From Methanobacteriota archaeon (lineage in GTDB: Archaea; Thermoplasmatota; DTKX01; VGTL01), in NCBI GenBank assembly GCA_016874675.1, contig VGTL01000017.1, positions 1 to 45,479 of the forward strand: a stretch of 45,479 nucleotides of DNA, given 5' to 3'. Each line of letters opens with the position of its first letter. Positions within the stretch are counted from its first letter, which is position 1. The notes beneath the pieces are model-generated. The model saw nothing but the letters and a program-made list of their open reading frames with translations, did not search any database and had not been told where the DNA came from. Positions 1 through 45,479 of this stretch are shown piece by piece. The translations under genes were made by a program, and so were the position numbers.

Positions 1-20
1 GATCTTCCGGACGAAGCTCA

Positions 21-94
21 TGTAGTGTATACATTGTACACCACATATATAAGCCTGTCTATTACCGGTGGTGGCATGTTCGTTATACACTACA
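21..94 (+). promoter_or_regulatory. Possible promoter with flanking 11-bp inverted repeats
   Basis: A perfect 11-bp inverted repeat (TGTAGTGTATA at 21-31, its complement TATACACTACA at 84-94) brackets an A/T-rich TATA-like stretch at about 43-52. A start near 75 would follow from archaeal TATA spacing, and an ATG at 76 is in frame with the LSm gene. The 43 residues that start would add look unrelated to any family. The repeat could be an operator; its role is inferred only from placement. Confidence 0.35.
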
Positions 95-163
95 GGGGCT
101 CAATTCAACCAGCTATTGCCGCAATAGTGCCTTCCTGCCTTTCCCCAACCGTATGTTTTAATA

Positions 164-190
164 CCTGCCGCTGCGTTTTGAGGCGGCAGG
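164..190 (+). other. Short hairpin upstream of the LSm gene
   Basis: CCTGCCGC at 164-171 pairs perfectly with GCGGCAGG at 183-190 around an 11-nt loop. It lies just after a TTTTAATA promoter-like stretch (about 155-162) and ends 14 nt before the preferred LSm start. It could be a 5' leader structure of the LSm mRNA. No riboswitch class is recognised. The rest of 1-204 shows no supported gene. Confidence 0.3.
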
Positions 191-204
191 CGGGAGTGGC
201 TGGC

Positions 205-486
205 ATGACATTCGTCGAGGAGATGCAGAAGCTGACCGGTTCGGAGCTGGTGATAATCATGGTCGACGGGCGCGGCTACCGCGGCGTGCTCGACGGCGTC
301 GACGCCGAGGTGGCGGTGCTGACCAGCGTCTACGAGACGCAGAACCAGGAGGTCGACGAGCGCGGCTTCATGTTCTGGCGCAAGGTGCTGCACTCCCGGG
401 TCTTCCTCCGGGTCCCGATGATAATGCGCGTCTGGCCCTGGGACATCGACGCCCAGCCGGCGGCGAGGCCGAAGGGGAAGAAATAG
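205..486 (+). CDS. LSm/Sm-like RNA-binding protein
   Basis: The 93-residue protein has the small beta-barrel look of archaeal Sm-like proteins. The strand series ELVIIMVDGRGYRGVLDGVD resembles the Sm1 motif, in which a conserved Gly precedes a bend and an acidic residue follows, and a second hydrophobic strand pair follows near residues 65-80. Such proteins form rings that bind U-rich RNA and act in RNA processing. The ATG at 205 is chosen because the family-like sequence begins there; in-frame ATGs at 25 and 76 would add an unconserved, cysteine-containing leader. GGAG lies about 10 nt upstream. It converges with meaB, 21 nt away. The family assignment is by pattern only. Confidence 0.6.
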   Translation: MTFVEEMQKLTGSELVIIMVDGRGYRGVLDGVDAEVAVLTSVYETQNQEVDERGFMFWRKVLHSRVFLRVPMIMRVWPWDIDAQPAARPKGKK

Positions 487-507
487 GGGAAGGCGCCAGG
501 GACGCCC

Positions 508-1449
508 CTAATTCTTGCGTTTCTTGTCCCCCATTATGCGCTCCACTGCATCGTGGGGATGGAGCTTCCTTCTGGCGACATCGTGGATGAGCGCGTCGAA
601 CTCGTCCGGCCCGTACTCGGAAAGCAGCGAGAGGACCGCCTTGTGCTTCAGGAGCTCGAGCACCTCGCGCCGGCACCTCTGGCGCTCCGACTCCTCCAGG
701 AGGCCCTCGCGCCTTATCATCTCCCAGTGCTCGTCTATCTTGCCGACCAGCTCGGGAATCCCGTCCCCGGTCCGGGCCACGGTCTTGACGATGGGAGGCG
801 TCCAGGGCCCCTTTTCGGAGGAGAGCTCGAGCATCATCTCGAGCTCCCTCTGCGCGGCCTCCACGCCGTCGCGGTCGGCCTTGTTGATGACGAAGAGGTC
901 GCCTATCTCCAGTATGCCCGCCTTGATGGCCTGGATGTCGTCGCCCAGCCCGGGCACCACCACCACCAGCACGGTGTGGACGACGTCCATCACCGCCACC
1001 TCGCTCTGGCCGGCGCCGACCGTCTCGACAATCACCTTGTCCATGCCCAGCGCGTCCAGCACGCGCACGGCGTCGGCCGTCGCCTTCGCCACCCCGCCCG
1101 GGTTTCCCCGGGAGCTCATGCTCCGGATGAACACGCCCCGGTCCGTGGACAGCTCCTGCATGCGGATGCGGTCGCCCAGAAGGGCCCCGCCGGTGAAAGG
1201 GCTCGACGGGTCCACCGCGATAATGCCCACGGTCCGGCCGCGCCTGCGCCACTCGAGCGCCAGCTTGTGGATGAGGGTGCTCTTGCCCGCCCCGGGCGAG
1301 CCGGTGACGCCGACGATGTGGGCCCGCCCGCCGCGGCAGTGCAGGTCGGCAAGCTCCGTCCGGACGGATTCGTCGCCGTCCTCTATCATCGAGATGAGCC
1401 GGGCGGCGGCCCTCCGGTCGCCGGTGGCGACCTTCTCGGCGAGCCCCAT
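508..1449 (-). CDS. meaB: Methylmalonyl-CoA mutase-associated GTPase MeaB (ArgK family)
   Basis: This 313-residue G3E-type GTPase has a Walker A GSPGAGKST at residues 50-58, a long switch segment with DPSSPFTGGALLGDR (about 81-95), the VETVGAGQSE segment (about 142-151) and an NKAD specificity motif near 190. Length and motifs match MeaB/ArgK. Family members gate cobalamin delivery to methylmalonyl-CoA mutase and protect or rescue the enzyme. The gene starts 10 nt after the end of the B12-binding mutase subunit gene on the same strand, so the two are almost certainly co-transcribed. The large mutase subunit is not in this window. The stop codon is TAG. Confidence 0.93.
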   Translation of the reverse strand: MGLAEKVATGDRRAAARLISMIEDGDESVRTELADLHCRGGRAHIVGVTGSPGAGKSTLIHKLALEWRRRGRTVGIIAVDPSSPFTGGALLGDRIRMQELSTDRGVFIRSMSSRGNPGGVAKATADAVRVLDALGMDKVIVETVGAGQSEVAVMDVVHTVLVVVVPGLGDDIQAIKAGILEIGDLFVINKADRDGVEAAQRELEMMLELSSEKGPWTPPIVKTVARTGDGIPELVGKIDEHWEMIRREGLLEESERQRCRREVLELLKHKAVLSLLSEYGPDEFDALIHDVARRKLHPHDAVERIMGDKKRKN

Positions 1450-1459
1450 AACAAGACTC

Positions 1460-1855
1460 TCAGGTCCTCTGCTTGACGTTCTTCCGGATGAAGGCCACGA
1501 TCTCGTCGGAGGTCGTGCCGGGGCCGAAGACCTCGGCGATGCCCGCCTTCTTGAGCTTGGGGACGTCCTCGAGCGGTATGATGCCCCCGCCGGTGACCAG
1601 GACGTCTCCGGCCCCCCGCTCGCGCAGAAGCTCCAGCACCCGGGGGAAGAGCGCCATGTGCGCGCCCGAGAGGCACGACAGGCCTATGATGTCCACGTCC
1701 TCCTGGATGGCCGCCTCCACTATCTGCCCGGGCGTCTGGCGCAGCCCGGTGTATATGACCTCCATGCCCGCGTCCCGGAGGGCCTTGGCGACCACCTTGG
1801 CGCCCCGGTCGTGTCCGTCCAGCCCGGGCTTGGCGACGAGAACCCTTATCGGCAT
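1460..1855 (-). CDS. mcmA2: Methylmalonyl-CoA mutase small subunit, cobalamin-binding
   Basis: The 131-residue protein is the isolated B12-binding domain of methylmalonyl-CoA mutase. It carries the base-off cobalamin motif DGHDRG at residues 13-18 (His15 would ligate cobalt), GLSCLSGAH in the middle, and the TGGGIIP loop that wraps the nucleotide tail. In archaea and some bacteria the catalytic and B12 domains are separate polypeptides, and this matches the separate small chain. The enzyme interconverts methylmalonyl-CoA and succinyl-CoA. The partner catalytic chain must lie elsewhere. The reverse-strand TATA box at 1886-1893 gives a short leader. Confidence 0.93.
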
Positions 1856-1885
1856 GATGTCCCCGCCCTCGATAACGGAGCGGCG

Positions 1886-1893
1886 ATAATAAA
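1886..1893 (-). promoter_or_regulatory. TATA box for mcmA2-meaB
   Basis: Reverse-strand TTTATTAT lies 31-38 nt upstream of the mcmA2 ATG, suiting an archaeal TATA box with a leader of roughly 5-10 nt. It is back to back with the vapB promoter at 1920-1928. Confidence 0.5.
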
Positions 1894-1919
1894 CCTTTTC
1901 CGGGACGCTTGAGGGAATG

Positions 1920-1928
1920 TATATATAT
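1920..1928 (+). promoter_or_regulatory. TATA box for vapBC-1
   Basis: An alternating TATATATAT run lies 25-33 nt upstream of the ATG at 1953, the spacing expected for a leaderless archaeal transcript. A second A/T-rich run, AATGTATATACTATG, overlaps the start and could be an autoregulatory operator for the antitoxin. Confidence 0.55.
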
Positions 1929-1952
1929 CAGGTATTACATAATGTATATACT

Positions 1953-2192
1953 ATGTCGTCAGTCCTGGTCGTGAGGCTTCCAGGCGACCTTCGGGAGGAA
2001 ATGAGGAAGCACCGTCTCAACTGGTCGGAGGAGGTCCGCAAGGCGATTGTCGCCCGCCTGCTCCAGCTCAGGCGCCAGGAAGGCTACAAGGAGATGGACC
2101 GGTTCCGATCCTCGCTCAGGGGACGGGAGTTCGACGGCGCAGGGGAGGTGGCACGCTGGCGGCGGCGTCGGTGGTCATTGACACCTCGATAG
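1953..2192 (+). CDS. VapB-type antitoxin, ribbon-helix-helix-like
   Basis: The 79-residue protein begins with a short beta-strand (SSVLVVRLP) followed by two helices, the second containing NWSEEVRKAIVARLLQL, the pattern of a ribbon-helix-helix DNA-binding antitoxin. The basic C-terminal part would wrap the toxin. Its last 22 nt overlap the downstream PIN-domain gene. The ATG at 1953 is preferred over the in-frame ATG at 1917 because the TATA box lies between them at leaderless spacing. Its role is to neutralise the toxin and repress the operon, inferred from family and context. Confidence 0.7.
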   Translation: MSSVLVVRLPGDLREEMRKHRLNWSEEVRKAIVARLLQLRRQEGYKEMDRFRSSLRGREFDGAGEVARWRRRRWSLTPR

Positions 2193-2584
2193 TCGTGAAG
2201 TGGTATCTCCCCGAGGACGGAAGCGATGAGGTGTCCCGTCTCAGGGAGGAATGCGAACGCAGCGGGACCGCGATCCTTATGCCCGAGCTTGTCCGGGCGG
2301 AACTGGCGAACGCGATGTGGTCGAACAGGCAACTCAAGCCCGACGAGAAGCGATGGGCGGTCTCCCATTTCCTGAGCATGCCTTTCGAGATACTGCCGAT
2401 GGAGCAGGAGTTGATCAGAAAAGGCTTCGATCTTGCGGTCGAGCTCGATGCCACCGTCTACGATTGCATCTACCTTGCGCTGGCGATCCTCGCCGGGACG
2501 CGGCTGGTGACGGCCGATGCCCAGTTCGCGAGGAAGGCCGGCAAGTACCCGGTCGAGCTCCTGAAGGGATCTTCGGGAAGATGA
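2171..2584 (+). CDS. vapC: VapC-type PIN-domain ribonuclease toxin
   Basis: The 137-residue PIN protein shows the acidic metal-binding set: Asp4 in VIDTS, Glu44 in VRAELANAM, Asp98 in YDCIYLALA and Asp116 in TADAQF. VapC toxins cleave RNA, often tRNA, in a Mg2+-dependent way. The start is GTG at 2171, inside the antitoxin gene, implying translational coupling; no better upstream start is visible in this frame. With its antitoxin it forms toxin-antitoxin module 1. It is followed by the first of the seven hairpin elements. Confidence 0.85.
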   Translation: MVIDTSIVVKWYLPEDGSDEVSRLREECERSGTAILMPELVRAELANAMWSNRQLKPDEKRWAVSHFLSMPFEILPMEQELIRKGFDLAVELDATVYDCIYLALAILAGTRLVTADAQFARKAGKYPVELLKGSSGR

Positions 2585-2607
2585 GGGCGAGGAGCAGCAC
2601 CGGGTGC

Positions 2608-2710
2608 AGGGGAGGAGGGCAGGAAGGCAGGAAGGGGACGACGGGCCGTTCCGTCCCTTGCTGCCTTCCTGCCTTTCTGCCTTCCTGCCTTTCTCCCTTT
2701 CCCCCTTCCC
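2608..2710. repeat. Intergenic hairpin element 1 (arms of GGCAGGAA-type units)
   Basis: A purine-rich left arm (2611-2637, units of GGCAGGAA) faces a pyrimidine-rich right arm (2655-2710, units of TTCCTGCC and TTTCTGCC). The arms flank a core at 2634-2657 that differs at one of 24 positions from the core of element 6 (20274-20297). The two arms can fold into a long imperfect stem. The element lies between the vapC stop and the amidohydrolase TATA box. It may end or insulate transcription; its function is unknown. Confidence 0.8.
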
Positions 2711-2728
2711 GCCAGGCGCAGCGCAGCC

Positions 2729-2736
2729 ATTATATC
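2729..2736 (+). promoter_or_regulatory. TATA box for the amidohydrolase operon
   Basis: ATTATATC lies 21-28 nt upstream of the GTG at 2757 and directly after hairpin element 1. This fits a leaderless transcript and is the main reason for choosing the GTG start. Confidence 0.55.
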
Positions 2737-2756
2737 CGGCCCGCCGATTCCCGGCC

Positions 2757-3854
2757 GTGCAATACGTCAGCGGCAAGCTCCTGACCGAAGAGGGATTCGT
2801 ATCGGGCCACCTCGGGTTCGAGGACGGGATCATCCGGGAGGTCGGGAAGGGTCCCAGGAGGGACGCCCTCGCCAAGGGCCTCGTCCTGCCGCTGATGTTC
2901 AACGCCCATACCCACCTGGGCGACTCCTTCCTCCGGCGCCGCTTCCGCGGCTTTCGGGGCGAGCGCTCCATACCGGCCCTGTTCGCGCCGCCCTCGGGCT
3001 TCAAGCACCGGGAGCTCCGCCGCGCATCGCGCCGGGCCCTGGTCGGCGGCATCCGCAACGCGCTCCTGGAGATGCGGCGCACCGGCACGGGCGGGTTCTG
3101 CGACTTCCGGGAGGGCGGTCTGCCGGGTCTCGCCGCCATGAACGACGCCCGGTGCGGCACCGGCCTGCGGGGGATCGTGATGGGCCGGCCGGCGGGTCTC
3201 GGCTACGACCGGGAGGAGGTCGACGCCCTGCTGAAGGTCTGCGACGGGATCGCCGTGTCGGCGATAACCGACTGGGAGTACCCCGAGCTCCAAAAACTTG
3301 CATCCCACGCCCTCGGTGCCGGCAAGCTCTTCTCGCTCCACGCGAGCGAGGTTTTCCGGGAGAGCATCGACAAGGTCCTGGATCTGCGGCCCTCCTTCCT
3401 GGTCCACCTCACCAAGGCCGAGGAGTTCGACTACGAGAGGGTGGCGGTGGCCGGCATCCCCGTGGCGGTGTGCCCGGCGGCCAACGCCTTCTTCGGGCTG
3501 CGGCCGCGCATAGACCTCATGCGGCGCTTCGGCATCGACGTCGCGCTGGGCACGGACAACGGGATGATATCGCCCCCGCGCATGCTGGCCGCGGTGCAGG
3601 CGGGCTGGGAGATATCGCGTCAGGGAGGGCTCCGGCCGATGGAAATGCTCCGGTGCGCGCTGACCGGATTTCGGAAAATATTAAATGTACCTGGTGGCAT
3701 TTCGTTCAAAGAAGGGGCGCCGGCGGACCTCTTCGTGGTGGACGACCCGGGGATGTACCGGGCGAGGGACCCGGCGGCGGCCCTGGTGGCGCGATGCGGA
3801 GCGGCGGCGGTGTCGCTTGCGTCGTCGCGCTCGGGCGTGTGGAAAGAGCGGTGA
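2757..3854 (+). CDS. Amidohydrolase (cytosine deaminase/chlorohydrolase-like)
   Basis: The 365-residue metal-dependent hydrolase has the NAHTHLGD motif (His51, His53), a later metal His in LHASEVF, a third in VHLTKAEEF, and the catalytic/metal Asp in LGTDNGM. This order matches the TRZ/ATZ-type amidohydrolase superfamily, whose members deaminate or dechlorinate purine- and pyrimidine-like rings. The substrate cannot be read from sequence. The open frame extends upstream through the hairpin element, but that part translates to low-complexity sequence. The GTG at 2757 fits both the TATA box and the onset of family-like sequence. It probably forms an operon with the CBS protein, 4 nt downstream. 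Confidence 0.82.
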   Translation: MQYVSGKLLTEEGFVSGHLGFEDGIIREVGKGPRRDALAKGLVLPLMFNAHTHLGDSFLRRRFRGFRGERSIPALFAPPSGFKHRELRRASRRALVGGIRNALLEMRRTGTGGFCDFREGGLPGLAAMNDARCGTGLRGIVMGRPAGLGYDREEVDALLKVCDGIAVSAITDWEYPELQKLASHALGAGKLFSLHASEVFRESIDKVLDLRPSFLVHLTKAEEFDYERVAVAGIPVAVCPAANAFFGLRPRIDLMRRFGIDVALGTDNGMISPPRMLAAVQAGWEISRQGGLRPMEMLRCALTGFRKILNVPGGISFKEGAPADLFVVDDPGMYRARDPAAALVARCGAAAVSLASSRSGVWKER

Positions 3855-3858
3855 GCCG

Positions 3859-4710
3859 ATGAAGGACAGGAAGGTCAAGGACGTAATGAAGACGGACGTG
3901 ATATTCGCCGAGGCCCCGGGAAAGAAGGCCGACGCGATAAGGCTGCTTTGCCAGCACGAGCTGTCTGGGCTCCCCGTGGTCAAGAAGGACACCCGGGAGC
4001 TCGTCGGCATCGTCACCCGCCAAAACATCTTCGACCACCCGCACGAGTCCCAGCTAGCGATGATCATGACCCGGGATCCCGTGACGGCCCACCCCGACAC
4101 CCCCGTGAAGGAGGCGGTGGGGATAATGATCGACCGCAGGGTCCGGCGCCTCCCGGTGGAGAAGGGCGGCGCCCTCGTCGGGATACTGACCTGCGCCGAC
4201 CTCCTGCGCATCATGGCGGACCTGGAGCTCGACGAGACCGTCGAGGGCTACCTCAGGGGGCCCTGCGTGCCGGTCTTCGAGGGCACCCCGCTGCGCGTCG
4301 TGGCGGCGACCTTCGATCTCGCCAGGGTCTACGCCCTGCCGGTGGTCAACGCCCAGGCGCGGCTCGTGGGCATCGTCACCGACCAGGACCTGTTCAGCCT
4401 CACCTCCATCGACACGCGCACGGTGATGTCGACCATGGGCCTGGGGGATGACGAGGACGCCTGGAACTACGAGGGGATGCGCAACCTGATGCGCCTGTAC
4501 TACGAGATATCCGAGACGGAGCTGCCCAACGTGCCGGTGAGGAAGGTGATGGTGAAGGACCCGGTCACGGTCTACCGCAAGACCAGCGTGAGCAAGGCCG
4601 CCCGCACCATGGTCACCAGGCATTTCAGGCAGATGCCGGTGCGCGACAGCTCCGACCGCCTGCGGGCGATGCTCTACGACACCGACCTCCTGACCGTTCT
4701 CGCGCGGTGA
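3859..4710 (+). CDS. Four-CBS-domain protein
   Basis: The 283-residue protein is made entirely of two CBS pairs. Typical repeat cores are visible: VKDVMKTDVIF with GIVTRQNIF, MIMTRDPVTAHPDTPVKEAV with GILTCADLL, a third unit ending GIVTDQDLF, and a fourth starting VRKVMVKDPVTVYRKTSVSKAA. CBS pairs bind adenine nucleotides and sense energy state or gate partner proteins. No enzymatic domain is attached, so it is probably a sensor or regulator. It starts 4 nt after the amidohydrolase stop. The ATG at 3859 is chosen because the upstream in-frame sequence lies inside the preceding gene. Confidence 0.9.
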   Translation: MKDRKVKDVMKTDVIFAEAPGKKADAIRLLCQHELSGLPVVKKDTRELVGIVTRQNIFDHPHESQLAMIMTRDPVTAHPDTPVKEAVGIMIDRRVRRLPVEKGGALVGILTCADLLRIMADLELDETVEGYLRGPCVPVFEGTPLRVVAATFDLARVYALPVVNAQARLVGIVTDQDLFSLTSIDTRTVMSTMGLGDDEDAWNYEGMRNLMRLYYEISETELPNVPVRKVMVKDPVTVYRKTSVSKAARTMVTRHFRQMPVRDSSDRLRAMLYDTDLLTVLAR

Positions 4711-4718
4711 GAGATTGA

Positions 4719-4809
4719 GGAAAGGGGAGCGGGGAGCGGGCCGCGGGGAGCAGTGGACGACGGTCCTTTTCGTCGCTGCTCCCCGCTGCCCGCTCCCCGC
4801 TCCCTTCCC
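4719..4809. repeat. Intergenic hairpin element 2 (arms of GGGGAGC units)
   Basis: The left arm 4719-4753 is tandem 7-mers of the type GGGGAGC. The right arm 4776-4809 is its reverse complement with only two mismatches and one indel over about 35 bp. The central 22 nt (4754-4775) contains GGACGACGG and TTCGTC, resembling the cores of the other elements. It is the most perfect hairpin of the family in this window. It fills the gap between the CBS gene and glyS. Confidence 0.85.
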
Positions 4810-4837
4810 CACTCCGGTCAAAGGAGCGCGCTGACCC

Positions 4838-6553
4838 ATGCCCGAACCGCCCGATACGCTTTCCAAGGTCCTGGCGCTCGCCAAGCGGCGCGGGTTTTTT
4901 TGGCCCTCCTGCGAGATCTACGGGGGGGTGGCCGGGTTCTACGACTACGGGCCGCTGGGCGCCCAGCTGAAGGCATCGGTGGAGGGGCTGTGGAGGAGCT
5001 ACTACGTGGCCGGCGAGGGCTTCGCCGAGCTCTCCGCGCCCGCAATCTCGCCCGAGGCGGTGTTCAGGGCGTCGGGCCACCTGGAGAAGTTCTCTGACCT
5101 CATGGCCGAGTGCGGAAAGTGCGGCGAGGCCTTCCGGGCCGACCACCTGCTCAGGGAGCTTGCGCCCGGCGAGGAGCCGCCCGCCTCCGTCGAGACGATG
5201 GCCGCGGCCCTCCGGAGGGCCGGCGCCCGCTGCCCGAAGTGCGGGGGCGACCTCTCCGAGCCGTTCGCCTTCAACCTCATGTTCCGCACCAACATCGGCC
5301 CCGGCACCCGGCGGCCGGGCTACCTGCGGCCCGAGACGGCCCAGGCGATGTTTCTGGACTTCGGGCTGCTCTACCGTCATTTCCGGGAGAAGCTCCCCTT
5401 CGGTGCCGTCCAGATAGGCCGGGGCTTTCGCAACGAGATAGCCCCCCGCCAGGGCATCATCCGGCTGCGCGAGTTCAACATGGCCGAGGCCGAAGTCTTC
5501 GTTGACCCGGAGAGGAAGGCCCGCCACCCCAGGTTCTCCGAGGTGGCGGGGATGAGGCTCCGCCTCGTGCCCGGCGAGGGCCCGGAAGGCGACCTTTCGC
5601 TGGGCGAGGCGGTCTCGAGGGGCACCATGGCCCACGAGAGCATCGCCTACTTCGTCGGCCTCACGGCGCGCTTCCTGGTCGAGGCCGGAGTGGACCCGGC
5701 GAGGCTGCGCTTCCGCCAGCACGCCCAAGACGAGATGGCGCACTACGCCGCCGACTGCTGGGACGCCGAGACGCTCCTCTCGTTCGGCTGGACGGAGGTG
5801 GTCGGCGTGGCGGACCGGACCTGCTACGACCTGGAGGCGCACATGAGGGCCTCCGGGCAGGACCTTCGGGCGTTCGCCCGTTACGAGACGCCGGTCACCG
5901 TCGAGAGAACGGTCGTCGCCCCGGTCCACGCGGTGCTGGGGCCACGGTTCAAGAAGGACGCCCGGGCGGTGGCGAGGGCCCTGGAGGCCCTGGAGGCCGG
6001 CGCCGTCGAGGGCCGGGACTCCGTGGAGGTGGAGGCGGACGGGCGGAAGCTGAAGGTGGAGAAGGACTGCTTCACCGTGAAAAAGACCACGGAGACCTCC
6101 AGCGGCCGCTGGTTCACGCCGCACGTGATAGAGCCGTCATACGGAATCGACCGCATAATCTACAGCGTCCTGGAGCACGCCTACTCCGAGACGAAGAAGG
6201 AGGGCGAGGATTATTTCGTCCTGAGGCTTCGGCCGATGATGGCGCCGATTCAGGTGGCCGTGTTCCCGCTCCTTAACAAGGATGAGCTGGTGGCGGTCGC
6301 CGACGACATCAACCGGCGTCTGGGGGAGGCCGGGTTCCGGACCCACTCGGAGGCGGCGGACTCGATAGGGCGGCGCTATGCCCGGATGGACGAGGTGGGC
6401 GCGCCGTTCTGCGTAACGGTCGATTTCGACACCCTGAAGGACGGGACGGTCACGGTGCGCGACCGGGACACGACGAGGCAGGTGCGGCTGGCGCTGGCGG
6501 AGGTCGCCGGGGCCGTCGGGGAATTGATCGAGGGCACCCGCAGAATCGATTGA
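4838..6553 (+). CDS. glyS: Glycyl-tRNA synthetase, archaeal/eukaryal dimeric type
   Basis: The 571-residue class II synthetase charges tRNA-Gly. The N-terminus has the family's KRRGFFWPSCEIYGG and GFYDYGPLG segments. A zinc-finger-like insertion has two CxxC pairs (CGKC and CPKC, about residues 91-145). Motif 2 is seen as FRNEIAPRQGIIRLREF, and motif 3 as EPSYGIDRIIYSVLEHAY. The C-terminal anticodon-binding domain begins near APIQVAVFPL. An AGGAG lies 11-15 nt before the ATG. It is preceded by hairpin element 2. It converges with the XRE regulator gene, 34 nt away. Confidence 0.96.
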   Translation: MPEPPDTLSKVLALAKRRGFFWPSCEIYGGVAGFYDYGPLGAQLKASVEGLWRSYYVAGEGFAELSAPAISPEAVFRASGHLEKFSDLMAECGKCGEAFRADHLLRELAPGEEPPASVETMAAALRRAGARCPKCGGDLSEPFAFNLMFRTNIGPGTRRPGYLRPETAQAMFLDFGLLYRHFREKLPFGAVQIGRGFRNEIAPRQGIIRLREFNMAEAEVFVDPERKARHPRFSEVAGMRLRLVPGEGPEGDLSLGEAVSRGTMAHESIAYFVGLTARFLVEAGVDPARLRFRQHAQDEMAHYAADCWDAETLLSFGWTEVVGVADRTCYDLEAHMRASGQDLRAFARYETPVTVERTVVAPVHAVLGPRFKKDARAVARALEALEAGAVEGRDSVEVEADGRKLKVEKDCFTVKKTTETSSGRWFTPHVIEPSYGIDRIIYSVLEHAYSETKKEGEDYFVLRLRPMMAPIQVAVFPLLNKDELVAVADDINRRLGEAGFRTHSEAADSIGRRYARMDEVGAPFCVTVDFDTLKDGTVTVRDRDTTRQVRLALAEVAGAVGELIEGTRRID

Positions 6554-6587
6554 ACGGTCGCTTCCGGGGGACCGAAGGGGGCAGGCC

Positions 6588-6872
6588 CTAGCCGCCGTCA
6601 CCGCTCGCCGCCGGCGACCGCCGCGCTCTCTTATCGATGGCCGGGCTGACGGCGGGGACCGGCGGGTTGGGCGGTTCCTCGTCGTCGAACAGGAACAGTC
6701 CTTCGATTCCGGCCCCGAGCGCCTTCGAAACATCGTGCGCGAGCTTGAGGGAGGGGACGTATTTCCCGGCTTCCATGTAAAGAATCGTCTCTCGCCGGAC
6801 GCCCACCCTGCGAGCAAGTTCCTCCTGGGTCATGTCGTATCTGGCGCGGAACTCCTTGATTCTGGTCCTCAT
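6588..6872 (-). CDS. XRE-family helix-turn-helix transcriptional regulator
   Basis: The 94-residue protein opens with a Cro/C1-type helix-turn-helix: [20 protein letters not shown] followed by [17 protein letters not shown] (about residues 9-45). It resembles small archaeal regulators linked to DUF2178 membrane proteins. The ATG overlaps the stop of the upstream membrane protein by 4 nt (ATGA), so it is translated from the same operon. It probably represses this operon through the palindrome at 8054-8071; that link is inferred from operon structure. The tail after about residue 68 is proline- and charge-rich and probably disordered. The stop is TAG. Confidence 0.85.
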
Positions 6873-7549
6873 GGGACATCCGCCCCAGAGCGCGGTAGCG
6901 AAAAGTCCTCCCCCGCGTAATGCGTGTACAGGAGGAGTGTGGAATACGGTGCCACGCCGATGGTCAATCCAAGCACATCCCCGGCCGCAACGGGGATGCC
7001 TCTTGCGGCAAGGATGTTCGCGATTCCGTAAGATGCGAATAGCACCGCCAGGGTGATGTAAAATGCGTGCACGGTTGCCTTCCTGCTTATCGATAATATC
7101 CGCTCGTCATCGAGAGGACTGGTCCCGGTTCGCGCCTTTCCCACCCATTCCCGGGCGTCCTTGAGTATTGTCGCAAAAAGATACCCTATCAGACCGATGA
7201 ACGAGATGAAGAGAGGCGGGATACCACGTATCTGCGGGCATGATATGACAAAGACCGCCAGGTATGCCCCCAAGGCGATGCATAGCCCGAAGTAGAATCT
7301 TGATTCGATGAGCGGTTTCATCGCTTTCTGTCTCTCTTCCGCCCGGTCTAACCACCCCGGCCCCCACTTCCTCATCGCCAGGCCGAATATCCCGACCAGC
7401 GCGAAGAATGCAATGAACCCAAGGAAGGATTGATCGATTTCTCCGGCCCGCCTCCAGTGCAGGACGATAACCAGGACACATGACGCGATCCCGGCGACCG
7501 CAACGAACAACATTGAACGCTCAACTTGAGTTCTCTCTTTCTGGTCCAT
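6869..7549 (-). CDS. DUF2178-like membrane protein (longer paralogue)
   Basis: The 226-residue protein has about six hydrophobic segments in two groups of three, separated by the cytosolic-looking segment [21 protein letters not shown]. The DER motif followed by a helix ([19 protein letters not shown]) recalls DUF2178 membrane proteins, which commonly sit beside XRE regulators. The function of that family is unknown. The gene is the second of a three-gene operon: 15 nt after the 148-residue paralogue and overlapping the regulator gene by 4 nt. It may sense or respond to membrane stress, but nothing in the sequence shows a ligand. Confidence 0.65.
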
Positions 7550-7564
7550 ATGGCATTCCTCGCA

Positions 7565-8011
7565 TCAGTCCGGCGTCCCTTTGCGACCGTAGTACACGGC
7601 GAATAATATCATGCTGAGGAAAATGACTGCGATGAGAACGATCAATACATTCATGGCAGAAAGGATGTTTTTCAGGGGGGATGCCAGTGTCAAAATGATC
7701 AGGACCCCTATTGCCAGTGCCGTAACCTGAAGGGATTTCAGCATCGCCTGCTTTGCCACGGCATTTGTACGTTCGTCCTGAAGAGGTTCCGGTTCGCGGA
7801 GCGCCCTTTCCTTCCAGTTCCTGCCCGCCATCCAATAGGCGCCAAGAAATATTGCGAGCGCCGCGGTCCCTCCGGCAATCATCCCGAAAAAGGAAAAGTC
7901 GGACCTGCCGTTCATCGCTCCGACGGCCAAGAAAACGACGAGAAGGCAGATGAAAACGACAGCCAACCCGGGCGCCTGCTTGCGGAAGTCGGGAACCCCG
8001 CGGTTCTCCAT
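7565..8011 (-). CDS. DUF2178-like membrane protein (shorter paralogue)
   Basis: The 148-residue protein has two N-terminal transmembrane segments (about residues 15-32 and 41-60), a cytosolic stretch carrying LQDERTNAVAKQAMLKS, and two further segments. The DER-helix motif parallels the one in the downstream 226-residue protein, so the two are related. It is the first gene of the operon. Its leader of about 37 nt contains GGATGTGAG just before the ATG, a plausible ribosome binding site. Its function is unknown. Confidence 0.65.
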   Translation of the reverse strand: MENRGVPDFRKQAPGLAVVFICLLVVFLAVGAMNGRSDFSFFGMIAGGTAALAIFLGAYWMAGRNWKERALREPEPLQDERTNAVAKQAMLKSLQVTALAIGVLIILTLASPLKNILSAMNVLIVLIAVIFLSMILFAVYYGRKGTPD

Positions 8012-8053
8012 TTATCTCACATCCCATTCCCATGTTATGTAAATCCAATATGA

Positions 8054-8082
8054 TGTTAGAATGTTCTAACACCTATTTATAT
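8054..8082 (-). promoter_or_regulatory. Promoter and operator palindrome of the DUF2178-XRE operon
   Basis: The reverse-strand TATA box ATATAAATA is at 8074-8082. Immediately downstream, 8054-8071 is TGTTAGAA-TG-TTCTAACA, a perfect 8-bp palindrome with a 2-nt centre. It lies between the TATA box and the expected start of transcription near 8050, a classic position for a repressor that blocks RNA polymerase recruitment. The XRE regulator encoded by the operon is the obvious candidate ligand. Confidence 0.7.
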
Positions 8083-8105
8083 GCTTTGCCTTCCAATCGA
8101 CACAT

Positions 8106-8135
8106 CTATATGTATGTATGTTAATATATTATAAC
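8106..8135 (+). promoter_or_regulatory. Promoter and operator-like palindrome of vapBC-2
   Basis: TCTATATG at 8106-8113 lies 23-30 nt before the vapB ATG, as for a leaderless transcript. The 16 bp directly before the ATG (8120-8135, GTTA...TAAC ends) form an imperfect palindrome over the expected start site, a plausible site for antitoxin autorepression. Confidence 0.5.
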
Positions 8136-8354
8136 ATGGGCGTCAAGACCATATCGGTGAACGACGAGGTCTACCGGACCCTCGCGCAGGTGAAGAGGGC
8201 CGACGAGAGCTTCAGCGACCTCATCCGGAGGCTGCTGTCCGCGAAAGGCGCTTCGCTCAAGGACTATTTCGGCGCGCTCAAGGACAGCAAGTGCCTCGAC
8301 GGAATCGACGAGCATGTCAGGGCCGTCCGCTCCAGCGCGAAGGTGCGTGGATGA
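8136..8354 (+). CDS. VapB-type antitoxin, DUF217/UPF0330-like
   Basis: The 72-residue protein begins MGVKTISVNDEVYRTLAQVK and continues with SFSDLIRRLL, the signature of the archaeal antitoxin family DUF217, which binds DNA through an N-terminal ribbon and masks a VapC partner with its C-terminus. The start at 8136 is preferred over an in-frame ATG at 8118 that would fall inside the promoter. It overlaps the toxin gene by 4 nt (ATGA), so the two are translationally coupled. Confidence 0.82.
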   Translation: MGVKTISVNDEVYRTLAQVKRADESFSDLIRRLLSAKGASLKDYFGALKDSKCLDGIDEHVRAVRSSAKVRG

Positions 8355-8734
8355 ACCTCCTGGATACGAGCTTCGTCGTGGACCTTCTCCGCGGCGACGA
8401 GACGGTCTCGGGCTTCCTGGATTCGGAATCGGCCACGACCGCCGTCACCTATTTCGAGATGATGTCCTTCCGCAAACGGCGCAAGCTGAAGGCCGAGGGC
8501 GCGATTTTGGAAAGGTTTTTTTCCGAGGTCCCGGTGCTCCCGTTCACGCGCGCCGCGGCCGAGGAAGCCTCGGCGATCACCGCCCGGCTCATGGACATCG
8601 GCAGGCCGGTCAACGCGCTCGATGTCCTCATTGCCAGCATCGCCCTCTCGGAAAGGGCCGAGAGGCTGATCACCCGTGATCGCGACTTCCTCGAGATCGC
8701 GAAGATCTGCGATCTCTCGGTGACGATCTATTGA
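8351..8734 (+). CDS. vapC: VapC-type PIN-domain ribonuclease toxin
   Basis: The 127-residue PIN protein has Asp5 in LLDTSFVVD, Glu36 in TYFEMMS, Asp91 in NALDVLIASIAL and Asp110 in TRDRDF, the full acidic set of an active VapC. It shares little with the VapC at 2171-2584 beyond these motifs, so the two modules belong to different subfamilies. The ATG at 8351 overlaps the antitoxin stop. It is followed by hairpin element 3 and then the 23S rRNA promoter. Confidence 0.88.
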   Translation: MNLLDTSFVVDLLRGDETVSGFLDSESATTAVTYFEMMSFRKRRKLKAEGAILERFFSEVPVLPFTRAAAEEASAITARLMDIGRPVNALDVLIASIALSERAERLITRDRDFLEIAKICDLSVTIY

Positions 8735-8738
8735 AAAA

Positions 8739-8881
8739 GGCGCAGGGCGCAGGGCGCAAGGCTTGAGGCGCATGGGGGAAGGCGCAAGGGAAAAGGGGTA
8801 CGGGGCAAGCGACGACGACGATTCGTCCGTCCCTTGCCCCTCGCCCCCTGCGCATTGCGCCATGCGCCTTTGCACATTGCC
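8739..8881. repeat. Intergenic hairpin element 3 (arms of GGCGCAG/GGCGCAA units)
   Basis: The left arm (8739-8810) begins with tandem GGCGCAG 7-mers and continues with GGCGCAT and GGCGCAA units. The right arm (8831-8881) carries TGCGCAT and TGCGCC units that pair with it. Next to the centre GGGGCAAG (8802-8809) pairs exactly with CTTGCCCC (8833-8840), and the centre holds GACGA and TCGTC. The element lies between the vapC-2 stop and the rRNA promoter, with the TATA box starting 7 nt after its end. Confidence 0.8.
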
Positions 8882-8887
8882 AGATGC

Positions 8888-8899
8888 AAAATATATATA
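8888..8899 (+). promoter_or_regulatory. TATA box of the 23S rRNA gene
   Basis: An alternating A/T run, AAAATATATATA, is the only strong TATA box upstream of the 23S gene. A transcript starting near 8920 would have about 130 nt of leader before the processing stem at 9051. The gene therefore seems to have its own promoter rather than being part of a 16S-23S operon. Confidence 0.6.
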
Positions 8900-9050
8900 C
8901 TAGACTTAACATAGGTGCTTACCCCATGCGGCAACTGCCCTGGGGAACCGTGCACCCGGCGATGAAGCCGACGGTACTAGGCTCGTCGGGGAAGAGGTGG
9001 AGACGCTCGTATCGTGGGCCCCGTGCCCGCGATGTCTATGACCACCGACT

Positions 9051-9082
9051 CATACGCAAAGCTGGACGTCTGTCGAATCGGC
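9051..9082 (+). other. 23S rRNA processing stem, 5' half
   Basis: CATACGCAAAG (9051-9061) is exactly complementary to 12319-12329. CTGTCGAATCGGC (9070-9082) pairs over 13 bp, with two G-U pairs, with 12297-12309. The unpaired stretch between the two helices (8 nt on this side, 9 nt on the other) sits where archaeal pre-rRNA stems carry the bulge-helix-bulge site cut by the splicing endonuclease. I could not fit a canonical 3-4-3 bulge-helix-bulge by hand. Confidence 0.75.
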
Positions 9083-9094
9083 GCTTTGGCGATT

Positions 9095-12296
<3,202 letters not shown>

Positions 12297-12329
12297 GCCG
12301 GTTCGGCAGTCTAAAAGACTTTGCGTATG
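12297..12329 (+). other. 23S rRNA processing stem, 3' half
   Basis: 12297-12309 pairs with 9070-9082 and 12319-12329 pairs with 9051-9061, closing a long stem around the whole 23S gene. The interior loop contains CTAAAAGA-type sequence. Endonuclease cleavage here would release pre-23S rRNA. Confidence 0.75.
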
Positions 12330-12340
12330 GTCCTTTTTCC
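12330..12340 (+). terminator. Possible T-rich terminator after 23S rRNA
   Basis: A TTTTT run (12334-12338) directly follows the processing stem, the type of oligo-T signal archaeal RNA polymerase can stop on. The following stretch to 12479 holds no gene or repeat that I can support. Confidence 0.35.
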
Positions 12341-12479
12341 AAATCCGTCGGCCAGATCATATTCCCTAGCGCAAGCGCCATCCGGGACAGGCCGCCCAGT
12401 CGTGCGGTCGGAAGGAAGAAACGGGCCCAAAGGTCCCCAGGCGCATGGGAGTTGCTCCGGGCCCCAACCGCCACCGTTC

Positions 12480-12842
12480 TCAGAACCACATCGTGGCGCC
12501 CGCGTCGAGCGACAGGTCGTTCAGCGTCGCGGCGCCGACTATCTTGACGCCCTTGCGGAGCTCGACCTTGTCCCAGCCGAGCATCTGCTTGGACGCCTCG
12601 CAGACGAAGATCTCGATTCCCATCTCGAGGGTCTGGTCCATCATCTCGCCCAGCGAGGGGAACGACCCGAGCTTGACCTTCTCGGCGGTGCCGGGGGTCA
12701 GCACCCGCAATCCCTGCCCGAGGTAGTAGAGCTTCGGGTGCAGGCCCATCTTTTTGGCGGTCTGAGCCAGGACCAGCGGGGAATACTGCCTCTAGGGCTG
12801 GTCGCTCGTCTGCACATATAGCAGGAATTTCTCGTCTCTCAT
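12480..12842 (-). CDS. DsrE-like small protein gene with an in-frame TAG at codon 17
   Basis: From the ATG at 12842 the frame reads 16 residues (MRDEKFLLYVQTSDQP), a TAG at 12794-12792, then 103 residues in the same frame to a TGA. The part after the stop (RQYSPLVLAQTAKKMG, then HPKLYYLGQGLRVL, FVCEASKQMLGW and GAATLNDLSLDAGA) looks like a DsrE/peroxiredoxin-like fold, and the first strand FLLYVQTS completes that fold. GGAGGTG lies 5 nt before the ATG, so the upstream start is genuine. Either the gene is broken by a nonsense mutation or sequencing error, or TAG is read through. An internal ATG at 12749 would give only 89 residues lacking the first strand and helix. Confidence 0.65.
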
Positions 12843-13007
12843 CTTGACACCTCCAAATTTTGCCGGGTGATTACTCCGAGCGCAGCCGTATAAGACCATT
12901 TCTCAACATCCGCCGCACATCTGTCGCAAATCTCACCCGCCGGCAGGGCGGACGGTCACAGCCGCCGGTTTCGCCGCTCGCGCGGACCAGCTGGAAGCCC
13001 TGCGGGC

Positions 13008-13019
13008 AAAAATATATAT
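13008..13019 (+). promoter_or_regulatory. TATA box for the small basic protein
   Basis: AAAAATATATAT ends only 3 nt before the ATG at 13023, too close for that codon to be used, but lies 25-36 nt before the next in-frame ATG at 13044. The stretch 12843-13007 upstream of it holds only the 5' region of the reverse-strand DsrE-like gene. Confidence 0.5.
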
Positions 13020-13043
13020 GCGATGGCCGACAATCATCACGCT

Positions 13044-13253
13044 ATGGCCGGTCCGCGGAGGCGCAGGCATCGTTTTGAGAGGAAGGGGCACAGGAAGCCC
13101 CGGAAGGCCGGGAAGGCCCGCCGAACGAAGAAGCCCTCCGCGGAGAAGCCGGCGGCGCCGGAGAACGGCGAGTCGGTCCGCCACTACGGGGACGCCTGGG
13201 ACTACGAGAACTACGAGAAGGAGAGCCACAAGGCGAGCGGGCTTTTCCTGTGA
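13044..13253 (+). CDS. Small basic hypothetical protein
   Basis: The 69-residue protein has a strongly basic N-terminal half (clusters such as RRRRHR, RKGHRKPRK, RRTKK) and an acidic/aromatic C-terminal third (HYGDAWDYENYEKE). I recognise no family. The basic half suggests nucleic acid or ribosome binding; the acidic tail may shield it. The ATG at 13044 is preferred over 13023 because of the TATA box position. It has its own promoter and stands alone between the DsrE-like gene and the PhoU regulator. High lysine/arginine content in GC-rich DNA can arise by chance, so a real gene is likely but not certain. Confidence 0.6.
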   Translation: MAGPRRRRHRFERKGHRKPRKAGKARRTKKPSAEKPAAPENGESVRHYGDAWDYENYEKESHKASGLFL

Positions 13254-13358
13254 GCGGCTCGCTGGCAGGCGCTATCCGCTCTATTGTCATATATATATTG
13301 AATTTAAAATATAGAAAATCTTATTATTCGCAACAACCCATATTCCACCCGAGAAGAT

Positions 13359-14366
13359 ATGGACATCCGCAAGGTCCAGTTCACGGGCGGCTCGTCGTAC
13401 GTGCTCACATTGCCCAAGGAATGGGTCAAGGCACTGAACATCAAGAAGAACGACTCGCTGGGCCTCATAACCCAGCCCGACGGGACACTGGTCGTCACGA
13501 CGCGCACGACCGAGGCGCGGCCCCAGCGCAACAAGGAGATCAAGGTCGAGGATGTCCGGGACCAGGCACACCTCTTCCGGGTGCTCATCGGCTCCTACAT
13601 CATGGGCTACACCACGATAACCCTCCGCTCCTCCGGCCGGATGCCGGCGCAGGTGCGCGAGACCGTGATGAAGTTCGCCCAGATGACCATCGGGCCCGAG
13701 GTCATGGAGGAGAGCGCCTCCTCCATCACCATCAAGGACCTGCTCAACCCGGCCGAGATGCCCTTCGACAAGACCATCCGGAGGATGCACATCCTTGTCC
13801 GGACGATGCACGAGGACGCCTTCACCGCCATGGACAAGCGCGACAGGGCCCTGGCCGAGGACGTCCTGCGGCGGGACACGGACATAAACCGGCTCAACTG
13901 GCTGGCGGCGCGCCAGCACAGCATGATGCTCTCCGACACCACGCTGGCAAGGCGGATGGGCATCTCGCTCGAGGACGCCGCCCACTGCTTCCTCATCGCG
14001 AGGATACTCGAGCGCATCGGGGACCACGGCACCCGGATAGCGAGATCGGTGCTCCTCCTCATGGAGAAGCGGCTGGAGAAGGACCTCCAGGCCGGCCTGA
14101 AAGAGGCCAGCGCCGAGTCGCTGGAACTCCTGAACGCCAGCGTGGAGAGCTGGTTCCGCCGGGACATCCGTTCGGCCAACCGGAGCCTGGACGGCCTGCC
14201 CAGCCTGATTGCCAAGTGCGACCGTATCAACCACTCCGCCCGCCGTGTCAAGAGCGAATACTCCATACCGGTGACGGACATATCGGAGAGCATCCGCAGG
14301 ACGGGCGAGTACGCCACGGACATCGCCGAGCTCGTTGTCAACAACCTGGTGCTCGGGGAGAAGTGA
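13359..14366 (+). CDS. AbrB/PhoU-domain regulator (phosphate uptake regulator family)
   Basis: The 335-residue protein starts with a SpoVT/AbrB-like swapped-hairpin domain (MDIRKVQFTGGSSYVLTLPK through about residue 48, including PKEWVKALNIKKND). It continues as two PhoU-like three-helix repeats, with the characteristic ARILERIGDHGTRIARS in the first and TGEYATDIAELVVN near the end. This AbrB-PhoU fusion is common in archaea, where it is thought to regulate phosphate uptake by binding DNA or metal clusters. No pst transporter gene is nearby. A TTTAAAATA stretch about 50 nt upstream is a likely TATA box. It is followed by hairpin element 4. Confidence 0.88.
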   Translation: MDIRKVQFTGGSSYVLTLPKEWVKALNIKKNDSLGLITQPDGTLVVTTRTTEARPQRNKEIKVEDVRDQAHLFRVLIGSYIMGYTTITLRSSGRMPAQVRETVMKFAQMTIGPEVMEESASSITIKDLLNPAEMPFDKTIRRMHILVRTMHEDAFTAMDKRDRALAEDVLRRDTDINRLNWLAARQHSMMLSDTTLARRMGISLEDAAHCFLIARILERIGDHGTRIARSVLLLMEKRLEKDLQAGLKEASAESLELLNASVESWFRRDIRSANRSLDGLPSLIAKCDRINHSARRVKSEYSIPVTDISESIRRTGEYATDIAELVVNNLVLGEK

Positions 14367-14371
14367 GCGAC

Positions 14372-14486
14372 GAATCCGGGTGCCGGGAGCCGGGAGCCGG
14401 GAACCGGGTGACGAAGCGTTCATCCCGGTACCCGGTCCCCGATACCCGGTCGTCAACCCGGCCCCCGGCCCCCGGCCCCCGGATTC
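14372..14486. repeat. Intergenic hairpin element 4 (arms of CCGGGNN units)
   Basis: The left arm (14376-14409) is five 7-mers of the form CCGGGTG, CCGGGAG and CCGGGAA. The right arm (14422-14482) carries complementary CCCGGNN units. The outermost 9 bp are perfect: GAATCCGGG (14372-14380) and CCCGGATTC (14478-14486). The core 14404-14427, read on the reverse strand, matches the core of element 7 (23838-23861) at 21 of 24 positions. The element sits between the phoU-like gene and the next TATA box. Confidence 0.8.
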
Positions 14487-14515
14487 ACACACCCCTCGCG
14501 CCTCGAAAACCAATC

Positions 14516-14523
14516 ATTATATA
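14516..14523 (+). promoter_or_regulatory. TATA box for the metalloprotease gene
   Basis: ATTATATA is only 8-15 nt before the ATG at 14531 but 26-33 nt before an in-frame GTG at 14549, so the leaderless start is probably the GTG. Confidence 0.5.
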
Positions 14524-14548
14524 TCCCAGTATGATTGAATCAAGCCTG

Positions 14549-17500
14549 GTGAGACTAGATAGGATTAATGGGCGGGGGCGGGGGTTGGCCGCCCTCCCGG
14601 TGCTGGGCATGCTGCTCCTGGGCGCTCTCTCGGTGCTTCCGGTCGCCCCGGGGGACGAGCCGCCGCCGGGCTTCTCGTGCGCCCTGAGGGTGGCCCCGGA
14701 CGGCAGCCTCTACCCCACACCCGTGAACTTCACCTTGCCCGACCTGTCCGGGGCCGAGAGGGCCGACCAGGGAAGGGGCCTCTACTGCAACATAATAAAC
14801 CAGAGCGGCCGCGTCATCCCCGCCGAGACGCTGCGCAGCCTCGACGAGAACTTTACCCTCTACATATGGCCCAACGTGACCGCCGCCTTCGGCACCCCGC
14901 CGTACTCGAAGATAAACATCATCATCGTCAACCAGGACGGCATGGGAGGGGTGGCCGGCTACTTCAGCTCGGGGGACCCGGACGCCATCTACCTCGACTA
15001 CGACGACCTGGGGCTAGACCTGGACGTCACCGCCCACGAGTTCCAGCACCTCATCCACAACTCCAAGGACCCCGGCGAGACCATCTGGCTCAACGAGGGC
15101 TGCTCGGAGTGCGCCATCTACGTCGCCTATGGCGGCGGCAACCCCGGCCTGACCAGCCATTTCATGTCGTACGGCTTGGACACCGACAACGACTTCACCG
15201 CCTGGAACACGGTCAGCGACTATGGCGGGGCCGGCCTGTGGACCATCTACAACTACGAGCGCTACGGCGGCAACGACTTCACGAGGGCCCTCGTGGCCGA
15301 CCAGGCCAGGGGCGTCCAGTCCTACAACAACCGGCTGGCTTTCAAGGACGAGACCTTCACCGGCGCGTTCAGGAAGTGGGTGGTCGCCAACTGGCTCAAC
15401 AACGCCTCCGTGGACCAGGGCGAGTGGGGCTACCGGGGCGTCTGGAACTACGTCGGCCACACCTTCCTCTTCAAGGACTACCCGATGACCTGCTCCTCGG
15501 CGGTCCAGCAGGCCAACGGCGCCGACTACATCCGGTTCGAGCCCGCGGTGTGGAACCAGAACGGGGGGGACCTCGAGGTCAACATCACGTTCACGAGCGG
15601 GACCGGCTACTGCGCCATGGCAATGGCGGCCCGGAGCCCCGTTGCGGACCGCGTGCTCGTCCCGACCATCACGGGGAACCGGGCGACGATGCTAGTGCCC
15701 AATCTCGGGGGGGATTACGCCGTCGCCGGGCTGGCCGTCTCCGGCCTCTCCGGCCCGTGCTCCTACACCTTCGAGGCCAGCATCATCGACATCACCCCGC
15801 CCAACACCACCGCCCGGGTGACGCCCCCCGCGCCCGACGGGAAAAACGGCTGGTACCGCCGCCTCCCAACGATAAGCTTCACGGTCAACGAGAACGCCAG
15901 CATATACTACGGCTGGGACGGCGGCGCCGGCACGAGATACTCGGCCCCCTTCAAGGCCCCCGAGGGGGTCCACGAGCTCTCCTTCCACGGGGAGGACCGC
16001 TACGGGAACGTCGAGCCCCCGAAGAGCCTAACGCTCAAGGTGGACACCATCGCCCCCGAGACCGTCCACAACATCACCCCCTCGGAGCCCGACGGGCTCA
16101 ACGGCTGGTACGTCAGCCCGGCCGAGATATCGTTGATCCCGGACACGCCCGGGGCCATCCTTTCCTGCGCCTGGGACGACGACGCCCTCCACGCCTACAC
16201 CGGGCCGATGCAGCTTCGCGAGGGCGTCCACCGGCTCAACTGGCGCGCCGAGGACGAGGCGGGCAACCTCGAGCAGCTCAAGGGGGTCATAACCAGGCTG
16301 GACACCGGGTTGCCGACGGTGGACTATAACCTCTCCAGCGAGCCGGACGGCCAGAACGGCTGGTACCTCCGGGCGCCCACGATATACCTGTCGAGCGCCG
16401 ACCCCGGCAACCCGGTGATATACTACAGCTGGGACGGCGGAAACGTCACCGAGTACACCCGCGAGTTTAGGGCCCAGATGGGCCGCCACACGCTCGACTT
16501 CTACGCCCTGGACGAGGCCGGCAACCGCGGGCCGCCCTCGAGCCTGGTCGTGAAGCTGGACCCGGTCGCGCCCACCATGAGGGCCACAACCGGAATCCCC
16601 GCCCCGGACGGCAACGACGGCTGGTACCGCACCGAGACGGACCTCACCCTCTCGACGGACGAGGCCTACGGGGCCACCATCTACTACAGCTGGGACGAGG
16701 GCGCGGAGGTTCTGTACGACGCCCCGCTGCCCGTGCCCGAGGGCGAGCACTCCATCAGCTGCCGGGCCATCGACGAAGCCGGCAACCGGGGCAAGGTCCT
16801 CACCCTGGCCTTCAAGATGGACTCCCTGCCGCCCGTCACCCAGCTGGGCATCAACCCGGAGGACCTGGGCGCGGCATGGTACCACGAGCGGCCCCGGGCG
16901 ACGCTTCGGACCGAGCCGGGGGCGTCCGTCATGTTCTCGGTCGACAACACGACCTTCCACAGGTACGTCCGGCCGGTGGAGATCGGCGAGGGGGTCACCT
17001 ACCTGACCTACTTCTCCCAAGACGTCGCCGGCAACAACGAGACGCCCTCGGTCCGCCGCTTCCGGGTGGACACCGTGCCCCCGGGCGTGCTCCTCAACCT
17101 GAGCAGCACGCGGGTGCTCACCGGCGAGCAGGTCAACCTCTCCGCCGCGGCCTACGACGAGAACGGCATCACGGAGTACCTCTTCGACTTCGGCGACGGC
17201 ACCACGAGCGCCTGGACGCGCTACGGCAACCTCTCCCGGAGCTTCGGCGCGCCCGGCAACTACGGCATCCGGGTCAAGGTGCGCGACGGCTCCGGGCTGG
17301 AGGCGACCTCGGAGCCGGTGCTCCTCAACGTGAGCGCCCCGCCCAGGAAGCAGGTCTCCCCGCCGCCGACGATCGGGGACCTGATGGCCTCCATACCGCC
17401 GCTGTTCTACTACCTCGTGTTCGCGCTGGTGGTCGCGGCCGTCGCGGGCGCCGGGCTGCGCCGGGTGGCGAGGGCCCGGCGCCGCCGGAGGCTCTACCGC

Positions 17501-18061
17501 GAGGTGGAGCGGGCGGAGGCCGAGCGGGAGGCCCGGCACACGCGCGAGATAGACGAGGAGGTGTCGGCGGACTACTACGGGGGCGACCGGGCGCTCTCCT
17601 CGGGCGGGTTCCGCGGCGGGCTGCCTGCGGGCCCCGCCGGCGGTCCGGGCGCGGGGGGCGGGTTCAGAAGCGTCCCGCCCGGCGCGTTCGCGGGCGAGCC
17701 GGCCGGCCGGCCGTCGCCCTCCTTCCGGCCTCCCCCGGACGCTCCGGCGGAACGCGCCGGCATCCCGGAGGCCCCGGCGACGACGGCCGCCCCCGACGGG
17801 CCGGCGGGTCCCGACTTCGGCGACGCCAGGCTCGTCGAGCGGTCCGAGCCCGAGCTCGTCCTCGAGGCCGAGATAGGCTCGAGCAAGCCCATATGGGCCC
17901 AGTCGAGCAAGGACACGGCGCAGAGGTCATCGAGGCCGGCCCGGATGCCCGAAAGCGCCCTGGCCGGGGGGCGCCCGGCCCGCCGGCCCGCCGGCGGCAG
18001 CCCGGACCTGAACCGGGAGCTCGACGATATCTTGAAACGGCTGAATCGGGATAATACGTAA
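14549..18061 (+). CDS. Membrane-anchored surface metalloprotease with Ig-like and PKD repeats
   Basis: The protein has about 1170 residues. Numbering from the in-frame ATG at 14531, an N-terminal hydrophobic signal segment (LAALPVLGMLLLGALSVL) leads to a zinc-protease domain with HEFQHLIH at 169-176 and NEGCSE at 188-193, supplying gluzincin-type ligands (two His plus a Glu). Next come five repeats of about 86 residues, four with the DGxNGWY or DGNDGWY motif and the fifth degenerate (AAWYHERP), each with a YYSWDGG-like strand. A PKD domain (YLFDFGDGTTSAW) follows, then a single transmembrane helix near 955-977 and a basic stop-transfer. The cytosolic tail is about 190 residues, low in complexity and rich in Pro and Gly. 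It is probably an extracellular protease fixed to the cell surface. It may start at GTG 14549 or ATG 14531. Confidence 0.85.
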   Translation: MRLDRINGRGRGLAALPVLGMLLLGALSVLPVAPGDEPPPGFSCALRVAPDGSLYPTPVNFTLPDLSGAERADQGRGLYCNIINQSGRVIPAETLRSLDENFTLYIWPNVTAAFGTPPYSKINIIIVNQDGMGGVAGYFSSGDPDAIYLDYDDLGLDLDVTAHEFQHLIHNSKDPGETIWLNEGCSECAIYVAYGGGNPGLTSHFMSYGLDTDNDFTAWNTVSDYGGAGLWTIYNYERYGGNDFTRALVADQARGVQSYNNRLAFKDETFTGAFRKWVVANWLNNASVDQGEWGYRGVWNYVGHTFLFKDYPMTCSSAVQQANGADYIRFEPAVWNQNGGDLEVNITFTSGTGYCAMAMAARSPVADRVLVPTITGNRATMLVPNLGGDYAVAGLAVSGLSGPCSYTFEASIIDITPPNTTARVTPPAPDGKNGWYRRLPTISFTVNENASIYYGWDGGAGTRYSAPFKAPEGVHELSFHGEDRYGNVEPPKSLTLKVDTIAPETVHNITPSEPDGLNGWYVSPAEISLIPDTPGAILSCAWDDDALHAYTGPMQLREGVHRLNWRAEDEAGNLEQLKGVITRLDTGLPTVDYNLSSEPDGQNGWYLRAPTIYLSSADPGNPVIYYSWDGGNVTEYTREFRAQMGRHTLDFYALDEAGNRGPPSSLVVKLDPVAPTMRATTGIPAPDGNDGWYRTETDLTLSTDEAYGATIYYSWDEGAEVLYDAPLPVPEGEHSISCRAIDEAGNRGKVLTLAFKMDSLPPVTQLGINPEDLGAAWYHERPRATLRTEPGASVMFSVDNTTFHRYVRPVEIGEGVTYLTYFSQDVAGNNETPSVRRFRVDTVPPGVLLNLSSTRVLTGEQVNLSAAAYDENGITEYLFDFGDGTTSAWTRYGNLSRSFGAPGNYGIRVKVRDGSGLEATSEPVLLNVSAPPRKQVSPPPTIGDLMASIPPLFYYLVFALVVAAVAGAGLRRVARARRRRRLYREVERAEAEREARHTREIDEEVSADYYGGDRALSSGGFRGGLPAGPAGGPGAGGGFRSVPPGAFAGEPAGRPSPSFRPPPDAPAERAGIPEAPATTAAPDGPAGPDFGDARLVERSEPELVLEAEIGSSKPIWAQSSKDTAQRSSRPARMPESALAGGRPARRPAGGSPDLNRELDDILKRLNRDNT

Positions 18062-18066
18062 AAACG

Positions 18067-18393
18067 GGGCAGCAAGGCAGCAAGGCAGCAGGGCAGCAAG
18101 GGAAGGCAGCAAGGCAGCAAGGCAGCAAGGCAGCAAGGCAGCAAGGCAGCAAGGCAGCAAGGCAGCAAGGCAGCAGGGCAGCAAGGCAGCAGGGCAGCAA
18201 GGGAAGGCAGAAAGGCAGCAAGGCAGAAAGGGGAATGGTCGTTCGTCCCTTGCTGCCTTTCTGCCCTGCTGCCTTCCTGCCACCCTTGCTGCCTTTCTGC
18301 CCTGCTGCCTTCCTGCCACCCTTGCTGCCTTTCTGCCCTGCTGCCTTCCTGCCACCCTTTCTGCCTTTCTGCCCTGCCGCCCTCCTGCCTTTT
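18067..18393. repeat. Intergenic hairpin element 5 (long arms of GGCAGCAA units)
   Basis: This is the largest element. The left arm (18067 to about 18230) has about twenty tandem units, mostly the 8-mer GGCAGCAA, with some GGCAGCAG or GGCAGAAA. The right arm (18248-18393) is the complementary TTGCTGCC/TTTCTGCC/TTCCTGCC set. The short core around 18231-18247 (GGGAATGG, then TCGTTCGTCCC) resembles the other cores. It fills almost all of the space between the metalloprotease stop and the argS TATA box. Confidence 0.85.
18251..18358. repeat. Three tandem 36-bp units within element 5
   Basis: In the right arm a 36-bp unit starting TGCTGCCTTTCTGCC repeats at 18251, 18287 and 18323, virtually unchanged, followed by a partial copy. 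The left arm has no such 36-bp order, so this is a recent local duplication. Confidence 0.75.
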
Positions 18394-18399
18394 CCGCAG

Positions 18400-18407
18400 C
18401 TTTTAAG
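18400..18407 (+). promoter_or_regulatory. TATA box for argS
   Basis: CTTTTAAG lies 25-32 nt before the ATG at 18432, matching a leaderless start and arguing against the TTG at 18411. Confidence 0.5.
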
Positions 18408-18431
18408 TCGTTGAAAGTCAGTCGCCGCCCG

Positions 18432-20168
18432 ATGACCACTCGCCCGCTCAAGGCGTTCCGGGACCGGGCCGCATCCTCGCTGGCCCGGGGCCTGCGCGAG
18501 CTCGGCACGAGGGAGGTCGGGCCGGCGCTGGAGGCCCTCTCGCTCGCGCCGGAGGGCCGGGGAGATTTCGCCTTCCCGTGCTACGCGCTTGCCAGGGAGC
18601 TGCGCAAGGCGCCGGCCGCGATCGCCGCCGACCTCGTCCAGTACACCGGCCTCCCCGGGCCTTTCGACAGGGTGGAGGCGGCCGGTGCGTACGTCAACTT
18701 CCACCTGCGCCCGGAGGCGCTCGCCCACTCGGTCCTCTCGGCCGTCCTGGAGGAGAAGGCGCTCTACGGGACCGAGCCGGACAACGGCCGCCGCGTGATA
18801 GTGGAGCACACCAGCGCCAACCCCAACGGCCCGTTCCACGTCGGCCGCGCCAGAAACCCGATAATCGGCGACGCCGTGGCGCGCCTTCTGCGCTCGGCCG
18901 GCTTCGACGTCGAGACGCAGTACTACGTCAACGACATGGGCAAGCAGGTCGCGATACTGGTCTGGGCGCTCGGGAGGTTCCGGCCGGAGGAGCTGCCCGC
19001 GGTGGAGCGGGAGAAGCCCGACCACGATTACGTGCGCTACTACCAGAAGGCCTCGCCCCTCATAGAAACTGACGAGGGGGTCAACGAGGAGGTCCAGGCG
19101 ATGCTCTCCGCCTACGAGGGCGGCGACGACACGGTCGGGGAGAGATTCCGCAGGGCCTCCCAGCACGTCCTCGACGGCATGGAGCAGTCCCTCGCCCGGC
19201 TCAACGTGACCGTGGACCACTTCGTCTGGGAGTCCCAGTTCGTGGAGGACGGCTCCGCCCGGGCGGTCGTCGACGGGCTCAAGCGCGCCGACTGCGTCGG
19301 GGAGGAGGAGGGCGCCCACTTCCTCGACCTCCGAGACCGCGGCATACACGGCCGGGACGCGCGCTTCTTCTTCACGCGCCATGACGGCACGACGCTCTAC
19401 ACCACCCGCGACATCGCCTACCACCTGTACAAGCTCTCGCACTGCGACCTCGCCATAAACGTTTTGGGCGAGGACCACAAGCTCGAGTCCCGCCAGCTTG
19501 CGGTCGCGCTGGAGCTTCTGGGCTCCCTCCGCCTGCCGGAGGTGCTGTTCTACTCGTTCGTCGGCCTGCCCGAGGGCAAGATGTCCACCCGCCGCAACCG
19601 CGTGGTCTACCTCGACGACCTCATCGACGAGGCCGTGGAGCGGGCCTACGAGGAGGTCCGCAAGCGCCGCTCCGACCTCGACGAGGCGCGGATGAGGCGG
19701 ATAGCCGAGCTCGTCGGCGTCGGTGCCCTCCGGTACAACGTGATACGGGTCCAGCCCGAAAAGCAGATAGTCTTCAGGTGGGAGGAGGCCCTGAACTTCG
19801 AGGGCAACAGCGCGCCCTTCATCCAGTACTCCCATGCCCGCTGCTGCTCGATACTCGGAAAGTCCGAGGGCTACGACCGGTGGGACGCCGAGGTGCTCGT
19901 CGCGCCGGAGGAGGCCGGCCTCGCCCGGGCGCTGGCGCGGTACCCTGAGACCGTGGTGGAGGCGGCGTCCCAGCGGAGGCCCCACCTGGTCGCCGCCTAC
20001 GCCCACGAGTGCGCCGCGGTGCTCAACCAGTTCTACAAGTCCTGCCCGGTGCTCAAGGCGGAGACCGACGCCCTTCGCGCGGCGCGGCTTGCCCTCGTGG
20101 ACTCTTCGCGGTGGGTGCTTCGCAACGCCCTCACGGTGCTGGGGATAGATGCGCCGGAGGAGATGTAG
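18432..20168 (+). CDS. argS: Arginyl-tRNA synthetase
   Basis: The 578-residue class I synthetase charges tRNA-Arg. The HIGH-type signature is seen in the HTSANPNGPFHVGRARN stretch, and the KMSKS-type loop in EGKMSTRRNR. The N-terminal Arg-tRNA-synthetase-specific domain (FAFPCYALARELRKAPAAIA) and the C-terminal DALR anticodon-binding domain (HECAAVLNQFYKSCPV and the final LTVLGI) are both present. Length is typical. The ATG at 18432 is chosen over TTG 18411 because of the TATA spacing. It is flanked on both sides by hairpin elements with the same GGCAGCAA unit (elements 5 and 6). The stop is TAG. Confidence 0.96.
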   Translation: MTTRPLKAFRDRAASSLARGLRELGTREVGPALEALSLAPEGRGDFAFPCYALARELRKAPAAIAADLVQYTGLPGPFDRVEAAGAYVNFHLRPEALAHSVLSAVLEEKALYGTEPDNGRRVIVEHTSANPNGPFHVGRARNPIIGDAVARLLRSAGFDVETQYYVNDMGKQVAILVWALGRFRPEELPAVEREKPDHDYVRYYQKASPLIETDEGVNEEVQAMLSAYEGGDDTVGERFRRASQHVLDGMEQSLARLNVTVDHFVWESQFVEDGSARAVVDGLKRADCVGEEEGAHFLDLRDRGIHGRDARFFFTRHDGTTLYTTRDIAYHLYKLSHCDLAINVLGEDHKLESRQLAVALELLGSLRLPEVLFYSFVGLPEGKMSTRRNRVVYLDDLIDEAVERAYEEVRKRRSDLDEARMRRIAELVGVGALRYNVIRVQPEKQIVFRWEEALNFEGNSAPFIQYSHARCCSILGKSEGYDRWDAEVLVAPEEAGLARALARYPETVVEAASQRRPHLVAAYAHECAAVLNQFYKSCPVLKAETDALRAARLALVDSSRWVLRNALTVLGIDAPEEM

Positions 20169-20173
20169 GGAAA

Positions 20174-20386
20174 AGGCAGCAAGGCAGCAAGGCAGCAAGG
20201 CAGACCGTAGAAGACCGGCAGCGGCCGGTCTTCTCGGCCGAGACGAGCGAAGCTCGTCTACGGAAGGCAGAAAGGGGACGACCGGCCGTTCCGTCCCCTT
20301 CCGGACCCGCTTGCTGCCTTTCTGCCTTCCCCTGCTGCCCTGCTGCCTTGCTGCCTTGCTGCCTTGCTGCCTTCCTGCCTTTCCTC
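20174..20386. repeat. Intergenic hairpin element 6 (GGCAGCAA arms with a nested structure)
   Basis: The left arm is GGCAGCAA repeats (20174-20204), then a separate folded segment (20205-20263), then GGCAGAAA. The core 20274-20297 is nearly identical to that of element 1. The right arm (about 20310-20386) carries TTGCTGCC repeats. It lies between argS and the next promoter (CTATTTTAAG at 20387-20396). Confidence 0.8.
20205..20263. other. Nested multi-stem structure inside element 6
   Basis: An outer stem CCGTAGA (20205-20211) with TCTACGG (20257-20263) encloses two perfect hairpins: AGAAGACCGGC (20209-20219) with GCCGGTCTTCT (20224-20234), and AGACGAGC (20241-20248) with GCTCGTCT (20252-20259) around a GAA loop. 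A CGGCCG palindrome lies between them. The outer stem shares a few bases with each inner stem, so the pairings compete at the junction. It looks like a small structured insertion into one arm of the element. Confidence 0.65.
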
Positions 20387-20471
20387 CTATTTTAAGCAAG
20401 TCTTGCCTTTGACCATAAAGTTATTATCATGAGACAATATCTATCAAGCGGGGACAGTGGAGGGAATCGCA

Positions 20472-23400
20472 ATGGACCTGAAGAGGGGATTGCTCTTCGC
20501 GGCGGTCGCGGCGATGGTCATGACGTCCTTCTCGGGCCTGGTGGCGGGCGCAGGGGCCGACACGGGCGCGCCGGCCGGCTCCAGCGGGATATCCTGGAAG
20601 CCGGTGGTGCCGGTGAAGTCCGCGGCGATCGTCGGCTACGACCCGAACTCGTACGCGGACGACTACGCCTACCTGGCGGCGGTCCCCTCGGCAACCTTCT
20701 ACTCCGGTTCGTCCGACAGGCTCTACTCCTACCCGGTGCTCTTCTACCAGCCCGAGACCGACCTCCCCGACGAGGACAAGGTGCTCAACCCGGGGCAGGG
20801 CGTCCGGTACTTCGCCGAGGACTGGATGACCTACTGCGGCGGCAGCCTCGACCGCGTCCAGTTCATCAACCTGCCCGGCGGCAAGGCCGGCGAGGCGATG
20901 TCCGCCCTCAACCTCACCGCTGCCCCGAAGGGCCAAAGCGTCCTCCCAGTGCGGAACCCGTTCGCAACGGCCCGCGACATAGCGCTAACGAACTGGGAGT
21001 CCTCCCAGGAGGCGGTCGTGGCGGTGGTGAAGGAGGACTACCCCGCCGCCACGCTCAAGACCAAGGGCACCGTGAACGGGACCATCCCCTCGTCCTACAA
21101 GGTCCAGACGAGGTCCATCACCGGCGACAAGGATGTCGGGATAACCCCCACATATCACAATTTCACGGTGGACGAGCCGGTGAAGTACATCCAGGCCCAC
21201 ATGGACTGGTCCGGCACCGTGGGCGCCCTGGACCCGATAACCCAGAGGGGCAAGGACCCCGACCTCGCCCTTTACGACTGGCAGCTCGGGCAGTGCTCGG
21301 CCTCCTCCAACTGGAACGTGCTGTCCGGCGTGGGCGAGGATTGCGGCTCCTACGTCTACCACTGGGGCGACTGGGGCTTCGCCGTCACCTACATGCCGAC
21401 CAAGGCGATGTCCGACGACGAGACGGGGCTCACCGGGCTCCTGCCCGTGCCCCCGCCGGCACCGGCGCCGGAGCAGGGCGCGCCCCAAGACCCCCCTAGC
21501 CGGCCGACCACGGCCCAATACACCATCGACTACACACTGATGCCCGGTATGGAGGTCACCCTCAAGGACAAGACCTGCTACTTTGCCCGCGACGCCTCCT
21601 TCACCCTCTCTTGGTCCGGCGACGCCAAGCTGGGGATCGCCATCATCGGCCCGGAGGGGGCCGAGATCTCCTACGACGCCACGGGCGTTTCGCCCCAGCA
21701 GGTCAACCTCGAAGAGCTGGGCGAGGGGCAGTACAAGGTGGCCGTTGTAAAGCTCGCCGACTCCTCCTCGGACGCCGACTGGAAGCTCGAGTACTCCTGG
21801 AAGCAGAACAGGACCCGCCTCGAGGGCGACTGCCTCGCCGGGGCGGCCAACGCCGCGGTGCTCGCCTCCCTCCGCAACGCCCCGCTGCTGTATGCCAGGC
21901 CCGACGGCGTGCCGGGCGAGACGCTGGAGGCGCTGGACACCCTGGGCGTCACCCGGGTCCATCTCGTCGACCTCAACAGCCACGGGGGCGACGCCACCCT
22001 CAAGGGGCTCACCGGCCACCGCAGCCTCTTCCAGCCCAAGATAGACGCCACCCGCTACACTTCCTACAAGTCCGTCTACGACCGGATAACCGGCATCACC
22101 AAGACCACCTCTGCCGTCTTCACCACCATCGACCCTTGGTCGTACTGGAAGGTCGGCGGGAGCGGCCCGGCCGGCGAGGAGCCCAAGGGCCTCTTCATCG
22201 GCCCGGCGGCGCTCGCGGCCGCCCACCACGGGACGCCCGTGCTCGTCGCCGACAACGCCGGCAACCTGTCCTGCGCCAAGGCCTGGTACAACAAGTTCTG
22301 GCTCGACGCCTATCCGAGCCGCGCCCCGCCCTCCGTGAGCTGCATGGCGCTCACGGCCCGCAGCATCTACAAGCACCTGGGCGACATCGGGCTGGACAGG
22401 CCCGGCAAGGAGAACATCACCACCGTGGCGGACCAGTTCGACATCGGCTCCGCCTGGGACCGGGCGCTCGTGGGCGGCGCCAACGCCGGCCGCATAATGG
22501 GCTCCCCGGTGGACGCCGCCTACTGGGTGGCCCGCTGCGCCCTCTACCAGGCGGTGATATTCGCCAACCCGGCGACGGACCCGGAGGGCGTCGACATGGT
22601 GACCGGCACCGAGTCGATTCTGCCGCCCGGCCCGGAGGTCGCCGGGGTGCGCACCATCGAGGGTATCCCCACGCATGTCACCGCCCCCGTCGTGCAGACC
22701 TGGGTGAGCTACCAGCACCGGTTCAACGAGCGGGCGAGCAAGTACTGGCGGACGAACTATGTCACCGCCACGGGCATAACCCCGTACTGGGACCCCTCGG
22801 ACAACCCGATCGACGAGGGCGTCAACGCCGCCTACGGCCAGACCGGGCAGTACTGGCCGGACATCACCACGAGCGAGGTGGTGCCATTCTACGTCGAGAA
22901 GGCCGGGTACTCGTCGGTCTACTCGACCAACTTCGACGACACCATGGACAACCTGAACAAGGGCACCATCATGTGGCTAGAGGTCATGCACGGCGGCAAC
23001 CGCGGCTCGGGCGTGGTCGGGTTCTGGCGCGACGACTTTCGCCACAACGAGAAGAACCCCTGGCGCGGGTACGAGGCCTCCGGGTCCACCCGGGAGCCGG
23101 ACACCTACGCGATGTCCAAGCTGGTCGGGTTCGACATGCACCGGTCAGTCTCGGAATACGACCGCGACGGCGTCATAATAGCGATATTAAACCAGGAGGA
23201 GACGGTCAGCAAGAACGGCTACGACTTCGACAACGCTTTGGAGAACGTACACTCCATGGGCTTCAACGGCGGCTCCTGCCTGATAGCCAACACCTACATG
23301 CACCTGACGATGGTGCGCCACGGCTCCGTGTTCCAGGTCATCGACCCGTGGCTGACCTCGTGGTACGCCTCCTTTGCCATGGCAACCTTCGCGCGGGGCA

Positions 23401-23768
23401 TAGCCCAGGGCATGTCCATCGGGGAGTGCTACTCCGAGGGCATCAAGCACGTCGGCATCGAGTACCTGACGGGCCAGTGGTGGTGGGACATCTACGAGAA
23501 CGTCATCTACTACGGCGACCCGAAGATAAAGGCCTGGAGCCCGGCGAACGCCTGGGCCGAGCCCTTGCCCCTCAAGGCCGGGTCCGTCGTGGACGGCCAC
23601 GCCCCGTTCGGCGCCGACCGGCATCCGGCGGCGATAGGCTCGACGCTGGCGCTCGAGATCGCCCTCTTCGGCGGTTTGGCGCTCGTGGTCGCGGCCGCGG
23701 TCATCCTCCGGTGGAGGAAGATCCGTGTCCGGGACCTCCCGTCCCGGGCGAGGAAGCAGAGGGCGTGA
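20472..23768 (+). CDS. Large surface protein with C25-peptidase-like features
   Basis: The 1099-residue protein has a signal peptide (residues 1-32) and one C-terminal transmembrane helix (ALEIALFGGLALVVAAAVIL) followed by a basic tail. About residues 455-500 (LAGAANAAVLASLRNAPLLYARP, then TLEALDTLGVTRVHLVDLN) resemble a cell-wall-binding type 2 repeat. Near the end, EVMHGGNRG (His840) and NGGSCLIAN (Cys936) could be a His-Cys catalytic pair, and the segment AQGMSIGECYSEGIKH to IYYGDPKIKAW resembles the end of gingipain-like (C25) domains. The His-Cys spacing of 96 residues is longer than in gingipains, so activity is uncertain. The ATG at 20472 has GGAGGG 7 nt upstream. Confidence 0.6.
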   Translation: MDLKRGLLFAAVAAMVMTSFSGLVAGAGADTGAPAGSSGISWKPVVPVKSAAIVGYDPNSYADDYAYLAAVPSATFYSGSSDRLYSYPVLFYQPETDLPDEDKVLNPGQGVRYFAEDWMTYCGGSLDRVQFINLPGGKAGEAMSALNLTAAPKGQSVLPVRNPFATARDIALTNWESSQEAVVAVVKEDYPAATLKTKGTVNGTIPSSYKVQTRSITGDKDVGITPTYHNFTVDEPVKYIQAHMDWSGTVGALDPITQRGKDPDLALYDWQLGQCSASSNWNVLSGVGEDCGSYVYHWGDWGFAVTYMPTKAMSDDETGLTGLLPVPPPAPAPEQGAPQDPPSRPTTAQYTIDYTLMPGMEVTLKDKTCYFARDASFTLSWSGDAKLGIAIIGPEGAEISYDATGVSPQQVNLEELGEGQYKVAVVKLADSSSDADWKLEYSWKQNRTRLEGDCLAGAANAAVLASLRNAPLLYARPDGVPGETLEALDTLGVTRVHLVDLNSHGGDATLKGLTGHRSLFQPKIDATRYTSYKSVYDRITGITKTTSAVFTTIDPWSYWKVGGSGPAGEEPKGLFIGPAALAAAHHGTPVLVADNAGNLSCAKAWYNKFWLDAYPSRAPPSVSCMALTARSIYKHLGDIGLDRPGKENITTVADQFDIGSAWDRALVGGANAGRIMGSPVDAAYWVARCALYQAVIFANPATDPEGVDMVTGTESILPPGPEVAGVRTIEGIPTHVTAPVVQTWVSYQHRFNERASKYWRTNYVTATGITPYWDPSDNPIDEGVNAAYGQTGQYWPDITTSEVVPFYVEKAGYSSVYSTNFDDTMDNLNKGTIMWLEVMHGGNRGSGVVGFWRDDFRHNEKNPWRGYEASGSTREPDTYAMSKLVGFDMHRSVSEYDRDGVIIAILNQEETVSKNGYDFDNALENVHSMGFNGGSCLIANTYMHLTMVRHGSVFQVIDPWLTSWYASFAMATFARGIAQGMSIGECYSEGIKHVGIEYLTGQWWWDIYENVIYYGDPKIKAWSPANAWAEPLPLKAGSVVDGHAPFGADRHPAAIGSTLALEIALFGGLALVVAAAVILRWRKIRVRDLPSRARKQRA

Positions 23769-23772
23769 GACG

Positions 23773-23882
23773 GCCGGGTGCCGGGGGCCGGGTGCCGGGG
23801 GCCGGGTGCCGGGTGCCGGGGGCCGGGGGCCGGGTGCCGGGACGAACGCGTCGTCTCCCGGCCCCCGGCACCCTGCACCCGG
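23773..23882. repeat. Intergenic hairpin element 7 (arms of GCCGGGT/GCCGGGG units)
   Basis: The left arm (23773-23840) is nine or ten GC-only or nearly GC-only 7-mers (GCCGGGT, GCCGGGG). The right arm (23856-23882) is complementary. The centre GACGA-ACGCG-TCGTC (23841-23855) is itself a small palindrome. It lies between two convergent genes. The GGG-rich strand could also form G-quadruplexes. Confidence 0.8.
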
Positions 23883-23889
23883 ATTCCAT

Positions 23890-26676
23890 TCACCAGAACC
23901 GCCGGTTCTTCGCGTACTGCACCTCGGCGGCCAGCACGGAGCGCAGGAACTCCTCCTCGGTCTCGTGCTGGAAGTTGAGAAGGCGCGCCGCGGTATCCAC
24001 GCCGACGCCCCGGGCCGCCAGCGCCAGCGCGCCCCTCTTCCCGTGCGCAAGGAGCAGGTTGGCGTTCTTTTTCAGGCGGGCCAGGACCCGCTTCTGCTCG
24101 TCGGTCGCCGCCCTCTTTCCGGAGGCCGCCTCGAGGCTCCTGTCGTCCCCGAGCGGCACCGCCGCAACCATTTTCCCCCTGCAGTAGGGGCACGCGATGT
24201 GCTCCGGGATCTCCTTTACCTGCCGCCGGGCGGTCTTCCGGCAGGCCAGGCAGAAGAGCCGGACCTGCGATCTCTCCAGCCGGGCCTTGAACGCGAGCAG
24301 GATGGGCCGCTCCACCTTCCCCGTTGCGAGCATGTCCCAGCGGAGCTGGATGCCCGCCGCCCCTATCGGCGATGCAGGCCCCACCGCCACCTCGATATCC
24401 CCCTCGCGGATGCGGCGCAGCACCCCGGCCGTGCGCGGGATGTCCATCCTGTCGAAGAGCGTCTTCTCGACGGCCTCCTCGTAGAGCGGCGTGTCCCTGT
24501 ACAGCCGGGCGATGCGGTCGAAGCTCACGCTTCGGAAGTCGGCGCGCTTGTCGACGGCTCCGAACTTCCGGCTGGTATGGAGGAGCTCGCGCTTGAGGAT
24601 GGACGAGTTCGATATCACGACGCGCAGGACGCGGGCCAGATCCTCGGGCTCCAGCTTCACCAGGTGTCCGATCAACGTCTCGGGCTTCACGGGCGCCGGA
24701 AGTTCGAATATGACGCGGTAGGGGTCCGTCTGTATCCCGACCTCGGAGGAAAGGCGCGCCGAAAGGAACGCCGAGAGAAGCCGGGCCAGCGTGTCGTTGA
24801 CCTTGGTGCCGAAGCAGGCGTTGAGCACGAGGATCCGGCCGTTCTGGTGGGGCTCGACGACCACGCGCCGGTCGGTCGGGAGGGCGAAGCCGCCACTCTT
24901 CTGGGCATCGAGCCGGTCCGTCACCAGGCGCTTCGCATCCGCGTCCAGGCCGTATGACGGCGGGGCAGGTCCCGATGGACCCGCTTCCCCGGCAAGGACG
25001 GCCCGAAGCCTCCCGACCTCCTGCGCCGCCTCGAACGGGACGGGGATCTCCTCGCCCATCCAGCCGGGGATGGCGCCGAGCTCGGGCGACGGCTCCACGA
25101 GCACCGAATCCTCCCAAAGCTCGACTATGCGCCAGGAGGCGCCCTTCACGATGAAGCGCACGCCCACCTCGCCGTAGGTGGCGATGAAGAACTCGTCCAG
25201 CGTGCCGATGGACTTGCGCGTCGTGATGTCTATTATCCGGTAGCTCTTCTCGTCGGGAATCATCGAGAGGTTCTCGTAGAAGAAACGGATGGCGCCCCGG
25301 CGGCGGAAGAAGCGGCCCTCCTCCTTCCAAAGGATCCCCAGCGATACGAGCTGCCGGAGCACGGCGTCGAAAGCGGCCCGCTCCAGGGTCCAAAACGGCC
25401 GGGCCCCCCGGATGGTCTCGAAGACCTCGTCCAGCTCCGCCTCCCGCCGGCCCACCGTGGAGGCCACGAGCTGGTTGGCGAGCACACCGAGCGGGTTCTC
25501 CCGAAGCTCGACGGGCTCTATCTCCTCGGCGGCGGCCTTGCGGGCCAGCACCGCCGCCTCGGCGGCGTCATCGGCGTCGAGGGCGATTATGACCCCCTCG
25601 GAGACGAGGCCGCGCCGGTGGCCGGAGCGCCCGACGCGCTGTACGAGCCGCGTGGCCTGGCGGGGGGAGCCGTACTGCACTGCGAGCCCGACCGTGCCCA
25701 CGTCGATGCCGAGCTCGAGCGACGATGTGCAGATGAGCCCCCTGAGCCTCTCCGACTTGAAATCGTCCTCCATCTGGATGCGTATGTCCCTGTACAACGA
25801 GCCGTGGTGGACGCCTATCGGGAAGTCGGGCTTCCAGAGGTGGAACCGCGACGCCAGCACCTCGGCGTTGTCGCGCGTGTTCACGAACAAGAGCGTGCTC
25901 CGCCGGCCCTCGATGAGCGATTCGCACCGGCGGATGGCCGCAAGCGTCCGGGTGTCGCAGCGCAACCGCTCCGCCTCGGGCGCGTCCTCGTTTCGGGGGC
26001 CGGGCGCCTCGACCGATATGGCCAGGCTCTTGCCGACGGGCACGCGCAGCAGCTTCACCTTTCGCCCGGCGCCGGCCAGGTAGTCCCCGACCTCCTCGGC
26101 GTTCCCGACCGTCGCGGAGAGCCCGATGCGCTGGAGGTCCCGCCCGGAGAAGCGCGCGAGCCTCTCGAGCCCCACGGCGAGCTGCCAGCCGCGCTCGTCC
26201 CCGGCGAGCTCGTGGATCTCGTCGACCACGACCCAGCGGACGGCCCGCAGAAGCTCCCGGAGCTTTGCGCCCCCGAACATTATCTGGAGGGTCTCGGGCG
26301 TCGTGATGAGCATGTCCGGCGGCTGGCGGACCTGCTCGGCGCGCTCCTTCTGGGTGGTGTCGCCGTGCCTCACTCCCACCGTGATGCCCAGCTTCCCGGC
26401 CCAGTCCTTGAGCCTCCTGAGCATGTCCCGGTTGAGGGCGCGAAGCGGCGTGATGTAGATGAAGCTCGGGGCCTTCGGTCGCTCGCGCACCATCCGGTCG
26501 AAGACCGGGATGACCGCGGCCTCGGTCTTGCCCATGCCCGTCGGGGCGATGAGCAGGAGGTTCTCCCCGCGCAGGATGGGCCCGATGGCGAGCTCCTGGG
26601 GCTCCGTGGGCTCGCCGATGCCGGTGTCCGCAAGAACGCGCCTAAGCTCGGGGGCCAGAAGGTCGAAGACGCTCAC
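23890..26676 (-). CDS. Lhr-family DEAD/H-box helicase
   Basis: The 928-residue superfamily 2 helicase has Gln27 of a Q-motif, Walker A APTGMGKT at residues 44-51, DEIH at 152-155, SAT (motif III), and in the second RecA domain LICTSSLELGIDVG and QRVGRSGHRRG (motifs V and VI). Large C-terminal domains follow, with LVASTVGRREAEL typical of Lhr and a zinc-finger-like pair (CLACRK and CPYC). Lhr helicases act on DNA or RNA-DNA forks in repair. The start is GTG overlapping the stop of the phosphoesterase gene by 4 nt (GTGA), with GGAGGT 8 nt upstream, so the two are co-translated. Confidence 0.93.
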   Translation of the reverse strand: MSVFDLLAPELRRVLADTGIGEPTEPQELAIGPILRGENLLLIAPTGMGKTEAAVIPVFDRMVRERPKAPSFIYITPLRALNRDMLRRLKDWAGKLGITVGVRHGDTTQKERAEQVRQPPDMLITTPETLQIMFGGAKLRELLRAVRWVVVDEIHELAGDERGWQLAVGLERLARFSGRDLQRIGLSATVGNAEEVGDYLAGAGRKVKLLRVPVGKSLAISVEAPGPRNEDAPEAERLRCDTRTLAAIRRCESLIEGRRSTLLFVNTRDNAEVLASRFHLWKPDFPIGVHHGSLYRDIRIQMEDDFKSERLRGLICTSSLELGIDVGTVGLAVQYGSPRQATRLVQRVGRSGHRRGLVSEGVIIALDADDAAEAAVLARKAAAEEIEPVELRENPLGVLANQLVASTVGRREAELDEVFETIRGARPFWTLERAAFDAVLRQLVSLGILWKEEGRFFRRRGAIRFFYENLSMIPDEKSYRIIDITTRKSIGTLDEFFIATYGEVGVRFIVKGASWRIVELWEDSVLVEPSPELGAIPGWMGEEIPVPFEAAQEVGRLRAVLAGEAGPSGPAPPSYGLDADAKRLVTDRLDAQKSGGFALPTDRRVVVEPHQNGRILVLNACFGTKVNDTLARLLSAFLSARLSSEVGIQTDPYRVIFELPAPVKPETLIGHLVKLEPEDLARVLRVVISNSSILKRELLHTSRKFGAVDKRADFRSVSFDRIARLYRDTPLYEEAVEKTLFDRMDIPRTAGVLRRIREGDIEVAVGPASPIGAAGIQLRWDMLATGKVERPILLAFKARLERSQVRLFCLACRKTARRQVKEIPEHIACPYCRGKMVAAVPLGDDRSLEAASGKRAATDEQKRVLARLKKNANLLLAHGKRGALALAARGVGVDTAARLLNFQHETEEEFLRSVLAAEVQYAKNRRFW

Positions 26677-27449
26677 ATCCGGTACCTCCCTGCGGGGGAA
26701 GGGACCGGCAGAAGGTCGCGGACGCAGCCGAGGAACGTGCCGTCCGTCAGGTAGACCCGCGCCCGGGGCACGTCCACCAGGCCGTTGCGGAAAAGAGGGC
26801 CGAGCAGGCGCCCGCCGCGCCCGTTGACCGGGAAGCCGCCCCGAAGGTCCGTGAAGGCGGGCATGAGCACTATCTCGGGGAACGGAGGCCCGTATCGCTC
26901 CTTCGCCTTGCGTCCCACGATGCCGGCCCGGAGCCAGCAGGCCTCCGTCACGGGCCGGCCCCGCTCGTCGCAAAGGAGCACCGAGGGGTGCGCGTGGGCC
27001 AAAACGAGCGTCTTGCACCTCATCAGTCTCTCGGGGGGCCAGGCGTGGCCGTGGACCAGGCCGATGCTGCCGAGCACGAGGGACCCGACGCGCCTCACCC
27101 TTCCGGGCGCCATGGTCCCGATGCCCCCGTCGTGGTTGCCGGAGACCACGGTCACGGGCACGAGGGCCGAGAGCTCGTCGAGAAGGCGGAAGACCTTGCG
27201 CTTCTCCCATCTCTCGGCGTAGGGGACCTGGTGCTTCACGTCGCCCAGGAGGACGAGGCCGGAGGGCTTCCTCTCGTCGACCAGCCGGCGCAGGCGCTCG
27301 AGGTTGCGGTCGGTCTGGTCCGGCACGCGGAAGCCGCAACGGGCGAGTTGCTCCTCGATTCCGACGTGCAGGTCGGCGGCGACGATGTACCTCCCGGCGG
27401 GGCCGGATATCTCGAGGGCACGCTCGCCGGCGACGGGCTCGACGGTCAC
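26673..27449 (-). CDS. Archaeal metallophosphoesterase paired with Lhr
   Basis: The 258-residue calcineurin-like phosphoesterase has all metal motifs: DLHVG (Asp26, His28), GDVKH (Asp70), GNHD (Asn105, His106), VHGHAW and LAHAHP. It matches the small SbcD-related archaeal family (TIGR00024-type) that frequently neighbours Lhr helicases, suggesting a joint helicase-nuclease or phosphatase function in DNA repair. The GTG start at 27449 fits a TATA box at 27473-27479. Its stop overlaps the start of the helicase gene. Confidence 0.9.
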   Translation of the reverse strand: MTVEPVAGERALEISGPAGRYIVAADLHVGIEEQLARCGFRVPDQTDRNLERLRRLVDERKPSGLVLLGDVKHQVPYAERWEKRKVFRLLDELSALVPVTVVSGNHDGGIGTMAPGRVRRVGSLVLGSIGLVHGHAWPPERLMRCKTLVLAHAHPSVLLCDERGRPVTEACWLRAGIVGRKAKERYGPPFPEIVLMPAFTDLRGGFPVNGRGGRLLGPLFRNGLVDVPRARVYLTDGTFLGCVRDLLPVPSPAGRYRM

Positions 27450-27472
27450 GGCGGGGAATGGGGCGGCGGGAG

Positions 27473-27479
27473 TATATTA
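27473..27479 (-). promoter_or_regulatory. TATA box for the phosphoesterase-lhr operon
   Basis: Reverse-strand TAATATA lies 24-30 nt before the GTG at 27449, in the gap after the upstream phosphoesterase gene, so the Lhr pair can be transcribed separately. Confidence 0.5.
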
Positions 27480-27492
27480 GGATATCCGAAAA

Positions 27493-28448
27493 TCAGCCGA
27501 TTTCAATTGCCACCATTTCACTATTCGTCCCCAGTCTCAGCGGCGGCCCCCAGGTCCCCGTGCCGGTCGTCACGAAGAGGTGCTTCCCCTCCCGCTCGTA
27601 GAGCCCGGCGCGGTACCTGACGAGGAGCCTCCCGAACATCGTGAACGGCCAGAGCTGGCCCCCGTGGGTGTGGCCCGACAGGGTGAGGTCGAAGCCCGCC
27701 TTGCGCGCCGCGTCGAAGGCCGGCGGCCCGTGCGACATCAGTATCGAGTACTTCCCGTCGGCCGGGGCCACCTTCGCCACCATCCCCTCCAGGCCCTTCG
27801 TGCTCCAGGCAAAGTCTATGCCCGCCAGGATGATCCCGCCCGCTTCGACCTTCCTCTGGCACAGCGGGACCGCCTCCGTCCGTGAAAGGCGGGCGATGAA
27901 CTCGTCCATCCCGACGTACTCCTCGTGGTTGCCTGGGACGAAGTAGACCGGCGCCCGGAGGTCGTTGAGCGGCGCGAACATGTCGTCCGACAGCCGCCCG
28001 TCTATGAAGTCGCCCGTTTTCAGGACCAGGTCCGGGCTCTCCCGGTTGGCGCGCTCCACGAGGCGATGGAGGTACCCGACCGGGTTGACGGGCCCAAGGT
28101 GCAGGTCGGAGAGCTGGACGATGCGGACCGGCCTTTGGAGGTTTCGCGCGGGCAGCCTCACGGGCCTGCGGCGGACTATTCGGGCGTTGGCCGCCCCGGC
28201 GGCCGCCAGCAACGCGGCGAGCGCGAAGAGGGCCTGCCCGGCCAGCCTGGCGTCGGGTTGTCCGATATCGCCGAAAGGCCCATCCCGGCGATGAAGAGCA
28301 GGGCGGCGGCGACCACGGCGAGCCAGAAGAAGGGGCCCGTCGCCAGCCCGAACATCCAAAACAGGCGCAACATGGCGTAGTACCCCGCCAGCAGGGAGAT
28401 CGTCAGGGCGAACCCCAGGAAAGCGGCGAACTGGGCGTATCTTATCAT
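27493..28448 (-). CDS. Membrane-anchored metallophosphoesterase (YkuE-like), frameshifted
   Basis: The gene starts at ATG 28448 with transmembrane segments (MIRYAQFAAFLGFALTIS, then FFWLAVVAAALLFIAGMG). Near 28255-28257 the frame must shift by one base to continue as a third hydrophobic segment (ALFALAALLAAAG) and a phosphoesterase domain with LSDLHLG, TGDFIDG, VPGNHEE, MSHGPP and LSGHTHGG. The total of 956 nt is one base short of whole codons; one extra C in the CCC run would restore the reading frame. The corrected protein would have 318 residues. The cause may be a sequencing or assembly indel or a real mutation. The ATG overlaps the YjbQ-like gene stop by 4 nt. Family members hydrolyse phosphodiesters near the membrane. 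Confidence 0.75.
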
Positions 28449-28930
28449 CGCGTGCCAACAATCTGCACCAAAAGCTTCCGTTTGCGCGGCCGGACGTCGA
28501 GCTCGATGAAGACGACCTGCTGCCAGGTGCCGGTGGGGATGCGGCCCTCCCGCAGCGGGAGGGTGATGCTGGGGCCGATGAGCGCCGCCCGGACGTGCGA
28601 GCGGCCGTTGCCGTCGTCCCACTTGAGGTGGTGCCGGTACTCGAGCCCCTCCGGGGCCATCCTCCCGATGGCCGCCCTCAGGTCCTCGACGACCCCCTGC
28701 TCGAACTCCAATGTCGTCAGCGCGCCCGTGGCGCCCGGAACGAAGACGTTGACGACCCCGCTAAAGATGCCGGAATCGTCGACGAGCCTCTCCAGCCCGG
28801 CGGTGATGTCCACCATGTCCAGCTCGCCCCTCGAGGCCAGGTCTATGTCGCCGGAGAACACCGCCGCCGGGCACTGGCCGGAAGGCTGCTTTTCGGAAAC
28901 GACGGACCCCCTGTCTGCGCCCTTTCGCAT
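28445..28930 (-). CDS. YjbQ/UPF0047 family protein
   Basis: The 161-residue protein matches the YjbQ family: DMVDITAGLERLVDDSGI, VFVPGATGALTTLEFEQG, the histidine-bearing RHHLKWDDGNGRSHVRAALIG and the C-terminal GTWQQVVFIELDVRPRKR. Bacterial homologues have weak thiamine-phosphate-synthase-like activity; the real role is unclear. The first ~35 residues are atypical, so the true start may be internal, although the ATG at 28930 has a good GGGGGAG upstream. It lies 32 nt after the subtilisin-like gene and overlaps the phosphoesterase start. Confidence 0.85.
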   Translation of the reverse strand: MRKGADRGSVVSEKQPSGQCPAAVFSGDIDLASRGELDMVDITAGLERLVDDSGIFSGVVNVFVPGATGALTTLEFEQGVVEDLRAAIGRMAPEGLEYRHHLKWDDGNGRSHVRAALIGPSITLPLREGRIPTGTWQQVVFIELDVRPRKRKLLVQIVGTR

Positions 28931-28962
28931 CCGCTCCCCCCTTGCGCTCGGCCCCGTCCACC

Positions 28963-30003
28963 TCAGGCGAGCGCGACGTACAGGGCATGGGCCTGCACGA
29001 GGCCGTAGCCGTAGTGCTCGTCGTGGGGCGCGGCCTGGCCCTCCAGCATGAGGGCGGTGTCCATGAGGGCCTGTTTGAATTTAACTATTGCGGTCTCGCC
29101 CTCGTTTTGGCGCGGAAGGTAGCGCGGCAGGGCGTCCAGCACCAGCGCCAGGGCAGACGAGACGAATGCAGCGGCGTGGGAGGTGCCGCTGCCGAAGTCA
29201 TGGCCGGCGCCGGGGATGGCGCACCAGATGTGGACGCCGGGGGACACCACCTCGGGCTTCTTGTCCGGGTCGCTGCGGGGAAGCCGCGGCGGAAGGACCG
29301 AGCCGCCGTTCCTGCCGGCCGAGCTGAAGGGCGCGATGACACCGTCCTTGTCCACCGCGCCGGCGGCCACCACGCTCCACACCGAGGCCGGGCTGGAGAC
29401 GTCGCCGTTGTCGGATTCGCCGTCGTTGTCCGCCGCCGCCACCACGAACGTGCCCCACGCCGCGGCCTCCTTGCAGGCGCGCTCCGTCTCGGTCCCGAGT
29501 ATCGGCAGCCTCCCGCCCCCCAGCGAGAGGGAGATGATGTCCGCCGAGTCGCCGTTCTCGCCGTCGCCGTTGGGGTCGAGGCACCAGCGCACCGCCCGGG
29601 CGACGAGCGAGTCCGCGCTTTTCCCGTCGGCGTCGATGACCTTGGCGACCAGCAATCCCGCGCCGGGAGCGCCCCCGTTCGAGCCGGCGATTATCCCCGC
29701 CATCTGGGTGCCGTGGCCCTCGTCGTCGTAGGGGGCGGCGTTGCCGTTGACCAGGTCGTTCCAGCCGACCAGGCGGACATCCCAGAAATCCGGGTGGGAC
29801 AGGTCTATGCCGGAGTCGACCAGGCCTATCGTGACGTTGGCCCCCCTGAAGCCCAGCCCGTTCATCCGCGCTATCTGGGTCATCTCGTAGGCCCAGTCCG
29901 ACCGGCCCTCGGGTGGCCTCTCGGGGAGGTCGGGCCCGGAGAGGCAGCCGGCCGCCGCCGCAATCACCAGGAGCGACCCCGCCAGGATGCACCTTGCATT
30001 CAC
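28963..30003 (-). CDS. Subtilisin-like serine protease, lipoprotein
   Basis: The 346-residue S8 peptidase has its catalytic triad in order: Asp63 in GLVDSGID, His97 in EGHGTQMAG and Ser in SGTSHAAAF (about residue 283). The N-terminus is a lipoprotein-type signal ending AAAAGC (Cys20), suggesting lipid anchoring outside the membrane. Almost no propeptide is present. The start is GTG at 30003, since the TATA-like GGTAAATC (30027-30034) is at leaderless distance. It heads the operon with the YjbQ-like and phosphoesterase genes and is divergent from the radical SAM gene. Confidence 0.9.
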   Translation of the reverse strand: MNARCILAGSLLVIAAAAGCLSGPDLPERPPEGRSDWAYEMTQIARMNGLGFRGANVTIGLVDSGIDLSHPDFWDVRLVGWNDLVNGNAAPYDDEGHGTQMAGIIAGSNGGAPGAGLLVAKVIDADGKSADSLVARAVRWCLDPNGDGENGDSADIISLSLGGGRLPILGTETERACKEAAAWGTFVVAAADNDGESDNGDVSSPASVWSVVAAGAVDKDGVIAPFSSAGRNGGSVLPPRLPRSDPDKKPEVVSPGVHIWCAIPGAGHDFGSGTSHAAAFVSSALALVLDALPRYLPRQNEGETAIVKFKQALMDTALMLEGQAAPHDEHYGYGLVQAHALYVALA

Positions 30004-30025
30004 GGGTGCGGATATCCCCGTGGCG

Positions 30026-30057
30026 GAGATTTACCTTTTTTGGTGGGGGCTTTATCA
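30026..30057. promoter_or_regulatory. Divergent promoters for the S8 protease and radical SAM genes
   Basis: Reverse-strand GGTAAATCT (30026-30034) is 23-31 nt before the protease GTG. Forward CTTTATCA (30050-30057) is 24-31 nt before the radical SAM ATG at 30081. The two boxes are about 20 nt apart. Confidence 0.5.
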
Positions 30058-30080
30058 GTCCGGAGGGCGTTGGCCGCCCG

Positions 30081-31151
30081 ATGGCCGCGCTGAGGGAGCT
30101 GCCCAGGGGGAGCCGGGTCCGGGGCGCCCTGCCCAGGGGCTGCGTGCTCTGCCAGAGGGGCGCCAAGATGGTGCTCCTCGTGACGGGAAGGTGCGGCGCC
30201 GGGTGCTGGTACTGCCCCCTCTCCGCCGGGAAGGCCGGGCGGGACGTGGTCTTCGCCGACGAGCTCCGGGTCCGGCGGGCCGCGGACATGTTCCTCGAGG
30301 CGCGCCTCATAGACGCCGAGGGCACGGGCGTCACGGGCGGCGACCCGCTGTGCGCCCCCCGGCGGACGCTGTCTCTCATACGCGCGCTCAAGCGGAGGTT
30401 CGGCCGGGAGCATCACATCCATCTCTACACCGCCGGGAATTTCCCGGCGAGCCTGGTGCGCGCCCTCCGGCGCTCCGGGCTCGACGAGATGAGGTTCCAC
30501 CCGGCGCCCCCGCTCTGGGAGCGCTTCGACGGCACGGGGGCGGCGGCACTCCTCCGGGAGGCGGTGGGAAGCGGCATGGCGGCGGGGGCGGAGGTGCCGG
30601 CCATCCCCGGCACGGGGAGGGCGCTCCGATCGCTCGCCCGCTCGCTGGAGAGGGCGGGGGCGGACTTCCTCAACCTCAACGAGCTCGAGTACAGCGAGAC
30701 CAACTTCCGGGAGCTCAACCGGCGGGGCTTTGGGGTGCGCGACGACGTCTCGGCCGGGGTGCGGGGCAGCGAGGGGCTCGCCCGCGGCCTGGTGGAGGGG
30801 CTCGACGGCCGCCTGGCGGTCCATTACTGCTCGTCGGGTTTCAAGGACGGCGTCCAGCTGCGCCGGCGGATAATGCGACGGGCCCGAAACGTCGCCCGGC
30901 CCTTCGAGGTCGTGACCCCCGACGGGACGCTGCTCAAGGGGATCGTCGAGGGCCCGCCGTCGGTGCTTCGCCGGCTCCGCCGGGAGCACCGGGTGCCGGC
31001 GGCCCTCTCGGCCTACGACCGGCGGCGGGGGCGGGCCGAGCTGGCGCCCCGGGTCCTCGAGAGGGTGGCGGGGGCGTTCCCCGGGAAGGCCTTCGTGGTC
31101 GAGGAGTACCCCACCGCCGACGCGCTCGAGGTGGAGCGGCGCTCACTTTGA
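30081..31151 (+). CDS. Radical SAM protein, COG2108-like
   Basis: The 356-residue protein has a radical SAM cluster motif CGAGCWYC (Cys38, Cys42, Cys45) preceded by a CVLC pair (21-24) that may bind zinc or a second cluster. A GTGVTGGDPL segment supplies the SAM-binding glycines. It resembles the archaeal family related to pyruvate-formate-lyase activating enzymes (COG2108), whose substrate is unknown. The ATG at 30081 is chosen on TATA spacing; the open frame continues upstream but that part is antisense to the protease. Its last 9 nt overlap the end of the convergent membrane protein gene. Confidence 0.82.
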   Translation: MAALRELPRGSRVRGALPRGCVLCQRGAKMVLLVTGRCGAGCWYCPLSAGKAGRDVVFADELRVRRAADMFLEARLIDAEGTGVTGGDPLCAPRRTLSLIRALKRRFGREHHIHLYTAGNFPASLVRALRRSGLDEMRFHPAPPLWERFDGTGAAALLREAVGSGMAAGAEVPAIPGTGRALRSLARSLERAGADFLNLNELEYSETNFRELNRRGFGVRDDVSAGVRGSEGLARGLVEGLDGRLAVHYCSSGFKDGVQLRRRIMRRARNVARPFEVVTPDGTLLKGIVEGPPSVLRRLRREHRVPAALSAYDRRRGRAELAPRVLERVAGAFPGKAFVVEEYPTADALEVERRSL

Positions 31152-31643
31152 GGCGTTCCCGGGAGCGGGGGCGGGGCCCCTGCCGGAGACGTAGCCCTCC
31201 ACGTCCAGAACCTCCTGCCTGTAGCACGGGTCCTCGGCCATGAGCTTGCGGATCCAGGTCTCGAAGAACTCGATCTCCCTGCGGACCTCCGGCGGCGGGT
31301 CGGGCTGCTGCCGGGCGACGGCGAGCCACAGCCGGGCCCAGTACACCTCCTTGGGGTACAGCTTGTAATTGGCGTAGGGGTTCCGCTCGGCCATCACGAT
31401 GTTCTGCTCCTTCCAGAAGCGGAGCTTGTCGAACACCAGGCCTATCGTGATGACCCCCAGGAATATGAGAACGAAGAGGGCCAGCATCGGGAGCAGCACG
31501 TTGGACGGGTCCAGATTGAACTTGTCCCTCATGTACGGATAGAAGATGCCCGTCAGCGTGAGGCTCCACATCAGGACACCGATTATCGCCTGGCTCTGCT
31601 GCATGCGCCACATGAGCTCCATGAGACTTTTTTTGATTTTCAT
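31143..31643 (-). CDS. Small two-helix membrane protein of unknown function
   Basis: The 166-residue protein starts with a basic amphipathic stretch (MKIKKSLMELMWRMQQSQ), followed by two transmembrane segments (about 19-35 and 50-70) and a soluble C-terminal half rich in charged and aromatic residues. I recognise no named family. The ATG at 31643 is preferred because upstream in-frame residues are low-complexity. A TTTTTAAAC stretch about 40 nt upstream may be the TATA box. The stretch 31644-31781 otherwise holds only promoters for this gene and the divergent glycosyltransferase. Confidence 0.7.
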   Translation of the reverse strand: MKIKKSLMELMWRMQQSQAIIGVLMWSLTLTGIFYPYMRDKFNLDPSNVLLPMLALFVLIFLGVITIGLVFDKLRFWKEQNIVMAERNPYANYKLYPKEVYWARLWLAVARQQPDPPPEVRREIEFFETWIRKLMAEDPCYRQEVLDVEGYVSGRGPAPAPGNASK

Positions 31644-31781
31644 GGTACACGACCTTCCAGCTGGCCGGTAGGGCGCCCGACGTTTAAAAACTGTTGCAGG
31701 GCGGGCGGCCGGGGAGCGGAACCCGGCCGGCGGGGAGAGCCGCTCCAAACCTATTTATCCGGCCATCATCATGACATCCGG

Positions 31782-33419
31782 ATGAGCGCCAGGCTGGCGG
31801 CGGACCTCCAGACCTACGAGGGGCTGAAAGGGCGGGCCCTGGCCGAGTTCGGGAAGGGGCAGCCGGAGAAGAGCCTGGACTGGTGCCGCGTCGCCGCCGC
31901 GTTCGCCTCCCGGGTGCACATCGGGCTCTGGTACGATGACGCCCTGGAGGGGCTCCTGGGGAGGATCGGGGCGGCCGCCGGAGCCCGGGCAGGGGGGCCC
32001 GCCCCGGGGGCGTCCGGGAACCGGGAGGAGCCCCCTGCCCCCGGTGCCGCCGGCCCCCGCAGGGTGGCCCACATCGCCTCATTCGTGAGCGACATGGGCG
32101 GCCACTCCCGCAACATCGGGCAGATGGTCCGGCTGCTCCAGGACGGGGGGACCGAGCACCGGATATTCGTCACCAACGTGTCCAACAACACCGCGAGCCA
32201 CGACCATTTCCGCCGGGGGCTTACGGGCCTCCGGGCCGACATACTCGAGCTCCCCCCGCGCGGGCGCTACCTGGATAGGACAGCAACGCTGCGCTCCGAG
32301 CTGGAGGGGGGCGGGTTCTCCCTGGCGGTGCTCTTCGTCACGGGCGACGACGTGGTGGCCTTCTCGGCCCTCTCCGGAATGAGACGAAGGCCGTTCACGC
32401 TCTACTACAACCACAACGATATCGACTTCTGGCTGGGCCGCGGCGTCACCGACTTCCTCGTGGACCTGCGCGAGGAGGGCGCCCGGTACTCCCGGGAGCA
32501 CCGCCGGATGGAGAACATATTCGTGCTCCCCCTCACCACGGACTTCTCCCGTCAAAAGCCCGACCGGGCGGCGCTGGGAATCCCCGAAAGCTCCACCCTC
32601 TCCCTGAGCATGGGCAGCTTCTACAAGGTGCTGGGCGACCCCGAGCTCGATTGCCTGGCGACGGTCGGGAACCTCCTGAAGAGGTTCCCGCAGCACCACC
32701 ACATTTTCCTGACAGGGCCGCCGCCGGCCGACATCCGGGAGAGGGTGGCGGCCCTGCCCCTGCCGGAGGACGCGAGGCGCCGGCTCCGTGTCTACGGCCC
32801 GGAGCCCCGCCCGCTGCCTGTCCTCAGCGCGGCCGACCTTCTCATCGAGACCTTCCCGGCGACCGGCGGCATGGTGCGCGTGGAGGCGATGGCCACGGGC
32901 CTTCCGGTGGTCGCTTTCCACAACGCGAGGCACCCGCTGATATCCGACGCGGAGCCGTTCCCCGCCGGCTACCCGTTCATCGCCAGCACCGGCCGGGAGG
33001 TCGAGGAGATGGCCGGGAGGCTCATCCGGGACCGCTCCCTCCGGGAGGACGCCGGGCGGCGGCTGCGGGAGCACTTCGAGGGGACAATCTCTCCCCGTGT
33101 TCTGCAACATCGGCTCAAGGACTTCCTGGACCGCTGCCTCGCCGGCGAGAGGCCCCCCGGGTTCGTGCCCCGACAGCCCGCCCCCACGTACGACGTCGAA
33201 TACGCCAACCGCTGGCGGTTGCGCGACTTCAATCCCCACCGGAGCCTCTTCATCCAGTCGCTCGTGAAGGACTCGGATCTCACCTTCCGCGACCGCCGGG
33301 AGCTCCTCTCCCGGGCGAGGCGGCAGGGCGAGTTCGAGAGGGCCTCCCGGACGGCGGCGTACTTCCTCCTGCTCCTGACCGGGCGGGCGGGCGCGCGCCT
33401 CCTGGGCGTGAACAGGTAG
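31782..33419 (+). CDS. Glycosyltransferase, GT-B fold (GT4-like)
   Basis: The 545-residue protein has an N-terminal domain with IASFVSDMGGHSRNIGQMVRLLQ, a glycine loop typical of GT-B enzymes. Its C-terminal domain includes FLTGPPPADIRERV, RVYGPEPRPLPVLSAADLLIETFP and GGMVRVEAMATGLPVVAFHN, the E(x7)E-like nucleotide-sugar-binding region. Donor and acceptor cannot be deduced. It probably acts in surface glycan or glycoprotein synthesis, given the sugar genes and surface proteins nearby. A TATA box ATTTATCC at 31753-31760 fits a leaderless ATG start. Residues 60-95 are a disordered Gly/Pro/Ala linker. The stop is TAG. Confidence 0.82.
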   Translation: MSARLAADLQTYEGLKGRALAEFGKGQPEKSLDWCRVAAAFASRVHIGLWYDDALEGLLGRIGAAAGARAGGPAPGASGNREEPPAPGAAGPRRVAHIASFVSDMGGHSRNIGQMVRLLQDGGTEHRIFVTNVSNNTASHDHFRRGLTGLRADILELPPRGRYLDRTATLRSELEGGGFSLAVLFVTGDDVVAFSALSGMRRRPFTLYYNHNDIDFWLGRGVTDFLVDLREEGARYSREHRRMENIFVLPLTTDFSRQKPDRAALGIPESSTLSLSMGSFYKVLGDPELDCLATVGNLLKRFPQHHHIFLTGPPPADIRERVAALPLPEDARRRLRVYGPEPRPLPVLSAADLLIETFPATGGMVRVEAMATGLPVVAFHNARHPLISDAEPFPAGYPFIASTGREVEEMAGRLIRDRSLREDAGRRLREHFEGTISPRVLQHRLKDFLDRCLAGERPPGFVPRQPAPTYDVEYANRWRLRDFNPHRSLFIQSLVKDSDLTFRDRRELLSRARRQGEFERASRTAAYFLLLLTGRAGARLLGVNR

Positions 33420-33422
33420 GCC

Positions 33423-34613
33423 CTACCGGCCCTCGGGGCCGCCGGCCAGGTCCATGAGCTTTCGCAGCCGCTCGGCCTCGATGCCCGCCGGCAGCATCTC
33501 CGGTTGCGTCCGCACCAGCCCCGAGATCTGCTCGAGAAACTCAGGCGAGGCGGGGTCGGCGCGGTACCAGCCGCCGCGCAGCCACACCACGACCGAGCCG
33601 TCGGAGGCGACCCCCCGGTCCGCCGCCAGGAACTCGTCGATGAGCCGCTCCAGGGGGATTCCCCAGAGCGTGGACGGAATCCCCAGCGGCAGGCTGCGGA
33701 TCGATTCGGCGAGGCGCCGGCGGTCGGGGACCGGGAGCCTTATCGTGTACTTCTCGCCCACCCGCCTGGCCAGGGCCCGCAGCCCCGACTCCATCTGGCC
33801 CAGGTTGGCCGGGTCGTTGCGCAGCGCCCGCAGCCGGGCCGCCTCGTCGTCGAATCCGAGCCCCTCGAGATGTTCGAGCTCCGCCTCCAGCCGCTCCAGT
33901 TCCGCAAGGCCGGTCTCGTACTCGTCGAACGCGCGGACGAGGGTGGCCCAGTCCTTGTGAAGGGCCTCCTTGAGACGGTCTATCCGGAGGCCGCTCCTGT
34001 ACCACTCGCGCATCTTTCGCTCGCAGTCTTGGACGTCGGGCTCCGGCCGGTCGGCGCCGCCGGGCTTCCCGGCCGGGGCGGCGGGAGCCACCGGGGCGGG
34101 GCCGGGCGCGGGAGTCGCATCGGCCGCGGAGGGCGGGGCGGCGACCGCCGGCGGCCGGGGCCCCAGGACGGACTGGAGCCTCTCGCGGAAGCGGTCGGGC
34201 AGCGACCGCTGCCGCCCGTCCCAGCCGCCCAGCTCCGGGAACTCCTTTTCGATCTCGCGGACGTTGCGGTGGAACTCCTTGTAGTGGGCGCGGACCACGG
34301 GGCCGTCGAAGGCCTTGGCGAGCACGGCGCTGCCCGAGGGCTCGATCAGTATCGAGACGTCCCCAAGCCTCGTGAGGTAGATGTTGCCGTCCTCCAGCAG
34401 TGACCGGGCTTCGATGAAGTCGTAGATGGCCGGGAGCAGCTCGTCCAGGTCCAACGAGGGCTCCGGGGCGAGCGCCACGTTGATTATGAACCGGGTGCCC
34501 CGGGACACCACGAAGAAGTACTGGGGCCGCCCGGCCGGGGCGGGCGGGCCCGCAAGCCCGCCCAGGGCGTCGTCGACGATTGCCTTGGTCCTGCGGGTGA
34601 ACTCCGGGTCCAT
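33423..34613 (-). CDS. Unrecognised coiled-coil protein
   Basis: The 396-residue soluble protein has an N-terminal alpha/beta part (YFFVVSRGTRFIINVALAPEP, then YLTRLGDVSILIEPSGSAVLA), an Ala/Pro-rich linker at about 150-195, a coiled-coil stretch (ETGLAELERLEAELEHLEGLG) and a C-terminal domain with TLWGIPLERLIDEFLA. I recognise no family and suggest no function. A TATA-like GATAAG 25-33 nt upstream fits the ATG at 34613. It converges closely (3 nt) with the glycosyltransferase gene and is downstream of the giant surface protein on the same strand. Confidence 0.75.
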   Translation of the reverse strand: MDPEFTRRTKAIVDDALGGLAGPPAPAGRPQYFFVVSRGTRFIINVALAPEPSLDLDELLPAIYDFIEARSLLEDGNIYLTRLGDVSILIEPSGSAVLAKAFDGPVVRAHYKEFHRNVREIEKEFPELGGWDGRQRSLPDRFRERLQSVLGPRPPAVAAPPSAADATPAPGPAPVAPAAPAGKPGGADRPEPDVQDCERKMREWYRSGLRIDRLKEALHKDWATLVRAFDEYETGLAELERLEAELEHLEGLGFDDEAARLRALRNDPANLGQMESGLRALARRVGEKYTIRLPVPDRRRLAESIRSLPLGIPSTLWGIPLERLIDEFLAADRGVASDGSVVVWLRGGWYRADPASPEFLEQISGLVRTQPEMLPAGIEAERLRKLMDLAGGPEGR

Positions 34614-34674
34614 CGTTCGCTCGTATCCGCCAGCCGGTTCTTATCGTTTGCGGGCGGGGCCCGCCGGAGGCGGT

Positions 34675-37600
34675 CTAGTCCTCCGGGCCGTCCTCCAGGT
34701 CCTCGGCGCTCACGCTGGATACGACCTCCATCCGGCCGGACGGCCCCCTCCCGGAGGCCCCGTCGGACTCCTCGGTGGCCGGTGCACCGGGGCCTGCCTC
34801 CGGGCCGCCGGCATCCGCCTCCGGGCCGCCGGGGCCCGCCTCCCGGTCCCCGCCCTCGCCCCCGGGCAGAGGGGCTTCCGGCTCGGGCTCCCCCGCCCGC
34901 CTTCTCCGCCCCATCATGTAGACACCGGAGGTGGCGAGCGCCGCGAGGGCCACGATCACCACGATAATATAAGGCGCCCCCTCGACGGAAAGGAGGGACC
35001 CGCCCGGGGAGGCAGGCGCGCTCCTGGTCCGGAACGTCTGGTCGGGACCGGCGGACGGCCCGTTCCCGGAGGCGTCCGTCGCCTTGACGCTGAAATGGTA
35101 GGTGGTCCCGGCCGCCAGGCCGGGTATGGTTATCCGGTGGACGGTCCGGTACTGCGGCGAGGCCGCCGTCTTCCCGTAGGCGTCGGTCGTCCCGTACTCG
35201 AGAAGGACCGCGCCCGGCTCGTCGAGCACGACCTCGACAGTGACATTGTCCGTCCCGGCCAAAAGAACGCGGCATTCGCGAATCGACGGCGGGGCTGCGT
35301 CCCCGACCGTCGCGGTGGTGAATGTCAGGTCCCCGCTGAACGACGGGCCGTTGCCGGAGGCGTCCGTCCCGCCCACGCGGAAGTGGTACTCCCGGCCGGG
35401 GAGCAGGCCGGTGAGCAGCACGACGTGGGATACCTCCAGCCGCCCGGAGCTCAGGACGCGCGTGTAGTTCGAATCCGGCCCGCACTCCAGCCGGCTGTCG
35501 GCGGGCTCGTCCGTGGTCCAGCTCACCACCGCCAGCGTATCCGTCACGCCGGTCACGGAGACCCCGCTGATCACCGGCGGCGCGGTGTCCGGCGAGGAGA
35601 GCGTGGCGAACGTCAGGAGCCCGCTCTGGCCGGGGCCGTTGCCGGAGGGGTCGGTGGACCCGGCCCTGAAGTAGTACACCGTCGAGGCTGCCAGGCCGAC
35701 CAGTAGCACCGAGTGCGACTGCACGAGGGTCGGGTCGGCGGCGCGCGTGCCGAGCTCCCTCCCGGTCCCGTACTCGACCGCGCTGTCGGCCGGCTCGTCG
35801 GTGTCCCAGAGCACGAGGGCGGTCCGGTCCGAGAGGGCCGCCACCCGGACGTTCGAGACCACCGGGGCCCGGCGGTCCTCCCGCTTCTGGGTCCGGAACG
35901 CCACATCGGGCGAGAAGGAGGGCCCGTTGCCGTAGAGGTCCCGCCCGCTGATGCGCAGGTGGTACTCGGTGGCGGCCTGGAGCCCTGTGAGGGTCAGGCT
36001 GTGCTGCGTGGAGTAGGCGGCGTCGGAGAGCGAGCGCCCGTAGGCGGTGGAGGTGCCGTACTCCACGAGGCCGTCCGAGGGCTCGTCGGTGGTCCAGGTG
36101 ACCACGGCGATGGTCTGGGCCACGCCCGAGACCTGCACCACGCCGATGGTCGGCCGGGTGGTGTCCAGAAGGATCGTGTCGCTCGCAGGCCCGGCGACGT
36201 TCCCGGCCCGGTCGCGCACGCGGAAGTGGACGATCCGCGTCCCGTCGCCGGGCGAGAAGGTGAAGGTCGAGGCGCCCGAGTAGGGCATCCATCCGGTCCA
36301 GAGCGCGCCGTCCTCGCTGAAGGCCATCTCCCCGACCCCCGAGGCGGGGTCCGGGTCCAGGGCCACAAGATACAGCGCCACCGTGGCGTTGGTCGCATAG
36401 GCGGCACCGCCGGCGATGGTCACCGAGAGCGAGACCGGGCGCACCGTGTCGAGCAGGATGCCGTCGCTTCCCGCGCTCCCGACGTTGCCGACGCGGTCCC
36501 GGACCTTGACATAGACGGTCTTCGTGCCGTCGGCCCCGGAGAGCGTCCAGGCGCGCGTGGAGTTGAAAGGCTCCCAGGCCTCGTAGGAGAGGCCGTCGCG
36601 GCCCAGGGCCATCTCGGAGAGCCCCGAGCCCGGTTCGGCGTCCGAGGCCTGTATCGAGAGCTCCACGTCCGTGCGGTTGGTCCACTCGATCCCGGAGTTT
36701 ATGGTCACGGCGACGCCCGAGGGCGCCATGGTGTCCAGCACGATGGTGGCTTCGGCCGCGGGGCAGGCGTTCTCCACCCGGTCGCGCAGATGGACCCGGA
36801 CGGTCCTCGTACCGTCGCTCCCGGCCAGCGTGATCCCCCAGCTGCCGGCGTGCTGCTCCCAGGGGGACCACTCCCCGTCGTCCACCCGGTGGCGCCGCTG
36901 GTGCAGGCCCGAGCCGGGCGACGGGTCGGACGCCGAGAGCGATATCCGCACGTTGGGGCTCGCCGTGAAGGGCGCGCCCGAGTCTATGCTCAGGTTGGCA
37001 ACGATTGGCGGCGCGGTGTCTATGAAGTAGGGGCCGCGGTGGACCGCCCCGGTCGCCCAGTTGCCGGCTGTGTCCCTCGTCCGGATGTGGAAGTACCAGC
37101 CGTCGCCGTCCGCGAGCGGCGCGCTCGCGGCGCTCAGGGTGTCCGCCCCGTCCGTCACGACCTCGGCGGGCAGGCTGTCGGCCGAATTGTCCCAAAGCAG
37201 GGCGTAGCCCTCAACGCCGCTGATGGAGGCGTCCGCCGCCGACCAGTTCATCTCCACGGTGTTGCGGGCGCTCCAGACCTGCGCCCTGTGGGAGCGGCTC
37301 TCGACCACGAGCGGGTTCTTTGGAGGGCTGGAGTCTATCCAGAACGGCCCGAGCGTGGCGGCGTCCGTCGCCCAGTTCCCGGCGCGGTCGAGGGCCCGGA
37401 TGTGGAAGTAGATCGCGTCGCTGTCGGGCATCGGCGGGCTCGTGGCCGAGGCGGCCTCGGCGCCCAGGTCCATCGTCGCGTCCGGGATGGTGCCCGGGCT
37501 CGTGTCCCAGACGATGGAGAACCCCGCGTAGCCGCTGAGGCGGCCGCCGCCGTCGGCGACGGACCAGGCGACGTCGATGGTGGGGTCGTTGGACCAGGTC

Positions 37601-39900
37601 GAAACCCCGTGGCTTCCGCTCGTTATCGCAACCGGGTTGGCCGGGGGAGAGGTGTCTATCCAGAAGGGCCCGATATGGGAGGCGGTCTGGTTCCAGTTCC
37701 CGGCGTTGTCCCGGGTGCGGATGTGGAAGTAGTGGCCGGAGCCGTCGGCCAGCGGGGGGCTTTGGGCCGAGCCGACGTCGCGGTCGCAGTCCTTGACCTC
37801 GTCGGGAACGGTGTCCGGCGAGGCGTCCCAGGCGTAGGAGAAGCCCTCCACTCCGCTCAGGGAGCCGTTGGAATCCCTCCACTGCACGTCCACCGTGCCG
37901 TCGTTGGACCACACGCCGGGGGAGCGGTCGCTCGAGAGCGCCAGGGGGTTGAACGGCGGCGTGGCGTCGATGAGCAGCGGCCCGAAGTGGGCCGCTCCGG
38001 GCGCCCAGTTGCCCGCCTCGTCCCGGGTCCGGATGTGGAAGTACCACAGGCCGTCGGGGAAGGCCGGGCCGGTGGCGCAGCTCTCGGAGGCGTTGTGCTC
38101 CTTGACCGTGTCCGGAATCGTGGATGGGGAGCCGTCCCAGGCCACCGAGTAGCCGTTCAGCCCGGAGACGGAGGCGTCGGCGCCGGTCCAGTTCACATTG
38201 ACGGTCGTGACATTGCTCCAGACGTTCACCGCGTGCGTGGGGCTCTGGACGGTCGGGTTGGAGGGCGGCGTGGCGTCGACCCAGAAGGGGCCCAGGTGGG
38301 CGGCGTCGGCGGCGGCGTTGCCGGCGAGGTCGAGGGCCCGGATGTGGAAGTAGACGCTCTTGCTGTCGGACATCGCCGGGCTGGTCCGGCTCGAGACCGT
38401 CGAATCGATCTCGCGGGTGGTGTCGGGCAGGGTGGCGGGCGAGTAGTCCCAGCTCAGCGAGAAGCCGTACAGGCCGCTGCCGGAGTCCGAGGCGCCGCTG
38501 AAGCTCACGTCGATGGTGTTGTCGGTGGACCACTGGGCCACGGTGTGGCTCGTGCTGGACACCGACGTGGGATTGGACGGGGGCGTGGCGTCGATTTTTA
38601 TCGTGCGGGCGAGGCACCAGTTGCTCGGGTCGTCGTCGGAGTCCCACACCCGCGCGCGCCAGTAGTAGGTGCCGTCCGCGATGGCCGATGCTGGCGTGTG
38701 GGATGCCTGCGCCGAGGAGACCTTGCCGCTGTCGTGCTCGGGGGAGCCGAAGTCGCTCCTGTCGTCCACCTGGACCTGGTAGGCGGTCTGGCTGTCCTGC
38801 GCGTTCGTGTCCCTGAACGTCCAGGTGAAGGTGGGCCGGCCGGTCGTGCTCCAGCCGCTGTCGGCCGGCGAGCCCAGCGTCGGGGCGTCCGGGGCGGTGT
38901 TCCATCCCTCGGCGAGGCCGAACTTGAGCACTGTCGAGCTGGTCGCGCCGGTGTACCACATGAGATAGGCCGTGCCGTTGTGGACGACGCACGATGAAAG
39001 CACATCATGGGACTCCCAGCCACCCCCCGTCGGGCTGAGCACCGGATTGCTGGCGTACTTGGTCCAGGACTTTCCATCGCTGGAGGTCGCATGGCCGATG
39101 CCCCAGTTCTGGCCGCTGTAGCCGCTGTACCACATCCGGTAGGTGCCGGACATGTTGAGAACGCAAGGTATGGTGACGTGGACATCGTCCCAATTATTGT
39201 TCGCGCCTAGAGTGAGCACCGGGTTGTTGGCATACTTTGTCCAGCTGATCCCGTCGCTGGAGGTCGCGTATCCTATTCTTTGGGTTGATCCGTCCTCTCC
39301 CGCATACCACATCTTGTAGCCTTCCGCGTCCTTCAGCACGCAGGGATCCAGCACCATGTTATCGTCCCAGGCGCCGTTCGAACCTATCGTCAGGACGGGG
39401 TTGCCGGAATACTTCGACCAGGAGAAACCGTCGCTCGAGGTCGCGTAGCCAATTTTCCAATTCGCCCCGTCGTATCCGATGTACCACATCTTATACGTTG
39501 TTCCGTCCAACATCACGTATGACGCGGCAACATGTTTTGAGTCCCAGTTGCCCGATGTGCCGACGTCCAAGACGGGGTTGGAAGCGTACTTCGTCCAGGT
39601 CTTGCCGTCGTCCGATGTCGCCAGGCCGATCTTTTGGACCGAACCGGAGTATCCGGCATAGTACATCCGGTATCCGGTCCCGTTGTACTGGACGGAGTTG
39701 CAGTAGGTCCAGGATGAATCGTCATCCCAGGCGCCGTTCGGCCCCGCGCTCAGAACAGGGTTGCTGGCATAGCGAATCCATTTCACGGGCGAGGTGGCCA
39801 CCGCATCCGCCGGTTGAGTGGACATGAACGGTCCGATGCTGGCCAGCATCAGGAACGCGACTGCAATGGCGATTGGCCTATTTTTTCGCTCCTTCACCAT
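34675..39900 (-). CDS. Giant surface protein with five-bladed propeller and repeated FN3/Ig-like domains
   Basis: The 1741-residue protein begins with a signal peptide. Five propeller blades of about 60 residues follow, each with NPVL, WDD, YKMWY and IGYATSSDGISW-type motifs (about 45-345), as in GH43/GH32/GH130-like folds. Then come one FN3-like domain (YYWRARVWDSDDD), five repeats of about 104 residues (FHIRTRDEAGNWA), three of about 95 residues (GTKTVYVKVRDRVGNV), four FN3-like domains (TWTTDEP, VEYGTSTAYG), one transmembrane helix and an acidic tail of about 85 residues. It is probably an extracellular sugar-binding or adhesion protein; no catalytic residues can be assigned. It is a paralogue of the adjacent 779-residue gene. 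A TTTAATA box lies about 33-40 nt upstream. Confidence 0.85.
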   Translation of the reverse strand: MVKERKNRPIAIAVAFLMLASIGPFMSTQPADAVATSPVKWIRYASNPVLSAGPNGAWDDDSSWTYCNSVQYNGTGYRMYYAGYSGSVQKIGLATSDDGKTWTKYASNPVLDVGTSGNWDSKHVAASYVMLDGTTYKMWYIGYDGANWKIGYATSSDGFSWSKYSGNPVLTIGSNGAWDDNMVLDPCVLKDAEGYKMWYAGEDGSTQRIGYATSSDGISWTKYANNPVLTLGANNNWDDVHVTIPCVLNMSGTYRMWYSGYSGQNWGIGHATSSDGKSWTKYASNPVLSPTGGGWESHDVLSSCVVHNGTAYLMWYTGATSSTVLKFGLAEGWNTAPDAPTLGSPADSGWSTTGRPTFTWTFRDTNAQDSQTAYQVQVDDRSDFGSPEHDSGKVSSAQASHTPASAIADGTYYWRARVWDSDDDPSNWCLARTIKIDATPPSNPTSVSSTSHTVAQWSTDNTIDVSFSGASDSGSGLYGFSLSWDYSPATLPDTTREIDSTVSSRTSPAMSDSKSVYFHIRALDLAGNAAADAAHLGPFWVDATPPSNPTVQSPTHAVNVWSNVTTVNVNWTGADASVSGLNGYSVAWDGSPSTIPDTVKEHNASESCATGPAFPDGLWYFHIRTRDEAGNWAPGAAHFGPLLIDATPPFNPLALSSDRSPGVWSNDGTVDVQWRDSNGSLSGVEGFSYAWDASPDTVPDEVKDCDRDVGSAQSPPLADGSGHYFHIRTRDNAGNWNQTASHIGPFWIDTSPPANPVAITSGSHGVSTWSNDPTIDVAWSVADGGGRLSGYAGFSIVWDTSPGTIPDATMDLGAEAASATSPPMPDSDAIYFHIRALDRAGNWATDAATLGPFWIDSSPPKNPLVVESRSHRAQVWSARNTVEMNWSAADASISGVEGYALLWDNSADSLPAEVVTDGADTLSAASAPLADGDGWYFHIRTRDTAGNWATGAVHRGPYFIDTAPPIVANLSIDSGAPFTASPNVRISLSASDPSPGSGLHQRRHRVDDGEWSPWEQHAGSWGITLAGSDGTRTVRVHLRDRVENACPAAEATIVLDTMAPSGVAVTINSGIEWTNRTDVELSIQASDAEPGSGLSEMALGRDGLSYEAWEPFNSTRAWTLSGADGTKTVYVKVRDRVGNVGSAGSDGILLDTVRPVSLSVTIAGGAAYATNATVALYLVALDPDPASGVGEMAFSEDGALWTGWMPYSGASTFTFSPGDGTRIVHFRVRDRAGNVAGPASDTILLDTTRPTIGVVQVSGVAQTIAVVTWTTDEPSDGLVEYGTSTAYGRSLSDAAYSTQHSLTLTGLQAATEYHLRISGRDLYGNGPSFSPDVAFRTQKREDRRAPVVSNVRVAALSDRTALVLWDTDEPADSAVEYGTGRELGTRAADPTLVQSHSVLLVGLAASTVYYFRAGSTDPSGNGPGQSGLLTFATLSSPDTAPPVISGVSVTGVTDTLAVVSWTTDEPADSRLECGPDSNYTRVLSSGRLEVSHVVLLTGLLPGREYHFRVGGTDASGNGPSFSGDLTFTTATVGDAAPPSIRECRVLLAGTDNVTVEVVLDEPGAVLLEYGTTDAYGKTAASPQYRTVHRITIPGLAAGTTYHFSVKATDASGNGPSAGPDQTFRTRSAPASPGGSLLSVEGAPYIIVVIVALAALATSGVYMMGRRRRAGEPEPEAPLPGGEGGDREAGPGGPEADAGGPEAGPGAPATEESDGASGRGPSGRMEVVSSVSAEDLEDGPED

Positions 39901-42317
39901 AACACCGATATAAAGAATTGCTAAACCCTCTATTAAACCTATCGTCGATTGCTCCCGGGCGGCGGGGCTTCCTGCTCCTAACCCACGGCGCGCCCTCTCC
40001 GCCTCATCAGGTAGACACCGGCGCTGGCGAGCGCCACCAGGCATACGACCGCCACGAGTATGTACGGAGCGCCCTCCGACGACAGAAGCGACACACCCGG
40101 TCCGGGCGGGTCGCCCCTGGTCCGGAACGTCCGGTCGGGACCGGTGGACGGCCCGCTGCCCGCGGTGTCCGTCGCCTTGATTCTGAAATGGTAGGTGGTC
40201 CCGGGCGACAGGCCGGGAATGGCAATCTGGTGCACCGTCTCGTACTCCGGCGAGGCCACGGTCTTGCCATAGGCGTTTGTCCTCCCGTACTCGACCACGA
40301 CCGCGCCCGGCTCGTCGAGCACGACCTGGACGGTCACATTGTCCGTCCCGGCCGAAAGGACGCTGCTCTCCCGGATCGACGGCGGGGTGGAGTCGATGAA
40401 CAGCGGCCCGAAGTGGGCCGCGTCGGACGCCCAGTTGCCCGCCTCGTCACTGGTCCTGATGTGGAAGTACCAGAGGCCGTCGGGGAGGGTGGGGCCGGTG
40501 GCGCAGGTCTCGGAGGCGTTGTGCTCCTTAACCGCGTCCGGAATCGTGGACGGGGAACCGTCCCAGGCCACCGAGTAGCCGTTCAGCCCGGAGATGGAGG
40601 CGTCGGCGCCGGTCCAGTGGACCTTGACAGTCGTGACATTGCTCCAGACGTTCACTGCATGGGTGGAGCTGGAGACCGTCGGGTTGGTGGGCGGCGCGGT
40701 GTCGACCCAGAAGGGGCCAAGGTGGGCCGCGTCGGGGGCCGCGTTGCCGGCGACGTCCAGGGCCCGGATGTGGAAGTAGATGCTCTTGCTGTCGGACATC
40801 CCCGGGCCGGTCAGGCTAGATTCCGAAGTGCCGATTTCACGGGTGGTGTCCGGCAGGATGGAAGGTGAGGGGTCCCAACTCAATGAGAACCCGTCCAGGC
40901 CGCTGCCGGAGTCCGAGGCGCCGCTGAAGCTCACGTCGATGGTGTTGTCGGTGGACCACCGGGCCACGGTGTGGCTCGGGCTGGACAGGGAGGTGGGATT
41001 GGACGGAGGCGTGGCGTCTATCTTGATCGTGCGGGCGATGCACCAGTCGCTGGTATCGTCGTTGGAGTCCCACACCCGGGCGCGCCAGTAATAGGTCCCG
41101 TCCGCAATGGCGGAGGCGGGCGTGTGGGAGGTGTCGGCCGAGGAGACCTTTCCGCTGTCGTGCTCTGGCGAGCCGAAGTCGCTCCTGTCGTCCACCTGCA
41201 CCTGGTAGGCGGTCTGGCGTTCCTGCGGGTCCGTGTCCCTGAACGCCCAGGTGAAGGTGGGCTGGCCGGTCGTCGTCCAGCTGTCGTCGGCTGGGGAGTC
41301 AGGGGTCGGGGGCTCCAGGGCGGTGTTCCATCCCTCGGCGTAGCCGAACTTCAGCGTGGTACCGCTCGCACCGGTGTACCACATGAGATAGGTTGTGCCG
41401 TTGTGGACGACGCACGAGGACAGCACATCATGGGCTTCCCAGCCACTCCCCGTCGGGCTGAGCACAGGATTGTTGGCGAACTTGGTCCAGGATATGCCAT
41501 CGCTGGAGGTGGCGTGGCCTATGGCCCAGTTCTGGCCACTGTAGCCGCTGTACCACATCCGATAGGAGCCAGAAATATGCAGAATGCAGGGTATGGTCAC
41601 GTGAGAATCGTCCCAGCCGGTGTTCGCGCCCAGAGCGAGGACCGGGTTGTTCGCATGTTTGGTCCACTCGATTCCATCGCTCGAGGTCGCATATCCGATT
41701 CTCTGGATTGAGCCGTCCTGCCCCGCATACCACATCTTGTAGCCCTCCGCGTGCTTCAACACGCAGGGGTCCAGCACCATGTTGTCGTCCCAGGCGCCGT
41801 TCGACCCTATCGTCAGGACCGGGTTGCCGGAATACCTCGTCCAGGAGATTCCATCGCTTGAGGTGGCGTAACCTATTCTCCAATGCAATCCGTCGTAACC
41901 GATATACCACATCTTGTAGGTCGCCCCGTCAAGCATCACATACGAGGCCGCGACATCATGGGAATCCCAGCTGCCCGGCGCGCCGAGGTCCAGGACCGGG
42001 TTGGAAGCGTGCTTCGTCCAGGATTTACCGTCGCCCGAGGTCGCCAGGCCGATCCTTTGATGCGAACCGTCATACCCGGCGTAGTACATCTTGTAGCCTG
42101 TCCCGTCGTTCAGAACGGAATTGCAGTATGTCCAGGAGGGATCGTCGTCCCAGGCGCCGTTCGGTCCGGCGCTGAGAACGGGGTTGTCGGCGTAGCGAAT
42201 CCATTTCACGGGCGAGGCGGCCGCCGCGGCGGCAGGTTGCGTGGACATCAACGGCCCGATGTACGCAAGCAACAGGAAAACGAATGCAAATGCAATATAC
42301 CGCCGCTTTCTCCCCAT
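37950..42317. repeat. Tandem duplication spanning the two propeller genes
   Basis: The coding segments 40390-42317 and about 37950-39900 encode the same domain order with high protein identity, including the signal peptide, and their promoters share a TTTAATA box. This is best explained by tandem gene duplication followed by domain gain in the downstream copy (or loss in the upstream copy). Confidence 0.8.
39978..42317 (-). CDS. Surface protein with five-bladed propeller, short paralogue
   Basis: The 779-residue protein has a signal peptide, five propeller blades, one FN3-like domain (YYWRARVWDSNDD), two ~104-residue repeats, one FN3-like domain, a transmembrane helix and a very short basic tail (MRRRGRAVG). 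Each part is closely similar to the corresponding part of the downstream 1741-residue protein. The latter differs by an extra block of about 870 residues inserted exactly at a domain boundary, plus a long acidic tail. It starts at ATG 42317 with TTTAATA about 32-40 nt upstream, as in its paralogue. It is probably surface-exposed and sugar-binding, by fold resemblance only. Confidence 0.85.
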   Translation of the reverse strand: MGRKRRYIAFAFVFLLLAYIGPLMSTQPAAAAAASPVKWIRYADNPVLSAGPNGAWDDDPSWTYCNSVLNDGTGYKMYYAGYDGSHQRIGLATSGDGKSWTKHASNPVLDLGAPGSWDSHDVAASYVMLDGATYKMWYIGYDGLHWRIGYATSSDGISWTRYSGNPVLTIGSNGAWDDNMVLDPCVLKHAEGYKMWYAGQDGSIQRIGYATSSDGIEWTKHANNPVLALGANTGWDDSHVTIPCILHISGSYRMWYSGYSGQNWAIGHATSSDGISWTKFANNPVLSPTGSGWEAHDVLSSCVVHNGTTYLMWYTGASGTTLKFGYAEGWNTALEPPTPDSPADDSWTTTGQPTFTWAFRDTDPQERQTAYQVQVDDRSDFGSPEHDSGKVSSADTSHTPASAIADGTYYWRARVWDSNDDTSDWCIARTIKIDATPPSNPTSLSSPSHTVARWSTDNTIDVSFSGASDSGSGLDGFSLSWDPSPSILPDTTREIGTSESSLTGPGMSDSKSIYFHIRALDVAGNAAPDAAHLGPFWVDTAPPTNPTVSSSTHAVNVWSNVTTVKVHWTGADASISGLNGYSVAWDGSPSTIPDAVKEHNASETCATGPTLPDGLWYFHIRTSDEAGNWASDAAHFGPLFIDSTPPSIRESSVLSAGTDNVTVQVVLDEPGAVVVEYGRTNAYGKTVASPEYETVHQIAIPGLSPGTTYHFRIKATDTAGSGPSTGPDRTFRTRGDPPGPGVSLLSSEGAPYILVAVVCLVALASAGVYLMRRRGRAVG

Positions 42318-42440
42318 TCGGACCGCTCCGGCGTCAACAATGACCACTCGCAATATTAAATCTATCTGTGGAGCCACCTGTCTGGTCGGCTTGGAAAAGG
42401 TTATGTCCCCTGCATCAGTTGACATGTCGGAGATGGGTTC

Positions 42441-43136
42441 ATGGGCGAACCGACCCTGCTAGGCGACGACATCCGGATTGGCAAAGGTGTGACATTCGGC
42501 CAAAATGTGATCATTTACGATGGCGTCGAGATCGGCGACAATGTCACAATCGAGCACAACTGCATCATCGGCTACGACAGGATAACCCACCTTCGGAAAG
42601 ACTTCGACTTCCCGCCCAAGCCCTGGACGACCAGATTGGGGAACAACGTGCTCGTCCGGCCCAACGCCATCATCTACAAGCACTGCAAGATAGGCGACCA
42701 CTCCCAGATATGCAGCGGCGTCGTCATGCGGGAGTTCACCGAGCTCGGCCACCACAGCTACCTGGGCAACGGCACCTGCGTGGAGGGCTACACGAGGATA
42801 GGCAACCACACCGGCGTCCACACCCAGGTCCATGTGACGGCCAAGGTGATTATCGAGGACAAGGTCTTCATCGCGCCGCTGACGGTGATCTCCAACGGTT
42901 TCACGATCAACTGGCAGAGGCCCCATGTCCCCAGCGAGGAGATTGGGGCGAGGATTCGGCGCGGTGCCAGGATCGCCATCGGAGTCAAGACGCTGCCGGG
43001 AGTGGAGATCGGGCAGGAGGCGGTGGTCGGCGCAGGAGCCCTGGTGACGAAGGATGTCCCGCCGTTCAAGATAGCCATCGGGGTCCCGGCAAGGGTCGTG
43101 GGCGACGTGCCCGAATCCGAGCGGCTGCGCGACTGA
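42441..43136 (+). CDS. Left-handed beta-helix acyltransferase (nucleotide-sugar N-acyltransferase type)
   Basis: The 231-residue protein consists of hexapeptide repeats: GKGVTFGQNVIIYDGVEIGDNVTIEHN, then LGNNVLVRPNAIIYKHCKIGDHS, and a final VEIGQEAVVGAGALVTKDVPP with the family's closing GVPARVVGDV. The fold binds acyl-CoA as a trimer and modifies amino-sugars such as UDP- or dTDP-linked ones. The nearby epimerase and dehydrogenase-like genes support a nucleotide-sugar role. The ATG at 42441 has GGAGAT about 10 nt upstream. It is divergent from the propeller gene and convergent with the dehydrogenase-like gene. Confidence 0.88.
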   Translation: MGEPTLLGDDIRIGKGVTFGQNVIIYDGVEIGDNVTIEHNCIIGYDRITHLRKDFDFPPKPWTTRLGNNVLVRPNAIIYKHCKIGDHSQICSGVVMREFTELGHHSYLGNGTCVEGYTRIGNHTGVHTQVHVTAKVIIEDKVFIAPLTVISNGFTINWQRPHVPSEEIGARIRRGARIAIGVKTLPGVEIGQEAVVGAGALVTKDVPPFKIAIGVPARVVGDVPESERLRD

Positions 43137-43181
43137 GGCGCCGATGACGATACACCCCATCGCACGTTGGCAAGGGGGAGA

Positions 43182-43208
43182 TGCCGGAGCCAAAGGGGCT
43201 CCCCGGCA
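43182..43208. terminator. Possible bidirectional terminator hairpin between convergent genes
   Basis: TGCCGG-AGCC (43182-43191) pairs with GGCT-CC-CCGGCA (43197-43208) with a 2-nt bulge and a 5-nt loop. It sits between the convergent acyltransferase and dehydrogenase-like genes. No T-run follows on either side, so the terminator role is uncertain. Confidence 0.35.
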
Positions 43209-43245
43209 CGATGGATGAGGTGATCGGGCCTGCCCGGGATGTCGA

Positions 43246-44352
43246 TCAGAGCGCCATCGCCGGCGATCCTTTCAGCGCGATTCTTTCGGCATCCTCGCGC
43301 CCCAATCCCCGCAACCGGGCGCGCGCCGCGACCTCGCCTACCCTCAATCCCGCCGCGTTCAGCCGGATTATCTGCATCGGCCCCAGGGCCCCCATCGTTA
43401 TTCCCATGTGGTCCGCGCCCGGGTCCCGGGCCGGGACCACGGGAAGGCCGGCGGCGGCCAGGTCAGCCCGGTCCACCGGGCCGAAGAACTGGACGACGGC
43501 GATTCCCGGGGCGAGCGTCGCGAGCTCTGCGGCGGCGATTTGGCCCTGCCGGCCGACGGCGGGGAACGGGTCCGGGTAATGCGAGACGACCAGCGCGTCC
43601 GAGCCGGCGAGGGCCCGCCGGGCGGCCTTGCCCCGCAGGTCGTTGCCGATCTTGCGGGCGCCCCATTTCTTCACATTGCGGGCGGTCTCGGGGCAGGCCG
43701 CGAGCACCTGCGCGCCGTTCCTGGCCAGGCACCGCATTATGTTGAGCCCGAAGACCCCTCCACCGATGACCACGATGCGGTTGCCGATCAACTCGAGTCC
43801 TGCGTCGGCCAGAAGGCGGAGCGCCAGCGGGCCGGAGTACTTGAACATGTCGATTTCCGGCACGCGCTCGTTCGTTCCCAGGACCGGGATCCCCTTGGCC
43901 CGGCAGGCCGCGACGTCGACATCGCGTTCGCGGAACTCCCAGCTTTCGAACATCAGCGGGACGGCCGCCGTGGGCTTCATCCAGCCGACCATCGTCGCGT
44001 CTATCGGCCTCACCCAGCCGAGGTTGGTGACGATGTCGGACTCCCCGACCTCCCCGGGCCGCCTATCGAGGGTGATGCGGATCCTGTCGCCGACCCCGCA
44101 GTATCCGGCCAGGGCCGTTGTGTCCCGGCGGACCTGCTCGGCGGGGGCCCAGGAGGAATCACGGGTGACGGCGTGCACCCTGGCGGCCCCCGCAAGGGCG
44201 GCGATCACCGGCGTGAACGAATAGACCCCGTTGGCCGCCTCCGTGTAGACAGTGAGGCCCGCAAGGTCCAGCCGGAAGGTCCGGATGGCCTGCCTCATGA
44301 GCCTGACCGCCCGGTCCACGGAAGGCACGCCCGGAAGGACCGGTGGTTGCAA
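43246..44352 (-). CDS. Rossmann-fold dehydrogenase-like protein
   Basis: The 368-residue protein has a dinucleotide-binding motif GNRIVVIGGGVFGLNIMRCLA (GGGxxG, about residues 190-210) in its middle, as in 2-hydroxyacid and adenosylhomocysteinase-type dehydrogenases, flanked by a substrate-like half. I do not recognise the specific family or substrate. Translation apparently begins at TTG 44352, 9 nt after the epimerase stop, with GGTGA just upstream and no ATG nearby. It is co-transcribed with the epimerase and may act in nucleotide-sugar or surface metabolite synthesis. Confidence 0.65.
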   Translation of the reverse strand: MQPPVLPGVPSVDRAVRLMRQAIRTFRLDLAGLTVYTEAANGVYSFTPVIAALAGAARVHAVTRDSSWAPAEQVRRDTTALAGYCGVGDRIRITLDRRPGEVGESDIVTNLGWVRPIDATMVGWMKPTAAVPLMFESWEFRERDVDVAACRAKGIPVLGTNERVPEIDMFKYSGPLALRLLADAGLELIGNRIVVIGGGVFGLNIMRCLARNGAQVLAACPETARNVKKWGARKIGNDLRGKAARRALAGSDALVVSHYPDPFPAVGRQGQIAAAELATLAPGIAVVQFFGPVDRADLAAAGLPVVPARDPGADHMGITMGALGPMQIIRLNAAGLRVGEVAARARLRGLGREDAERIALKGSPAMAL

Positions 44353-44361
44353 TCGGTCACC

Positions 44362-45306
44362 TCAGTAGTCCTCGGGATGCTCGGCGATGTCCCGCGCAAC
44401 CTCTGACAGGCCCGTGCGCGCGTCCACCGTCACCCTGTATCCCAGCAACTTCGTTATCTTCGAGATGTCCCCCTCGCGGTTCTTCACCAGCACCGGGCGG
44501 GGGAGGAACTCCGCCTTCAGGTCCTTCTTGCCCAGGGAGTGCAGCAGTATCTCGGCGAGCTCCCGGACCGAGGTCTGCGTCTGCGTGGCGACGTTGAACA
44601 CCTCGTTTTGGACGCCGGACTCCATGCCCAGCAGGTTGGCCTGGACGATGTCTCTGACATTGACGAAGTCCATGGTCTGGGAGCCGTCGCCCATTATCTG
44701 CGGGGACTTGCCGGCGAGGATCCGCTTGATGAAAAGGATGATGACCGAGGTGTAGTAGGCGTCGGTGCTCTGTCGCAGGCCGTAGACGTTGAAGTAGCGG
44801 TAGGCGATGAACTTTAGCCCGTGGCGGGTGAAGAAGCGCAGAAGGTACTCGCCGGCTATCTTCGAGACGCAGTAGGGCGTTATCGGGAACAGGGTGTGGT
44901 GCTCCGACATCGGGAGCCTCTCCGGTTCCCCGTAGACCGAGGCGGAGGAGGCGAACATCACCTTCTTCACCTTGTGGTCCAGCGCAGACTTGAAAACGTT
45001 GTGCGAGCCGTTGAGGTTTATGTCGAGCGCCTCCTGCGGGTAGACCTGGCTGCGGTTGATGCAGATGGCGGCCTCGTGGAAGACGTGCTCGATGCCCCGC
45101 ATGGAGCGGTTGACGGCGTCCATGTAGCGGACGTCGCCGTCGATGAACTCCACCTTGCCGCTGTCGACGAGCGGCTGGATGTGATGCAGCCGGCCGCGGG
45201 AGAGGTTGTCGAGCACCCTCACGAAATGGCCCTTCCCGGCGAGCGCTTCCGTGAGGTGGGAGCCGATGAAGCCCGCCCCGCCGGTGACGAGTACATTGGC
45301 GCACAT
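44362..45306 (-). CDS. NAD-dependent nucleotide-sugar epimerase (GalE-like extended SDR)
   Basis: The 314-residue protein has the extended SDR cofactor motif VTGGAGFIGSH at the N-terminus, DGDVRYMD, the Ser of SSASVYG and the YCVSK (YxxxK) pair, then RYFNVYGLRQ and MDFVNVRDIVQANL of UDP-sugar 4-epimerases. The substrate may be a UDP-glucose or UDP-N-acetylglucosamine type sugar. The ATG at 45306 fits the TATA box at 45331-45339 and the family N-terminus; the open frame runs further upstream without family-like sequence. Confidence 0.92.
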   Translation of the reverse strand: MCANVLVTGGAGFIGSHLTEALAGKGHFVRVLDNLSRGRLHHIQPLVDSGKVEFIDGDVRYMDAVNRSMRGIEHVFHEAAICINRSQVYPQEALDINLNGSHNVFKSALDHKVKKVMFASSASVYGEPERLPMSEHHTLFPITPYCVSKIAGEYLLRFFTRHGLKFIAYRYFNVYGLRQSTDAYYTSVIILFIKRILAGKSPQIMGDGSQTMDFVNVRDIVQANLLGMESGVQNEVFNVATQTQTSVRELAEILLHSLGKKDLKAEFLPRPVLVKNREGDISKITKLLGYRVTVDARTGLSEVARDIAEHPEDY

Positions 45307-45330
45307 CGGGTGCAATAACGGGAGGGCTCC

Positions 45331-45339
45331 GTATAAACC
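45331..45339 (-). promoter_or_regulatory. TATA box for the epimerase operon
   Basis: Reverse-strand GGTTTATAC lies 25-33 nt before the ATG at 45306, at leaderless spacing. Confidence 0.6.
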
Positions 45340-45428
45340 TTTCCAGCCCCGGGGCTGTGGGACACAATTCATTAAGCCCCTGGCGTCCCCGGTAGCGGAT
45401 AGTCTGGCCCGTAGAGGTTAAGCAGGTT

Positions 45429-45447
45429 GTGCCATGCCGATTGGCAC
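45429..45447. other. Short inverted repeat at the window edge
   Basis: GTGCCA (45429-45434) and TGGCAC (45442-45447) are complementary with a 7-nt spacer. The stretch 45340-45479 otherwise shows no gene I can support. It was considered as a tRNA and rejected, because no T-loop is present. Confidence 0.25.
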
Positions 45448-45479
45448 TTATCGGCGGTGTTGATTCTATCATCCCGGCG

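Follow-up and report, generated by a model that had tools for sequence, protein, structure and literature searches.

The hairpin elements of this locus, in which two arms built from the same short repeated unit surround a similar centre, raise the question of whether such palindromes are kept symmetrical by copying from arm to arm, or whether they are copies of a spreading element whose arms change on their own. The window (the whole stretch of 45,479 nt that was analysed) is contig C17 of an archaeal genome of 3.36 Mb in 189 contigs, whose 23S rRNA is archaeal. The element survey covered 1.23 Mb of the 3.36 Mb. An unsupervised inverted-repeat scan over this sample gave 154 loci, from which the clear elements were picked by GC-skew; these number 126 (103 per Mb), which extrapolates to about 345-350 genome-wide. 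The pattern GGCAGNAAGGCAG has 1612 matches in the genome, as compared to 0 for the reversed control. Coding calls were made by a simple script.

In each element a short centre separates a tandem array of a G-rich word of 7-8 bp from one of the complementary word, with GGCAGCAA and CCGGGTG among the array words and arms that often reach 10-20 units. The G-rich arm lies 5' of the centre in every one of the 126 clear elements, and no genuine case of the reverse order was found among them, the two reversed calls being merged neighbours. Four dialects dominate the sample: A with the unit GGCAGNAA (n=56), B with GGCGCAA/GGCGCAG (n=36), C with GGGCAGC/GGGGAGC (n=23) and D with CCGGGTG/CCGGGAG (n=8). 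The arms of an element are paired A/A in 36 cases, B/B in 33, C/C in 20, D/D in 5 and concentrically BA/BA in 7, and only about two simple elements have dialect-discordant arms. Because B lies outside A on both sides in seven concentric elements and A outside B in a single one, this arrangement points to an entry of A elements close to the centre of B elements. Closely similar element pairs in opposite orientation, 4-7 kb apart, are present at L096 (10682 and 18106) and L075 (8675 and 12761); here the left arm of one matches the right arm of the other.

The window contains at least six hairpin elements, of which the original prediction took in four (Table 1). In the longest dialect A element the left arm comprises about 19 octamers, while the right arm is made up of four 36-bp higher-order repeats, which are absent on the left; these unequal arms are a case of independent arm growth. 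Besides the hairpins, the region 34858-42200 holds genes for long repeat-domain proteins; the copies are spaced by about 2.4 kb and share 85-90% identity over 300 nt.

Table 1. Hairpin elements of the window and the insert nested in one of them.
Feature	Positions	Strand	Core or centre	Fold (kcal/mol; z)	Remarks
Dialect A (GGCAGNAA) hairpin element	2612..2713	.	2634-2657	-55.5; -4.7	
Dialect C (GGGGAGC/GGGCAGC) hairpin element	4724..4804	.	GTGGACGACGGTCC..CGTCGC		missing from the original prediction
Dialect D (CCGGGTG/CCGGGAG) hairpin element	14374..14487	.	14404-14427		8 bp downstream of an ORF that has its stop at 14366
Dialect A element, longest of dialect A in the window	18066..18393	.	about 18226-18250		
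Dialect A element	20173..20388	.	20274-20297		between argS (stop 20168) and the gene that follows
Insert X	20205..20264	.	two adjacent hairpins, GGCC(T/G)A linker	-42.9; -6.3	in the left arm of element 20173-20388 only
Dialect D element	23773..23882	.	23838-23861		between convergent genes (stop 23768 on +, end of lhr-type helicase 23890 on -)

The centres had been described as homologous in spite of divergent arms. The two core matches on which this was based hold: 2634-2657 agrees with 20274-20297 at 23/24 positions, where the best of 20,000 palindrome-preserving shuffles reaches 21, and 14404-14427 agrees with the reverse complement of 23838-23861 at 21/24 (shuffle best 19 of 20,000), but at only 11/24 when read forward. 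The arms of these pairs are not divergent, as both partners have the same dialect, A (GGCAGNAA) in the first pair and D (CCGGGTG) in the second. Core pairs from different dialects in the window agree at chance level (13/24, P=0.18; 12/24, P=0.56). For the sampled elements the cores were scored with a weight matrix and palindrome-preserving shuffles. In total, 37 of the 56 dialect A cores exceed the 99th percentile of shuffled palindromes, a figure that is optimistic since the matrix was trained on dialect A itself; half-site counts and the pairwise shuffle tests are independent of it. The core type is GGGACGGAACGAnCCGTCGTCCC, about 23 bp long, and high-scoring dialect A cores occur genome-wide in either orientation, 21 as '+' and 16 as '-', just as had been expected. 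A setting of core orientation by transcription was ruled out (9 against 7). The half CGTCGTC is found in 24 of 56 A elements (1.1 expected) and in 16 of 23 C elements (0.3 expected) and is rare in B, so that the retention of core halves by other elements is true of A and C and does not extend to dialect B, which is without this core. As the half is common to both above expectation, the cores of A and C probably have a common ancestry. The core flanks are dialect-specific, of the GTCCACC/GGTGAC type with C arms and of the GTCCCC type with A arms (Fisher P=1e-9). On these sequence comparisons the parsimonious reading is that core and arms diverged together, whole elements giving rise to families, rather than that arms were swapped around a fixed core, and the proposed replacement of arms around a persistent core is not needed. 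A widespread mobile core was also considered and rejected, the 13 scattered single matches in 257 Gb being taken as chance.

It had further been proposed that any change in one arm needs to be copied into the opposite one. When the arms of 30 dialect A elements, oriented by their core, were compared by alignment, an arm was as similar to foreign opposite arms (0.443) as to its own partner (0.440), and the best same-side foreign arm surpassed the element's own other arm in 29/30 and 28/30 elements. The side identity of these oriented arms is of modest significance (P=0.019). Among all 56 dialect A elements, only two have their own partner arm as the best match, and the median rank of the partner is 26. 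The two arms thus use the same unit at the level of the dialect but not at that of finer unit variants, the counts of which are hardly correlated between the two arms (r from -0.32 to 0.25). Arm lengths are weakly correlated (rho 0.18), and one-sided expansions, including GGCAGCAT runs, lead to cases such as L096 10648 with 2 units on the left and 33 on the right. The longest exact match between the own arms nevertheless exceeds the permuted values in dialect A (P=0.0066), in B (P<0.0002) and in C (P=0.005), and in 11 of 115 elements (8/36 B, 2/23 C, 1/56 A) this match is longer than any other and confined to the one element: 51 nt at L155 13248, 49 nt at L082 19822, 45 nt at L068 2770, 40 nt at L076 10185, and 38 nt each at L061 12127 and L065 14617 for the longer ones. 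Because of this private identity some arms appear to have been copied or born as inverted duplications, and the best reading of the 11 elements is recent inverted birth or occasional copying from arm to arm, events that concern a minority. Own arms that resemble each other more than foreign arms, as in a self-correcting quasipalindrome, are hence a feature of few elements, mostly B, and are not seen by alignment in dialect A. Self-correction is mostly not the pattern seen, the arms changing independently in most elements. Both the observation and the interpretation of the original prediction were borne out in part, core homology and both orientations on the one side, whereas the divergence of the arms, the agreement of finer units and obligatory copying between arms did not stand.

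Between contigs, sister elements show a strong match in just one of the two orientations, for example with 100 direct versus 53 inverted, therefore core and both arms travel together; the arms of sisters match those on the same side, so that it is the whole element that spreads. Among the relatives obtained only one other genome belongs to the same family (G001, ArgS 71% identical) and none to the same genus. It retains the order of argS, the counterpart of window 20472-23768 (68%) and lhr (57%), and both syntenic gaps around this counterpart are without elements, as are the approximately 195 kb of this genome that were read. A comparison of the same loci in close relatives had been suggested as a way to see arm pairs switch units; run at this family distance, it showed the two loci simply empty. 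No target-site duplication of the kind expected for a MITE is definable against G001, the relatives being too divergent. Dialect A occurs in 1/60 genomes, none of the other relatives among the 60 having it; dialect B occurs essentially in 1/390, with a single isolated match among the 389 others. A similar system in the phylum relative G016 was dismissed, as the matches there are GCGCGAG-rich coding sequence.

Regarding the position relative to genes, 73 of the 121 stop sides have the element edge between -10 and +25 bp of the stop codon. Among the 89 start sides only 6 are as close, and about 50 bp are left there between element and start codon. Convergent gaps are occupied more often (22% vs 12%, odds ratio 2.1, P=0.002), while divergent gaps (12%) equal tandem gaps. 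Elements are also present within genes: at L072 19344-19470 a dialect D element lies in frame in the universal gene Kae1 (ORF 18782-19894), adding about 49 codons that the homologues of four relatives lack, and other in-frame dialect D elements were found in HdrA-like genes.

A second repeat, insert X, is formed by two hairpins around the conserved GGCC(T/G)A linker and is located mostly inside the arms of large elements of several dialects. Copies were identified at L063 13123, L073 12611, L090 872 and 982, L095 14459, L096 11022, L141 3527, L145 16642, L148 6392 and 12650, and L151 7438, a count biased by the search, which demanded perfect stems. The stems co-vary, because both strands changed between copies (GACGACC/GGTCGTC, GAGGACC/GGTCCTC, GAAGACCG/CGGTCTTC); copies anchored on hairpin 2 alone show the same co-variation with a few mismatches. 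At L148, about 12620-12700, one insert X apparently sits in the hairpin loop of another, a nesting at the palindrome centre. Tandemly duplicated structured repeats of other types, unrelated to the hairpin family, are found at L091 11160-11614 (AAATCCCGTTCGGTCC... type) and at L094 1020-1386, the latter starting at an apparent tRNA 3' end. Hairpins with a G-rich 5' and a C-rich 3' arm of the GGCAGTAA type are also seen on the matching strand of two IMG/VR contigs (L184 1250-1500, L186 about 6400-6700). Their centres are unrelated to the element core, and the layout may thus exist in unrelated genomes. A- and B-type words in IMG/VR form mostly one-armed arrays; on these arrays and the unrelated centres of L184 and L186, viral carriers were rejected.

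We give a probability of roughly 60% to the reading that these are palindromic insertion repeats, lineage-specific and present in high copy number, which belong to a few related families and whose arms slip independently. The unit of spread would be the core of about 23 bp with the array of the G-rich word to its left and the complementary array to its right, and core plus both arms are indeed found together again at unrelated sites, in either orientation. Between the two arms of an element there are differences in length, in unit variants and in higher-order repeats; after copying, each arm would grow or shrink alone by replication slippage, so that only the dialect would be inherited on both sides. 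Insertions would survive where they are harmless, in the space between stop codons and promoters, and hence directly after stops and about 50 bp before starts, and some copies would insert near the centre of older ones and give rise to the concentric two-dialect elements. No transposase is tied to the elements: an intact Y1-type gene (Y1_Tnp) lies on the small contig C71 with no repeats in the 2.3 kb read, and a second Y1-type copy on C5 is degraded. One RVT (reverse transcriptase) gene is present on C8. Instead of insertion, ectopic gene conversion among repeats already present could account for part of the spread.

Several other explanations were weighed against insertion followed by slippage. 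A selected RNA or DNA function without mobility, with the 3'-end hairpins or G-rich structures acting as terminators or mRNA stabilisers and their pairing under selection, is unlikely: the tight placement past stop codons, the enrichment of convergent gaps, the very stable folds and the similar placement of the mostly transcribed G-rich heptamers of Xanthomonas (PMC4692102) would fit, but divergent gaps are as often occupied as tandem ones, elements lie in frame inside enzyme genes, the same gaps are empty in the family-level relative and arm length varies hugely. We regard as quite unlikely a self-correcting palindrome in which template switching or gene conversion copies the arms and arm pairs are replaced around a persistent core. 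Such copying would account for the dialect agreement of both arms, for the arm-arm matches above permutation in A, B and C including the 11 private ones of up to 51 nt, and for core halves shared by A and C despite different arm units; against it stand own arms no closer than foreign ones in the largest dialect, one-sided expansions and dialect-specific core flanks.

There is a slim chance that the palindrome centres themselves are the drivers, in that a repeat-extended G-rich 3' end would fold back at the core hairpin and be copied into a perfect palindrome with the G-rich strand 5', together with the birth of later elements inside the centre of older ones. If true, this would explain the invariable G-rich-5' order and the concentric elements, the outer arms at L155 with 51 nt identical around a differing interior, and the insert X in the hairpin loop of another. 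That short-read assembly scrambled or invented the repeat arms is hardly credible. The assembly is fragmented, 5 of the 32 contig ends examined lie inside elements as compared to 2.5% of random positions, and chimaeric joins could also have lowered own-arm similarity, but gene order across two elements is conserved relative to G001, elements are in frame in genes and sister copies keep their side identity.

The closest described system is that of the convergent G-rich heptamer repeats of Xanthomonas and Nostoc, with the units GGGAATC and GGGGA(C/T)T and inverted convergent pairs, about 70-75 per genome in Xanthomonas and able to form hairpins (PMC4692102). In Xanthomonas they lie 0-50 bp after stops with the G-rich strand sense, or antisense upstream of genes, differ in length among relatives and prefer four units (PMC4692102). 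The archaeal elements likewise are tandem G-rich units of about 7 bp at many, mostly intergenic loci, with the G-rich strand sense less than 50 bp from the stop and antisense upstream of starts, as follows from the edge positions combined with the invariable G-rich-5' order. In contrast to Xanthomonas, the host is archaeal, neither the GGGNATC consensus nor a preference for four units is found (the units being GGCAGNAA, GGCGCAA, GGGCAGC and CCGGGTG), several 7-8 bp dialects coexist in one genome, the palindrome is the rule, and the elements share a core in both orientations, with concentric and in-gene copies.

Cyanobacterial genomes carry small dispersed repeats and STRR (short tandemly repeated) heptamers, arrays in which small structured inserts are nested. 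Insert X in its arrays is alike by description only, and the host domain differs. Rickettsia palindromic elements are about 150 bp long and are not known to have tandem arms. They are palindromic repeats found in frame inside conserved protein genes (review PMC10969869), to which the in-frame copies described here are likened by description only. REPINs, the REP doublets associated with RAYT transposases, are dispersed non-coding hairpins that replicate as a whole, insert into existing copies and show compensatory changes (PMC3116915), and these are the points of likeness to the elements here. In contrast, a REPIN consists of two short palindromic REPs around a spacer whereas our elements are tandem arrays, and their arms are without a conserved REP-like 16-mer at the ends. 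An origin from REPIN/RAYT was rejected on this architecture and on the lack of a Y1 transposase beside the elements (no repeats near the C71 gene, the C5 copy broken).

G-rich heptamer hairpins have been described before in bacteria; here they are archaeal, number in the hundreds and come in at least four related dialects. With a traceable core and in-frame copies in universal genes, the genome offers copies in sufficient number to tell insertion, slippage and arm-to-arm copying apart. It speaks for a spread of such repeats as whole units, and for their being tolerated and not kept by self-correction.

Follow-up and report, generated by a model that had tools for sequence, protein, structure and literature searches.

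The locus studied here raises the question of how two giant archaeal surface proteins encoded side by side came to differ by a single block of modules, and what such a pair may do for the cell. We analysed the whole stretch of DNA around the two genes (the window, 45,479 nucleotides of contig VGTL01000017.1, assembly GCA_016874675.1). The same assembly carries a full-length archaeal SSU match (1506.7 bits), which supports an archaeal origin, as does an exact copy of a string that we take to be the archaeal 915-region SSU sequence.

The two genes, called LONG and SHORT below, follow one another in the same orientation on the minus strand, with SHORT first and LONG 77 bp after it, and their ORF ends were verified (LONG start 39900, MVKERK, and stop 34675; SHORT start 42317, MGRKRR). 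Their products are 65 % identical in the signal region, 84 % in the propeller, 81 % in the Ig domain, 84 % in R1 and 85 % in R2, and towards the C-terminus 73 % in the last F module and 63 % in the transmembrane (TM) region. Judged by the ORF ends and these domain-by-domain identities, LONG and SHORT are tandem paralogues that differ by one block, as the first-pass annotation had proposed. The TM segments were called by a simple hydropathy scan. Only LONG of the two has an extended acidic cytosolic tail, which is rich in Gly, Pro, Glu and Asp; it had been described as long, and its length is about 78 residues. The surroundings had been described as sugar-modification genes, which holds for the adjoining hexapeptide acyltransferase but not for a glycosyltransferase-like match, which stayed under the Pfam cut-off. 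A further large surface-type protein with Big_13, CHB_HEX_C and PKD matches and a Gly/Pro-rich C-terminal tail is encoded elsewhere in the window (13250-18061, plus strand).

Table 1 Features of the twin-gene locus, in window coordinates.
Feature	Position	Strand	Remarks
LONG surface protein, 1741 aa	34675..39900	-	signal, 5-bladed propeller, Ig, R1-R5, O1-O3, F1-F4, TM, acidic tail
SHORT surface protein, 779 aa	39978..42317	-	signal, 5-bladed propeller, Ig, R1-R2, one F, TM, short basic end
LONG propeller head	38905..39792	-	84 % identity to SHORT head
SHORT propeller head	41331..42215	-	profile match, structure model, fold match
LONG Ig_Rha78A_N-type domain	38596..38904	-	GC3 rise at about this border
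889-residue LONG-only block (R3-R5, O1-O3, F1-F3), LONG residues 644-1532	35305..37971	-	
F4 of LONG, membrane-proximal last F module	35026..35304	-	counterpart of the sole F of SHORT
Sole F module of SHORT	40119..40397	-	block absent at its 5' edge (junction)
LONG TM segment and acidic cytosolic tail	34678..35025	-	
DN-DM-DC soluble protein, 396 aa	33423..34613	-	61 bp past LONG stop
Hexapeptide-repeat acyltransferase-like gene, divergent neighbour	42441..43136	+	PF00132

The module labels could be refined by profile searches. The F modules are fibronectin type III domains (PF00041; 61.7 and 38.4 bits, cut-off 25), as they had been called at first, whereas the domain right after the propeller, given the same label, is of the Ig_Rha78A_N type. 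The domain of a "second type" is indeed a distinct module, present in LONG alone of the twins, and can now be named an O module, related to NCBIfam OmpL47 (NF047446; 45.7 bits, cut-off 40). Running the R, O and F profiles on the ORFs of loci from the same genome and its sister genome recovered, in addition to the twins, 15 family ORFs, of which C28a and C28b are near-identical to each other. In these proteins R or Ig modules come first, then O, and F, if present, stands last before the membrane, as it does in all ten family ORFs that have F, the twins included. Some F-less, O-bearing proteins (C57, C100, C69 and G001:C4) end in R-like modules placed after O, so that the R-O-F order, though strongly preferred, has exceptions. 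Short repeats encoding DxxPP mark the module edges.

Other stalk proteins of the genome (C50, C71, C19, C28, C13 and C69, with FG-GAP, Kelch or M6-peptidase heads) resemble the twins in their R/O/F or Ig modules, TM segment and tail; they differ in the head, and several of their tails end in CxxC zinc-ribbon-like stretches, recognised by eye, or in the DN domain described below. The FG-GAP-headed proteins L076, L078, L075, L083 and L084 have one or two such CxxC...CxxC stretches past the TM segment (by eye). At L077 (G000:C28) two near-identical FG-GAP-headed stalk genes (1-2775, cut by the contig start, and 4777-8781) lie 2 kb apart, a second tandem duplicate within the stalk family.

The gene just downstream of LONG encodes a product with no match in Pfam or NCBIfam. 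Iterated profiles divided it into three parts, DN (about residues 24-136), DM (about 190-292) and DC (about 293-372). DC, for which Pfam likewise gave no match, was found at 18 places in five genomes of the class, of which four were not judged because their ORFs are truncated at contig ends or shorter than 60 aa. In 12 of the 14 judged proteins, one of them propeller-headed, a hydrophobic segment lies 93-200 residues ahead of DC, which therefore forms the end of a cytosolic tail. Two soluble proteins make up the remainder, namely the product of the gene beside LONG and a DN-DM4-DC protein in G004, next to which no propeller gene occurs in the 19 kb viewed. The three DC copies of the own genome are in the tail of the propeller-headed protein C100, in the tail of the O-module protein C37 and in the gene beside LONG. 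When the window row was withheld from the profiles, the product of this last gene was still recovered among the 367 window ORFs, by DC with an E-value of 5.1e-15 (next best 0.22) and by DN with 2.9e-6 (next best 3.3), the window DN being a divergent one at 21.7 bits.

DN is common, with 74 matches in the five genomes and 21 in the own genome, and for this reason a DN neighbour alone means little. It is also found in the tails of the Kelch-headed C13 and the propeller-headed G002:C187; among 17 DN-bearing ORFs inspected from the 74 matches, six have one TM segment before DN, three have two and eight have none. Roadblock/LC7 (PF03259) matched two of nine DN sequences, and the likeness spans nearly the whole profile, yet the best match (E 0.004, 17.3 bits) lies under the Pfam cut-off of 23. 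Profile searches of the PDB with DN and DC returned nothing usable (query A3 best 0.059, A4 best 0.51), including a match of query A5 to a 49-residue stretch of "Tet4 Variant" (0.00069). The tails of LONG (VVSSVSAEDLEDGPED) and C100 (VVERTVSVSELERDAGEPD) have a motif in common; a loose pattern of it also hits a differing sequence in another DC protein, and we regard this likeness of the two tails as a hint only.

Three further arrangements of these domains were seen. The contig ends at L072 (G000:C24, 1-897) and L070 (G000:C100, 2450-5389) probably carry one half each of a single gene for a propeller-headed protein with DC at the end of its tail, and were kept apart here. L122 (4403-8587) and L123 (4888-8934) encode arrays of eight or nine DM copies with a single TM segment, L122 with an N-terminal DUF835. 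At L128 (4923-7322, plus strand) a soluble WD40/PQQ-propeller protein with a C-terminal DN is encoded in convergent orientation to the propeller surface gene of C100.

Since the gene lies 61 bp downstream of LONG and DC otherwise ends the cytosolic tails of surface proteins, the DN-DM-DC protein is probably an intracellular partner of LONG, acting as an adaptor or signal relay. The arrangement suggests that a surface protein is linked to a partner in the cytosol, and does not suggest an S-layer; the cell-surface layer envisaged earlier is not supported, the twins being single-pass membrane proteins with a possible cytosolic partner encoded downstream. The twins might instead be ordinary surface or adhesion proteins without signalling, the downstream gene being an unrelated neighbour. 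Surface proteins with Ig domains have been reported across many archaea (PMC8416519), and a domain that occurs 21 times in the genome, as DN does, could adjoin LONG by chance. DC, however, occurs just three times in the genome, and both of its other copies belong to the tails of surface proteins with R/O modules, one of which has a propeller head. We consider plain adhesion a real but less probable possibility.

Returning to the twins, we asked how the two stalks came to differ. The block is exactly R3-R5, O1-O3 and F1-F3, identified by profiles; these are the three repeats, three second-type and three FN3-like domains read from the sequence at first. It is one block placed exactly between corresponding domains, its edges fall on DxxPP module boundaries, and its length of 889 residues replaces the earlier estimate of about 870. 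In the DxxPP-encoding stretch the two LONG boundaries of the block have 12 of 15 bases in common (counted by eye), and these boundary repeats may offer a recombination route for a deletion. Within the block, R3-R5 are 40-57 % identical to other R modules, O1-O3 33-41 % to one another and F1-F3 31-48 % to other F modules; the best match to the block in the own genome has 47-59 % identity, and no close donor was found there. In the module trees, O1 of LONG groups with O1 of C100 and C57, both propeller-headed (UFBoot 98, aLRT 92.7). The pairing of LONG R4 with C100 R2 is weaker (UFBoot 68, aLRT 90; 0.90 in an earlier tree), as is that of LONG R5 with C100 R3 (UFBoot 92, aLRT 45; 0.95 in the earlier tree). 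The sole F of SHORT pairs with LONG F4 (100 %), and the two together tend to group with the last F of other proteins, with 0.84-0.90 in one tree and UFBoot 48 in another. The trees are short (about 100 columns), with weak support for the positional groupings of R and F, and were built from domain hits of at least 50 bits and at least 75 residues. An AlphaFold model of the block (mean pLDDT 34.9) was set aside.

By these comparisons the block is much older than the LONG/SHORT duplication. Because it is older, has no close donor and has an O1 that groups with those of C100 and C57, a single in-frame deletion in SHORT is probably the better account than a gain in LONG. The earlier reading, modular growth or loss, was right in kind, and the evidence favours its second branch. 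That LONG gained the nine modules after the duplication, by recombination with another stalk gene and with SHORT keeping the ancestral stalk, seems unlikely to us. In three other proteins (C19, G001:C29 and G001:C18) F directly follows R, making an R-R-F ancestor possible, and the DxxPP-encoding repeats at the module edges would permit either direction. A gain, however, would require a donor that contributed correctly ordered R, O and F modules as a single piece; the closest one in the genome reaches just 47-59 %, and the O1 of the block groups with those of two other propeller-headed proteins.

Intermediate forms, for which a survey of relatives had been recommended, did not turn up: neither an intermediate nor an orthologue of the pair was found in the genus (one genome), the family (two), the order (two) or the class (five), and among these genomes there is thus no outgroup that kept the ancestral form. 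The sister genome within the family gave no propeller comparable to that of the twins at E 1e-15. Across the phylum such a propeller was present in 10 of 389 genomes at E 1e-25, and the class and phylum propeller ORFs checked have other stalks or O-only stalks. A scan of genome contigs gave no archaeal relatives; its 26 loci comprise R-like repeats from bacteria and a single propeller, from Paceibacterota (L024).

The heads that both stalks hold had been annotated as propellers, which is confirmed here; of the two findings named at first as refuting that reading, a failure to predict propellers did not arise. Pfam GH130 (PF04041) matches part-length stretches of the twins with 37.6 and 42.8 bits against a cut-off of 26, and a PDB sequence search with the head led to GH130 and GH117 enzymes, with a phmmer value of 1.1e-7 to the beta-1,2-mannobiose phosphorylase 7fip. 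The head contains five sequence repeats. In the AlphaFold model of SHORT, which is weak as a whole (mean pLDDT 51), the blades reach about 70-83 and the Ig and R domains stay below 50; Foldseek and VIA-align matched the head (about residues 33-335) to five-bladed glycoside hydrolases along nearly the whole domain, with Z 25.9 to 5mt2 (rmsd 3.0, 278 aligned) and Z 25.5 to the GH130 enzyme 9fj8. By sequence and predicted model, the head has the five-bladed GH130/GH43/GH117 propeller fold.

Whether it is also an enzyme was judged from its conserved positions. In the HMMER alignment the EDPR stretch of 7fip, whose Asp we take to be the position of the GH130 catalytic acid, falls on TIPC in blade 4 of the head, a register set by the sequence alignment alone. 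When 14 related propellers were aligned, the only common positions were those that repeat in each blade; no family-wide catalytic acid was seen beyond these motifs, and the sole DP pair of the twins, in blade 3, is not kept. NCBIfam enzyme models gave 48-63 bits, far under their cut-offs (450). Since only blade-repeat positions are common to the 14 propellers and TIPC is aligned with EDPR, we read the head as a binding domain, probably non-catalytic and, by its fold, glycan-binding. An active cell-surface glycosidase or phosphorylase that the stalk merely positions would fit the fold, the above-threshold GH130 match and the likeness to 7fip, but the low enzyme-model scores, the TIPC aligned with EDPR and the unconserved DP pair make such an enzyme improbable.

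Synonymous divergence by domain, suggested at first as a means of comparing the paralogues, gave a gradient. dS between LONG and SHORT falls from 0.58 in the propeller to 0.20 in R2, and past the junction it is 0.29 and then 0.60; the fall towards the junction on the left side was reached in 0 of 5000 permutations. The gradient is confounded by a switch in GC3, which steps from about 0.76 to 0.96 at codon 302 in LONG and to 0.91 at codon 319 in SHORT, near the head/Ig border at 333/330 (0 of 500 permutations). Dating the block by synonymous divergence was rejected, as GC3 differs between head and stalk. Taken by part, the synonymous trend is significant in the head (p 0.012) but not in Ig-R2 (p 0.10) or F plus TM (p 0.19). 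Gene conversion homogenising the junction region, by which the gradient would date the block loss, would account for the left-side fall, but we find it hard to credit, because the GC3 step alone lowers synonymous change and the stalk has no significant trend. In four of 13 family entries GC3 is lower in the head than in the stalk (LONG, SHORT, C28b with 0.59 against 0.89, and C13 with 0.66 against 0.80), as if heads had been exchanged onto native stalks.

Taken together, we favour the following account, tandem twins with a non-catalytic glycan-binding head, stalk loss in SHORT and partnership of LONG with the DN-DM-DC protein, and hold it as a whole to be rather probable. An ancestral single-pass archaeal surface protein would have been duplicated in tandem to give LONG and SHORT, each with a glycan-binding propeller head held off the membrane by an Ig/FN3-like stalk of set order, R first and F nearest the membrane. 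Once duplicated, SHORT would have dropped nine consecutive modules in one in-frame deletion between DxxPP-encoding repeats, leaving two near-alike heads at two heights above the membrane. LONG would reach further and might pass tension or occupancy to the DN-DM-DC protein, and SHORT, without the extended tail, could serve adhesion or compete for ligand. More speculatively, and we would call this doubtful, the twins could belong to an archaeal receptor system not described before, in which swappable propeller heads sit on length-tunable R-O-F stalks with single-pass anchors, and cytosolic DN (possibly Roadblock-like), DC or zinc-ribbon domains are fused in the tail or encoded by a separate adjoining gene; LONG would be the tail-bearing receptor and SHORT a tail-less competitor for the same ligand or a decoy.

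Environmental sensing by many uncultured archaea is poorly known. DC, fused to membrane-anchored proteins in 12 of the 14 cases judged and here encoded by a separate gene, gives a concrete, testable link from outside to inside, and the twins offer a clean natural pair on the effect of stalk length, with nearly the same head at two heights, nine modules apart. In the open-licence literature searched we found no prior description of the twins' family, of a stalk order kept across several heads or of the DC tail domain (fused and separate), and none of fibronectin type III surface proteins in Thermoplasmatota.

Compared with known systems, the head is like the five-bladed GH130/GH43/GH117 enzymes (7fip, 9fj8, 5mt2) in fold, blade order and PF04041 match, but its identity with the best of them is 18-19 %, its blades repeat in a near-regular way and it has no family-wide acid beyond the repeat motifs, and unlike these enzymes it is displayed on a membrane-anchored stalk. 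Modular archaeal surface proteins are already known, and so is the shuffling of Ig domains, as in the VARTIG modules of Thermococcales (PMC8416519), whose C-terminal Ig region is hypervariable through exchange between strains; they are reported only from Thermococcales. VARTIG and the twins are alike in being large archaeal Ig-domain surface proteins with downstream genes and module shuffling, whereas the twins are set apart by the probable loss of a block in mid-stalk, the propeller head and the cytosolic domains involved.
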